A stretch of DNA of 64,000 bases from Patiria pectinifera (taxonomy: Eukaryota > Echinodermata > Asteroidea > Valvatida > Asterinidae), in contig CM057135.1 in NCBI GenBank assembly GCA_029964075.1, positions 20,548,863 to 20,612,862 of the forward strand, read 5' to 3'. The stretch's first letter is position 1. Every line of letters starts with the position of its first letter. Positions 1 to 64,000 of this stretch are shown here, in pieces. Under the pieces are notes generated by a model. That model searched no databases. It saw nothing but the letters and a program-made list of their open reading frames with translations, and was not told where the DNA came from. The position numbers and the translations under genes were made by a program.

Positions 1-348
1 AGTGAAAAGCCGCAAGAAAAGTTGCAATAGCTGTTTCGGCTACACCTCATGTATATGCATAAATAACACCCTGTCCACCCCTAGATGTCGAACTAACAAA
101 TACAAAAACATTGCAATCCCTTTTCTAGCTAAACTACTGAATGAAACATATTTTTTATATGTTTTCTTATAAAAGTTTGTTTGTGCTATTTTTAATTTGT
201 TCATGATTGTAATGGTGACACTTTAAAGATCTTTTTTTTTTTTTTGTTATCGCTTCCAACTTTTAGAATTGTTCTGACCTAAGGTTTTTTTTATCAGTAT
301 ATATTTTTCTTTGATCTGTTTTAAGTAACCATTAAAAATCTTTTTATG

Positions 349-515
349 CAGGGGTGTGAGTGACCCCTGATAAAAATAGCTGAAAAAGGTGTAAAAAAAA
401 AGCTGAACTTTGGAAATCCCCTATACTTTTGTACACAGCAAGTGAGGGGAAAAAGCTGAAATCCAAAACAAAAAAAGCTGAAATCAGCTTTAAAGCTGAG
501 ATTTCACACCCCCTG
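349..515. mobile_element. hAT-like MITE (short inverted-repeat element)
   Basis: The left end reads CAGGGGTGTGAG and the right end reads TCACACCCCCTG, giving short terminal inverted repeats around 167 bp of A-rich sequence with several AAAGCTGAA motifs. CAGGGG-type ends are typical of hAT MITEs. No clean 8-bp target duplication is visible, possibly because the right end abuts another inverted-repeat element at 518. Confidence 0.45.
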
Positions 516-517
516 AT

Positions 518-1467
518 ATATCGTCGCTTTGCTCACGAAGTGACAAAAACCTCAAAATTTGACAAAAGTGCATTCTGAGATAATCGCATTTAAAGTTATG
601 CATTTTTTTCAAAAGACATTTTCGACCACTTTGCAGTAACATAATTCGGAAGTTTTTACATTGTCCGATAGGATATGATTTGCTCTTTGTTATTTCATAA
701 TTGTTTGTTAGGAATAGTTAGTAATTAAACAGTAATTCATTAATAAAACTTTTTTGCACTTCGTGAGGACATCAATATCTTGGGTACCATATTTTGCCAA
801 TTAGTTTGTACACAGTTTTTGTCACTTCGTGGGATCATGAATCGCGGAGGCTTTACTTATTTTGTACTTTTTTTGACGCAACAAACTTGTTAATTTTGCG
901 CGTCATGACAGTTGAGCGAGGTCGCGTGTGTTCTTTTTCAACATCGTTCGCGCGCGCGTGTATGCTCCCGTCCTGCCGCGTGTAGACCATTGTATAATTA
1001 TTTTCTGTGTTCTGGCCCTGCTCATGAGCTGACTCTTTGTCACTTCGTGGGAACATGAATCGCGGAGGCTTTACTTATATGTACTTTTGACGACATTTTG
1101 TTACTTTTGCGCGTCATACGATGGGTGAGCACGCGCGCTTCTGTTCTTTTTCAACATCGTTCGCACGCGCGTGTATGATCCCATCCCACCGCGTGTAAAC
1201 CAATGAATAATTCCTCCGGCCCTGCTCACGAGGTGAATTTTTGTCACTTCGTGAGAGCATTTTACACTTTTTTACATTTCGTAATAAGAAAATTTCCGAT
1301 TTCAGGCTTTTTGTCAATTGTTTGTTTACAATAATTAAGAACATAAACAAGATTTTGCCTTGAAACTTGGTCAAATTGTTCCTTGAGACAACTTTAATAA
1401 AATGGCCAGTAAAGAATAATTATCGATTTTCGAGGTTTTTGTCACTTCGTGAGCAAAGCGACGATAT
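518..1467. mobile_element. Inverted-repeat element with internal tandem duplication
   Basis: The left end (518-560) and right end (about 1428-1467) are inverted copies about 40 bp long, starting ATATCGTCGCTTTGCTCACG. The core TTTGTCACTTCGTG recurs inside near 818, 1036 and 1239. The stretch about 820-1035 is tandemly repeated, diverged, at about 1036-1240 (shared blocks: AATCGCGGAGGCTTTACTTA, TTCTTTTTCAACATCGTTCG, GGCCCTGCTCA). No transposase frame is present, so it would be non-autonomous. I could not identify a target site duplication. Confidence 0.55.
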
Positions 1468-2444
1468 GTGTAAACGTGCCCACAATTTAGCTTAATAATA
1501 ATTACAAAAAAACGGTCAGATTTTCACGGTCGGATTTTCACGTATTCAATCGTCGAGGAGAATTTAATAATGGAAGGACTTATAACTAGTTTACGTAAGT
1601 ATGCCCGCGCTATGTTGCAACCTTGGCACCAGTTTTTAAATTCTGCGTATTGTGGACTATGACTGACCGGATCGCATGTTCGAGGTTGGGCCACGTGAGT
1701 TGAGTTTTCTCTGCAGAGACGTGAGTGCGGTGTTACTAGTTTTGCAACGTCCACATTTCCACTTAACCTGGCTGCAACTTAACCTTGAGGAAAAATCGGG
1801 GTATGTAATAATCTCTCATATATTCACAGGCTTACGTTAATGAAACATTTAACCGCAACTACTGAATTTGACCTTGCACTAGCATTAAACGTAGTCGTAG
1901 TCGTCGTAGCCTCGCTGGTTAGCGTTATGCCAGTAACACAACAATATGTATGGCGGGTCGTGCGTATTGTGCGAATAGTGTTAAAATCAGAGTTTTTCAA
2001 AATTATGTGCAGAAGCTGATCCTCCTCGTTGTTCTTCTGTTTGCTTGGATTATTTCATTAACTTTGTATCTGATAATCGAAGCACTGTATAGACATAAAC
2101 ACTGCACTTTCTAAACCAGAATATTTTGTGCCTTCTTTGCCGTGTCTGCCAGATCAGACCGTCACCGTGGAGACCTAGGCCTAGGCCTTAATGTAGGCTG
2201 ACATTTGAACATTAGGCCTATTAAACTCATTCATATGTTAACTCTTGACTTAGACATAACCACGCTTATGGCGCTAATGATGCAGACATCGAGATTAGGC
2301 CTAATACCAATATTAATGTCCGTCATGGTATGCACCGATTGTTCATCGGACTTGGAGTTGGTGAGTTATATAGGCTTAGCCTAGGCATTTTGTAGTCCAA
2401 GTAACTTGGACCCTACAAATTGCCCTTTTATAACAGATACATGT
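1468..2444. other. No recognisable gene
   Basis: I see no conserved coding frame, RNA gene or element boundary here. The stretch contains taggcctaggcc-type motifs and is otherwise anonymous AT-rich DNA. Confidence 0.4.
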
Positions 2445-3405
2445 AGCACTGCCGAGTGCAATTTGAGTCCCCCGCGCAAGTTTAAATTTGCGCACTCAAT
2501 TTTAAACTTGCGCTAGGGACTCCCGAAGCACGCAAATTACACCGCGCCATTTTAATTTGTGTGAGCACGTTACTACTTGCGAAAAGGCGATTGCAATTTG
2601 AGAACCTTGCAGGCTGGATTTTCATTGATGAAGAAAAACAAATATTCGAAACACAAGTGCATGGAGAAATAAATTAATAAATAATGGAATAAATTAATGA
2701 ACAAAGAAATAAATAAAAGTGGAATTCAATTAGCGTCAATGAAAAGAAACATTGAGATTTAGCAGTGCATATCAAAGAAGTTTTTTAGGGGGCGGGCGCA
2801 GGAAAGGGACCAGGCAAGCAATAAGCACGGTGATTGCTTGGAGAGAGTACTGAAGTTGTTCGAAAATGGAGACAACATGCTTCAAGGTGTTTTACCTTGC
2901 ATATGTAAAACTAATTAGCATTTTATTTATATTCGTAAATGTAAATAAATCATAATTTCTTAGGGGTAACCCGTTGTTAACGTAAAAGAATGATTATCAT
3001 CCCATCAATTGTTCAAGATTATTGATGTTAATGTAATCATTTTCATTATTTTTTAAATGTTTTAAATTATATTACATGTACTGTACAACTAAAAAAGTAA
3101 TTATTCTTAAAAAAATACTAATTTAATTAATTTAGTAATTAAGTAATTGGACGGTACAATATTTCATTTTGTTTTTAAAAAATACGTTGCATAACATTTC
3201 GAGCGCTGTGTCCACTTCAAAACTGCATAATTTGAAAAAAAGGAATGAACTCATTACAAATTAAATTAATTAATTTATTTTATTACTTTAAACAATTATT
3301 TTACTTGCAGGCTCAATAATTCATATTAATGTTAACGTGCTTTAACTTAAAACGCTATGCATAATATAATTTGGTAATTATTTGAAAAAGTAATTAAATT
3401 TATTA

Positions 3406-4292
3406 AGGCGAAGTAAAAAAAAAAAAAAAAAAAGTTTCTCGTCCCCGCCCGCTTCCTTTTTGGAGGCCACCTGGATTTTTTTATTTTTTTTTTATTTTTG
3501 AAAAATGTAGTAAAAAAACACCGAAAAAGTCCACAAATTCATCGGGAAATAAATACCAATACCAATACAACTCTAAATGACACTGTGGGAAAAATTCCAT
3601 ACTGGGCCACGACTTACGTGCCGCTAAACACATCAATTTTCACCTCACCTTGTGATTTCACCAAGGAGGAATCCAGGAAGCTGTGTTAAGGCGGAAAGAA
3701 ATTAGGCAAAATGTGTTTTTAGAGCCCATTTTGGATGCACATGTCGTGTGGAAGTAAGTTGAAGCAGCTGGTCAAAACTGATTGAAGTGTGGATGACAGA
3801 CAGCGGTACGCATGACGCATATGACATCGACAACCATGACGCTTATGAGCCGGCGTAATGTGCATTACGTCATTATGAATATTTATCTTATGAATATTTA
3901 GTTTATTTCAATGGCTACTTCAAATACGTCCAAAGATCAATTATTGCAACAGCGATGGTGCGCGGCCTAGCGGATAAGAGTCTCGTGTTTCAAGTAAGAG
4001 TCCGAGGTTCGAATCTCGATGAAGTAAGTCCAAGGATACAACTTTTGGCGCTTGAAAAAAAGTTGTGGCCCAGTACCGAATTTTTTTCCGACACTGTTAA
4101 TATGTTCAGTTCTCTTGTCAAACTTGTCTTTCATTTTAAAAGTCTCTTTAAACAGTTGACACAACCAACGGTTGCAAGAAATTATTAAATGGCGGCCATC
4201 TTGAAACAAATAAAAAATAAAAAATAAAACGCCCCGCTTCCTCCCTTTTTTTTCCAAAACCCCGGACGAGAAACTTTTTTTTTACTTCGCCT
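3406..4292. mobile_element. Nested inverted-repeat element
   Basis: The left end AGGCGAAGT, a poly-A run and AGTTTCTCGTCC (3406-3446) is mirrored by GGACGAGAAACT, a poly-T run and ACTTCGCCT (4261-4292). The element lies inside the 2452-4755 element, so it inserted later or is a subunit of it. No coding frame is convincing. Flanks are TTAATTAA-rich, which hides any target duplication. Confidence 0.5.
3957..4025 (+). promoter_or_regulatory. tRNA-like pol III boxes A and B (SINE head candidate)
   Basis: TAGCGGATAAG at 3968-3978 fits the A-box pattern TRGYNNANNNG, and GGTTCGAATC at 4006-4015 fits the B box. The spacing of about 27 nt is tRNA-like. I cannot draw a complete cloverleaf, so a tRNA-derived SINE head is more likely than a functional tRNA gene. 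Confidence 0.45.
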
Positions 4293-4944
4293 CATGATTT
4301 AATTAATTAATTTAATTTATTAATTTAATTAATTAATTCGAACAATGAATAAATATGTTGTTTATTTAACAAAAATCCTTATGAGCCATAAACAATAATT
4401 CACATCATGAAAGTGCATAAATTGTTCGCATTACCACCCCTTATCTCTGAACCCACACAGTCAACCTCATTAGCATAATACTGTAAATAAAATGTTTCAA
4501 AATAGCATTAAGGTATTGTCTCACAAAGCACAGTGGTGCTATTAATTTGAGAAAAATCTGCTTTTAAAAATAATGTAACATATCTGCATGAGTTTACAAG
4601 GAAAAAATTTAGTTTGGCGGCTTTGCGTGCATGGGAAAAATCTATGAAGTTTAAACGTGCGTGCGCGATTTGTAGTAAGGAAATTAATACACGCGCAAGT
4701 TTAAACTTGCGCGCGCAAGTTTAAACTTGCGCAGAGGACTCAAATTGCGCTCGACAGCACTGACGGCCCAAGTACCTTTCATATACTTTTGTTTCCATTG
4801 ATTTTTATTTCACTCAAACAGCTCCTACTCTAATTCTAAATCTTATAAATTCACCTCCAAAACTGCCCTTAAACTGTCTAATGCACCCAGCTAAGGATCA
4901 AGTTAGAATAGGAGATTCCAATAATGATGATATGGTTTACTCAC

Positions 4945-5271
4945 ATTTTCCCTCAAAATCGGACATGCTCTCGTCGACGAGTTTGAAGTCGCCGTCTTCT
5001 TCATTTTACGATTGTAACTGTATGCTCATATCGATCAGTGGCTGTGACCACACTGAATCTGTGCACTGGATATTGTGCCTCTCAGGAAAGAGTCACCTGC
5101 ACGCGTGTGCTGCCACGGCATGCTTTCTGTGAATGGTCCACTAGGCTGGCGCGCTGTGACGGTGTCAATACGGCATTAGCATAGGGCCTACACATCCAAT
5201 CGTAAAATGAAGAAGATGGCAACTTTAAATTCGTCGTCAAGAGCGTTTCCGATTTTGAGGGGAAATTTCTA
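4945..5271. repeat. 330-bp inverted repeat
   Basis: The left arm 4945-5030 (CCCTCAAAATCGGA; TTCTTCATTTTACGATTG) is repeated in inverted orientation at 5181-5271 with several mismatches. The loop is about 150 bp. It has no coding content and may be a MITE. Confidence 0.5.
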
Positions 5272-6820
5272 GTGAGAAAAGGCCTCAAGACACTACATGC
5301 TATAGATATTGTGAACAGAAAACAATAGTGGTTTTCTTGGATTTTCTTCATGGCTGTACATGTAGATGTGTTCCAATTTCTTTGTTGATGTATAATTAGA
5401 TTCAAGTTATACTTTAGTTGCGAAACGAAGAGAAAAGTTTCTGATGCAAATTCCAATAATTTCCAAGAATAACGGGACGTTATACTGTTCAAAAGAAAAG
5501 CAATTCAAATTAGTAGTGTCCCTTAAGTTTCACAAAGTCCACTTTAATTTGTTTACTTTTAACTTCTGTATTAAAATTACTGGTACATAAACAATTGAAG
5601 CTTAACGTCCCAGATCTTACTTGGGGCTAAGGTACCGAGTACTACAGAATACTGAGTAGTAACACCGAGTAATACATATACCTTTTACTACTAGTAGCAT
5701 TTTGTAGTATGCGGTGAGGTTGGGGTTAATTTAAAGAAGACAAAACAAATCTCAAAATAGGCCAAACTAGTGATCAAAAAGTTTGGCTCAGTTTATACTG
5801 CAGAGGATCTACAATCCAAAATTTAGGTGGATTTTGATCAGACCCCAAACCCCAAACTGTGGGGGCTTCATGCTTCAAAATAAAAAAAAAATCCCTACAT
5901 ATACTCTGATTTGTGGACCTAAATCTCTGGACAATACTGCACGTGTACCAGTATATACCTGCACATGTAAGATACACTTTGTACTAGTACATGTACGTTA
6001 ACAGCTTACTAAAATGACGCTGATAATGGGCTTGGTCAAAAGAGGGCAGGGATTTTATTTTTAAGGTACAGAAGTATGATGAGGAAATCAGTAGGCCTAC
6101 ATAAGTATGATTACATGCACCTTCAAAGCTACAATGTACATGTATGACATAATGCATGTATTTACAAATAAATTCTCAAGTTGTTTACCATTTTAAATAC
6201 AAGGTAGCCTATTTGAGACTCCTTTATAATGGAAGCTACCGTACGCGGTATTTATAAGTATTGAAACTAAACTGTTTTGTTTTGAGAAAGCCTTTGAATT
6301 GTGGTTAGTCTATCTTTTTTTTACCATATCCTTTTTGAGCAATGCAACTGATCTTTTTTCGTTTACATATAATGCCCATGGCATGTACAGTGCAAAGCCA
6401 ATATATTTTCAATATACTTGGGTTCCACGTTTAAATCGGTGTACAGTGTATATACTGGTAGCCTAGGACTGACCCATACCACACTGGCAGCAAGACAATG
6501 AAATGACACTGAAAAGTGTAATGCAACCGACTGTTGAATTGCTCTACCACAGGTTCTGTATGTCCCTTTCCCTTCCCTCATCAGTGCCGCTGTCATTTGT
6601 TGAAAATCAGTGGGATTTGCAATTAAGTGATTAACCTTGGATTATATTACAGTGGAAGGCAAACAAAATTTGTGTATGGTTGTGGTACCTGTAAATTGTA
6701 AATAAATTCATGTATACATGGATACATTCACCTTAAATGGTCCTTTCTTAACAATGATACATGTATGCATGTGCTGATTGCTCTGAGAAGTCGTACTGGC
6801 CTGAGAAGTCATGCCTGTTC
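5272..6820. other. No recognisable gene
   Basis: This is anonymous DNA with several acatgtacatgta runs. The short open frames here show no family signature. Confidence 0.4.
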
Positions 6821-6824
6821 TGGT

Positions 6825-8778
6825 AGAGCTCCATTAGTCGAGGCGCAACAGTACATCGAAAATGGAAAAGACAAAAGTGGGCTGACTTGTCTCTCCATCA
6901 ATGAAAATATCGGTAAGAAACTTGAGATGAAGGGAAAAAATACATGTAGTTCATCTTGTAGTTACTGACTAAGCTTAACTTTGGGTATCAAAAGGACGTG
7001 TACAATTACTACATATGTAAATGTGTACATGTACATGTACATTGTACTGTTGACAGGCAGAGCAACACTCTCCGAAATGAAGATAGAGTTGCCCTTGTTC
7101 TCTTCAGAACCATACAAGTACTTGCTCCCAAAAAAGACGTATCAACATGGTGCTACCACAAATCAATAACTTACAGTACCTTACATGTACATGTACTATA
7201 AATGCATTTTGTAGCATTTTGATGAAATTATTCCTGATTAATTGAAAAAATGCACACAAGCTCCCTGTCCTCATTTTAAGCCTGTAAGTCTTGCACACAA
7301 AGCCTCATGGTGGCTCATTGGAAAGCTCATAACAAATTGAAATCCTAGAAAATTATCAATTGGAAAATCAATTTTTTTAGGAGCTCCATCCAAAAAGGGC
7401 ACACAATTCATCTTTAATAGCAATTTAATCTATTTTGTTTTAAAGGACATGATGTGTTTACAACGCAACCCTTTAAAAGAGGGGAATTTCTTCTTGAATA
7501 CAAAGGAGAACACATAGAACATAAAGAGGCTATCCAGCGAGAACAGAAGTATTCCCCTGCGGAGGGTAGCTTTATGTTCTTCTTCAAGCATGGGGGGGGG
7601 GGGGGAATGGTAAGTTGAACACATGATGTAAGTTCATTGTTCATTACTAGAACACATCTATTTCTCCTTTATTTGCTTCTATAAAATTGTAATAGTTGTA
7701 ATGAAGTCCAAGTCAAGTCGAACCAAGGTCACCCTTGGTGATCGTGCATTTGAGTGTGCTGCACCTAAGTTATGGAATGCACTGCCATTAAATATCCGAG
7801 AAGCAAGTAGCCTGAATGTTTTTAAACAATTACTTAAAACTCATCTTTTTATGAGAGCTTTTTATTGATTTTTTGTACCCTGTATCAGTGTTCATTGTAT
7901 TGTTGAATTTTGCGTATGTCTGTTTATTTTTATTTTTTTATGACTGTAATGCGCATTTGAACATATTTTAAATGGAATTTGCGCACTATAAATTAATAAA
8001 TTATTATTAATTATTATTTGTTCCTACTACATGTATGTTTTAGTTACTTTATAAGGTATTTTACTCATCAAAACTGGGTAATGGCAGTCAAGAGCTTCCA
8101 TCCCCAGAAATCAAGATGGCCTAGCTGTGACTTTATGAAACAATACTGTACATTGCAACAAGCCTCATGTTTTTGTCATTTTACCATCTTATGTGTGGTA
8201 TTTCTTTTGTCTTACATATCTAATGACAGTAACTTTCCAAAATGCTGCTTTCTGTATATCAGCCCATGTATACGTATTTCAAAACTTCAAGAAATATTTA
8301 CAAAGGGATTTACTGCAAGGCTATGTAAATTTTCTTTAATACGCACTCAGGTGAAAAGTTTCCCGTGAAAAGTGTTTATATTGTTTATAGTTGAACCTTA
8401 AAATGTTGGCAATGGGAAAAGGCTTGTGGAGTGGCTTTGACAGTTAACTAAAAAGGGTAGAGCCCCACAGAATAATTCAAGCCAACTCTCTAGGATGTGA
8501 TATCATACACATGTATTGGAATTGGTAGATTGTGGACAGCGGGTTAAATTTCTTCTCGCCTGTGTTGCTTACAACCGAAAGGTTAATGCTTAGTATTCAT
8601 TTTGATTAGTGTAGATGCTACCAGATCCAGTGGCCTAGGCAGAATGGTGAACGATGATGTTGCCAAGTAGGTGAAATAGGAACCACTTGTGTTTATTTGC
8701 CACCCGGGATTTTCCCCCCCCCCCCTAGGGACAGAGCTGAGATACGATTATGGAGTGTCAGGACTGCCATGGAGAAAG
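6825..8778 (+). pseudogene. SET-domain lysine methyltransferase (KMT5A/SETD8-like), split and apparently damaged
   Basis: Four exon-like blocks together spell most of a SET domain. Block 1 ends at 6912 (before GTAAGA) with peptide YIENGKDKSGLTC. Block 2 starts at 7446 after TTTTAAAG, and the split Gly codon joins in phase to VFTTQPFKRGEFLLEYKGE and ends FMFFFKHGG before GTAAGT (7609). Block 3 (8610-8666) gives VDATRSSGLGRMVNDD, matching the SET DATR/N-D region. Block 4 (about 8684-8778) gives HLCLFATRD and then GTELRYDYG...LPWR, matching the C-terminal YDYG motif. SET proteins transfer methyl groups from SAM to lysine. Problems: a G14 run at 7592-7605 leaves block 2 out of phase with block 3, stop codons follow block 3, and a C12 run (8714-8725) shifts block 4. 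It is either a decayed gene copy or a gene with miscalled homopolymers. Block 1's left border is uncertain. Confidence 0.6.
7704..8016 (+). mobile_element. 3' end of a CR1/L2-like LINE
   Basis: The frame 7704-7868 encodes the characteristic ORF2 tail (GDRAFECAAPKLWNALP, then FKQLLKTHLF and a stop). It is followed by a short 3' UTR ending in ATTATTATTAATTATT-type repeats, as in CR1/L2 elements. It is heavily 5'-truncated and lies between the second and third SET exon blocks. Confidence 0.7.
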
Positions 8779-10462
8779 GTTTGGAATTATCCATTTCATA
8801 AACAGCGATACTGTTGCCGTGGTATAATATGCCCGAGTCAACTGGACATCTGATTAGACAATTTTTTTCTCACGTTCACGGATTTGTCTTCATGCAGTGT
8901 GCAACAACTGTTAATGTCATTATTATTACAATATTGATGCCACTTTCTTGTGAAAATGTAACCTGGTGAATTTTTTTTTTGGGGGGGGGGAGAGGGGGCA
9001 ATTTAAGTTCCACTATCTGGTCAAGGATTAATTCATCATTAAACGCATTAGTAGATTAATTCATGTCTGCGACACTTCCCCCCCCCCAACAACAAAAAAA
9101 CCCTTCAATTTGGTTTCTGGTCTGTGCAGAAACCTATGGCTCTTGGAAATCGAGTGAGCCTTCAGAATTACATGTAATTTGTATTTTATGCTACCTGTAC
9201 ATGTTGTGGATGTACAGTAACAGGGACATATTGGACCCCGGTACATGCAGAATGACCTATGATATGGGCACATGGAAACTGGCAAAGCTTATCAGGCAAT
9301 ATATTTCAAACAGTTTCCAATGTGCTATATTGTTTGTTGGAGGCTACTAAAATGCTGTTGGTATTGGAAATTATAGAATTTGTTTTCTTTTGCGTAAAAG
9401 ACAAGCTTAATTATATGCGTGTTTAAGTGGAAAATAGATATAAATAACCCAGGTGAAATTCTTAATGCGAGTACATTATCATGTACTTTTTTATTCCAGG
9501 ATTCAGTGTGGATCAGCTCTACCGAAACAGGTATACATTTAATTTTCTTGTTAATACAAACGTTAGAAACATTAATCAAATAATGATATTTAAAAAAAAA
9601 AAAAAAAAATCCTTTTTTTGTTTTAATCAGTTACTCAAGTCAAATAACAGGTGAAGACTGTAAGTCGTCATATATTTATATGACTTCACATGTATATTGA
9701 CATTTTGTACCTGTCCCACCTTGCAGTGCCTTCATCACTTGCACCTGTTGCATGCATCTTGTTGCACACATGCACTGCTTATGTTAACATTTGTATTTAT
9801 GTCCATGAAAATCCTTTTGTGCACGCTGCTTTTGCTACTAATTTATATTACTTAACTCTCCTACTATTTTAGCAGTCCAAACAGTCAAAATGCACTTCTA
9901 CTTCCCCCGCCTTACTTCAACACTGGCCAGTTACAATCAGAAAGATATCATACTTGTATACATGTATATGTACCACTGCGGCACCATGACCAGTCAAATC
10001 CATTCAACAACACAAAGCAGGCAAATTGTGGGCTCAGCTGTCTTATCAATCACCAACAGGCAAAGTTGCATCAAGTTGCATGAACAGTCACTTGATCAGT
10101 TCTGTTTCATGTAGGCTAAGAATTCCTAACTGCCAAAAAACAATCACTTGACTGATTTTGAATGCACAAACAACTATGTACTGACTGACGTTTGTGTAGG
10201 AGGGTTGTTTAATATCTACTGGTCATACGTCAATACCGTAGGTGACCTCATTATCAATTAACTCGTACAGGAAAAAAAAATTGAAACATGCATGAAACTT
10301 GAATTTAAACTTACTATTCGTTATTGCCTCTTATCTTGAAAAGAAAAACTGTTTTTTTTACGAATTACATATGCACTTCTGCAGGGAAATGTTTATATAT
10401 GCACTTTTCTTTAGTATGCTCACTTGGTAGCACATTGACATTGAGCGCTTGAAGGGTGGTGG
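8779..10462. other. No firm gene; possible distal intron of the SET locus
   Basis: There are poly-G, poly-C and poly-A runs and short open frames without family signature. A 31-bp stretch near 9500-9530 is flanked by CAG and GTATAC but is too short to support as an exon. Confidence 0.3.
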
Positions 10463-10467
10463 GATCA

Positions 10468-11378
10468 TGTAGCGGCCAGAATATCCTTTCGCATTTGTTT
10501 GCTTTGCGCGAGTGCAGCGACTTGCGTGTTGTGCATTAATCTTTTCTAGTCTCCAGAGGGCGCTGTTTGGCGCGCATCACTTTTTTATCTCGCCACATTT
10601 CGACAAGTTAACGATAGATATTCAGAGACAAATTGCCGTTATTTTGCCATTAATTTTGTAAGACTTCGTCAGCTCAGCAAAGTGAGTATCTGTCTTTATT
10701 TGAAGATAAGATATAGCCATTTATTGATTAAGTTTATTTCGATAGAGGTCATATAATTAAGAGGTTTTTTTGGCCACAAATATTTCCATGTGGGTAGGAC
10801 GCTTTGCCCCTTTGGGTGGATGAGGGCGCTGTTCATGTAGTTCATGTCGCTTGTTTATGGCATTGTTCGGACTAGTTTTTTGGAGTTAAAGTTATTTAAG
10901 TGTCCATAGCAAGAGATATATGGATAGTTGTGTACATGTACATGTAGTCGGACAGGGTGGACACAGACATAGGATTTGGATACATTATTTAGTAATTTTA
11001 TTTCTCTTTGTATTTATTTAGTCGAACCACCACTAGTATCAGCACCGCCACTATCAGTATCGCCAACCACCACTATCACCAAACGCCACTGTCAACGTAG
11101 AATCACCACCGTTAACCAGATTACACCAAGTTATTTACGGCAATTTATTTCAAGTCACCGAACTTTGTCTTCTATTTTGTCACTCGCCACCAAGTCACAG
11201 TATTATTGATTTAGCCACCAAACTGCCATATAAACTGTCAGTGTCACCCCAATTATTGAAGTTTGCCACTCCTGACATTAAAGTCATCGTTCCAGTTGAA
11301 TTTACATTTTGTCATCGGTGCGTCTCATTGCTGAGAAACATTTTTTTGTTTTTGACGATCTGTAGCGCGGAGGCTACA
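10468..11378 (+). repeat. 5' LTR of the BEL/Pao element
   Basis: This 911-bp repeat starts TGTAGCGGCC and ends GAGGCTACA. Compared with the 3' LTR it carries 16 extra bases just after GCATTTGTTTGC and about three substitutions. It holds a donor-like GTGAGTATC near 10681. The short open frames inside it recur in the 3' LTR and are not genes. Confidence 0.9.
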
Positions 11379-11466
11379 TTAGTTCGATTTGAGCTTATTT
11401 CAGTTAAAGCTCTTGAGGACATAACATCACCTTTGACCGTGAGGTCAAAGGTCAACATCAGTAACT

Positions 11467-14400
11467 ATGGCAAGCAAAAGTGACAACATTTTCACCGGCA
11501 ATCCAGATTTGGAAACTCAGTCACAACAGATCATGGAACTGATATCACAACGCGGACAAATCCAGTCAAATATCACAAGGATCATCAATAGAGCGAAATC
11601 CCTGATGTCAAACCCCGAGAACATTGAAGAAGTCGCTCATCTGTCCAAGTCCATGGAGGAAAGTCTCGCCCAGTTCATGGCCATCCAGACTTCATATCAC
11701 GCAGCACTGACGGATGAAACTGACAAACAGATATCGAATGACTACCAGGGAGCAGTCATTGCAGAAACGTCAGCGATGCGTGACAAGATACAGAACTGGC
11801 TCTTCAACGCTCGTAAGGAAAGAGAAGAGGACCAGATGCAGGAAACTATTCAGTACCAGGATTCTGTCAGCCAGATTGGGAGACAACGCTCGAGACCAGG
11901 AAGTGTTGTCACGAACGTTTCCAGTGCATCCAGTGCGAAACTTCATGCAGCGGCTGAGAGAGCAGCTTTGGAAGCTGATTTTGCAGCTGAAAAACAACGA
12001 CAGGCTCTCGAGATAGAGGAACTGAAACTTCACCAACGGCGCAGACAGATGGAGTTGGGAACCCAAATCGCAAAGGCTGCCGCCATGGAGAAAACTTACG
12101 CTGATTTCGAGAACCTTGAAGCGAACTCGGTGCAGGTGAAATATTCCACTCCGCACATTCAGCCAGTCAACATTCATTGTGGAACACCGGGTCCAGTCTC
12201 AAACACCGTTGGAAATGGAGACATTCATCCAGCTTGTAAGTCAGCTGACGTATCATCTCCCATTGCCGACAACACATATATTGGAGACGTCTTGACACAG
12301 ATGTTGAACAACAGTCAACTCCAGCAGCAGTCGCTGGTGGAAACACTGCAGTTGCCAAAAACAGAACTCATGACATTCAATGGCGATGCTGTTGAATACT
12401 GGGCATTCATTCGAGCATTTGAGAATGCCGTCGACAAGGACTCAGTCAGTGATGCGGCCAAGCTAGCTCGCCTGCAGCAGTACTGCACTGGACCAGCCAA
12501 AAAACTCATTCAGTGTTGTGCGGTAAAGCCACCAGGTGAGGGCTATGTGCTGTCTCGGAAACTACTCAAGAACCGTTTCGGGAATGAGTACGACATCTCA
12601 GAGGCGTGGGTGAATAAAATAATCACTCGTCCTGACATCCACGACAACAAGGCGCTGCTCGACTTTTCCGATGATTTGCGGAATTGTCGTGAGACTCTCG
12701 ACACCATGGGCAAACTCAACGAACTGAATAATAGCAGAAGCTTGGCTCAGATTGTTGGGAAACTGCCGTGGGACCTCCGGAAGACCTGGCTCAAAAGGGT
12801 TCACCACATCAAGACTGTCGAGAGCAGACTCCCTACCATCGACGACATCGTGAAGTTTGTGTCAACTTCAGCAGAACAAGCCAATGATCCTGTGTTTGGT
12901 AAGCTCGTGACCAAGGATCATGCCAGCAAGTTCCGCAAGGATGTCAAGCCAAATCCCACGCCAAGTTCCAGACAGCGATCCAACTTCGCTGCTCAAGTAC
13001 AGCCGACACCCTCCTGCAAGCCAACCAGTGTGACACTTCAAAGCTCAGTCGTGCCAGAAGCGACAAGATCAAGTTTTAGAGCCAACAAACCACTGTGTCC
13101 ATGTGCATATTGTGGACAGGGACACGGACTGTTCAACTGCGACACCTGGAAAGCACTGCGAGTCAAGGACAGGCTGAATTTCGTGCAGAGTAAGCGACTC
13201 TGCGTGAATTGCCTTCAGCCAGGACACCCTGCCAGAGACTGTAGCAGAAACACCGTGTGCACCGTTCCTGGATGCGGGCTGAAACACACCAAGTTTCTAC
13301 ATCTCATCCGCACTGGGAACACTCCGACATCCACTGGTGCCAACCCTGCCTACCAGACAAACCAGTCAGGGAGTGACACCAAACCGGTCATTGAAGTTCA
13401 CCGTCCAACTGCAAGTGCTCCAACCAATGTGACCTGTAGCACCACTGGGGCCGGGGTAGGAAAGGTGGCATTACCCGTCGTACCTGTGAAAGTGAGAGGT
13501 CATCGAAGCTCTGCCGATTTCATCACCACTTACGCCTTGCTTGACAGTGGCTCCACGCAGACCTTTTGTTCTGAGAAATTGATCAAAGGGCTTGGAGTCT
13601 ATGGAAAGCCTGACATCATGAGACTTACTACTCTCGACAACCATGACACCATCGCCGATACCCATACTGTAGAGCTTGAAGTCACAGATGTGAGTGATGA
13701 GAATCTCGTCGTCATGTCGCATGTCATGACAAGGCCAAGGCTCCACATCGACGTGAAGAACCTTGTCACCCAAGATGAACTGAACCAGTGGCCACACCTG
13801 TCTGGCATCACTTTGCCGGACATTGACATCGGGGAGGTCAACCTTCTCATAGGCCAAGACGACCCTAGTGCTCTCATTCCGAAGGAAGTTCGTGAGGGCG
13901 GTGAAGGAGCACCCTACGCTACCAGGACCATTCTGGGCTGGACTCTGAATGGACCATTTGCATCAGGGCCCTTAAGCCGCTCAACGTCTCTCTTCATCGA
14001 CGCCAATGACAAACTGCAGCGACAAGTGGAAAAGTTTTGGAAATTAGATGACACAGGCAGTGGGACGAGTTTGTCCATTAGCGACAAGAAGGTAGTCACT
14101 ACTTGGGAGGAGTCACTATCCCGAGATGGAGGGCACTACAGTATGGACATTCCCTTTAAACAGAGACCGCCATACCTACCTGACAACAAGGCCATTGCAG
14201 AACACCGGCTGCGTCTGCTCGGTAGACGACTCTTGCGAGACGATGAAATGAAGGAGAAGTACTCTGCAGGTGTTGCTGATTTGCTTGCCAAGGGCTATGC
14301 AGAGGAAGTGCCTCAGGAACAACTAGGCCGAGCAGATGGATCCGTGTGGTACCTACCTCATCATCCAGTGGTTCATCCCCGGAAGCCAGGAAATATCCGC

Positions 14401-17076
14401 ATCGTCTTTGACTGTGCTGCCAAATACCGTGGTGTGTCACTCAACGACAAAGTGCACCAGGGACCTGACTTGACAAACAAACTCGTCGGGGTTCTGCTTC
14501 GATTCCGAGAGGAGAGGGTTGCACTGATGGCAGACATCGAGGGGATGTTTCACCAAGTCCATGTCAACAAGCCCGATCGGGACGTTCTTCGTTTCCTGTG
14601 GTGGAAAGATGACAACACTGCCGAATGCACAAAGACGTACCGGATGACATCCCATCTGTTTGGTGGAGTATGGTCCCCCAGTTGTGCCAACTTCGCCTTG
14701 AAGAGCACAGCTCAAGACAACATGCACAACTTCGATGCCAAGACCATAGAAACCATTGACAAGAATTTCTACGTCGATGACTGCCTAAAATCGGTCGCCA
14801 CTGAACAAGAAGCCATCAAGCTTATCAGTCAGCTTCGTGAGGTGTTGGCACTTGCTGGCTTTCGTCTTACGAAGTGGGTCTGCAACTCCCGTGAAGTGCT
14901 ACGGTCAGTTCCCGAAACCGAACGTGCAAAGGGAGTTCCTTCATTGGATTTTGATGACGAGATGCTGCCTGCTGAACAAGCCCTGGGAGTTCTGTGGGAC
15001 ATTGAGTCTGACGCATTCACCTTTGACATACATGTGAAAGAGAAACCACTGACACGACGCGGCCTGTTGAGCACCATAAGTTCCGTGTACGACCCGCTTG
15101 GGTTTGCCAGTCCATTCGTGCTCACTGCGAAGATACTCTTCCAGCAGCTGTGCGGGATGAAGATTCCATGGGACGAACCAATCCCGCATGACATCGCAGA
15201 GCAGTGGGCCCGATGGATGAACGACTTGCCAGACCTTCGGAACCTGTCAATCCCTCGTTGCGTCAAGCCATTCAATTTTGATGCGATTGCTTCAGCACAG
15301 CTACACCATTTTTCAGATGCTTCTGAAAGGGGATATGGTGCCACCACTTACCTGCGACTTCAGGACGTCAGTGGACTGATACACTGTGTGCTGCTCATGG
15401 CCAAAGCGAAGCTGGCACCCTTGAAGACAACAACTATTCCACGCTTGGAGCTCTCGGCCGCAGTTGTCTCAGTCAAGCTGGACGAGATGATGCATCAGCA
15501 TCTGACACTACCTCTTCAGGACACGGTATACTGGAGTGACAGTATGATTGTCCTTCAGTATCTGAGGAACGAGGACAAGAGGTACCAAACCTTTGTTGCC
15601 AATCGCATCACAAGAATTCTGGAGCATTCAACCCCACAACAGTGGCGACACGTTGACAGTAGCTCCAATCCAGGAGATGATGTTTCACGTGGCCTAACTG
15701 CACGTGAGCTGGTTGTAAGTGACCGTTGGCTTTCTGGACCACAGTTTCTTTGCCACCAGGAAGATTCTTGGCCCCCTCAGCCTGACTTTGACAAGATGAC
15801 ACCATCCAAGGACTTGGAGCTCAAGGCGGTTGTCCAGGTATACAAGGCTGAAACTACCAAAGATACTCCTGATGTTTTGAACACCCTACTTGGAGGAGTC
15901 TCTTCTTGGTACCGCTTGAAGAGAGCAGTGGCCTGGATCCTGCGGGTGAAGTCTGTCCTCGCCAAGGTTAGGAAGACCGATGTCGAGTTTAAGCCATCCC
16001 AGCCACTGACGGTCGCTGAAATCAAAGCGTCAGAGAAGGAAATCATCAAGCATGTCCAGGATACCAACTTTGATGACACACTAGTGAAGTCTGGTGGTTA
16101 CTGTAAGCTGTCACCGACCAAGTCCAGTGATGGGCTCATTCAGGTTGGTGGACGTCTTACCAATGCCACTCTAGCAGACGATGCGAAGCACCCTTGGATA
16201 CTACCAACGAGACATCCCGTGACGACACTAATAATCAGACACTACCATGCCACAACAGGTCATTCCGGAAGTGAACGCACTCTCGCTGAGATTCGCCAGA
16301 AGTTTTGGATTATCAGAGGGCGTGCTGCCGTCAAGAGCATCATTCACACATGCATCCCATGTCGTAAGAGGAAGGCACCTACCATGACACAGCGAATGGC
16401 AGACCTGCCGAAGGACCGCGTAACTCCAGGACTTGCACCCTTCAGCATGGTTGGCGTCGATTTCTTCGGTCCATTTATGGTCAAGCGAGCCAGGAGTGAA
16501 CTGAAGAGGTATGGATGTATCTTTACTTGCCTTGCTACAAGGGCAGTTCATCTGGAGGTTTGCCACAGTTTAGAGACTAGCTCATTCATCAACGCCCTGC
16601 AGCGTTTCATCAGTCGTGGGGGCAAGCCGATAGAGATCCGGTCAGACAATGGCACCAACCTGGTCGGAGGGATGCGAGAACTACGTCAAGCCATCCAAGA
16701 TTGGAACCAAGACAAGATTGACAACTTCCTGTGCCATAAGGAGATTCAATGGGTCTTCAACCCCCCTGCAGCTAGCCACTTCGGCGGGGTGTGGGAGAGG
16801 CAAATTAGGACTGTACGTGCAGTTCTCAACAGCTTGCTTAATCAGCAAACACTCGACGATGAAGGGCTCCTGACGCTCATGTGCATCGTTGAAGGTATTG
16901 TCAACAGTCGACCTATCACCAAGCTCTCTGAAGATCCACAAGATCCGATGCCACTCACGCCAAATCACCTCTTGCTTCTTCGATCTGGCCCTGAACTTCC
17001 TCCGGGGAACTTTGTGAAGCAAGACATCTACAAGCAGCGATGGCGCCAGGTCCAGTATATGGCAGACATATTCTGA
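11467..17076 (+). CDS. BEL/Pao Gag-Pol polyprotein, ended early by TGA
   Basis: One frame of 1869 residues starts at an ATG 88 bp after the LTR. Order: coiled-coil Gag with a DUF1759-like region (about 290-450); Cys/His knuckles (about 545-600, including CVNCLQPGHPARDC); aspartic protease with DSGST (about 692); reverse transcriptase with YVDD (about 1102); Pao-type RNase H (HFSDAS, about 1280); integrase zinc-binding region (about 1590-1620) and core with acidic residues near 1664 (VDFFGP), 1726 (SDNGT) and 1777 (VWERQ). Gag packages the RNA; Pol copies and inserts it. The frame stops at TGA 17074-17076, yet the same frame stays open to TAA at 17338-17340 and covers the usual C-terminal integrase tail. 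The copy therefore appears disabled, or the stop is an error or suppressed. Confidence 0.9.
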   Translation: MASKSDNIFTGNPDLETQSQQIMELISQRGQIQSNITRIINRAKSLMSNPENIEEVAHLSKSMEESLAQFMAIQTSYHAALTDETDKQISNDYQGAVIAETSAMRDKIQNWLFNARKEREEDQMQETIQYQDSVSQIGRQRSRPGSVVTNVSSASSAKLHAAAERAALEADFAAEKQRQALEIEELKLHQRRRQMELGTQIAKAAAMEKTYADFENLEANSVQVKYSTPHIQPVNIHCGTPGPVSNTVGNGDIHPACKSADVSSPIADNTYIGDVLTQMLNNSQLQQQSLVETLQLPKTELMTFNGDAVEYWAFIRAFENAVDKDSVSDAAKLARLQQYCTGPAKKLIQCCAVKPPGEGYVLSRKLLKNRFGNEYDISEAWVNKIITRPDIHDNKALLDFSDDLRNCRETLDTMGKLNELNNSRSLAQIVGKLPWDLRKTWLKRVHHIKTVESRLPTIDDIVKFVSTSAEQANDPVFGKLVTKDHASKFRKDVKPNPTPSSRQRSNFAAQVQPTPSCKPTSVTLQSSVVPEATRSSFRANKPLCPCAYCGQGHGLFNCDTWKALRVKDRLNFVQSKRLCVNCLQPGHPARDCSRNTVCTVPGCGLKHTKFLHLIRTGNTPTSTGANPAYQTNQSGSDTKPVIEVHRPTASAPTNVTCSTTGAGVGKVALPVVPVKVRGHRSSADFITTYALLDSGSTQTFCSEKLIKGLGVYGKPDIMRLTTLDNHDTIADTHTVELEVTDVSDENLVVMSHVMTRPRLHIDVKNLVTQDELNQWPHLSGITLPDIDIGEVNLLIGQDDPSALIPKEVREGGEGAPYATRTILGWTLNGPFASGPLSRSTSLFIDANDKLQRQVEKFWKLDDTGSGTSLSISDKKVVTTWEESLSRDGGHYSMDIPFKQRPPYLPDNKAIAEHRLRLLGRRLLRDDEMKEKYSAGVADLLAKGYAEEVPQEQLGRADGSVWYLPHHPVVHPRKPGNIRIVFDCAAKYRGVSLNDKVHQGPDLTNKLVGVLLRFREERVALMADIEGMFHQVHVNKPDRDVLRFLWWKDDNTAECTKTYRMTSHLFGGVWSPSCANFALKSTAQDNMHNFDAKTIETIDKNFYVDDCLKSVATEQEAIKLISQLREVLALAGFRLTKWVCNSREVLRSVPETERAKGVPSLDFDDEMLPAEQALGVLWDIESDAFTFDIHVKEKPLTRRGLLSTISSVYDPLGFASPFVLTAKILFQQLCGMKIPWDEPIPHDIAEQWARWMNDLPDLRNLSIPRCVKPFNFDAIASAQLHHFSDASERGYGATTYLRLQDVSGLIHCVLLMAKAKLAPLKTTTIPRLELSAAVVSVKLDEMMHQHLTLPLQDTVYWSDSMIVLQYLRNEDKRYQTFVANRITRILEHSTPQQWRHVDSSSNPGDDVSRGLTARELVVSDRWLSGPQFLCHQEDSWPPQPDFDKMTPSKDLELKAVVQVYKAETTKDTPDVLNTLLGGVSSWYRLKRAVAWILRVKSVLAKVRKTDVEFKPSQPLTVAEIKASEKEIIKHVQDTNFDDTLVKSGGYCKLSPTKSSDGLIQVGGRLTNATLADDAKHPWILPTRHPVTTLIIRHYHATTGHSGSERTLAEIRQKFWIIRGRAAVKSIIHTCIPCRKRKAPTMTQRMADLPKDRVTPGLAPFSMVGVDFFGPFMVKRARSELKRYGCIFTCLATRAVHLEVCHSLETSSFINALQRFISRGGKPIEIRSDNGTNLVGGMRELRQAIQDWNQDKIDNFLCHKEIQWVFNPPAASHFGGVWERQIRTVRAVLNSLLNQQTLDDEGLLTLMCIVEGIVNSRPITKLSEDPQDPMPLTPNHLLLLRSGPELPPGNFVKQDIYKQRWRQVQYMADIF

Positions 17077-17340
17077 CAGCGTTGGCTCAAGGAGTATCTG
17101 CCATCCCTGCAACACCGACAAAAGTGGCTCAATCCGCAACGCAATGTTCGCGTCGGAGACCTCGTGCTTGTGAAGTATGAGAATGCACCTCGATGCCAGT
17201 GGCCTCTAGGACTGGTGACAGACACCTACCCAGGCAAGGACAAGAACGTCAGATCTGTTCAGGTCAAGACACAGTCAGGAGTATACGACAGACCAGTGGA
17301 CAAGTTGTGTATCCTGGAAGGAGAGGAGATGGGACTCTAA
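17077..17340 (+). pseudogene. C-terminal integrase tail beyond the premature stop
   Basis: This 88-codon continuation stays in the Gag-Pol frame after the TGA and ends at TAA. It resembles the DUF5641-type tail of BEL integrases (RVGDLVLVKYENAPRCQWPLG). It is translated only if the TGA is read through. Confidence 0.8.
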
Positions 17341-17478
17341 AGACTGCAACAATGAGATAGAGTTCTGCAAAGGACACTCTTGAACATTGCCAAATAGCAA
17401 CTTTAATTTGGATATTTTCAGATATTCTGTTGCTTTGTATATTTTTGTAATTCCCAGTTAGGTCATTAGGGGCCGGGA

Positions 17479-18373
17479 TGTAGCGGCCAGAATATCCTTT
17501 CGCATTTGTTTGCGACTTGCGTGTTGTGCATTAATCTTTTCTAGTCTCCAGAGGGCGCTGTTTGGCGCGCATCACTTTTTTATCTCGCCACATTTCGACA
17601 AGTTAACGATAGATATTCAGAGACAAATTGCCGTTATTTTGCCATTAATTTAGTAAGACTTCGTCAGCTCAGCAAAGTGAGTATCTGTCTTTATTTGAAG
17701 ATAAGATATAGCCATTTATTGATTAAGTTTATTTCGATAGAGGTCATATAATTAAGAGGTTTTTTTGGCCACAAATATTTCCATGTGGATAGGACGCTTT
17801 GCCCCTTTGGGTGGATGAGGGCGCTGTTCATGTAGTTCATGTCGCTTGTTTATGGCATTGTTCGGACTAGTTTTTTGGAGTTAAAGTTATTTAAGTGTCC
17901 ATAGCAAGAGATATATGGATAGTTGTGTACATGTACATGTAGTAGGACAGGGTGGACACAGACATAGGATTTGGATACATTATTTAGTAATTTTATTTCT
18001 CTTTGTATTTATTTAGTCGAACCACCACTAGTATCAGCACCGCCACTATCAGTATCGCCAACCACCACTATCACCAAACGCCACTGTCAACGTAGAATCA
18101 CCACCGTTAACCAGATTACACCAAGTTATTTACGGCAATTTATTTCAAGTCACCGAACTTTGTCTTCTATTTTGTCACTCGCCACCAAGTCACAGTATTA
18201 TTGATTTAGCCACCAAACTGCCATATAAACTGTCAGTGTCACCCCAATTATTGAAGTTTGCCACTCCTGACATTAAAGTCATCGTTCCAGTTGAATTTAC
18301 ATTTTGTCATCGGTGCGTCTCATTGCTGAGAAACATTTTTTTGTTTTTGACGATCTGTAGCGCGGAGGCTACA
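17479..18373 (+). repeat. 3' LTR of the BEL/Pao element
   Basis: This 895-bp copy matches the 5' LTR except for the 16-bp indel and about three substitutions. It is followed directly by the GATCA target duplication. Confidence 0.9.
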
Positions 18374-18378
18374 GATCA

Positions 18379-19809
18379 GCTGAGCATTTTGGCTGTCAAT
18401 TTGACCACATTGTATGACCTGTGACTGCAAGGTCATCATGATTGTATTTCCAATCGCAGCAGAAAGGCATCGAGCCACTCACAGCTTTTAAGACATGTAC
18501 AGTGGACACGGAATAAAATAAATTTACGATTTCAGGTTCATACAACATAATATGCTTACTGATATTTCATTGGGCTTGTAATGGTCGCATGTCCATTAAA
18601 ATGCCTCGTGTATCAAAATACATTTCACAATGTGAAAGATGACAGCCTACTATGTTCATTGTGAATGTGGTGTTTTACTACATGTACATCAATCAAAGCA
18701 GTCAATATTTGTATACTACATGTACATGCTGCGGTCCACACAATGATAGTCAAGTAACTGTTCACACATCCATCTGTTATTGGCTACTTGTACAAATATT
18801 GATGATCATGTAACTTGTCACAACAAAACAGTGGCACATTTTGTCTGAGGTAAATTAGAATGGTTTTTTTCTGATGCCAAATTTCAATGTCAATGTAAGA
18901 TTGACCAGAATCATTTAATGTTTAATGTTTAACTTGTACAGTATATGCAGCAAATAGACATATAGCATAACGGCATAACGATTTTGTTTACATGTATACT
19001 TTCCTATGAGAGCTTATGGGAGTAAAGTGGGGACAAGATCAATGAAAATCCATAGGAAAGCGCACATGTAAACAAAAGCGTGACGTCATTATGTTATAGG
19101 TCTATTGGCACGGGTAACAAATGATCAGCAAGTTTTGAATATTCAAATATTCGGTTTAACACAATTTGGAATAATCGAATGCTTAACTATTCGAAAATGA
19201 AAAGCCACATAAGTCACACCAGTTTTTTTTCAAGTGAATTTCAAAAACATGATTTATAGTACGTGAATGTGGAATCGCGATCAGGAAGTTATATGATTGC
19301 ATACGTGCAAATGTTTAGCCCTGGCACAGCAGACAGTTCTTAAGTTTTATTTGTATTGAACAGTGTGCAATTTTTCAGAGTTGAACTTAATCGTTTCCCA
19401 TACTTCAAACACCACAAGACATTGCCCTGGCTATTAAAGTCATGCATTTCTGCCTTTTTCCTTTCAGGACGCTTTTTCATTCTTTCTTTAAATCTTTTGT
19501 ATTTTGGTCTTTTCAGGATTTCCACTCTTTCTCCCATACAGTGTTGGGACCACCTTTACCTGTCCCGTGCATCGGTTGTCATAATCCAGTTCCGTATGGT
19601 GCCTTGGCCATTTCATCTCTCCCTGTATCCATAGTTGATCAACCTGTCAACTACATGTACATGCTGCAGTTACGGAGTGTTGCCGTTTGTCAAAAGTTCA
19701 CCGACTTGAATAATGGCAACATTAGCCTCTGAGATGTTTGTCTCAAGGAAAGAGAGTATAGACACAAATATTATCTTCTCGAGATGGCTTATTTATTAAA
19801 TGTCACATA
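18379..19809. other. No firm gene; small inverted repeat
   Basis: About 18957-19110 forms a short imperfect inverted repeat (ATAGCATAACGGCATAACG against ATTATGTTATAGG, and TTTGTTTACATGT against ACATGTAAACAAA). An open stretch near 19515-19730 follows TTTTCAG and reads LGPPLPVPCIGCHNPVPYGA, but I do not recognise it as a family. Confidence 0.3.
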
Positions 19810-19817
19810 CTGTATAC

Positions 19818-20530
19818 CAGGCGCGTTTCTAGAACAAATATTTTGGGGGGCTAGCACGGTAAATCCAGAATTTTTGTCAGGGAGGCGTGCTGAAGTGTTG
19901 ACCGGTTATTTTTTTCCAGACACTTAGGCCTCCGAAAATCAATAGGTGGTGGTGGTTGGGGGCTCATGCCATATTTTCAACGGGGAGCGCCAATAAAATC
20001 CTAAAATAATTCACACTATAGCAAGGGCGGATCCAGAACACAATTTTTTTGTGAGGGGCCAAAAAATTGTTTGGTTCCCCCCAAAAAGTGGGTCCAAAAA
20101 ATTACGGCGTGGGGTTCGGGGCCCGCTTAAGGGCCGCGAACAATTTTTGGATTCTAGATGGTCTGTGGTGCGATCTGAGGCAATTTCTGACCACTTTAAC
20201 CAATTGTTTTTGAGGAAAAGACGGTGGTGTACTCATTGCCTGCCTTTATTGCGATGTCACATAAAAAAAAAAATGGTTTGGGTTGGGTTTTTTTGGGGGG
20301 GGGGGGGGCGATGGCCCCCTTTGGCCCCCCTCCTGGATCCGCCCTTGTACTATATTAACTAATGCACCCTTGTCACGGCTATTTATTCTTTAGGGGGAGA
20401 CCGTTCACATGTACATCACAATCCTTCTTTTTGCTATTGCAATTTTTTTATGGAATTTATTTGGGGGGGGGGGGGCTAGACAAAAAATTTGGAGGGCTAC
20501 AGCCCCCAGTCCCCCGTAGAACCGCGCCTG
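19818..20530. mobile_element. Outer hAT-like MITE
   Basis: The ends CAGGCGCGTTTCTAG and, inverted, CAGGCGCGGTTCTACGGG are typical hAT-like termini. The flanks are CTGTATAC on the left and CTGGTATAC on the right, a near-perfect 8-bp target duplication with one extra G. It is non-coding, G-rich, and contains a second MITE. Confidence 0.6.
20022..20347. mobile_element. Inner hAT-like MITE
   Basis: The termini CAAGGGCGGATCCAG and CTGGATCCGCCCTTG are inverted copies. The flanks CACTATAG and TACTATAT share 6 of 8 bases. At 326 bp and non-coding, it is nested within the 19818-20530 element. Confidence 0.65.
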
Positions 20531-20901
20531 CTGGTATACTACAATCAAACAAATGGCCACTTGAAATTATTTCTACTGGTTTTTTTTATGATATATGTAA
20601 ATGACCTCCCTGTTAAACTGTCAATGAATGAAACTTTGTGTACACCAGGTTTGTTTATAAACAGCAGTACTCATACAGTCCATTACAATTTATGCAGTGC
20701 AATAATCCCTTATAAATATGATGACCATTGACCAACATTTCTAACTTCAAATATGACTTGGCTGTGGGCTCAATCATTTCTTTTTTATGTGAACCAAATC
20801 AATGTGTACAAAAATCGATGAACAGTTGATTTCAATTGTGTTAAATTAGTTTCAAAGACATACATGTATCAATAACTCTTTATGAGAAAAACATTTCATT
20901 T

Positions 20902-21135
20902 TGTCTGTGCATCAGAAACATGTGTAGCCAAATATTAAGCAACCAATCTTTGAACTTATTAAAGGTCTAATAAAGATTATTAAAGTAATTTACCACTGAA
21001 GAAATTCTGCCTGTGTGTGCATCAGAAACATGTTAGCCAGATGAAGCTGATATTAAGCTACCAATCTTTGAACTTATTCTTTAAAGGTCTAATAAAGATT
21101 ATTTAAGTAAATTACCACTGAATAAATTGTGTCTG
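20902..21135. repeat. Tandem duplication, two copies of about 117 bp
   Basis: The block with GTGCATCAGAAACATG, CCAATCTTTGAACTTATT, AAAGGTCTAATAAAGATTATT and TTACCACTGAA occurs twice in a row with small indels. No coding content is evident. Confidence 0.6.
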
Positions 21136-21929
21136 TTGAATAATTTGTATTCCACATATATGTAGCATACAGATATAATTTTCCTCTCGGACATTATTAT
21201 TCCATACTAATGCCATTTCGAGCATCTACTAGTCTAACACAATCTGAAGTACTCATAACTCCTTATATTTTAAACCTTCAACTACTTATTAACAAAATTT
21301 ACTAATAATACACAAATAAGTTAAATAGGCAGGTAGACGACAGTACATCAATGCAAGCGTAGTAAATTTCCAAAGAAACAAATCATTTCAACGGTGATAA
21401 CCATGCACACGTGGTTGAGTGGGAATAGGCAAGTAGCCAAACGAGTACAGTATGCAATTATTGTACTTTACGTCAATAGAGGGCAGCAGGTACATTTAAT
21501 TTGTAACTTACAATGTACTTTGCTTAAGGTGCCGAACGCCAACCACTAAATGTATGTGCTACCCTCTGTTGGCGAAAGCTTATACTTTTTCTTCGCGTTT
21601 TTGCCCAAAATCGGGAATTACGTGATTTCGTCCATTTTAGACTAAAAACTTTCCTTTTTCAGGAAAATCTGGCTTTAGGTTGGTTCTTTAAAACATGGAA
21701 GGAAGTTTAAAGTTCATCGGATTTAAGATAATGCCGAACTTGGCAATTCAAAAACGTAATGAAACTTTGGAAATAATATAAAATAAAAATCAACAAAATA
21801 ATTAACGATGAATGTAATCATGACATAAGTTTTGATTTACATATAACATACACGTAACTGTATATTTGCCAAGTTTCAACCCAATTGGCCTGCTTAAACT
21901 ATAAATATAAAATATTAAAATTATTATTT

Positions 21930-22530
21930 TGAAGATGACGTCACATGACTAATGACGACGTCATTATGATGTCACTTGTTTAGGACCAACTTTACCTAAG
22001 GGCCTTGTACTGTGCCTATTATAAAGTTAATATGATCCCATTTATGTATAATTTTGAAAATATAAGAAAAAGTAAAAAAATTAAAAATTAATAACAAATC
22101 AGGTGATGACGTCATCATGACGTCACTTCGGGTTTCGCATACTAATAAAAATACCTACCCACCAACATTCAAGACAATCAGACTTACCCTTATATGTGAA
22201 ATGAAAAATCGCATTTTTGATGACGTCATCATGACGTCATGCACTTTTCACTTTTTTATCCAAGTTTGAATTACCTAACAAAACCATTGCAAAAAGATTT
22301 TTGAATGTACCATGTTCCGTTGAGATATAGCTTAAAGGTCCAAAACTTTAAAAATACTTATAAAATCACGTGACGTCACCTCAATTCTTACCTATACCAC
22401 ATCTCGGTCTACCTACATGCCAATTATGAACTTAATTGGACTTACCAGTCTTAGGATATAGGGGCCTAGAGTATGCACCTTTAAGATGACGTTACATGAT
22501 CCATGATGACGTCATCGTTGCGTCTATCTT
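21930..22530. repeat. Cluster of TGACGTCA (CRE-like) palindromes
   Basis: GATGACGTCA variants, often as the pair TGACGTCATCATGACGTCA, recur near 21936, 22104, 22220, 22370 and 22490-22515 at spacings of roughly 100-170 bp. A related copy lies near 60417. TGACGTCA is the CREB/ATF site, but the spacing looks more like an old dispersed repeat than a promoter. Confidence 0.45.
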
Positions 22531-25500
22531 CGCGAAAGACCTTTGCTATTATGTTCTTTGACTTTGTGAAGTTTCAATGTCATATGAGTATGCTTTATGC
22601 CCAAAGTGCCTACGAGAAAAAACGTGCACAAAGTATATGGCATTTTGGTTGGAATACCCAAGGGGGGGAGGCTTTTCCGTAAAATTACGAAAAAGCCAAT
22701 AAAAGATCAATAAGATACCGTCAATCTACCATGTGCGGCTTGTGTTTCAGATTTTTCTATTCCAATGTTTGTGAAATCCATCAAAGAATTAAATTTAGAA
22801 TGCAGCAATGTCATTCTGCAAATTATGAGTACATGGTATTAATTGCCGTAACTAGGGGGGGGGATATTTTTCATCTGTAAAATGACCAGTGTAGCAAGTT
22901 GGCTTTGGGGGGGGGGGGGGGCTGTCGCTATGCCACTGATAATGACCTATGTAATGCCCTGAATATAACACAGGATAAACTACATTCAAAGTTCTGAGAA
23001 ACATGTACCTCAATAAATTGTCTTTATTAGGCGTTTCCAAGGGGTATGCTTGTGTGCCTTTTCAGATGAATATGGGATAGTGCCAAGGAAACAATCGGGG
23101 TTTTTTTTCATCAGCCTTTTTGGTGCGTATTGACCTCTGAAAATAGTGTAGTGAGAGGAAATAAAGGAGGAAAAAAATGATCATGCCTTTAATATTGACA
23201 ATTGTCCTACTGATGGGGATTGTCACTAGCCAATCTCAAAGAAAATTCACAGGGAATTTAAGAACCTTTGCCTTTTTTTTTCTGTCAAATAAATTTTTGA
23301 ATGCGCAATCTCATTTGTTATATCCAAAAGAAAACCATCCTTCTCTAGGCCTTGCTGTATACACACAGATGTTACACCAAGACGCCATTGGAGTCTACAT
23401 TCAGACAGATTAAAATCGATTACCCCTGGTTCACACTGGCATTCCAGAGTCACGCCTAATTCGAGTTGATCAAAACACATTTCAGTTTCAGACGGGTAAA
23501 CGGAATGTTCCAGTTGCCAAAAAATGACAAAATACCAGTACATTGTACATGTATTGATAATCAAAAATTTCCTTTGCGTAAACAATGTCCAAGGGCCTTC
23601 CTGAATGTTTTTCCATTTATTGAATGTTTTGTTGACTATTGCTAGACAAATAGCCTAGCCTAGATGAGCAAGCTACCTCTCTCGTATGTCAGCTAATATA
23701 GCATCACTGATCTCATCTATTTTAGACGTCAAACTTATTTTAAATCTCAGGAATATTATGGTTTTGTGCAACTCTGGAACACCAGTCTGAACCTGGGCCT
23801 ACAATGTACTTGAGTTTGTCAAAACTGGAGGTAGACTGTCTACCCGAAACAAATCATGTTGTCCCAAAAAAATCATGTTCAGTTCCGCACCGGCTAGCTC
23901 GTCATGCTGCTAGATGTGCCTGTGCGACCAGGAAGATGTTTGCACGCATGTGCACTTAGGAACTTGAAGTATTAACCCATGAGGTGGTTCTGTGCTCAAC
24001 GATGAAGATGACCATTGCACTGCATCCCCAAACGACAGTCATATGCGCGTATGCAAAAATATGACCAATTTGAATTCACCTCTTGCTCATGAATAAGGTA
24101 TATAATACAAGTATTACGAATAAGGTATAAAACTTTTTAATTGGCCCGTGTTCTTCCATCTCTGTCTTATTTGCATTTCAGCGCGCTCACGAACACCAAA
24201 ACACAGGTTCTAATTGGCCATCACACCTCTTTGCCTTATCTGCATATACCAGCGTGCTCATTTGCATACTATAAAAACACGCAGTTGGGTGATGGGTCAT
24301 GACACGAACCGAGCGCTATAAGCATGTTCAGTGTCAAGGGTCAATTCGTTTGTTTACCAGATGTACATGTACGTGAAAATGTTTACTGCTGCGCTTGCCG
24401 GACGCTGACGGTAAGTGTTCGCTGAGTATAAGGACTTTTCTCTACTGTGATAAAAGGTGTTATCGTGATGTGACTCATTCATGTCATTTCTGATAGACTG
24501 TTGTTAACATGGTTAAAACTCAAGGTGGTGCGGCGTGTGTCCAACCATGTGGCCTTGCGTAGGTGATAGTGTACGTGGTAAGCCCCTTTAGGCCTAGGCC
24601 TAATTGAAATATTTAAGGCAGATACGAACATGTGAAAGTTCAGCAGTGAAACTGTTGAGTGTTGTGTTGGGTTGTTTCTTAGATTAGAAATACACTTAGT
24701 TATTTTTAAGAACTTTTAACAGAGTTGTGTTGTTTCGGTGGAGAGATTTTTTTGTAAAATGTTTTGTAAAAGAATTTTACCTTGGAAGTTCGATGCTTAC
24801 AGTATAGAGGCAGTTCACCTGGAATAGTCGTGTGTGTCGTGAAAAATAGAAAGTTTAACTGCAGTGCGCCCTCTCTAGAAGAGTGCAGCAGCATCAATAA
24901 CAGTTTGGTTTCTGCCTCTTCAATTGCGTTTGTTGTATGGAGCGGATCGCGGAGCCATGCTTGTTGGCGCATGCGCGTCGCAGCCGGATGCAGGGTGACC
25001 GTTTTAGCCGATTTTCGGCTGTTTTTAACATAATTATAATTTTTTTAAATGAGCTTGACGGAAATTTTCACAGAATGGAGGATTTTTTTTGCAGATTTCT
25101 GGCAGAACTCTGCAAAAATAGTTATTAAACAACATAGGCAATTTAAAAAAATGGTATGTTTTGTTTAAAGAAGCTGAAATGTTTTTACATGCACCCTTGC
25201 ATAATGGACAGGTTGGGTGGTTTAGGTAGTGAGGTTCAGTAGGAATCGTACATTGTTGTGATGCTTGTAGCTGTGTTTTGCTGAAATGTATGCAATTTTA
25301 TAACGTGTATTTTACTGTTAATTGTTGATAATGAAATTGGAACCTTAAATATGGCAATACTACAGCATATACATGTGATTTCAGTGTCTTTAGTGTATTT
25401 CGTGTAATTCTGAGGAATTGGACATAATTTTGATAAATGTGACAGATTTGTGAACTGCATTTAGCAGAATTTAACAATGAGCTTACGGTCACCTTGGGGG

Positions 25501-25729
25501 GACTGACGTGTGCACGTACGCGAACGCTGCTCTGCATATAGTGTATAGCATGCAAAGCATGCGGTAGATACATATGTACATGTAGTTCTTCAACACTAAA
25601 TCAGCGTAAGTCAAGTGGTGGCATTTGATATGTAAAAAAGTTGTAAGAATATTTGTGTTTGTATGATGAGTTTGACATTGATTGTGAAGGATTTGCATTT
25701 GAGTATAGTTAAAGTGTAAAAACGAAAGT
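22531..25729. other. No firm gene
   Basis: There are poly-G runs (near 22854 and 22906) and anonymous DNA. The frame at 23177-23413 starts with a hydrophobic, signal-peptide-like stretch (MIMPLILTIVLLMGIVTS), but the rest shows no family and it may be chance. Confidence 0.3.
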
Positions 25730-25839
25730 TTTAAGGGATGCTTAGGAATGGGATCCGGAATGGGACCGTTCGAGAACCGGGCGAGCTCGGCCCGCCCAGT
25801 AAGCTGCCGCCCGCTTCGAACACTGTACCCGCCCGGTTA

Positions 25840-26941
25840 CTCAAGCGTGACGCTCGGTTGCCTGCTGGAGTGGCCCTCTGGGTCACAACAATAGCTGTTA
25901 TCAACGGATTAGTGGTTAGTGTTCGAGGATTACAGCGCCCAACTCAGGTTGGGTTGGTGTGGAATTTTATTCTATTCTATCTTCCTAGAATGCAAGTATT
26001 TTATTTTTGCATGAAATCATTTGACAAATAAACTTGATAAAACTGCCTAGTTTGCAAAGTTCTATATATGAACAATGGTTAAAGGCTAGATGATCAAGGT
26101 GTGAATGTTTTTTTCTTTGAATTTTTCGAAATACGATGTTCGATATCTATATTCTCGGAATTGATCAAATGTACGAAATACCTCATTCTGTATTAATTGA
26201 AATAAAGTATTCCCCATATGACGAACATGAATTGTTTTGCGTGTGGTAATAACGTGATGTTTTTGAATTTTAGACTACAACACCGCACTTGCCCCTTATT
26301 CACGTTAATGCATACGCAATTTAAACAGAAAAGTGTGATACTCGTTTGAGAATAGAAGCGGGCGGGCTTGACCCCCGATCGGTATGAAGTGGCCCACTCG
26401 GTAGCCCCGATCGGTATGAAAACTGGGCACTCTTTTATTCAAGCGTGACGCTCGAGAAGCGGGTGGGAATGACCCACTCTGTAGCTCCCGATCGGTATGA
26501 ACACTCAGTTATTCAAGCCTGAGCTTGGTTGACTGGAGTGGCTCTCTTGGTCGCTATCAACGGATTAGTGGTTATTGTTCGAGGATTACAGCGCCCAACT
26601 CAGGTTGGGTTGGTGTGGAAGACGCTGGCAATCATTATATTTTTTGTGGAATTGTATTCTTTTTTAACTTCATAGAATGCAAGTGTTTTGTTTTTGCATG
26701 AAATCATTTGACAAATGAACTTGATACAACTGCCTAGTTTGCAAGGTCTGTATATGAACAATGGTGTGATTTTTTTCTTTGAATTTTTCGAAATACGTTG
26801 TTCGATATCTATATTCTCGGATTTGATCAAATGTACGAAATACCTCATTCTGTATTAATTGAAATAAAGTATTCCCCATATGACGAACATGAATTATTTT
26901 GCGTGTGGTAATGATGTGATGTTGTTGAATTTTAGACTATG
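25840..26941. repeat. Local duplication with 656-bp offset
   Basis: The block about 25840-26285 recurs at about 26500-26940 (shared: CAACGGATTAGTGGTTA, TTCGAGGATTACAGCGCCCA, TTCGATATCTATATTCTCGG, AAAGTATTCCCCATATGACG). Between them the motif GATCGGTATGAA plus ATTCAAGC is itself repeated. No coding function is apparent. Confidence 0.65.
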
Positions 26942-27826
26942 ACGTCAAGCGAGCGCAGAGCAAACCTTCTTTGTCATTCATTGAACGGTCTCCCTCATGT
27001 CTTAATATCGAATACATACAGCGCAGCGGGGGATATCTAACCTTAGGAACAGCCCATGACGTGTACTGCTTTGTTTCAACGCGGGATTGGGTGTCAGACA
27101 GAAAGTATGATACACGCTGTAAACATAATAGTCTGATACCCTTTCACTATACTTTGTGATAAACGCCTTTGGACTATCTGTTGAACGAAAAAAAATAATT
27201 AATGCACGTAAATAGAACAAACTGAGGAATTCTGATCTTAATACTGAACAAAATACCAACCCCGTTTGCTTTAAAAGTCAGATTCAGAGATTCATCGGTG
27301 CAAGTCCATATACATTTGTATACATTTAAGGGGAGAAAAACGTACCGCGTAACTAATTGAAACCCATGTTCACTGATCACTCAAGCTTTTCAATAGGCCT
27401 GCGAGGGCAATCGGTCACCAACAATAGCAGTCCACGGGAGGGATTACCGGCGGCGCGCCCTTTGATTTGCCGGGTCTTTGTTACCCAGCAGTGAGGATTA
27501 TCGCCTTGCAAATTGCTTCTTTTGTTAGGCTCAGGAGAGGGCCCACCAGTCAGACTTGTACTTCGTTCTCTTAATCCGAGCTCGCCCACTTTGGAGAGGA
27601 GTCCCAATCCCTTTCTCGGAGTGGGCGAGGCTTAGCCCAGACCGTCTGGGAACCGGGCGGTAAGGGATCTAACGCCTTAAGTTACTTTGGGGAAGTTGTA
27701 GTAAATAGTGTTGGCGGATGTGACTAACCCCACTTGTCATGCTTGTCTGCTTGTTTATTATGTGTGGCCTCTGTTTGCTTAATATTACAGTCTGTACGGA
27801 TTGCTTTTTAGTGTTTGCTGCGCTGT

Positions 27827-28094
27827 ACGTTCGGCCACACGTCTGGGAATCCTACTAAAGAGTTTATTCTAAACAGTAGTGCACCCTTTTATGGCATATA
27901 TTTTTTGTTACATACATACCACTGATATGGTTGTTTTCTATGAGTTCTTATCTTTTGCCCCCCGGGTAGATAAGGTGATATTTCTTTTTTGTGTGTGAGA
28001 AATTCATGCATCTTTGTGGAGTCCATATGCGCCAGTTTGGGACTAAACTCCTCAGTAGGTTGGGAAATTAGGCGTGTGGCCTAACGTACGGCGT
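27827..28094. repeat. Short inverted repeat
   Basis: About 45 bp at 27827-27870 (TGTACGTTCGGCCACACG) is found inverted at 28045-28094, with a loop of about 175 bp. It may be a MITE remnant. Confidence 0.35.
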
Positions 28095-29792
28095 AGAAAT
28101 ACAGAGGACACACATGTCTAGTGGGGCTAGGCTGTGACTAGGTTAGTTTGGAGTGGTTCCGGGTTTTTTGCATTTGGACATTTTCTTTTGTTGCTCATAT
28201 GCAGTGTTGCTGTTTGTTATTGTTGAGAAACTTGAAATTTTTTCAAGAAAATATTGTTACTGTAATGGTCTTGTGCAGGCGTCAATTTGAAGCCTGAACC
28301 CACCCTCCTCACGTCATCACCTTTATTCACCTGAGCCAATTATGTATAAGGTCAGGATTTCACCACCACTTCACTCTATCAGCAAATGTGTTAGTCCAAA
28401 CTTCACCCTTTGAATTATTTCCATAGGTGAAGCTTCACTTTTTCAGTTTTTGCCAGGTCTGACGCTTCACCACTGTTTCACCATATTGGCCATCTGCATA
28501 GTTCAAGCTTCACCTCTATTAAAATCAAGCTTCATTAATGTTTACTTATAACTAGACCATGACTGCAATGGTTACATTTGTAATTCCACAATGCTAAAAA
28601 AAGTCAACCAGGTTTCAATCCAAAGATACAGTGACATTTATTTTGTAAATCCAATGTTTCTACAAACACATTTTTGTTAAAAAGCATGAAGTTTATTCGA
28701 AAGTTGTTTTAACTTTGACACTTGTTTACAAACTCTAACTTTTGTCAACTATCAAACACCAACTCCTGTGAAATAACTTTTATTTGTAAATGAAACATTA
28801 TGCTCATTCCAGACAAATTCCAGTAGGTGATCCTCAGTGATTGGGTATGTAATGCACCAATTTCCACTTCATATCAAAACCAATGCATTTCATAGCTATT
28901 AATCCCCAAAGAAATGGTCGTTTGAGCACAAATAGTATAAATATACACAAATATATAATCCTGCTAATGAATTGCCTTTTGCTGTATATTTTCTATTCTT
29001 AAACCCACATCCCATCAAAAAAGCACACTATATTGTGTATATTAAGATATTGTATTTGAACAAAATATTAAAAAAAACGAATTTCAAATATTATAAACCA
29101 GCTGACTGCATGTAACAACCTAATTATTGCAAAAATGTCAAGCAGAGTCTGAGTTGTTGCACAAGACTGACACATTATGGTTTCAGTCTTTTACAGATCA
29201 GGACTGGTCCTCAGGTTTATGACATTACAAACTTTGCTAAAATAAATAAAAAGTACAGAGCACACATAATGGACTATATAAATAAAATAATCTGTAACAA
29301 TAATATTGCCACAAGTTCTGCCAGTATCAGCATTTCAGTACAACCACAACTTATTTACATTTATAAAGTAAACTTCAATGTTATTTTCACACAGGGGTGT
29401 GCCATTAGATATGGGGGGGTGTGAGTTTGTTGAAAACAATTAATTTCCCACTATTACAGATCACAAAGTCTAGAGCCACTGGTGAGAACAAACTAAAAAA
29501 CTCTGAAGGAATAAGTTAACATTAAAAAGTTCATTCACCTTGCACCTTTGCCGATACACACTTTCTTTGACAACTTAAAAATCTTCCATTTCCCCGGATA
29601 TCTAATGGTGTAACCCTGTGCCCCTAACAAGGCATTTAAAAACATATGAAATAAATATGAAAGCACCAAATGAAAGCACATGTTTTCAGGAACACACTAG
29701 GTAAGAAAACACCTTTTTTCAATATTAAAGCACACTTGTTATGAACACATTATCTAAAAAGATTGCTAGTATACAACTTACATTTTCATATA
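28095..29792. other. No recognisable gene
   Basis: AT-rich anonymous DNA with no conserved frame seen on either strand. Confidence 0.4.
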
Positions 29793-30122
29793 CCGTATTG
29801 TCTCTAATAAATGCCCTCCCCTTTTGCAACCAAACTTGTAAAAATTTAAAAAAAGGACAGCAAATGAGTACAACCAGTATGCTCTTAAGTCTACATTTAC
29901 AATTATGATTGTAAATTTGATTGCTACACCTATCAAAAAAACATTATTTATTAAACTTTTTTGCATCAGAATCCAAAATTTTTATTTCAGGCAGTTTTTA
30001 TAATGAATCAGAATCCAAAATTTGTATTTTCAAGCAGTTTTTATAATGAAAAGTTCACCAATAAACCCCCTCCCCCCCGGAAAATGTCAATGCCTCGGAG
30101 GCGTTTATTAGAGACAATACGG
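29793..30122. mobile_element. Mariner-like MITE with TA target site
   Basis: The ends CCGTATTGTCTCTAATAAA and TTTATTAGAGACAATACGG are inverted copies bounded by TA on both sides (29791-29792, 30123-30124). The interior is non-coding and includes a tandem duplication of about 40 bp (CAGAATCCAAAATTT...GCAGTTTTTATAATGAA) near 29967-30050. Confidence 0.7.
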
Positions 30123-30431
30123 TATCCTTAATTATATACTTAATAATTTTATACAAAATCTTTGACAACACATAACACTAGTTAAAATCTACAAGCATTC
30201 ATATTTCTAGAAAATATCCATCCTGGAAAAAATTCACAGCCCTGTCATTGGGCCATTTTTCACAATTATAGGCTTATGAACAAATCATTTATGAGTTTCA
30301 TTCCTCTTGGCTACCCTGGTAGCTGCAGCTTTTTGGGCTCCTCTTTTTCAATTTTTGGCCACTTGGCAGAGGTGACTTAGTGAGTGTGAGACCATCTGTT
30401 TACTTAGGAGCAGACGTGAGGCAAGAATTTC

Positions 30432-32281
30432 TTATGTTTCCTCATCAGGTACAGCATCGTCAAGATCATGTGCAGCTCTTCTCTTCTCTTCAAACACCTT
30501 CGCCAGGTATTCACTAGGAAGGTACTCATTAGGTTGACTTACATTGCCATCCTGAAAATTATGTAAAAGTAATTTAGGCAAATCCATAAAATGGCCAGTG
30601 CAAGTTGGCTGACACGTTGAGCAATCTTGGGGTAGTCTTTCTTGATCAGGAACAGGCCAAGGGAAGAACAATACAGACGGTCCTTTTGGACACCATAGAA
30701 CACTTGATGGGTCATCTCCGAATCTTCTCTGGCAAACAGGGTGGGCACAGTCTGGTTTGAAACAGCAAACTAACCTGAAAACATATTTGTTTCCTTGTAC
30801 AGTGTGGTTATCCATAATTGATAATATCTTATCTATGTGTTGGAATCTTTCCATTTCTTCAGGAGATAATTCTTTCAATTTGTTTCTGGCTGATTTTGAA
30901 GCCTTTAAATACTTGTTCAAAGTATTGCGACGAGTCTGCAGTTCTGATGAAAGGAATCCTGTTGCACACTTAAAGAGACGTATTTCACCCCCTTTGTATT
31001 CGGTTTTATCTACTCTATCTATGTAGACGTCTGTGGCAGCATCTTGATTCGCCTTCACTCTTTCAAGATCAACTTCGCCTAGTGTGTCTCTGTTTTCACC
31101 ACACAGTGTTGAGGGAATGAATAAATTAGCAGCACTCCTGCACAGCTGCCCATGTAAGTGTTCCACCTCATTCAGAAACGAACCCCCGCTGTACCTAGTT
31201 GTCACTATTGTGGCTAATTTTTGTCTCTCTGTGTGCCATTCTGTCCACATGAATTTGGTTTCGGCATGGGATGGATTTTCATCGCCTCCTCCATCGACTC
31301 TTATGTATGTAGTCTATTTCTTGTCTGAATTGTCGGCTGAGAAGAATTTAGATTGGTATAAGGGTGAGCTCCTCAACATGTCCAGATCTGCGTATTGTTG
31401 ACCAGCATTCTTGGGATCTAACTTATTACACTTGACAACTCCGGCATATTAAATTTTGTCAATGGGGGAGGTTTCACTCCCACTAAAGTAGTAAGAAGAC
31501 ACTTGCAGAACATTTTGTTCTTTGTTGGTAAAGTCTGTGTGAGTTGCCAGATCTTCTTCTCCCCTGATCATAATAGATTTTATTTTTCCTGATGTTGCGA
31601 GGGTGTCCAACCTGAACCCTGCGGCGTCATCTCGATTGAGGTACATAGCATTTTGGTGATCTTTTTTTTGCAGGACATTAAGTGATTTGTAGAGACAGTT
31701 GGACCATTTTTCATCTGCATTTATTTTTATGTCAAAACCCTTTCGGCCGCGCTTACTGATGACGTTTGCTACACTTTTGTAGCGTTTACTTGATGCATTT
31801 CTGGAATTGCGTGGTACACAAAGTTGTATGATCTGACCGTGACTTATGTGCCCTCCCAGTTCCTCTTGTAGTTGATGTTGCAATCTTTGAAATGTTATTT
31901 TTTGTCCAATCTTTTTTCTCTCCCAAGTGAGAGATCCAGATGAACGCCATTTATCAGCACCCACATTCGATTCTTTGTCCAATGTGTGGATGTCGTATCA
32001 ATAGACTATCTCTCCTAGGTGTAGTTTGCTGGAGAAACCGTCTTGACTCATATTTCTTTTTTATCTTTCTTCTGAACTTCTGAACAAAGTTGTATGATCT
32101 GACCGTGACTTATGTGCCCTCCCAGTTCCTCTTGTAGTTGATGTTGCAATCTTTGAAATGTTATTTTTTGTCCAATCTTTTTTCTCTCCCAAGTGAGAGA
32201 TCCAGATGAACGCCATTTATCAGCACCCACATTCGATTCTTTGTCCAATGTGTGGATGTCGTTTCAATAGACTATCTCTCC
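30432..32281 (-). pseudogene. DDE-transposase-like protein, catalytic and C-terminal part, decayed
   Basis: One minus-strand frame runs from about 31982 to the stop at 30432, broken by two in-frame stops (TAA at 31449, TAG about 140 bp further on) while staying open between. Motifs in order: NRDDAAGFRLDTL, RVDGGGDENPSH, then SGGSFLNEVE. These fit the three acidic positions of an RNase H-fold DDE transposase, with about 43 residues between the second and third. A Cys/His-rich stretch follows (CCFKPDCAHPVC, CSTCQPTC), and the tail is acidic. Such proteins cut and join transposon ends, but this copy cannot be translated whole. Its 5' region contains a 266-bp tandem duplication and then a foldback insertion. 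I do not know the family's formal name, and the DDE assignment is inference from spacing and motifs. Confidence 0.55.
31818..32281. repeat. 266-bp tandem duplication within the transposase-like gene
   Basis: Copy 1 is 31818-32083. Copy 2 begins at 32084, is interrupted after 32284 by the foldback element and resumes at 35295-35359. The copies differ at only a few bases (for example TCGTATCAATAG against TCGTTTCAATAG). Copy 1 is therefore the empty version of the insertion site. Confidence 0.8.
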
Positions 32282-32284
32282 TAG

Positions 32285-35200
32285 TAGTCCAGCGGATATG
32301 TGAAAAAATTGTGCACTTTTGCATAAAAGCGTGAAACTTGGCACAGATGTTTATATTCATGCGAGAAAATGTTTTAGATGTGGAGCCATCGCAAATTTAC
32401 CCTTTTAGGGCGTGGCATCCATTTAAAAAAAGGGGGGCGGGACTTGTCGTGCCCGCAGTGAAAATGGTTTTTCCCACTTGTTACAAAAGCAGGAAACTTC
32501 ACAAAGACATAATTATATAGATTATTAGTGTTTTCCAGATTCGGAGCCACCAAAAAAGTACCTTTTTGGGGGCGTGGCAGCCATTAAAAGAAAAGGGGGG
32601 GGGGTAATTATTATGCCCACTTTGGAAAACATTGTGCCCATATTTCATGAACGAATAAAACATCCCACAGACGTTTATATTCATGAGAAAAAATTTTCCA
32701 GATGTGGAGCCATCTTCGAACACACTCTTTTAGGGGCGTGGCAACCATATAAGGAAAAAGAGGGGGGCGGGGTTTTCATTATGCCCACCCTGGAAATATT
32801 GTTCCCACACTCATAGAGAAATGGAACTTTCCACAAACATTGACATTCATGAGAAAAAAAATTCCAGATGTGGAGCCATCTCGAACACACCCTTTTAGGG
32901 GCGTGGCAACCATATAAGAAAAAAAGGGGGGCGGGGTTTTCATTTTGCCCACCCTGGAAATATTGTTCCCACACTCATAGAGAAATGGAACTTTCCAGAA
33001 ACATTCACATTCATGAAAAAAAAAATTCCAGATGTGGAGCCATCGCGAACACACCCTTTTAGGGGCGTGGCAGCCATATTGAAAAAAAGGGGGTGGGGTT
33101 CTCATTATGCCCAACATGGGAAAAATGTGCCCACATCTCATAAACGAATGAAGCTATTCCCACAGACATTAATACTCACGAGAAAAAAGTCACATGTGGA
33201 GCCATCGTAAACACACCCTTTTAGGGGCGTGGCAGCCATAATAAAATGGGGGGGGGTAGTCATGATGCCCCTATAAAAGAAAGTCATGCCTACCTTTCAT
33301 AAATGGATTAAATTCCACTAGGACAATATATTCATAAAAATCTTCTTTTTTTATAAATGTGAAGCCATCACAAACCTACCCTTTTAGAGGCACGGCGTCC
33401 ATTTTTAAAATGGGGGGGGGGGTACTCAATATGCACAACATGGAAAATTTTGACCGCTTTTTATATAATAAAATCCACCCCATATAGCTGTTTAATGTGT
33501 TGGAGTACATGCAGGGCCGCCTTTATAGTTGGAAGTTACTGTTGGCAAACCCTTTGTTTTCTTTCACTATGCATTCTTGCCTCATCTATATTAACCCAGT
33601 TACTGGTAACCTTTCAACTGCAACAATATCTGAATTGGGGTATAAACTGGGGTGCCTCAGTTAGTCCTGGAAAGACTAGTGTTACTTCTCCAAATACATT
33701 GTTTCCCCTGCCTTTTTTTCTGACAGACCAAAAAGGGTTGTGTGGTGGGGGTACACAGATTCATTGAATGTGAAGTCATAGTGGACGTGTCCACCACTTT
33801 GTGAGGCGAGTACATCGTATTGTTACCCAATCTGCTGCCAATGCGGCGCAACGGGTAGGGGGTAGGGGGATTTTACACTCCCCCCCCCCTTAAAAAAGGA
33901 TTTCCATGGCCCTTAAATGTTAAATGTTAGAGTTTAGGGCTGCCATTGTGTGCTGTGTATTTGTAATTATGAAATCACTCTGGAATTTAGATGTGCATGA
34001 TAATGTAGGTGCAAGTACACACATTGAACCCTATAACACGGGTTAGCCTACCGGTACTTACCCATGCTCTTTGGTGTAAGTCATTGTATTACCAAATAAT
34101 ATAGGTTATGGGCCAATCAATATTATACGACAGCAACAACAAATTATAAAAATTGCAATTGTGGGCACAGTGAGTAGGCCCCTCACACCTCTAATAGGAT
34201 GAGTTTGCTGTGGCTCTACATATGAATTTATTATCTTGCACCAAGTTTGTGTGAAGTTTAGTCATTTATGAAAGTTCGATGGTGGGCAAATGATTAGTAG
34301 CACCCCCCACCCATTTTTTTTTTAAATAGATGCCATGCATCTAAAAGGATAAGTTTGTGATGGCTTCAATTACAAAAAAAAGAAAGATTTTAATGAATAT
34401 ATTGTCCGTGTGGAGTTTAATCCATTAATGAAAGGTAGGCATGACTTTCTTTTATAGGGGCATCATGACTAACCCCTCCCCCCATTTTACTATGGCTGCC
34501 ACGCCCCTAAAACGGTGTGTTTACGATGGCTTCACGTGTGACTTTTTTTTTCTCGTGAATATTAATGTCTGTGGGAATTAGCTTCATTCGTTTATGAGAT
34601 GTGGGCAATTTTTTCCATGTTGGGCATAATGAGAACCCCGCCCCTTTTTTTTCCAATGTGGCTGCCACGCCCCTAAAAGGGTGTGTTCGCGATGGCTCCA
34701 CATCTGGAATTTTTTTCTCACGAATGTCAATGTTTCTGGAAAGTTCCATTTCTCTATGAGTGTGGGAACAATATTTCCAGGGTGGGCATAATGAAAACCC
34801 CGCCCCCCTTTATTTTCTTATATGGTTGCCACGCCCCTAAAAGGGTGTGTTCGAGATGGCTCCACATCTGGAATTCTTTTTCTCAAGAATATTAACGTCT
34901 GTGGGATGTTTTATTCGTTCATGAAATATGGGCACAATGTTTTCCAAAGTGGGCATAATAATTACCCCCCCCCCTTTTCTTTTAATGGCTGCCACGCCCC
35001 CAAAAAGGTACTTTTTTGGTGGCTCCGAATCTGGAAAACACTAATAATCTATATAATTATGTCTTTGTGAAGTTTCCTGCTTTTGTAACAAGTGGGAAAA
35101 ACCATTTTCACTGCGGGCACGACAAGTCCCTCCCCCTTTTTTTAAATGGATGCCACGCCCCTAAAAGGGTAAATTTGCGATGGCTCCACATCTAAAACAT

Positions 35201-35294
35201 TTTCTCGCATGAATATAAACATCTGTGCCAAGTTTCACGCTTTTATGCAAAAGTGCACAATTCATCGATATTTTGTCACATATCCGCTGGACTA
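32285..35294. mobile_element. 3.0-kb foldback element with long composite inverted repeats
   Basis: The ends TAGTCCAGCGGATATGT and ACATATCCGCTGGACTA are perfect inverted copies, and the similarity extends about 1.1-1.2 kb inward from each side. Each arm is a run of about 164-bp subunits (about 7 left, 6 right), each with CACCCTTTTAGGGGCGTGGCA and a poly-G patch. The middle (about 33480-34250) is unique and non-coding. TAG flanks both ends (32282-32284, 35295-35297), and the uninterrupted duplicate at 32015-32030 has a single TAG, proving a 3-bp target duplication. There is no transposase, so movement would need one in trans. Confidence 0.8.
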
Positions 35295-35297
35295 TAG

Positions 35298-36150
35298 GTG
35301 TAGCTCGCTGGAGAAACCGTCTTGACTCATATTTCTTTTTTATCTTTCTTCTGAACTTCTGTTTTAGTCGCTGTCTTGATTTACGTTTAGCTAAATCTAT
35401 TGTATCGTCATCAGCACTGGTTTGGAGTACTATCGGTCTTTCATCTGGCAGTGATTGATGTTCTGTAGTATCAGATTCATCTGTAACATCGGGTCCATCA
35501 GGAGCTTGCTGTGGATTCAACAGCATCATCTGATTAGCTTCATCTGCTGATTCCATTATAGTGTAATATGCTGCTTCTTTTTCTTCAGCTTCAGCCATTG
35601 CATTTTGTACCTCTCTTTTATTGTCTTTATGATTTCCTATTCCATAGTGCTGCTTCGCCTTTTTTGACGAAAGATGACTTGTGGCTGCAAACTTGATAAG
35701 GCGCTTGTCTTTCTCAGAAGAGGCCAATTTCTGCAGCGAAGCTTAGTTTGTCTCTGCTGAGTGCTGGAGCTTCGTCACTGGATTTGGAACTAAACTTATC
35801 TAGAATTTGGTAAAACGTAGCATAATCTGTTCTGCAATCCTTTTCAAGCACATATATTGCTTGCCAACCATTTTTTTTCCACTAGAAGTCGAGTCTCTTG
35901 ATAATGTAACGAGTACTACAGGCATCTTCCCCAATCTTTTAGCAGCAGTATATGTGTTATGTTCACCCCTGGCAGTGTGAGTTGCGATAACCTAGTATTG
36001 CGCCCTCTCGTGGTCCTCGTAGTTTTTCGCTCAAGTTACACAATTGTCAGTCACGCCAAGTTTTAATCCATTTTTAGTGCCCATTTTTCCATCTTTTTGA
36101 GACCACTCTATACCGATAGCCTTACACCAGAAGACCACTGGTGAGTTTAA
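35298..36150 (-). pseudogene. Transposase-like gene, upstream part, decayed
   Basis: Minus-strand frames read onward toward the foldback element. VFWCKAIGIEWSQKDGKMG (about 36130) is followed by stops. GWQAIYVLEKDCRTDYATF (from about 35870) comes after a shift in the T8 run at 35871-35878. A shift near 35730 leads into SSEKDKRLIKFAATSHLSS, an Ala/Glu-rich helix, and a basic stretch ending KKYESRRFLQ at the foldback boundary. Without the insertion this stretch joins the region at 32281. I recognise no domain. Position and strand suggest it is the N-terminal side of the DDE-like protein. Confidence 0.5.
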
Positions 36151-37344
36151 GATTCCATTTATACTTGTGTTAGTGATTATTGATCGTTATTTGATGAGTA
36201 ATTTGTATCGTAATTTTCAGTCACATTTTGCCACCATGATTTGCTGTATCGCATCGATAATTTTCTTGTGCCTAGCGAAAACTTCCCTGATTTTGTGCCT
36301 TAGAATTTTCCTCAATATCGAGGCCAGTTTCTCAGATGAACTGACTGTAATGTTCAGTATTGTTTTCTGGTCAAGAAACAGTGGATATTTGGTCATTTTA
36401 TGTTTTCATATCGACGATTTTGGAATGTAATATGAGGTTAGGAACTTAGTTTTTGTGTGCACACGAGGCCTGCCTAAGCACATGCTCTCGCCATTTTTTC
36501 CATGAATATTCATGAGCTGGATTCCATATTTGGGATTAGCGTATCCTTATTTGGAAATTGCAGTAGTGCTGCAAGGTTTACAGTTTATTTAGGAACTATG
36601 CATTTTTCTTTATTTTAGGTTGATGATTTCAGTAATCCAGACCCATAGGAAGTTTGAGGACACTTCATCTTTTGGAGAGCACAGTTCTGTAGGTTAATTT
36701 CCATAGATTATCTAATGTGAATGTACTATCCCTTGGAGTTTTTGAGATGATATTATGCACCTACCTTTGTGATGTTTCTTATACATGTATCAGTTTGACA
36801 TATTACTTTTTGATCTTTCAATATTTTATTTATATTTTTATGTCTGGTGGTGTTAAATCTCTTGCCAACCTGTGTACATTTGTGCACATTGTTAATTGTA
36901 CTTAGTGTATTTTCCTTGTATTTCTTGTTTTTCACCACATGTGGTCCACCCACGACACAGGAATGAGAATAAAGCAGTCAAAGTTCAAAAAATCCTGTAT
37001 TAGTCAGAGGTTAACTTGTCGGAGAGAGGGCGCCCTCGGCGCTCCATGTTCGTCATAATATGCCTTGTACTTCATTGACGGATAGCAAGCCGCCCACACA
37101 GAGGAAAGTTTCACTGGCTGATGTTGTTAAATAAAAAATGCTGCATGAATATCTGCTGTGCAGCAACCTCCTGACACGTTTATTTCTACAAACATACTCA
37201 CAGATTTTTGCATATTATTGCAAACTTAAACCATTGAATGGTGATACCTGAACAAATGGGTGCGGTCGACACTTGGCATTTTTGATATTGAGAACTTTTG
37301 CTGATTCATGAAGGAAAACACCCAACTTTCTTTGGTCTAGTCAT
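36151..37344. other. No coding signal seen
   Basis: This stretch lies between the transposase-like frames and the 36-bp array. It is AT-rich and may be an intron or intergenic. I found no conserved frame or element ends. Confidence 0.35.
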
Positions 37345-40300
37345 GCAACCTCAACATCTGAACTGGTTTGAGGTTTAGCAACGTCAGTTTCATCTGCCTG
37401 AGATTGAGGTTTAGCAACGCCAGTTTCATCTACCTGGGGATGATGTTTGGTGATGCCAGTTTCATCTTCCTGGGGATGAAGTTTGGTGATGCCAGTTTCA
37501 TCTGCCTGGGGATGAGGTTTGGTGATGCCAGTTTCATCTACCTGGGGATGAGGTTTGGTGACGCCAGTTTCATCTGCCTGGGGATGAGGTTTGGTGATAC
37601 CAGTTTCATCTCCCTGGGGATGAGGTTTGGTGACGCCAGTTTCATCTCCCTGGGGATGAGGTTTGGTGATGCCAGTTTCATCTGCCTGGGGATGAGGTTT
37701 GGTGATGCCAGTTTCATCTCCCTGGGGATGAGGTTTGGTGAAGCCAGTTTGATCTACCTGGGGATGAGGTTTGGTGATAACAATTTCATCTCCCTGGGGA
37801 TGAGGTTTGGTGATGACAGTTTCATCTGCCTGGGGATGAGGTTTGGTGATGCCAGTTTCATCTCCCTGGGGATGAGGTTTGGTGATGCCAGTTTGATCTA
37901 CCTGGGGATAAGGTTTGGTGATAACAGTTTCATCTGCCTGGGGATGAGGTCTGGTGATGCCAGTTTCATCTGCCTGGGGATGAGGTTTGTGATGCCAGTT
38001 TCATCTCCCTGGGGATGACGTTTGGTGATGCCAGTTTCATCTACCTGGGGATGACGTTTGGTGATGCCAGTTTCATCTACCTGGGGATGAGGTTTGGTGA
38101 TAACAGTTTCATCTCCCTGGGGATGAGGTTTGGTGATGCCAGTTTCATCTGCCTGAGATTGAGGTTTAGCAACGCCAGTTTCATCTACCTGGGGATGATG
38201 TTTGGTGATGCCAGTTTCATCTTCCTGGGGATGAAGTTTGGTGATGCCAGTTTCATCTGCCTGGGGATGAGGTTTGGTGATGCCAGTTTCATCTACCTGG
38301 GGATGAGGTTTGGTGACGCCAGTTTCATCTGCCTGGGGATGAGGTTTGGTGATACCAGTTTCATCTCCCTGGGGATGAGGTTTGGTGACGCCAGTTTCAT
38401 CTCCCTGGGGATGAGGTTTGGTGATGCCAGTTTCATCTGCCTGGGGATGAGGTCTGGTGATGCCAGTTTCATCTCCCTGGGGATGAGGTTTGGTGATGCC
38501 AGTTTGATCTACCTGGGGATGAGGTTTGGTGATAACAGTTTCATCTCCCTGGGGATGAGGTTTGGTGATGCCAGTTTCATCTGCCTGAGATTGAGGTTTA
38601 GCAACGCCAGTTTCATCTACCTGGGGATGATGTTTGGTGATGCCAGTTTCATCTTCCTGGGGATGAAGTTTGGTGATGCCAGTTTCATCTGCCTGGGGAT
38701 GAGGTTTGGTGACGCCAGTTTCATCTCCCTGGGGATGAAGTTTGGTGATGCCAGTTTCATCTGCCTGGGGATGAGGTTTGGTGATGCCAGTTTCATCTAC
38801 CTGGGGATGAGGTTTGGTGACGCCAGTTTCATCTGCCTGGGGATGAGGTTTGGTGATACCAGTTTCATCTCCCTGGGGATGAGGTTTGGTGACGCCAGTT
38901 TCATCTCCCTGGGGATGAGGTTTGGTGATGCCAGTTTCATCTGCCTGGGGATGAGGTTTGGTGATGCCAGTTTCATCTCCCTGGGGATGAGGTTTGGTGA
39001 TGCCAGTTTGATCTACCTGGGGATGAGGTTTGGTGATAACAGTTTCATCTCCCTGGGGATGAGGTTTGGTGATGACAGTTTCATCTGCCCGGGGATGAGG
39101 TTTGGTGATGCCAGTTTCATCTCCCTGGGGATGAGGTTTGGTGATGCCAGTTTGATCTACCTGGGGATAAGGTTTGGTGATAACAGTTTCATCTGCCTGG
39201 GGATGAGGTCTGGTGATGCCAGTTTCATCTGCCTGGGGATGAGGTTTGTGATGCCAGTTTCATCTCCCTGGGGATGACGTTTGGTGATGCCAGTTTCATC
39301 TCCCTGGGGATGACGTTTGGTGATGCCAGTTTCATCTACCTGGGGATGAGGTTTGGTGATAACAGTTTCATCTCCCTGGGGATGAGGTTTGGTGATGCCA
39401 GTTTCATCTCCCTGGGGATGAGGTTTGGTGATATCAGTTTCATCTACCTGGGGATGACGTTTGGTGATGCCAGTTTGATCTACCTGGGGATGAGGTTTGG
39501 TGATAACAGTTTCATCTCCCTGGGGATGAGGTTTGGTGATGCCAGTTTCATCTGCCTGGGGATGAGGTTTGGTGATGCCAGTTTCATCTCCCTGGGGATG
39601 AGGTTTGGTGATGCCAGTTTGATCTACCTGGGGATAAGGTTTGGTGATAACAGTTTCATCTGCCTGGGGATGAGGTCTGGTGATGCCAGTTTCATCTGCC
39701 TGGGGATGAGGTTTGTGATGCCAGTTTCATCTCCCTGGGGATGAGGTTGGTGATGCCAGTTTCATCTCCCTGGGGATGAGGTTTGGTGATGCCGGTTTGA
39801 TCTACCTGGGGATAAGGTTTGGTGATAACAGTTTCATCTGCCTGGGGATGAGGTCTGGTGATGCCAGTTTCATCTGCCTGGGGATGAGGTTTGTGATGCC
39901 AGTTTCATCTGCCTGGGGATGAGGTTTGGTGATGCCAGTTTCATCTACCTGGGGATGACGTTTGGTGATGCCAGTTTCATCTCCCTGGGGATGAGGTTTG
40001 GTGACGCCAGTTTCATCTGCCTGGGGATGAGGTTTGGTGATGCCAGTTTCATCTGCCTAGGGATGAGGTTTGGTGATGCCAGTTTCATCTGCCTGGGGAT
40101 GAGGTTTGGTGATGCCAGTTTCATCTACCTGGGGATGAGGTTTGGCGACGCCAGTTTCATCTGCCTGGGGATGACGTTTGGTGATGCCAGTTTCATCTCC
40201 CTGGGGATGAGGTTTTGTGATGCCAGTTTCATCTCCCTGGGGATGAGGTTTGGTGATGCCAGTTTCATCTCCCTGGGGATGAGGTTTGGTGATGCCAGTT

Positions 40301-41660
40301 TGATCTACCTGGGGATAAGGTTTGGTGATAACAGTTTCATCTGCCTGGGGATGAGGTCTGGTGATGCCAGTTTCATCTGCCTGGGGATGAGGTTTGTGAT
40401 GCCAGTTTCATCTCCCTGGGGATGAGGTTGGTGATGCCAGTTTCATCTCCCTGGGGATGAGGTTTGGTGATGCCGGTTTGATCTACCTGGGGATAAGGTT
40501 TGGTGATAACAGTTTCATCTGCCTGGGGATGAGGTCTGGTGATGCCAGTTTCATCTGCCTGGGGATGAGGTTTGTGATGCCAGTTTCATCTGCCTGGGGA
40601 TGAGGTTTGGTGATGCCAGTTTCATCTACCTGGGGATGACGTTTGGTGATGCCAGTTTCATCTCCCTGGGGATGAGGTTTGGTGACGCCAGTTTCATCTG
40701 CCTGGGGATGAGGTTTGGTGATGCCAGTTTCATCTGCCTAGGGATGAGGTTTGGTGATGCCAGTTTCATCTGCCTGGGGATGAGGTTTGGCGACGCCAGT
40801 TTCATCTGCCTGGGGATGACGTTTGGTGATGCCAGTTTCATCTCCCTGGGGATGAGGTTTTGTGATGCCAGTTTCATCTCCCTGGGGATGAGGTTTGGTG
40901 ATGCCAGTTTCATCTCCCTGGGGATGAGGTTTGGTGATGCCAGTTTCATCTCCCTGGGGATGAGGTTTGGTGACGCCAGTTTCATCTGCCTTGGGATGAG
41001 GTTTGGTGATGCCAGTTTCATCTCCCTGGGGATGAGGTTTGGTGATGCCAGTTTCATATGCATGGGGATGAGGTTTGGTGATGACAGTTTCATCTGCCTG
41101 GGGATGAGGTTTGGAGATGCCAGTTTCATCTGCCTGGGGATGAGGTTTGGTGATGCCAGTTTCATCTCCCTGGGGATGAGGTTTGGTGATGCCAGTTTCA
41201 TCTCCCTGGGGATGAGGTTTGGTGATGCCAGTTTCATCTCCCTGGGGATGAGGTTTGGTGACGCCAGTTTCATCTGCCTTGGGATGAGGTTTGGTGATGC
41301 CAGTTTCATATGCATGGGGATGAGGTTTGGTGATGCCAGTTTGATCTGCCTGGGGATGAGGTTTGGAGATGCCAGTTTCATCTGCCTGGGGATGAGGTTT
41401 GGAGATGCCAGTTTCATCTGCCTGGGGATGAGGTTTGGTGATGCCAGTTTCATCTCCCTGGGGATGAGGTTTGGTGATGCCAGTTTCATATGCATGGGGA
41501 TGAGGTTTGGTGATGCCAGTTTGATCTGCCTGGGGATGAGGTTTGGAGATGCCAGTTTCATCTGCCTGGGGATGAGGTTTGGAGATGCCAGTTTCATCTG
41601 CCTGGGGATGAGGTTTGGTGATGCCAGTTTCATCTCCCTGGGGATGAGGTGTGGCGACAT
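37345..41660 (-). repeat. 36-bp coding-type array (12-residue unit), about 120 copies
   Basis: The unit, read on the minus strand, gives PHPQADETGITK with A/G at position 5 and I/V at position 10. The + strand reads MRFGDASFICLG, but the minus strand is the sensible coding strand because its frame continues from non-repeat exon sequence at 41670-41740. Larger blocks are repeated: a KPQSQADET variant at about 37399, 38153 and 38586, and a block of about 680 bp at 39.7-40.4 and 40.4-41.1 kb. One-base deletions in GAGGTTTGGTG occur near 37983, 39240, 39709, 39742, 39887, 40390, 40423 and 40567. The first in-frame stop met from the upstream side is TAG at 40738-40740. The array ends with SSDVEVA and a stop near 37349. 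Confidence 0.85.
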
Positions 41661-44600
41661 CAATTCCATTTGGCTGGCATTCCATTACAAGTTGCACATT
41701 CTTATCAACTATCTCTTCTTTAATTTTTTTCTTTGGATGCAACGCAGATCACGCTTAGCCTTTTTATCTTTTTGGAGCAGATTATTCATTTCTATTCTGC
41801 AGACACGTTGCTTTTGCTGGAGGGTTTTTATTTTCTCACGAAGACATTCTGCTTCTTCATCCTTCTCACAGCTTACTTTGATGCTACATTTGCTTTCTGC
41901 TATGGCTTTGTCTTTATACCATTTAATTCTTCCTCTAATTCTTGTATTCTTTCCCCTCTGGCTGTTTTGGTCCATCTTGCATTCACACCTTCACCTTTCT
42001 TAGCCTTGTCTTTCTTGCTTTCTGACTTCCCCTTAGCAAATGCATACGTCTTGTTTACTACTTCCCTCCCCATTTCTAGAAGTTTACCTTTACCCCCATT
42101 CTCTGTTAAAATGAGTGGATTTTTTGTCAAAATTTGGGCACATGCCTTATTCACTGTGCTGTTATATCTGGCATTTTTCCCACTTTCATCTAAAATTTTT
42201 GCTTTTTTTTACAAAGCTCTTATTTACTGTTGGTGTTGCCAAAAACTCTAGAAGCGTAGCTTGTCTCTGGGTAGTCTTGGGTGAAGCGGATCTCTTGAGC
42301 GTAGTCTGTCTCTTGTCCTGAGGGCTTGCATTCATCGTTGGTTCATCTATAATTGAAACAAAAATCAAATTCAAGATGCAATTAGAACAAGTAGATCAGT
42401 ACACTAGGCGATGCGTAATATATGTCCCTGCCCCTAATTTCACTATCAAAAACCTGAGTTTGTGTGAGAGATAAACTTTGACCTTGGTATGTCGCCTTCC
42501 ACCTAATTAACATAATGAAGGTTCCCACATTTTGGTTCAAAATGGACTTCAACTTTTCAAATGAGTCCAATTTTATGTTCAGGTTTTAATAACATCTTTA
42601 CAAAGTATTGTCGTGAGTTACAAACAGTCCGACCATCAGGGCGGGTATTATGCCCGCAAGGAAGCCAGAGGCGGGTAACATTTGCGTCGAGTGGGTTACT
42701 TTTAAAAAGTACACGCACGGTTTGGTAGTAACAATTTTTAGTGTTGTTACTGTATAATAATATAATAATAATTTAAGAGGCTAATCACCCTTACTCGCAG
42801 CTGGGATGCTGAATTGCGAAGGATGCGGCTACAACGTGGTCGAGTCGCTGGCACGTAAAGGCGCTAGGCCAGGTTGGACGAAGTCTTCATTGCAATACGA
42901 CTAACGTCCAGGACAAGACTTTTCTACATGAAACCATACAACATTTTTACCCGAGTTTTGTTATGTTTTACCTCGTTATAGAAGCTAATATTTCACGCCT
43001 ACATACTCTATGTATCCTTATCTGTTGGGTTGCTGGGTTCAGGAATTCCATATGCGATGCTGACTGACGTTAATCAGGAAAATAAACTCCACTAAACAAT
43101 AAATAATAAACTTGTACGTGTTTGTAGTCGCTTTTCATCAGTTTATTCCCAGAGTCGTACGTCATGTACAATGTACATGATATGTACAAATGTACGTGCG
43201 TACAATCCGAAAGCGCGCACGCACGCTAAGCGCCCTCATTTGTTTAGTTTTGGTTGGAACCTTGACGTTACTCCAGCCAACCGATGTCAGGAAAACGCTC
43301 AACCAATGACCAAAGCCGAAACGTGTTTCTGGTAACTAGCGCGAAAACACGCTCGGTCATTGGATTAGCGACCGCACCTTCAAGTAAGTGCGCGTGCGTA
43401 TGAGGGTGGTTACTAAGCAAATCGCGCGTGCGCACTGCATATTTATGCAGCATAGTCTGTCCCCCGGACCAGATGTGATATGAGCGTTGAGAATAATTAT
43501 AGGGAACCAGACTACACGCTGCACAGTACAGACGTTCATGATGTACGACTAGAATAGACTCGGCGGTGAGAAACTGATGAAAAGAGACTAAACACGTAGA
43601 AGTTTAACGATGCTTTCGAGTTTATTTTCCTGATTGACGTCAGTCAGCATCGCATATGGAATTCCTGAACCCAGCGTGCTAACAGATAAGGACACATAGA
43701 ATACTACGACGTAAAAATTAGCTTCTCCAACAAGGTAAAAATATTAAAATTATTTGGTCAGAAATGTTTTTGTTCGGTTGTGAGCACATGTGTACTCAGG
43801 ACTCCCTCCGTAACGTAGGGAGGAAAGGGAGTCCACCAGGGCTAGTAAAGGCGCCTGTGGCAGCCGGCCACATCGACCCATATGACCACGGAGCACAGCC
43901 TAAGATCGAGAGTGTTTGATTTTTACAGAGGGAGGAAAACCGGAGGGCCTGGAGAAAAACCCTCGTGGTGCAGGAGAGAACCAACGCACAACTCTACTCA
44001 CGTACGGTCCGAGCCGGGAATCGAGCCTGGGCCGGAGTGGTGAGAGGCAAGCGCTTTATGCACTAGCCACCCATGCCATTGGGCTGTTAAGATTACATTC
44101 GAACTGGCGAGTTGGCAAACCAAAATTAAGATACACCCCTGCCAACCAACCAGTGTGCATGATAATGCAACCATTTTTTTATGACAGATATCAATGCACA
44201 TCTTGCATAATTAATATGGGAAGCTTCCTCTGGATATTTGCATCATTAACATTAATACAGTTTATGAATAAATGTCAACATACATGTTTCGGATGAAGTG
44301 TCAGAGCCACGTGATGATGTAGTAGGCGAAGAGGGCAATGAGTCCACCTCAACTTCACCTTCAGCTGGGAACATAAACAGGATAGAATAATCAATACAAG
44401 CAGTTTATCTATACAGTCCTACCAGTAATCTGAGGGGACCATTTTTCCTTTTTTTTTCCTATGGTTTGATAAATAACCTTTCAGGAATAGCTTCTAATAC
44501 TATATTGATTTTTAACTATGGTTGTACCATGGGATAATAGGTGAAGAAAAATTATCATTTGACTGAAAGAATAAAAGAAACGGGTCAATATTTCTATTAC

Positions 44601-45364
44601 TTTAAAACCAGATTTGACGTGCTGTTATATTTATAGCACTACAGCAGTACTCGAGTTTGTATTGCAATTCCATAAAAAATAAAAAGGAACTCATTGGTAA
44701 GGTCTAATAAGCAGTGGCAGTGTAAATGACACAGTACTATTGACATGTAATTTTTGGTATATTATACAAAGTCTACTTACTTGTTTGTTGATGGTCAGAT
44801 GCACCAGCAGTACATGTAGATGTTGATGGCACTTCATCATTAAAGAAAACAAAGTAGATAGGTTCAGATTCTTGCAGGAAGGCAAACAGTTCACAGTCGT
44901 CTACATCTGTGCCGTCAGATAACCTCAGGCACTTGAATTTCTTTTTTTCCTTTTGCAGCTTTGTGACACCTGAAAATGGGATTTTTTATGGCATTAATTG
45001 TCTGGAAAAATATTTCTGGTACATTATACCATTTGTTTTGGAAAGGAAAACTACACAACTTTGTCAGTGGATGGGAAAAACGTCTGAAGTGCATTGCATT
45101 TGGAATTAACATATGCCACCAAATGAAAAATTCTGTTCACCTAGGCATAAAAGAAACACAATAAAAGCAAACAGCCAAAAGATTTAACAAATCTACTTTT
45201 GAAAATTTGGTGTGTTGTTAATGTGCTCGCTATAAATTACAGCACAAGTGTAGCGAGGCTCTTCTGCTCACCTTTGTCTATTAGCTCATCCAGTGATTTG
45301 GCCAACACGAGTTTCTTATTCTCTGCGTGCCAATTTTTTTTTGGGGGGGGGTTGCCATTTGTGA
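40738..45364 (-). CDS. Multi-exon gene: CIDE-N-like domain, coiled coil, dodecapeptide repeats
   Basis: Exons (minus strand): about 45364-45272, 44969-44781, 44364-44284, and 42346 onward. The three introns begin GTGAGC, GTAAGT and GTATGT, end in AG, and all join in phase. Exons 1-2 encode LVLAKSLDELIDK then CLRLSDGTDVDDCELFAFL and PIYFVFF, which resembles CIDE-N domains (protein-interaction modules of DFF/CIDE proteins). Exon 3 is Ser/Thr/Glu-rich. Exon 4 encodes KILDESGKNARYNSTV, a Lys-rich segment, a coiled coil (ERIQELEEEL; CLREKIKTLQQKQ), and then about 25 PHPQADETGITK units to TAG at 40738. Exon 4 needs three frame changes: at T8 42203-42210, near 41935, and at T7 41724-41730. The start codon is unclear; an ATG near 45357 is out of frame across a C9/A9 run. 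Function is unknown. It is either host-derived or part of a transposon gene. Confidence 0.6.
42967..43741. mobile_element. Inverted-repeat element with arms of about 205 bp
   Basis: The arms 42967-43170 and 43533-43741 match in inverted orientation (GGGTTCAGGAATTCCATATG, CGATGCTGACTGACGT, TTTTCATCAGTTT). The loop is GC-richer with CpG-containing repeats. It lies in intron 3 of the CIDE-N-like gene, carries no transposase and may be a large MITE. Confidence 0.6.
43798..44095 (-). mobile_element. tRNA-derived SINE
   Basis: Read on the minus strand, an A-box-like GTGGCTAGTGCATAAAGCG (near 44055-44073) is followed by the B box GGCTCGATTCCC (44016-44027). Next comes a body with GGTTCTCTCCTGCACC and CTCCGGTTTTCCTCCC, motifs seen in several animal SINE bodies. 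The 3' end (near 43798) forms a short hairpin from GGACTCC and GGAGTCC. It lies in intron 3 of the CIDE-N-like gene. Confidence 0.6.
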
Positions 45365-46021
45365 CTTTTAGTATAGCGTGTAAAGTAAATAAAGATCATT
45401 ATTGGCCTGATAGTGATTCATAAATAAAAGCAGGGAACTATACGTATACAGCAATTTTTTACTAGTATTATAGTCGGTGCTCTTGACATTTATTTTGTAT
45501 AAGCCTAGAGATGACAATTTTGCCAAATTATTTTCCCAAATAATTTGGGAAGCTCCTTCCTAGAAAATCTTGGTGTTGCGTTGGGTGTTTGGAGAGAAAT
45601 TGTGCAAACTAACTTTAACAATAGTAACTAACACTGTAAGAATGTTGACATGCCATTGCCAAACCTGGACGCCGGAGATGACAATGACACAAATCCCCCT
45701 CTATCTATGCAATGCCTGATAGTGATAAAGGACCAAGATCCACAAGAAATACCATGCAGACTCGTGCAGGATCAGCATCTACAGAGGATGGTGCGGAAAT
45801 TACGCTCTAATCTATGCCTTACCCGATCATTAAAAAAAACAACCAGGATCTCATTTAATTAGCATGATTAGGGCACGATAGGAATGAAGTCCACGTGACA
45901 TCTGGACCAGGAACGCGAAATGTACATCATGACAACAACTAGCCTTAGTCTATGGCCCACAGTACTTATTGTACATACTTGGCCATCCCCATACGCATGT
46001 GTGTACAAAAAGTTGGTTATT
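45365..46021. other. No recognisable gene
   Basis: This is upstream of the first recognised exon of the minus-strand gene, so promoter or further 5' exons could lie here. None could be identified by eye. Confidence 0.3.
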
Positions 46022-46084
46022 TTCAACCAAAAAATTACCAAACTCAAATGGAAATCAATCGCGTTCATACTCGCCATGTGGGCT

Positions 46085-46582
46085 CAGTCTCGCAAGCGCC
46101 CGCAAATTTCATCAAAATTAGGACTTGGCGGTGCTTACTTTTGGCGAAATTCGTCGTTGAAATTTTCAAAATGTCCATCGACACTTCAACTTCTCAAGGT
46201 TGTTGTCATCATGCATCGGACGAGGTCTGGCTCCGCAACAAAAATATTCGGACGATTGCTTTTTCGGTTCGGGAACCAGACTGTACATTTATCGTGTGAA
46301 TACGCAGGCGCACATGGCTAACGGTAATTCGCCCGCCGCAAGACGAAATACGTGTGCGCCTTCGTATTCACACGATACATGTACAGTCTGGTTCCCGAAC
46401 CGAAAAAGCAATCGTCCGAATATTTTGGTTGCGGAGCCAGACCTCGTCCGATGCATGATGACAACAACCGTGAGAAGTTGAAGCGTTGATGGAGATTTTG
46501 AAAATTTCAACGACGAATTTCGCCAAAAGTAAACACCGCTAAGTCCTAATTTTGATGAAATTTGCGAACGCTTGCGAGACTG
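46085..46582. repeat. Near-palindrome with 233-bp arms
   Basis: The arms 46085-46317 and 46351-46582 are inverted copies with few differences, separated by a loop of about 33 bp (GGTAATTCGCCCGCCGCAAG). Both arms keep similar open frames, but the peptides have no family signature, so I read it as a foldback or MITE-like structure. Confidence 0.7.
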
Positions 46583-46813
46583 GATAATCGTTACTTTTAG
46601 GACCCCGTTCCTATATATAAGGTTAAGAGACTCGCCAAAACAGCTCACTAAATGACACTCAAAAGTGACATTCTGATACTTCTTGATAGTTTGAACAGCT
46701 GGTAATGACACCTTCCTTGAATATCAACAGTACGTTAAGTTTGTGGAAATAATAGGGCTGGGCTTTAATGTATGAGGGAAATTATGGAGTAAAAGACGAC
46801 GACGAAAAACCAG

Positions 46814-46928
46814 AAAACCAAGACGGCAACAGCCCGATGCTAATTGGCTGATAAAAAATAATTTTTTATCAGCCAATCAGCATCGGGCTTTCAGTAATTT
46901 TGCTCGGCACTGTTGCCATCTTGATTTT
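46814..46928. repeat. Palindrome with almost no loop
   Basis: GCCCGATGCTAATTGGCTGA followed by TAAAAAA is mirrored immediately by TTTTTTA and TCAGCCAATCAGCATCGGGC. Further out, AAGACGGCAACAG pairs with CTGTTGCCATCTT after a bulge. Confidence 0.7.
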
Positions 46929-47150
46929 CAAGCGGCGTGTTCTACTGCCAAAACTGGTGAGAATTTCACTTTTTCTCCCCGTGTCCACTTCAAAATGATA
47001 ACAATCAAGTGTCAAAGTGAAATATGGAGATTCCTATTATTATTAAGGCTGCAAACAAATTCCCTGAGAGACTGAGCCCACATGCATGACAATTGACACG
47101 GCGAATATGAACGCGATTGGTTTCCATTGAGTTTGGTAATTTTTGGTTAA

Positions 47151-48240
47151 AAAGGCCGACGGAATGAAAGTCGTAGAATACCGTCCTGCTGGTTTTGAAA
47201 AACAATGAGGCTTTATTTCATTATTCATTATTCTGAAGCACTAACCAGAATCAGGTCAAATCATACTGATTGATAGGTATGCATGTACCAGTCATAGGCC
47301 ATTCGTCACATCGCGATCGCCGATATGCAGCATGCATCAGCTCAGCTCGCTCAATATGCACACGCGTCACTTCACACACAAAATGTGCATGAGCCATATC
47401 GCCCCACACGTGCGCTTGCCATAGATCGATTGCCAAGAGGGGCAACCTCGTCCCCAGTGCTTACTTTATTTCCAACCGCGTTTCCAATAGTAAACCCTGA
47501 ATAGGAAACTTTCTTCCTGTATCCTGATTGGATACCGCAATTGGCTAGTAATGGATTTTTATCGTGTACTTGGTGCTATATATTCACAACGTGCAGTACG
47601 TGTTTTCGCGATCATTCGTCCACGCCTTCTCGAAAATACTAATTTCCAATTTGCTCATATTAATATGAAATATGATACTGCATGTTGTCTCGATAAGATC
47701 GTAACAGTTTGATTTCAAAAATCGTGTTTTCGTTACTCACGCCGTGCTCATGCTGCTACGAATTGACTCTGTTTTTACCCCATACACCGCATACAAAAAC
47801 AAACGCTAATGTGTAACGCATATCCAGGCACCAGACTGTTCCTCGTTTGCATACGTTTGCAAAAATCTTGCACATGCAAATGATCCAATACCAGGGTGAG
47901 AGAGCGGGTAGTGGTTGGCGCGTTCTGCTCGAAACCCTGGGTACGAGGTTGCCAAGAGGGGGTATTTTAATTGCTGAATTGAGACTACCCTACTAGTCTT
48001 TTTCCAGTCGTTTTCATTCTGTGCGCGCGCTGTGTGGTTCGGATGACAAATTGCATGATGTCACTACGTACGTTGTTATTTCAACTCCACCTGACTGCGT
48101 TACCAACCACCAAAAACACACTATAATTATTTTTATGACAAGAAAATAATAATATCGTCTGCTTACCGTTCGGTTGTTGTACTGTCAAAACCACCACGTA
48201 CGTTCGCGATCGCCTTTCCTTGCTGATAAGGACAGGGGAC
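47151..48240. other. No recognisable gene
   Basis: Anonymous DNA between the inverted-repeat cluster and the LINE fragment; no conserved frame was seen. Confidence 0.35.
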
Positions 48241-48244
48241 TAGT

Positions 48245-49930
48245 CTAGTTCGCCTCGTTGCTATAAACTTTCGCCAACGTTGGCGCGGCGGCGCACAGCT
48301 TGTTCGATCCACTCAAAATGCGATCGGTAGCAAACGTGCGCAAACTTGGCAACGTTTGCGCAAGTGGAACCACCACAGGATCATCATCTAGTCCTTGTTT
48401 ACTCTCTTCAGCCACGTGGTTCGTTGTCCCCCTCTTGGTAGCTTGTTCTTGCGGACTGCCTCTAGAAGTGCTTGCTTGGCAGGAGCTTCCTCGGGTAGTC
48501 TCAGGAGATGGCCTGTCCACCTAAGACGTCTTCGGGTAATGGCAGTATTCCAAGGGATCTCGTTGGTTCTCCTGTACAGTTCTTTATTGGTAATCTTCTT
48601 GGGCCATTTTATATTAAGGATTGAACGCAAGAGTCTTCTGTGAAATGCATCAATATTCTCTTCTAGTGACTTAGTCAATGTCCATAGTTCGCTGTTGTAT
48701 AGGAATACAGATGCTATGAAGGCGCGGAATGTTTTGAGTTTCGTGTTGTTTGAGATTGCATCACTGTTGAAGACATTCCTGAATTTGTTGAAAGATACCA
48801 TCGAAAGTATTTTCCTCCTGGTAATATCTTGCTCAGTGTCGAGAAAAGATCCCAAGTATTTGCATTTCTTCCAACTGGTGTTGCTTCCGTTTCTACTGAT
48901 GAGGTGTTTCTCCGTCTTAGACGTGTTTACTGTGAGGTTTCGCTCTTTTAGTACCTCAGGTGCCTTCCTCTCCACAGTTGCTATCGGGTGGATATTGTTA
49001 CTTGCCCAAGTAATGTCATCAGCATCTGTAATCCCATCTCAAAGTATGCTGGCGGGCAAATGGCGTAGCTGTGGTTCTCGAGTTCCACAGGAAGGGATTG
49101 GGACTGTGTGTGCGTGCAGTAATTGTGATCTTGAAGAGTGAATGGTGTCTCGGGTGTTTCCGGGTCAAGTTGTCTCAGTGCTTTTGCCAGGTATAGAGTG
49201 AAGAGAATGGGACTGAGACAGTCTCCTTGAGGCACGCCGATGTTGGTTTTGAAGGGCTTACCCAAGACAGTTCCCACTCTGACTTGCAATCGAACGTCTC
49301 TAAGCAAGATTGCCAGTAAGTGGGGTTCGTCTTGCTCTAGTATCTCTTTAAGATCCTCAAAGAGAACCACTCTCCTCACCGAGTCAAAAGCCTTTGACAT
49401 TTTGAGCAGCAGTAGGTGAAGTTCATAGCTATCGGCTGTGATGGCCTTCTCTGCTAAGATCTTTAAGGCAAAGACCTGCTCAGTGGTGCCTCTGCCGTGT
49501 CGATAGGCTGCTTGGGAAGCTGGTATGTGGTCGTCTAATCTGTCGGCGATTCTCTTCGTCAAACAAATGGCCATTATTTTCCGGATAATTGTCAGAAGAA
49601 CGATTGGCCTTATGTTCACTGGGGGTCCCTTTGGTTTGCCTGGCTTAGGAAGAGGAACGAGAATACCTTCTTTGATGTCGTCAGGGTAGATGCCAGTGCT
49701 AGCGGTTTCATTCAGAGTTCTGGCAATTTCTCGAGCAATCATCTCGGGTCCATACTTAAGCAACTCGGCACTGAGATTATCTTTTCCAGCACTTTTGCAA
49801 TTTTTTAGTGATTGGATCGCCTTTTTGACTTCTATCTTGGTGAAGGGCTTGCTCATTATCCGTGGTGGAAATTCTTCAATTATAGCTTCATCATTCAAGT
49901 CAAACCACAGGATACAGTTTGCAAGGTGGT
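48245..49930 (-). pseudogene. Non-LTR retrotransposon (LINE) reverse transcriptase, truncated and decayed
   Basis: The minus-strand frame from 49898 has RT signatures: AGKDNLSAELLKYGP, NIRPIVLLTIIRKIM, QAAYRHGRGTTEQVF, MSKAFDSV and GVPQGDCLSPILF. A frameshift near 49030 leads to DADDITWAS and then the C-terminal domain (LLRSILNIKWPKKITNKEL, RRLRWTGHLLRLPEE). It resembles RTE-type LINEs. It copied its RNA into DNA at a nicked target site. Motif A has Lys where the catalytic Asp is expected (LLKMSKAFD) and motif C is DADD, out of frame. The endonuclease domain is missing, so the copy is 5'-truncated and dead. Confidence 0.85.
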
Positions 49931-50061
49931 GCGGCGCGCGATGTTAGATTGTGTGTATTTGTGTGGGCAAACTTCAGTTCAAAAATTGCGCGCACACAAA
50001 TTCCAAGTTGGCTTGCGCGAATTTCAAAACAGGCCATCAAGGTAATCACAAATTTGCTAAG

Positions 50062-51576
50062 ATGGCTGGTCAACAGTGTGTTGCTATGAGCTTGTGTGCA
50101 ATCCTCTATAGCCAAATTAAGCTGTTAAACATGTGGTGTTGCAAGGACATGGATTTTGTGTTGAATACTGGGAATGAATTGTACACATGCTTATCTCGGA
50201 GCTCTACAATGATGAATGCATACTTGTCAATCAGTGAGTTACCTGATGAAATTGATGCATTTGGTAAACATTTCCAAATGGAGATTGCTGAATCTGTTTC
50301 TGGTACTTTTGGAGAAGAAGCACATTTGATTGAGTTCAATATGATTGCATTGAGTAGGGCAGTAGAGCAGGCAGTTCAGAAATATTTTGCATGTTTTATC
50401 TGTTTCCATGGAAACACATTTTCAGTAATTGCTCAAAATGGAATGTATTTTATTTTTGATTCACATTCTAGAAGTCACAGTGGCCACCAAGATGCTGAAG
50501 GAAAAAGTTTGTTGAAATGTGTATCATCATGGGAAGGTGTTTACAGGTACTGTTCTTCTGTACTCAGAAAGTCTATGAATGTCAGTGATAGTGAACAGTT
50601 TGAAATTACAGGAGTTACTGTTTGGATAGATGATGATCTCAGTATCTGTAACATGCAGGATGAGACTGATAACAGTAGCAATGTTGCATGCACCAATAGT
50701 AATGCACAGACAATGGAAAGCTGTGACATAAAAATCGTAGAAACTAAGAAAGTTAATTTTAAATTTGTTCCCTTAACTTTTGATATTAAGGTTGCATTGT
50801 GCGAGAAACTAGGTGTGAAAAAAATGTGTCTGCATGCTGTTGAGATACCTAAGCAATGTGACACACTGGGAAGACCTGAATCCATAAAGAAAATTGAAGG
50901 TGCCGGTAACTGTTACTACAGGGCCATAAGTTATGCGGTGTCAGGAAGTGAAGATAATCACATGAAATTCAGAGTGGCAATAGTTAATCATTTGTTGAAT
51001 AATGCAGCTCAGTTTAAGGGCTATTTACGTGAAGGTTACAGGACAGTGCAAGATTATCTGAGAAATGCAACATTGTTTGATAGTGATACCTGGGCTATAG
51101 AGGTGGAAATAATTGCAACAGCACACTTGTTGGATTGTAATATTTACACATATGATGATGCTAATAAGTGGTATTTATTTTCCAATTCATTCACACAACG
51201 TGGTGTTGATCATTCTGTGAAAGCAGGTATTTATTTGTGCCACAGAAATCAGGTACATTATGATTTAGTCACAAGTGCAAGTGAGGTAATAACATCGGTG
51301 TCAGATAGGAGTGAGAAGCAGAATCAACATACAAAATCAAAGAATAGAGTGTTGAAACATTCAAAGTGTCAGAGACGTAAACGTGTAAATGTAAGATTGA
51401 AGCAAAAACTAAACAAAGAGAGGGCCAGAAAAATATATCAGAAAATGAAAGAAGATGCAAGTAAGATAAACGAGACTGTTAATGTCAAGGTAACTAAGCG
51501 TAGAAAAAGGGATAAAAAGAAATACAAACAAAGTATTATGTACAGGGAGATGAAAAAATATGTCAAAAAAGAGTAA
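50062..51576 (+). CDS. Helitron-encoded double cysteine protease (C76-like plus OTU)
   Basis: I chose the ATG at 50062 because the peptide AGQQCVAMSLCAIL right after it is the expected start of the first domain; the frame is open further upstream. Domain 1 (about residues 4-180) has Cys in QQCVAMSLC and FDSHSRSHSG, as in herpes-tegument/C76-like deubiquitinases. Domain 2 (about 270-395) is OTU-like: GAGNCYYRAISYA supplies Cys and NQVHYDLV supplies His; the usual Asp of the DGNC motif is Ala. The tail is Lys/Arg-rich with repeated basic heptads and may bind DNA. OTU domains are common in animal Helitrons and may strip ubiquitin from proteins. The frame is intact over 505 codons, unlike the downstream Helitron frames. 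Confidence 0.75.
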   Translation: MAGQQCVAMSLCAILYSQIKLLNMWCCKDMDFVLNTGNELYTCLSRSSTMMNAYLSISELPDEIDAFGKHFQMEIAESVSGTFGEEAHLIEFNMIALSRAVEQAVQKYFACFICFHGNTFSVIAQNGMYFIFDSHSRSHSGHQDAEGKSLLKCVSSWEGVYRYCSSVLRKSMNVSDSEQFEITGVTVWIDDDLSICNMQDETDNSSNVACTNSNAQTMESCDIKIVETKKVNFKFVPLTFDIKVALCEKLGVKKMCLHAVEIPKQCDTLGRPESIKKIEGAGNCYYRAISYAVSGSEDNHMKFRVAIVNHLLNNAAQFKGYLREGYRTVQDYLRNATLFDSDTWAIEVEIIATAHLLDCNIYTYDDANKWYLFSNSFTQRGVDHSVKAGIYLCHRNQVHYDLVTSASEVITSVSDRSEKQNQHTKSKNRVLKHSKCQRRKRVNVRLKQKLNKERARKIYQKMKEDASKINETVNVKVTKRRKRDKKKYKQSIMYREMKKYVKKE

Positions 51577-52952
51577 TATCATAGTTGTGAAAAGTTCAGA
51601 CAAGTTGCTATTGACTTTGATAAATAGAAATATAAACATACTGGTGCAGGGAGGAGAGAATCCATAAGGCATAAATATGAGAGAAATATTGACTATAAAA
51701 CAAATAAAATAAGAAGTGTAAAACAGAGATACCATGACAATGTTCAATATAGAGAAAAAGTAATTTGCAGTGGCAAAGCTAAGTATCATAACAATTTAGA
51801 ACATAGGCAAAAAGTGATGAATTATGCCAAGATTTATGCAAAAACAAAGTATTATGAGCATGCAGCACACAGGCAAAAAAAAGATCAATTATGCAAAGAG
51901 AAAGTATCATTGTAATTTTACGTACAAAAATGCTCTCATCAAATCTATAAAAAATAGGTATGCTATTAATATACATTATCGGAGAGATTTAATTGTAAAA
52001 AGGAAAAAGGAAATACATGAGTGATCAACGTTAACGGGACAATATGAAACAACTTAATAAAGTATGTATGTGCAGTTTGTCATAAACTGCTTTTTCGAAA
52101 GCAAGTTGTTGGGTGTAACCAAACAAATACATAAGTGTTGCTTGCATATCTCAGAAGTATTTGCATAGGTGTGGATCAGATGGAGAGTGTAGTAGAAAAT
52201 GTCGAGTATCCCAATCAAGTAGATCATGTTTGTGGATATGTTACACATGTCATAGGAAATTGCTTCAAAACAAAATACCAGGTGAAGCTTGTGCAAACAA
52301 TTTGGCATTAGAAGATGTCCCAGAGGAATTGAGCTGTTTGAATACATTGGAGGAACATTTAATTGCAATTAATATAGCATTTCTTAAACTCATATCATTG
52401 CCCAGGGGTGGTCAGAATGCTGTACATGGTCCAGTTGTTTGTGTGCCTTCAAATATTTCACAAACAGTAACATTATTGCCTAGATGTCCAAAAAGTAATA
52501 ATTTAATTAAAATTAAGTTGAAGAGAAAGTTATCAGGTTAACAGGTTGATCGTGCGCTTTGTTATCTCAAAGAGAAAAATGTATGGTATAATAACATTCA
52601 GATAAACTGTGAGTGGGAAAATCCCTTGGACACTGAAAATAAAAATGAAGGACATGAATCTAATGATTCGAGTGATAGTGGTGAAAAAACAGATGAAGAA
52701 ACGGATGATGAGCGTTTGACAGGCATAGCTTATGATACATCTTTGCAGCCAGTGAATATTGCCTCAGAGGTCCTTGATCAGTATTTTGATGACATATTAT
52801 GTGTAGCCCCTTGTGAAGGAAATAGTCCAGTTAGGGTGTTGATGGAAGAAGGTAATGCGGCAAAGTGTTTCCCAGCATTGTTTCCATCAGGCACTCCTAT
52901 TTTCAGTGATAATCGTGATGTGAGGTTAAGTCTCTGCAGATATTTTTTATAA
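51577..52952 (+). pseudogene. Helitron middle region: basic repeats and N-terminal domain, broken
   Basis: Beyond the protease stop the frames keep fragments of a tandem motif (YHNNLEHRQKVMNYAK, YYEHAAHRQK), typical of linkers in animal Helitrons. From 52161 the frame has WICYTCHRKLL, PEELSCLNTLEEHLIAINI, LPRGGQNAVHG and LLPRC, the cysteine-rich domain ahead of the Rep. One TAA (52539-52541) interrupts it, and the same frame continues through CYLKEKN and an acidic linker to LFPSGTPIFSD. It then shifts at the T6 run 52943-52948. Confidence 0.7.
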
Positions 52953-55541
52953 CCGGTTAATGAATGCAGACAACAGATTTGCCAAAAACATTCAGTATGT
53001 TTTCTATGCTCAATTCTTGTCAGAAATACAGCAAGTCATGTCAAGTGTGTCAATTGCAATGCGTCAGAGTTCAGGCAAATTACATTGTGCTGAAAGTGTA
53101 AATGCAAGTATGATTAAAGATAGGGATCAACTGAGAGATATATTGCAATCTGATAGTGGCTATAAGTTCTTGAAACCAATCAGAGGTACACCCCCATACT
53201 GGCAAGCAGCTCAGAAAGATGTCATGGCTATGATTAGACAACTAGGAATACCGACATGGTTTTGCTCATTTTCAGCAGCTGATATGAGATGGCCTGAAAT
53301 CATAAACACTTTATTGAGGCAACAAGGTGATGCTAGAGACATTGACGATTTGGATTGGAATGACAAGTGTAAATTATTGCGTAGTAATCCAGTGACAGTA
53401 GCTAAAATGTTTGATCAACGATTTCACATGTTCTTGAAAGATGTTATAATGTCGAGAGCTCAGCCTATTGGCAAAGTGAAGGATTATTTGTATAGAGTTG
53501 AATTTCAGCAGAGAGGAAGTCCACATACTCACTGTCTATTTTGGATTGAGAATGCTCCAAGACTGGGATTTGATGATGATGAAGAAGTTATTAAATTTAT
53601 TGATACGTACATCAGTTGCAAAATGCCTTCAAAGGAAACAGACCCAGTAATGAATGAAATAATAAGTCACGTGCAGGTACATAGCAGAAAACATTCAAAA
53701 TCTTGTGTAAAAAAAAGGGCACTAAGTGCAGATTTAACTTTCCTAGACCACCATCCAACAAAACATTCATTACTGCACCAGATCCATGTGATGGTGATGA
53801 TGATGATGCTGTAGACGTTGGAGATGTTGATGATTTTTCTTTTGATGAAAATAGTGATAATGAGAGAACAACAGATAATGCAAACTACTGTGATGGGAAG
53901 AAGCATAATATTTCCAAAGAATTATTGAAGTCAGTGTGGGATGCTATACAGAATGAGGAAAACCAGCATTTGTCAACTGGAGAATTATTTAATCAAATTA
54001 ATATAACACAAGATGATTTTGAAAAAGCAAATAATGTTTTGAGTAGCAAACCTAGTATTGTTCTGAAGAGAGAACCACAAGATGTATGGGTCAATCTCTA
54101 CAATCCTGATTTGATTAGATGTTGGAATGCGAATATGAATATTCAATATATTAGTGATGCCTATGCATGTGCAGCTTATGTTGTGTCTTATATGTCTAAG
54201 TCTGAACGTGAAATGGGACAATTATTAGCAAAAACACAGAGAGAAGCACAAAGGGGTAATTTAGATGCGAGACAAAGCATGAAAGAACTAGGCTCTGTGT
54301 ATCTACTTAATCGAGAGATATCAGCTCAAGAAGCAGTATTTCGTGTTTGTGGTCTTCGATTGAAAGAGGGTTCTAGAAAAGTAGAGTTTATACCGGTAGG
54401 TGAGAATCCAGTGAGGATGAGCTTGCCACTAAATGTAATTCAGAGCGGATGTGAAGATGATGATAGTGATATATTCATGCCCAACAGAATTGATCGGTAT
54501 AGAGTAAGACCAGATCTTGATCAATTTAATGACATGTGCCTTGCAACATTTTGCTCAGAGTACAGAATTGTTTATAGTGGAAACACAGATGGGAAAAGTA
54601 ATAAGTCACCAATGTATGCTCTTAAAGATGGTTTGGGCCACATACAGAAACGGAGTAGAACTGAGCCTGCAGTGATAAGATACTCTCGGTTTTCACAGGA
54701 TAAATACCCCGAGAAATACTACCACAGTATATTACAGTTATTTCTTCCATATCATGTAGATGCTCAGCTGAAACCAGGTCAATATGAAACCTATGAACTG
54801 TTCTATAAAAATGGAGCTATCCGTCTAAATGAGGAATTAAAATGTGTGAGAGGCATTGTCGAAAGTAACCGCTCCATGTACGAGGCAAATGCTGAGGCTC
54901 TCGAAGCAGCAGAACAGTATGTGAACAAATTTGGTCCTCAGGAAGATGCTTGGGCTTTGATTTGTCCTAAGGCTGAGCAAGACAGACTTGATTGTCAAGC
55001 AGAACGTGAACCAGTAATAGATGAAGATAATTAATTAAGAATTCCAGATTTGCAAGCTGATGAAACAGATGGTAAAATATGTAATATTGAACCACATTCA
55101 TTGAACATTTCAAAGCATGAAGCGCTGAATTTATTAAGATCATTGAATGAAAAACAGAGACAGGTGTTCAATAAGATTCGTAACTGGTGCTTACAGAAGG
55201 TCAATGGGAAGAATCCTGAACCTTTTCATGTATTTGTGACAGGTGGAGCTGGTACTAAAAAAAACCACTTAATTAAATCTGTTCACTATGAAGCAACAAG
55301 ACTTTTTGCGAGAATTGTTCCTATTCCGGATATTGTCTCAGTTCTGATCACTGCTCCTACAGGAGTTGCTGCATTTAATGTCAATGGCAGTGCAATACAC
55401 AGTGCCTTATCAATCCCTGTTGATGCTAGATTACCTTATCAACCTCTTGGTGAAGAGAAGCTAAATACTTTAAGGAATACATTGCAAGATCATCAAATTT
55501 TGGTTATTGATGAAATATCAATGGTTGATCATAAGGTTCAA
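52953..55541 (+). pseudogene. Helitron Rep endonuclease and truncated Pif1-like helicase
   Basis: Helitron_like_N signatures include [33 protein letters not shown] and the HUH-type motif [11 protein letters not shown] (near 53520). After a shift in the A8 run 53709-53716 the frame continues with [10 protein letters not shown] and the tyrosine motif AYACAAYVVSYMSKSE (near 54160), which would form the covalent DNA link. After TAA 55032-55034 come the helicase motifs: Walker [13 protein letters not shown] (the usual GKS is altered), [10 protein letters not shown] and Walker [11 protein letters not shown]. The sequence stops at DHK, about 55541, so helicase motifs II-VI are missing. Rolling-circle transposition by this copy is not possible. 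Confidence 0.85.
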
Positions 55542-55624
55542 GTCCACCCCTACCATGCCTAAGTCCTCATCGGGGTCTGTTCAACAAAGTGCCTTGAAGA
55601 ATTTCTCTGGGTCGTTGTTGAAGA

Positions 55625-57251
55625 ATGGTAACACGGCGGTACCTGTGTCCATGGCGAGAGCACATAATTTTCGTCCCTCCAACACCCATTAATGTGCCTG
55701 TTTTGCTTAAGTGGTTTGTGGACTACCCTGTTTTGAGTGATGTTCAACTTTTACGTAATGGTTTTACAAATGGTTTTAGGCTGAATTACTCTGGTCCTAG
55801 GGTGGCGTGCGACTCACACTGTCTTGCTTCGGCGACTGCTCGTCCACTCATTGTTAAGGATAACTTGGCAAGCGAGATTCAATTAGGAAGAATTGCAGGT
55901 CCGTTCGCATCCCGCCCAATCCCAAATTTGCAGTGTTCGCCAATTGGTTTGGTACCAAAACATGACCCAAATCAGTTTCGGCTTATTCATCACCTTTCTT
56001 TCCCAGAAGGTGAGTCAGTGAATGATTTTATTGACAAGGAACATTGTGCAGTGCATTATGCCTCATTTGATAAGGCAGTGGAGTTGGTTACAAAATCCGG
56101 GCGCGGTGCATGGCTTGCCAAGGCTGATATTAAATCCGCTTTTCGTTTATTGCCAGTTTCTCCTTTGGATTATGAGTTATTAGGTTTCACATTTGAGGGG
56201 AAGTTTTACTATGATCAATGCCTGCCCATGGGATGTAGTATTTCTTGTGCATTATTTGCGAAGTTTAGCACGTTTTTGGAATTTAAAGTTAAGTCCCTCG
56301 CTTGTTGTGCAAACGTTACGCACTATCTAGATGACTTTTTATTTGTGGGATCCTGTGCACAAGATTGTGCACAGCTGTTAAGCACTTTCCAGTTAGTTTG
56401 TAGGGAGTTGGTCGTTCCACTTGCAGCTGAGAAAACAGTGGGTCCAGTACAAGTCATTACTTATTTGGGTTTGGAGATTGACACCATGCGAGAAGAAGTG
56501 CGTATCCCTCCAGACAAAGTACAGGCTACTTCTGAGCACATTCGAGCAGTTTTGGGTAAACGCAAGACATCCCTTCACGGGGTACAGTCATTAGTTGGCT
56601 CACTGAATTTCCTCTGCCGGGCGATTTCCCCTGGCCGAGCTTTTTTGCGGCGTCTGATTGCACTCTCCCTTGGGCTGAACAGGCCTCATCATACTGTGCG
56701 CGTTTCTACAGGTGCTAGAGGTGATTTACTTATGTGGTTGGATTTTCTGATCCATTACAATGGTTTTTCTGTGTTTGCTAAGAGGGAGTGGCGATCCAAT
56801 GAGGCACTTGAGCTTTTTACTGATGCAGCAGGCAGCATTGGTTTTGGGGCTTATTTTCAGGGTAGGTGGATTCAAGGCTGTTGGCCAGATGACATTTTGC
56901 GCAACCCCCCTTCCATTGCATTTTTTGGAGTTTTATCAAATCCTGGTTGCTGTGCTCTGTTCGGCCCCACTGTTTGCTGGTTGCAAGGTGCGTTTTCATA
57001 CCGATAATGTTGCTGTTATGCATTTCATCAACAAGAAGTCCTCACCTTGTCCATTAATTATGCAGCTTGTGCGGCCATTCGTATTACAGTGTCTCCGCTT
57101 CAATGTTTCAGTTAAAGCAGTACACGTACCAGGCCAGTTTAATGAGATTGCTGATGCGTTGTCCCGATTTCAGATGACCCGTTTTCGCAGAGCAGCTCCG
57201 AACGCAGAATTGATTATGACCCCAATGCCGGTTCTTCCTCAGGTGTACTAG
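55625..57251 (+). pseudogene. Ngaro/DIRS-like reverse transcriptase-RNase H, one frameshift
   Basis: RT signatures: GPFASRPIPNLQCSPIGLVP, AKADIKSAFRLLPV, PMGCSISCALF and the active site YLDDF (near 56323). RNase H starts LFTDAAGSIGFGAYF (near 56815). The frame shifts in the T6 run 56921-56926 and continues through VRFHTDNVAVMHFIN and AVHVPGQFNEIADALSR to TAG at 57249-57251. There is no in-frame ATG before the RT, so it would be made by frameshifting from an upstream frame or is truncated. Confidence 0.85.
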
Positions 57252-57259
57252 ATGTTGAG

Positions 57260-58213
57260 GTGGATCGTCTGCTAGCCGCCGCCATTGCATCCAACTCGCA
57301 CAAGACTTATGAAGCGGGCTGGAAATTCTTTTGCTGTTTCCGGCAGCAACCTTTATCGGGCGCGTCCCCGGCTTCGGTAGCAGAAGTTTGCCGCTTTATA
57401 GCATGGTTGTCTTTGCGCCACTTGGCTCCCGCTACAATTGCCACTTATGTTGCGGGCATCAGCTATTTTCATAAAATTGGGGGTCACTCGGACCCAACCA
57501 GGGAATTTTTGGTAACAAAGTTGATTGAGGGCTCTCGCCGGGAAAATCCATCTCGGGACAGCCGGCTTCCAATTTCATTGCCAATTTTGGAGCTGTTCAC
57601 CAGAGCTTTGAGATCAATTTGTGCGTCCAGCTATGAGACCACCATGTTTAACGCTGTCTTCTTGTGTGCCTTTTTTGGTTTTATGCGCATAGGCGAGTTT
57701 GCTGCTTCTTCTCGACGACATGTTCAAAAGTCAGTTTTGTCTAACAGTGATGTTCAGTTTTGCTCCTCAGATTCTGTCCTTACATCTGTGGTCATTGTCT
57801 TTCGGCATGCCAAAAATAATCAGCGTGGCCCTCCCCAATCCATCCGCTTGGTGCCGTCTCGTAATACGGCTCTTTGTCCAGTACGTGCACTGTGGGAATT
57901 TTCAACATTGCGCCCACAAGGTGCCACCCCCTTTTTCTGTCACTATGATAGTTCCCCACTTACACAGTACCAATTTAATGCAGTGTTACAGAAGGCACTT
58001 GCTTTTGCTGGGCTTTCGGATCAGGGCATTCGGGGGCATTCTTTTCGTATCGGGGCAGCGTCCTTGTCCTCTCAATTAGGGCTATCTTCGGTTGACATTC
58101 GGGACATGGGGCGTTGGCGTTCGGGTGCGTTTAAATCATATATCCGGCCCATTCCAGTTTGCCATTTGACAGCAGCCTCACCTGTTACTTTACAGTCTCA
58201 TGGTAGTGCATGA
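57260..58213 (+). CDS. Tyrosine recombinase of the Ngaro-type element
   Basis: About 317 codons are intact. The N-terminal SAM-like DNA-binding half (SNSHKTYEAGWKFFCCF, ATIATYVAGISYFH) is followed by the catalytic half: Arg in FMRIGEFA (near 57685), the RGHSFRIGAAS box with His and Arg (58031-58054), and GRWRSGAFKSYIRP with the nucleophile Tyr near 58139. It joins the element's circular DNA into a target by strand exchange. The frame is open upstream of the first GTG and overlaps the RNase H end, with no in-frame ATG, so translation by frameshift or reinitiation is likely. Confidence 0.85.
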   Translation: MDRLLAAAIASNSHKTYEAGWKFFCCFRQQPLSGASPASVAEVCRFIAWLSLRHLAPATIATYVAGISYFHKIGGHSDPTREFLVTKLIEGSRRENPSRDSRLPISLPILELFTRALRSICASSYETTMFNAVFLCAFFGFMRIGEFAASSRRHVQKSVLSNSDVQFCSSDSVLTSVVIVFRHAKNNQRGPPQSIRLVPSRNTALCPVRALWEFSTLRPQGATPFFCHYDSSPLTQYQFNAVLQKALAFAGLSDQGIRGHSFRIGAASLSSQLGLSSVDIRDMGRWRSGAFKSYIRPIPVCHLTAASPVTLQSHGSA

Positions 58214-58312
58214 ATTGCAGGGTGCGCCGGTGAGGAAAACAGGCCATCCCCCCCCCATAAATTATGGCTTTGTGGCTTAGTTTTCTCCATATACTTCCTG
58301 CTAGAATTAGTC

Positions 58313-59008
58313 TTGCATTCCTTCGCATTTTATACAGATGCTGTGTGGATAATTGGGGACTCGCTCATCCGCCGGGCACAACAGCAGCTTGGTCTCCCTG
58401 TTCGGGTTACTTGGCGAGGAAAAGGTGGTGCAGGGATCCCTGATTTTCCTTCCATGCTGGACGACCTCAGTCGTACCCAGCCCCCACCGGCGTTGTTAAT
58501 CATTCACCTTGGCACAAATAATTTAGTGGATATTGACGAGTATGCCCTCCGGCAAAAGATCTCTGTTCATTTACAAGACTATGCCGCTTTCTTCCCTAAT
58601 ACATGGTTTGTTTGGTCAGACATTTTGCCGCGAGTTTTTTACTTTGGGGCCCGCTCCCAACCTGCTGTTGAACTGAAGCGGCGCACAATTAATCGCTGGG
58701 CAAAGTCACAATGCGCGGCCCTGCCATTTGCATCTTGTTTGCACCATCCCCAGTTCGTGTGGTCAGAATTGTCCTTGTTTCGTTATGATGGCGTGCATTT
58801 GTCCCCTAAGGGGATGAAGCTTTTTGTACATAACCTGCGTCAATGCATTTTGTCGCATATCAGTCATTACATTCAACATTTTAATGTCGGCATTTCATTG
58901 GGGTTGTCCTGCCTGTCTTACTGTGGGCGCGCGGTGCGTGAGTGGCTTTTTTCCAGGCAGACAGCCAGTAAACCCCCTGTTTTGCCATTAAAATATTGTA
59001 AAATATGA
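58313..59008 (+). CDS. SGNH/GDSL-type hydrolase ORF of the Ngaro-type element
   Basis: SGNH blocks are all present: IIGDSLIRRA with the Ser (near 58355), LIIHLGTNNLVDI with Asn (near 58510), and YDGVHLSPKGM with Asp and His (near 58785). Some Ngaro elements carry such an esterase-like ORF, and its job in the element is unknown. There is no in-frame ATG at the 5' end; the frame begins after a stop in the 100-bp gap that follows the recombinase. The last 50 residues have a hydrophobic, Leu/Cys-rich patch. Confidence 0.8.
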   Translation: MHSFAFYTDAVWIIGDSLIRRAQQQLGLPVRVTWRGKGGAGIPDFPSMLDDLSRTQPPPALLIIHLGTNNLVDIDEYALRQKISVHLQDYAAFFPNTWFVWSDILPRVFYFGARSQPAVELKRRTINRWAKSQCAALPFASCLHHPQFVWSELSLFRYDGVHLSPKGMKLFVHNLRQCILSHISHYIQHFNVGISLGLSCLSYCGRAVREWLFSRQTASKPPVLPLKYCKI

Positions 59009-59261
59009 ATAGTGCTGCCAACATTGAGGATTTTTAATTGTGGAATTTAACCTCGGCAAATATGCAATTTAATGTACATGTAAAGTGCAGTAGTCATAGT
59101 GCTTCATGTTTCAAAAGGCTATGCTCCTGACCAAATGTTCACCATTGGTGGGAACACATCTGCACCGACTTGTATTCATTGTATACTTTCTTCGATCACA
59201 AATGCATTTCATCACTAAGCTTTCAATTTTGTCTATTATACATGTACATGTATCACTCAGG

Positions 59262-59570
59262 TCTGGGTCAGGTGTACCCACTTGATTTGGGGTCAGGTGT
59301 ACCCACTTGGTTTTGGGGTCAGGTGTACCCACTTAGTTTGGGGTCAGGTGTACCCACTTGGTTTTGGGTCAGGTGTACCCACTTGGTTTTGGGGTCAGGT
59401 GTACCCACTTAGTTTGGGGTCAGGTGTACCCACTTGGTTTTGGGTCAGGTGTACCCACTTGGTTTTGGGGTCAGGTGTACCCACTTAGTTTGGGGTCAGG
59501 TGTACCCACTTGGTTTTGGGTCAGGTGTACCCACTTGGTTTTGGGGTCAGGTGTACCCACTTATTTGATG
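59262..59570. repeat. Minisatellite, about 26-bp unit, about 12 copies
   Basis: The unit GGTCAGGTGTACCCACTTGG plus a short TTTTGGG tail varies between TTGGTTTTGG, TTGGTTTTGGG and TTAGTTTGGG endings in an order that repeats every three units (about 78 bp). It is open in more than one frame only because of its regularity. Confidence 0.85.
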
Positions 59571-59916
59571 CAGTGTCCGGCTTTGCCAGTTATTCGGTAT
59601 CCGGCACATTTGAAATAAAATGTTGACTGTGGCACATACGAATAAAATCACTTGTCATGTTTCAATTTTCTATGTGAGTCTGAGTATAAAGCGCAATTAA
59701 ACCGGCCAACCATCATCATGTTGAACACGTACATCATAAAACGAAGAGCCTGAGCAAGGATCTCAGGGACGCAAACCTATTCGTAATAACTCGTTTGTTT
59801 ACCTTGTAATAATATGTTTTAATATCTTTATATTGAAATCGTGTGATATTTCCATCTTATGAATGTTTTGTATATTATATAAACAGGGGCAGTGGGAGAG
59901 TTTACATTGATATTAC
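59571..59916. other. No coding exon recognised
   Basis: AT-rich DNA immediately downstream (minus strand) of the last recognised exon of the recombinase-like gene. The remaining exons of that gene were not found here. Confidence 0.35.
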
Positions 59917-62404
59917 CTGTTCAATGTCTGTGACACTTTTGACACCCCTTTTCCCCCTGTCTCCAGGAAGAATGGGGCGTCTCTGTTTTTGATGTCGTCG
60001 TCGCTGCATTTGGGAGTCTGTGACCTCGCCACCATCATGTAAATGAAAAGCCATTTGAAGAGAGGCTCGCCAACAGCTACCATCTGCGGACCGTACTTCC
60101 CACGTGTCTTGTGATTCTTTACCTGAAACATTGGAAGGTAAAAATTATGTATGTGGAATTGAAAACAAAATTTTGACTGTTAAAAATGGCCAACCATAGT
60201 AAGAAACGTCTATCACGTCAACATCAATTTTGTGTGTGTAGCAGAACCCCCTAAATGTACCGGTATGCAGTCAGATAAGTAGGAACATTAGGCATGTCAG
60301 GGAATAAATGTGTGCTGGCTGGTTTTAAACAGTGTGTTTACGACTGTTTAGAGTCTGGATGCTGTTAATTACCTAAATCAAAGAATGCAGCTTTGTGGAT
60401 GTATCAAGTGTCCATTGATGACGTTATCATGACGTCATGAGTCAATGCATGTTTATGTATAGATGGTGGTATAACAGCTACTGAGCTATTCCATGAGCTA
60501 TGATTCAAGTGACCCTCCAGCTGTATGCCCATACCGTTGATAGGTTCACAGAAAGCATGCCACTTCTAACTTGACTGTGCTTAAAGTTTGCTGGAAGCTA
60601 TATTCGTTATCACGCTCGCGCTCATAGAACACTGAAAATGTAGTGCATCTGTTTCATATAAAGTCTGGCTGAATGAAGTCGTCACTTTAATGCCCTCTAT
60701 CCACTATGGACTATTAATATTTTTGTTTGGCCTATTTATCTCTGAAACTGATACATACCTTGATGACATGGCATGGCTGCAGGCATTCATCCAGGACCTC
60801 GTCCGCATCCTGAAACTCCCCCAGGGACATGTTTGCAATGACTCCTGCTCGGGGCGCTCCCCTGAAAAACATCTCCAGAATGAGTCCATTCCTTAAGTCC
60901 TGGATGTTGATCCATGGCACTGCTACAGATTCGTCTTGTAACAGGGCTATTATGGAAAGATATAATAATAATTGTTCAAAATACATTGAACATGTTCGCA
61001 TGTTGAGACACAAACAAAAGCAGGGATGGCAAAAAACACATTTAAAATGTTTTGATTTGTTTGATTTGTAAGGTATTCGGCAGAGTCGGGATATTCTATA
61101 TTGCACAAACTGGGGGATTTTTATGGATTCAGGATGTGAGCCTAGCGGAACTGCAGGATTTTGATGGATTCAGGATACCTCCATATTGAGCTGTTTGGGG
61201 GATTCAGGATCTCAACCAATTTAACTCTGCCTAACTGGTGAATTCTGATGGACTCACTGGCCACCAACATTTTTTACCCTGGCAAAATTGGTGGCTTTTG
61301 GAGGATTCAGGATACTTTCTAGGAAACTTTCTAGGGGTTAGGGTTAAAGCAAAAGTTACTGTGCACTCTTTAAAAATCAAACTTTGAAGAAAAGTTTGAA
61401 CTTGACTTTAATCAAAGCAATAATTTTGATTTTGTTTGTTGATTGTTGATGTTTATTTTTGTTGTTGGTTATTGATGTTGATTGTTGATGATGATTTTAA
61501 TTGCTGATTGTTGATTAGTTGATGGTGATTGTTGATTTTTGATTGCTGATATGGACACTGATTGTAGATGTTCGTGTTGAGGGTTGTAAAATAGGTTAGG
61601 TTTCATTAGGATGTTTAATGGTCCAGTTAAAACGTGTACAAAGTCTATGGGATTTAGAGTGGAACTACAAAAAAGGAATATAGAAACGTGAAAACAAGAA
61701 ATTACGGTATACTCACAGATGATGTTTACAATGTCACTCCTTATGGATGTTCTGAATGAATTCACATCCTCCTTTCTGAGGACCAGTTCTGTTGACATTA
61801 AAACGAAACATCAACTTTAAAATCAGATAAAGGGCACAAAATATAGTGTATGTATCTTTCAAAAGTACTGTCTCAGCAACTTTTACAGTTTTATAAGGGA
61901 TAACATTATTAAGTTCGGACTTCTGTTTTTCAAGATGAGATCCATGAACATGATGAATACCATCATATCAGTTGATGGAAACTTTAAAATGGCCTTACAT
62001 GAAAGACATACCGGTCCATGATGTAGGCCCTACATGTACTTGTATTATGTGAAACCCCAAAGGTACAATGTAGTGCACAAGCAGCTTTGAGAGTGACACC
62101 ACTGCAGTTTAATTCTTATCACAGAATTCTATTGCATGATACATGACAACTATCATACATGTCTGAAAACGCACCTGGGATTTGAGACTTCAGTTCCGCC
62201 TCTCGAATATTAACGGCTCTTCGCAGACTGACCTGGAGATCCTTTGCTGCGCCATCTGTCTGAGCAATTGCCCTCTGACTGATGGACCATCTCCGACAAA
62301 CAGAAGGGCGCAAGGTCAAGTAGCGGCACAATTTGGTTAGCGATAGCAAGTAACTAACCTAGGTCTTGGCCTGCCTTGTTTCGCTTTGCAGCAATTGCAC
62401 TAAC
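59917..62404 (-). CDS. Spliced gene with tyrosine-recombinase-like core (partial)
   Basis: Exons (minus strand): 62404-62359 (tentative), an exon ending at 62175, 61788-61717, 60946-60759 and 60122-59917. Donors are GTTAGT, GTGCGT, GTGAGT, GTATGT and GTAATA; acceptors are AG; the last four exons join in phase with no stop. The peptide has KEDVNSFRTSIRSDI, WINIQDLRNGLILEMFF, APRAGVIANMSLGEF and, after the next intron, VKNHKTRGKYGP. That pattern (R-A-G-x-x-x-N-M...HKT...GP) matches a multicopy invertebrate family I associate with tyrosine recombinases; Arg of PRAG and Lys of HKT would be catalytic. The distal H-R-Y part is not in the window. It may be a Crypton-like element or a domesticated copy. 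The junction between the first two exons is unclear (in-frame stop near 62355). Confidence 0.65.
61080..61545. repeat. Degenerate simple repeats in an intron
   Basis: GGATTCAGGAT recurs at least four times (about 61126-61310), and a TTGATTGTTGATG-type run fills about 61425-61545. No coding signal is present. Confidence 0.6.
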
Positions 62405-62529
62405 CTGTAAAATAACATATGCACAGTATACATAAATTTAATAATGTAAAGGTGCTCTGTGCAGTGTAGTAAATGTGAAATACATTTGAAATATGCTCTC
62501 GTTTAAACAATACTGATCATTTTATAATA

Positions 62530-63660
62530 TGGAGTGTGTGTCTCTCTCTGGCTGTCCGTCGAATTGACGATGACAAGTGACTTAGTAGGGAGTAGTAGTA
62601 CGGTGCTTTGGACGGGCATGTGAAGACAGACCAAGTCTGTTGACAGCCCCTGTTACAGAACTGACAGAAGACAGATGAGGGTTGAGGATTGTGACGCCTG
62701 GCGCGTTGCTTCTCATACGTGTCTGATCTTGTCAGTCCAACTGTCTAAGCTCTTCTCTCCTAAAGGAAGCCCTCTGCTGTGGCTTCCCAGTCATCCAATG
62801 GCATCTTGGCTGCCTTGAAATGATGTTTAAGGACATCCTTATACTGCAGTTTCGGGCCTCCAACTTGCCGCTTTCCTTCAGAAAGTTCGCCATAGAATAC
62901 AGCCCGAGGGAGTCTGGACTCATCCATCCGTACTAGGATCTGTCTCAGGTGTCGAAGCTGGACGCTAGTTAATTTGTTGATGTGTCTCCTATATACATGT
63001 AGGGTGTATGTTTCAGCTGAGCACAGTAGTGTCTAGGACGAGGGCACGATAGACCTTGCACTTTGTGGTGTTTAGAATGCCTTGCTGGGACCAGACACGT
63101 TTTCTAAGGCCACTGAATGCCTTTGCTGCAGCTTGGATGCGATCAGAAATCTCAGCATCAAGAGTGTGGTCAGATGTAACAGTACTAACAAAGTATGTGA
63201 ACTTAGGGACTGACTGTAGCTGAGTACGTAGTATTTATATATATTGAGGGTGGGTGAAGGGATTACCAAGTGCTGGCTGGTAGAATACTTCAGTCATATC
63301 TATGTTGATAGTGAGGCCGAACTTCCGGGAAGCTTCAGCAAAGAGGTTGATGACTTCCTGGATGTCCTAAAAGGTGCGTGCCACAAGGGTGGAGTCGTCA
63401 GCAAAGAGCAGCTCTCTAAACACAGACCTCTCTCACCTTTGTTTTTGCTCGGAGTCTCGTCAGATTGAATAACTTCCCATCATGTCGGGACTTAATGTTA
63501 CCCTGTCTATGGAGTCGAAAGCCTTAGAGAAGTCAACAAAGACAACAAAAAGAGGTCAATTCTGCTCCATAGCTTTCTCCTGTAACTGCCGAAATGTGAA
63601 ATCTGTGAAATCAGTTGTAAATCTCTTAGCTCTGAAGCCACACTGACTTGTCAGCTTGTG
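62530..63660 (-). pseudogene. RTE-like LINE fragment, 3' part
   Basis: Minus-strand pieces in order: QCGFRAKRFTTD (near 63640), VDFSKAFDSIDR (near 63520; RT motif A), LLFADDSTLVA (near 63400; RT motif C), and the C-terminal segment ESRLPRAVFYGELSEGKRQV with KMPLDDWEATAEGF (62765-62925). The frames are interrupted by stops and shifts, so it is dead. The stretch 62530-62755 looks like its 3' UTR (TCTCTCTCTGGCTGTCCGTCG). The 5' part is cut off at about 63660, where an inverted-repeat segment begins. Confidence 0.8.
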
Positions 63661-63681
63661 ATAGCAAGTAGCATATCGTCA

Positions 63682-64000
63682 CCGTTTTCACGAAGAGCCA
63701 CATATCTTTGTAGACGCGGAAAACAAGTTGCCGAGATATTCGCTGTTGAAGGTGATCGTTGCGCTAAAAACGCTATTGTTCAGCTAAACATATCGTTTTT
63801 TTTCATTTTGTGGTGTTGAACGATACCCAAGTACTTAATCTTGCCTTTAATGTCGGTTTTTTGGTGCAAAAATGTTGTTATTTGCTTACAAAATTTATTA
63901 AAGATATGTGGCTGTTCGTGAAAACTCAAAATCGCATCCCACTACATTTTGGCCCCAGTGGAGAGATATGTGGCTGTTCGTGAAAACGCAAAATCCAGCC
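63682..64000. repeat. Inverted repeat reaching the window edge
   Basis: CCGTTTTCACGAAGAGCCAC followed by ATATCTTT (63682-63709) is inverted at 63900-63925 (AAGATATGTGGCTGTTCGTG) and again at 63964-63988. It looks like a terminal repeat of an element that inserted at the LINE break, and it is cut by the window end. Confidence 0.5.

Follow-up and report, generated by a model that had tools for sequence, protein, structure and literature searches.

The minus strand of the window, that is the whole 64,000-nucleotide stretch of Patiria pectinifera DNA that was analysed, carries what looks like a decayed, relict spliced gene whose CIDE-N domain would belong to an intron lineage linked to transposons, followed by a 36-bp array that appears to be a minisatellite not maintained as protein, and the protein of the intact gene would have been self-assembling. 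We put the probability of this reading as a whole at roughly 60%. The CIDE-N module mediates protein interactions and is familiar from cell death.

All features given here lie on the minus strand. Exon 1 (45272..45362) encodes the first part of CIDE-N (KKLVLAKSLDELIDK+G), and intron 1 (44970..45271, donor AAG/GTGAGC) separates it from exon 2 (44781..44969, 189 nt), which holds the remaining CIDE-N (VTKLQKEKKKFKCLRLSDGTDVDDCELFAFLQESEPIYFVFFNDE) and a Ser/Thr-rich linker. Intron 2 (44365..44780, donor CAA/GTAAGT) is followed by exon 3 (44284..44364, 81 nt), a Ser-rich linker, then by intron 3 (42347..44283, donor CAT/GTATGT) and by the in-phase part of exon 4 (42189..42346), which ends ...KKSKNFR before a TGA. 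The initial annotation had proposed three GT-AG introns, and these were verified at their coordinates; all three are in phase 1, the peptides quoted for them were recovered on joining, and the joined frame of exons 1 to 4 is open from 45395 to 42189. For intron 1 the junction also has homologues, as its acceptor is common to six related loci, but introns 2 and 3, despite good splice sites, are plausible only because no homologue with the same junctions was found. Intron 3 also contains an inverted-repeat pair (42991-43089 / 43618-43716).

When exons 1 and 2 were joined they scored 38.1 bits (E 1.6e-9) with Pfam CIDE-N (PF02017), for which the curated cut-off is 23.5 bits, and this E value leaves a margin even after trying many GT/AG pairs. 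Scored separately, the two halves gave 14.9 and 14.4 bits, both under the cut-off, so that open-frame scans overlook the domain; the window locus is not among the matches listed in a genome-wide CIDE-N scan. A split domain that is invisible to such scans can thus be recovered by reading the raw sequence. The two signatures given for CIDE-N in PMC2426694, an EDGT core and a VDDxxYF-like motif, are found here as SDGT and VDDCELF (Y -> L), and D, G and T are invariant in all four aligned copies (4/4). A profile built from four sequences, the window domain among them, returned 14 PDB rows at E<=0.01, of which 13 were CIDE-N proteins; the window domain alone reached DREP3 at only E 0.032, with the unrelated chain SYG-2 second. 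On this sequence evidence we regard the CIDE-N identity and the exon 1-2 junction as well supported. Like DFF40/CAD, DFF45/ICAD, CIDE-A/B/C and fly DREP1-4, the window domain lies over the PF02017 cut-off, and in the alignment its KK pair and DGT...VDD stand at places matching the RK and DGT...VDD of fly DREP3. Unlike in these families, no part resembling a nuclease or an inhibitor was found in the window gene pieces scanned, and its CIDE-N is followed by a Ser/Thr linker, a coiled coil and a minisatellite, in a broken frame. Members of the CIDE family proper combine CIDE-N with a CIDE-C domain; in the two window gene pieces scanned, which leave out coiled coil part 2, there was no Pfam match over cut-off apart from CIDE-N, a result limited to the domains that Pfam models.

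CIDE-N domains assemble head-to-tail via opposite charges, according to PMC8647176. Charged residues of the window CIDE-N align with DREP3. In the intact window protein CIDE-N would most likely have been a self-assembly module, joined head to tail through basic and acidic faces, and the basic coiled-coil tail would have served dimerisation and probably the binding of nucleic acid or a partner. Both the polymerisation and its use are predictions.

A direct genome search with the window CIDE-N returned its own exon 2 alone (5 candidates scored), and therefore the genome was searched with the Pfam family, which gave seven CIDE-N loci besides the window. The window domain is only 28-31% identical to three of these kin domains. 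The acceptor of intron 1 recurs at the identical site and phase in 6/7 of the other loci, and the donor is common to four of the six that share the acceptor (L016-L019). All six intron-sharing loci (6/6) lie downstream of a transposase ORF on the same strand, and because three of the six are near-identical copies this represents fewer independent lineages. At the seventh locus (C6:16.876 Mb) the intron site differs and the phase is 0, and no transposase match was found in the 10 kb fetched there. Beyond CIDE-N, no match between the window gene and the transposon-linked proteins was seen. That exon 4 and coiled coil part 1 might correspond to the conserved C terminus of the kin (W..LI.E.A.FY..KYP...) was considered and rejected, as the profile scores -1.5 for coiled coil part 1 and none for exon 4. 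The three-kin C-terminal profile gave no row at E<=1 in the six-frame window, the one search with this profile that covered coiled coil part 2; it scores 76-106 bits on the six kin loci, 3/6 of them being its seeds.

These data bear on an explanation that partly overlaps ours, namely that the locus is a decayed CIDE-N gene of the host, similar in kind to DFF/DREP, and that the transposons captured CIDE-N from an ancestral gene in which this intron was already present. It agrees with the age of CIDE-N in animals, the domain being present in hydra and sea anemone (PMC2426694), and with the window itself, where tblastn found no match to the transposase of the kin family and where the downstream parts differ from those of the kin. 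The intron argues against it, since the locus at C6:16.876 Mb, the one without a transposase match in the 10 kb fetched, has another intron site in phase 0 whereas the window intron is of the transposon type, and we consider it unlikely, although it survives better than the other alternatives. The shared junction points to a CIDE-N that has its intron lineage in common with genes linked to CACTA-like transposons, and descent would probably have run from the transposon gene and not in the reverse direction.

Two of the six kin loci sit inside the two copies of one element, a 12,005-bp stretch on C5 that recurs on a different contig, C7, at 99.1-99.3% identity. The match ends at CACTG/CAGTG-type termini and none was found further out in the fetched flanks. 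In the C7 copy the terminal inverted repeats are CACTGTAAA...TTTACAGTG, beginning with CACT(A/G), and the 5' end of the C5 copy is CAATG; the C7 copy is flanked by TA...TA and no target duplication was found at C5. Within the outer 250 bp of the element the hexamer TGTTTA was counted 5 and 12 times, compared to an inner mean of 0.35 and maximum of 4 (46 windows of the element), and subterminal GTTTAA (chiefly at the 3' end) and TTTATT are raised as well, while GTGACA (1 and 1) is not. CACTA/EnSpm elements have CACT(A/G) ends, subterminal repeats, Tnp2-type transposase domains, a target duplication of 2-3 bp and a pair of genes, for instance TnpA and TnpD. The 12-kb element is like them in its CACTG/CAGTG ends, its TGTTTA subterminal repeats and its transposase-like ORF with a second gene, and it differs in that the only domain match was a sub-threshold DUF4218 (E 0.11, 12.8 bits, below the cut-off of 27), in that the target duplication is not clear and in that CIDE-N is found in the second gene. 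The window locus differs further, as neither such ends nor such a transposase were found there. As six kin loci are linked to transposase and two lie in a CACTG-ended element, CIDE-N looks like cargo of a CACTA-like DNA transposon or like its second gene. No prior report of a link between CIDE-N and transposons was found in a search of mainly the open-access literature, without bioRxiv preprints.

The protein of the transposon-linked kin, as the second gene of the element, may help to unite transposase or element ends. We tentatively propose, at somewhat less than even odds, that in this animal the second gene of CACTA-like DNA transposons encodes a self-assembling CIDE-N protein, whose task is to build the transposition complex or to bridge the ends of the element, and that the window gene descends from it, either as a relict or after capture by the host, and has acquired a new coiled-coil tail. 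Should the link be real, mobile DNA would make use of a domain that has been studied in programmed DNA fragmentation and in lipid droplets, and this would bear on the origin of CIDE-N and on its raised copy number in some cnidarians. According to PMC7642931, two Hydra species have 10 and 7 CIDE-N copies compared to 1-3 in five others, and CIDE-N is among the domains over-represented in Hydra, named beside transposase-related domains as it is found beside transposase here; those passages of the paper differ in taking CIDE-N as a DNA-binding motif and report no transposon link.

The initial annotation had also carried one transcript from CIDE-N through the coiled coil into a dodecapeptide array, and this found no support, as there are three frame breaks, no in-frame start, and repeated frame breaks and stops and no sign of coding constraint in the array. 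Gene unity was not confirmed past exon 4, where the TGA just after 42189 is followed by a basic stretch or coiled coil part 1 (41903..42208) in a second frame and by coiled coil part 2 (41712..41915) in a third, and the reading frame shifts once more between part 2 and the repeats. The assembly contains no in-frame ATG upstream of CIDE-N or in exon 1; the nearest ATG, at 45358, is in another frame, and a C9/A9 double homopolymer lies between. Homopolymers of 7-9 bases are present at two of the three breaks and at the missing start, and assembly error is possible at these sites. No homopolymer of 7 or more coincides with the break near 41,910, and the long intact ORF in the window is without such a homopolymer and therefore provides no test of this kind of error. 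With no in-frame ATG and with frame breaks downstream, the assembled locus does not read as an intact translated gene, and we infer that it is a pseudogene as opposed to a product of assembly error.

It is improbable, in our estimation, that a short functional protein of CIDE-N, linker and exon-4 tail (...KKSKNFR) is made here, which could interact with other CIDE-N proteins, the rest being 3' UTR and minisatellite. Such a protein would account for the open frame that crosses three phase-1 introns between exon 1 and the TGA following 42189, but exon 1 has no in-frame ATG, and coiled coil part 1 shares 42% identity across 50 aa with a broken copy located at C7:41.394 Mb, which suggests that the adjoining stretch was probably once coding. 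In that copy there follows a stretch resembling, by eye, coiled coil part 2, likewise out of frame.

Downstream of the CIDE-N gene and on the same strand lies a second decayed gene, with at most a putative relation to the CIDE-N gene. It consists of an ORF at 35164..35742 and further pieces at 31452..31997 (KINADEKWSNCLYKSLNVL...) and 30435..31313 (IRVDGGGDENPSH...LNEVEHL...). The last piece has one distant relative, with 22% identity, at C7:4.068 Mb, and may be a DDE-transposase relic. We consider it as improbable as the short protein that the CIDE-N gene and the decayed ORFs, at 30.4-35.7 kb, once formed the gene pair of a single dead transposon from a different family, of the DDE type. Their common strand, the 1.6 kb from the array end to the first ORF, the resemblance of VDGG...NEVEHL to VDGG...NPIEHVW in the C7:4.068 Mb relative, and the occurrence of CIDE-N beside transposase in 6/7 other loci are all consistent with it. 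However, terminal repeats were not found by exact match, there is no CIDE-N near C7:4.068 Mb among the matches listed and no tblastn match to the window gene parts in the 7 kb upstream of that relative, and the CIDE-N gene and the decayed ORFs each have at most one other genome match among the matches listed. A transposon framed by terminal repeats at this locus found no support in a comparison of 26500-30435 with 45360-49000 for exact inverted matches, the longest of which was 13 nt, a length equalled or exceeded in 19/60 shuffles.

The 36-bp minisatellite (37385..41654) has 119 units by our own cutting and 118.8 copies by TRF, and reads PHPQADETGITK in one frame; the last array frame continues through a terminal stretch (37341..37384) to ...DVAKPQTSSDVEVA and then TGA. 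The repeat described by the initial annotation is therefore real, but the end given for it, 40738, is merely the first stop, and the array continues for another 3.3 kb. With a 36-bp unit, a multiple of three, the array stays open for long distances in several frames, and an open frame obtained by such arithmetic is weak evidence of coding. The unit list shows eight one-base deletions and two TAG units. The 30 variant types fall on codon positions 1, 2 and 3 in numbers of 10, 11 and 9, and comprise 23 nonsynonymous, 6 synonymous and 1 stop, where 72, 26 and 3% are expected without selection. Coding selection on the array was rejected, as there is no codon-position bias and no sign of selection in any frame.

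The least probable of the explanations we weighed is an intact functional gene encoding CIDE-N, coiled coil and a dodecapeptide array as a long flexible or multivalent tail, its frame breaks being homopolymer assembly errors: the homopolymers at two coding breaks and the missing start, the reading of array units 1-25 in one frame from the lead-in with the last units reaching a stop in that repeat frame, and the homopolymer length differences that make up some of the 17 gaps separating the element copies on C5 and C7 speak for it, but the break near 41,910 lies away from such runs, the codon positions of the array are unconstrained, its deletions and TAG recur at equivalent places in apparent duplicated blocks (as read from the unit list), which is unlike random errors, and an 845-aa ORF is unbroken in the two element copies. 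In the reading that we prefer, of a relict gene, the minisatellite would have expanded at the 3' end of the gene. It resembles other minisatellites in its 36-bp unit, its apparent higher-order duplications and its degenerate edge, and differs in adjoining a decayed coding stretch and in being open over long parts in several frames. When a 24-base pattern of the array was matched exactly against the genome, all of the hits (40/40) were at the window locus, which leaves a dispersed satellite without support.

The three introns proposed for the window gene were found to begin with GT and end with AG on the minus strand, all in phase 1, and the joined frame remained open across them, exon 2 being 189 nt and exon 3 81 nt long. 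When exon 1 (45362-45272) and exon 2 (44969-44781) were compared singly to the Pfam CIDE-N family (cut-off 23.5) they scored 14.9 bits and 14.4 bits, respectively, and joined they scored 38.1 bits (E 1.6e-9, profile positions 8-62 of 76), which shows that the split CIDE-N domain claimed in the initial annotation is real. The score with linker and exon 4 appended was 36.3 bits. As a lone query against PDB the window domain gave fly DREP3 as the top match (E 0.032) and an unrelated chain as the second. With a four-domain profile that includes the window domain, 13 of the 14 rows at E<=0.01 were CIDE-N chains, a result owed in large part to the other three sequences.

A whole-genome search with Pfam CIDE-N (613.5 Mb, 1,020 contigs) gave seven matches at E<=0.001, of which five are on C7, the contig whose positions 20,548,863-20,612,862 form the window. 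The seven did not include the window gene, presumably because its separate halves score too weakly. When junctions were compared in 10 kb around each match, the CIDE-N exon opened at a phase-1 acceptor, at the same place as the start of exon 2 of the window gene, in six of the seven loci (L016-L021), and in four of these (L016-L019) an upstream exon ended in SL/SM-x-E-L/I-x-x-K-G with a phase-1 donor; at L020 and L021 exon 1 was not found in the 10 kb fetched. The proposed exon 1-2 junction is thus backed by homologues elsewhere in the genome. Near-identical DNA is common to L018, L019, and L020, and the independent lineages are therefore fewer than six. At the seventh locus (C6:16.876 Mb) the CIDE-N exon begins in phase 0 at a different site. 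The window domain was 28-31% identical to three kin domains.

The 12,005-bp stretch of C5 around L018 and L019 has a copy on C7 at 99.1-99.3% identity that carries one extra 1.9-kb insertion, and in the fetched flanks the two copies did not match past the element limits. These near-identical copies on two contigs show that the kin CIDE-N loci are mobile. On C7 the element begins with ACACTGTAAAAC and ends with GTTTACAGTGT, the C5 copy having one mismatch in the 5' terminal repeat. In the outermost 250 bp TGTTTA is present 5 and 12 times, compared to 0.35 on average and at most 4 inside. No clear target duplication flanked both copies. Such ends and subterminal repeats are features of the CACTA superfamily, and by these the element appears CACTA-like, a description that does not claim superfamily membership. 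On the strand of its CIDE-N gene, and upstream of that gene, it holds an ORF of 845 aa, equal in length in both copies, for which Pfam gave a sub-threshold DUF4218 match alone. The 10-kb stretches fetched for L016 and L021 contain relatives of this ORF, and further relatives lie about 5 kb upstream of CIDE-N at L017 and about 9 kb upstream at L020; in the 10 kb fetched at C6:16.876 Mb there was no match. As far as the literature searched goes, the linkage of CIDE-N to transposase genes is new. Among the 106 matches listed for the CACTA-like transposase core, which are pieces ranked by likeness to the C5 query and give a lower bound, at least 80 were on C7 and at least 78 of those in its first 23.2 Mb. 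This part is about 3.8% of the genome and includes the window (20.55-20.61 Mb); this half-chromosome perhaps does not recombine or is unusual in some other way.

CIDE domains assemble head to tail via opposite charges (PMC8647176). In the window domain a KK pair and DGT...VDD align with RK and DGT...VDD of DREP3, and these corresponding charged positions are putative interface residues only. The window protein most likely once served as an adaptor that assembled with itself and had a basic coiled-coil tail. For the transposon-linked kin, the position of CIDE-N beside a transposase, together with the domain itself, suggests that these proteins may help to assemble the transposition complex, as a second CACTA protein would.

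Past CIDE-N, the joined frame of the window gene stops just past 42,189, the coiled coil continues on the minus strand in a second frame (42,208-41,903) and then in a third (to 41,712), and the frame shifts once more before the array. Among 500 first-order resamplings of this 697-nt stretch, 15 reached its longest open frame, 102 aa, and 2 reached its two longest taken together, so that the stretch was likely once coding. When the genome was searched with the two coiled-coil parts joined, one further place was listed, C7:41.394 Mb (E 7.9e-6, 4 stops; six candidates scored), where part 1 matched at 42% over 50 aa and, judged by eye, a part-2-like stretch follows in another frame; CIDE-N was not among the genome-wide Pfam matches listed there. 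About 8 kb upstream of this broken copy lies a further 12-residue repeat array (APAPSTEVVPAA; 36-bp unit; 590-1057 of the fetched stretch L006), which is probably a coincidence. A search of the window did not find the tail region conserved among the transposon-linked proteins. Two of the three frame breaks and the missing start are at homopolymers of 7-9 bases and the break near 41,910 is outside these; the unbroken 1877-aa ORF elsewhere in the window has no homopolymer of 7 or more and so is no test of homopolymer error. A pseudogene is the preferred reading, which is not a proof.

The array itself consists of 119 units of 36 bp with 36 distinct sequences. It has eight deletions of one base and two TAG units, which, judged by eye from the unit list, fall at matching places in apparent larger duplicated blocks; the lag test gave no lag above 40%. 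Variant types at codon positions 1, 2, and 3 numbered 10, 11, and 9, respectively, 23 being nonsynonymous, 6 synonymous, and 1 a stop, close to the expectation without selection. The giant dodecapeptide protein envisaged earlier is therefore not backed, given the frame change before the array, the deletions and TAG units, and these variants. All 40 exact genome matches of a 24-base array pattern were inside this array.

Downstream, same-strand ORFs at 35.7-30.4 kb look like a second decayed gene broken by a large foldback element (32307-35262) with arms of tandem ~164-bp units, beside which part of the gene is directly duplicated over 201 bp (31818-32018 and 32084-32284, 99.5% identical). For its last part one distant relative was listed, at C7:4.068 Mb, with VDGG...NPIEHVW compared to VDGG...NEVEHL here, and from these motifs we take it to be a DDE-transposase relic; Pfam gave no match supporting this in the decayed gene.

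The 1877-aa ORF, which matches Pao peptidase and integrase H2C2, belongs to a BEL/Pao-type LTR retrotransposon (10517-18373), which is a young insertion with 862-bp LTRs that are 99.65% identical. On the plus strand, Helitron-like remains (49948-55562) match OTU-type protease, Helitron_like_N, and PIF1 helicase in successive ORFs, followed at 55622-58213 by a reverse transcriptase ORF and a tyrosine-recombinase-like ORF, a pair that is perhaps DIRS-like; the latter ORF had no Pfam match and contains GHSFRIGAAS...GRW, which we take to be a tyrosine recombinase motif. Upstream of exon 1, at a distance of about 700 bp, is a near-perfect, MITE-like palindrome (46085-46582; 230-nt arms, 95%, 38-nt loop), and about 12 copies of a 25-bp tandem unit (GGGTCAGGTGTACCCACTTGGTTT) are at 59264-59567.
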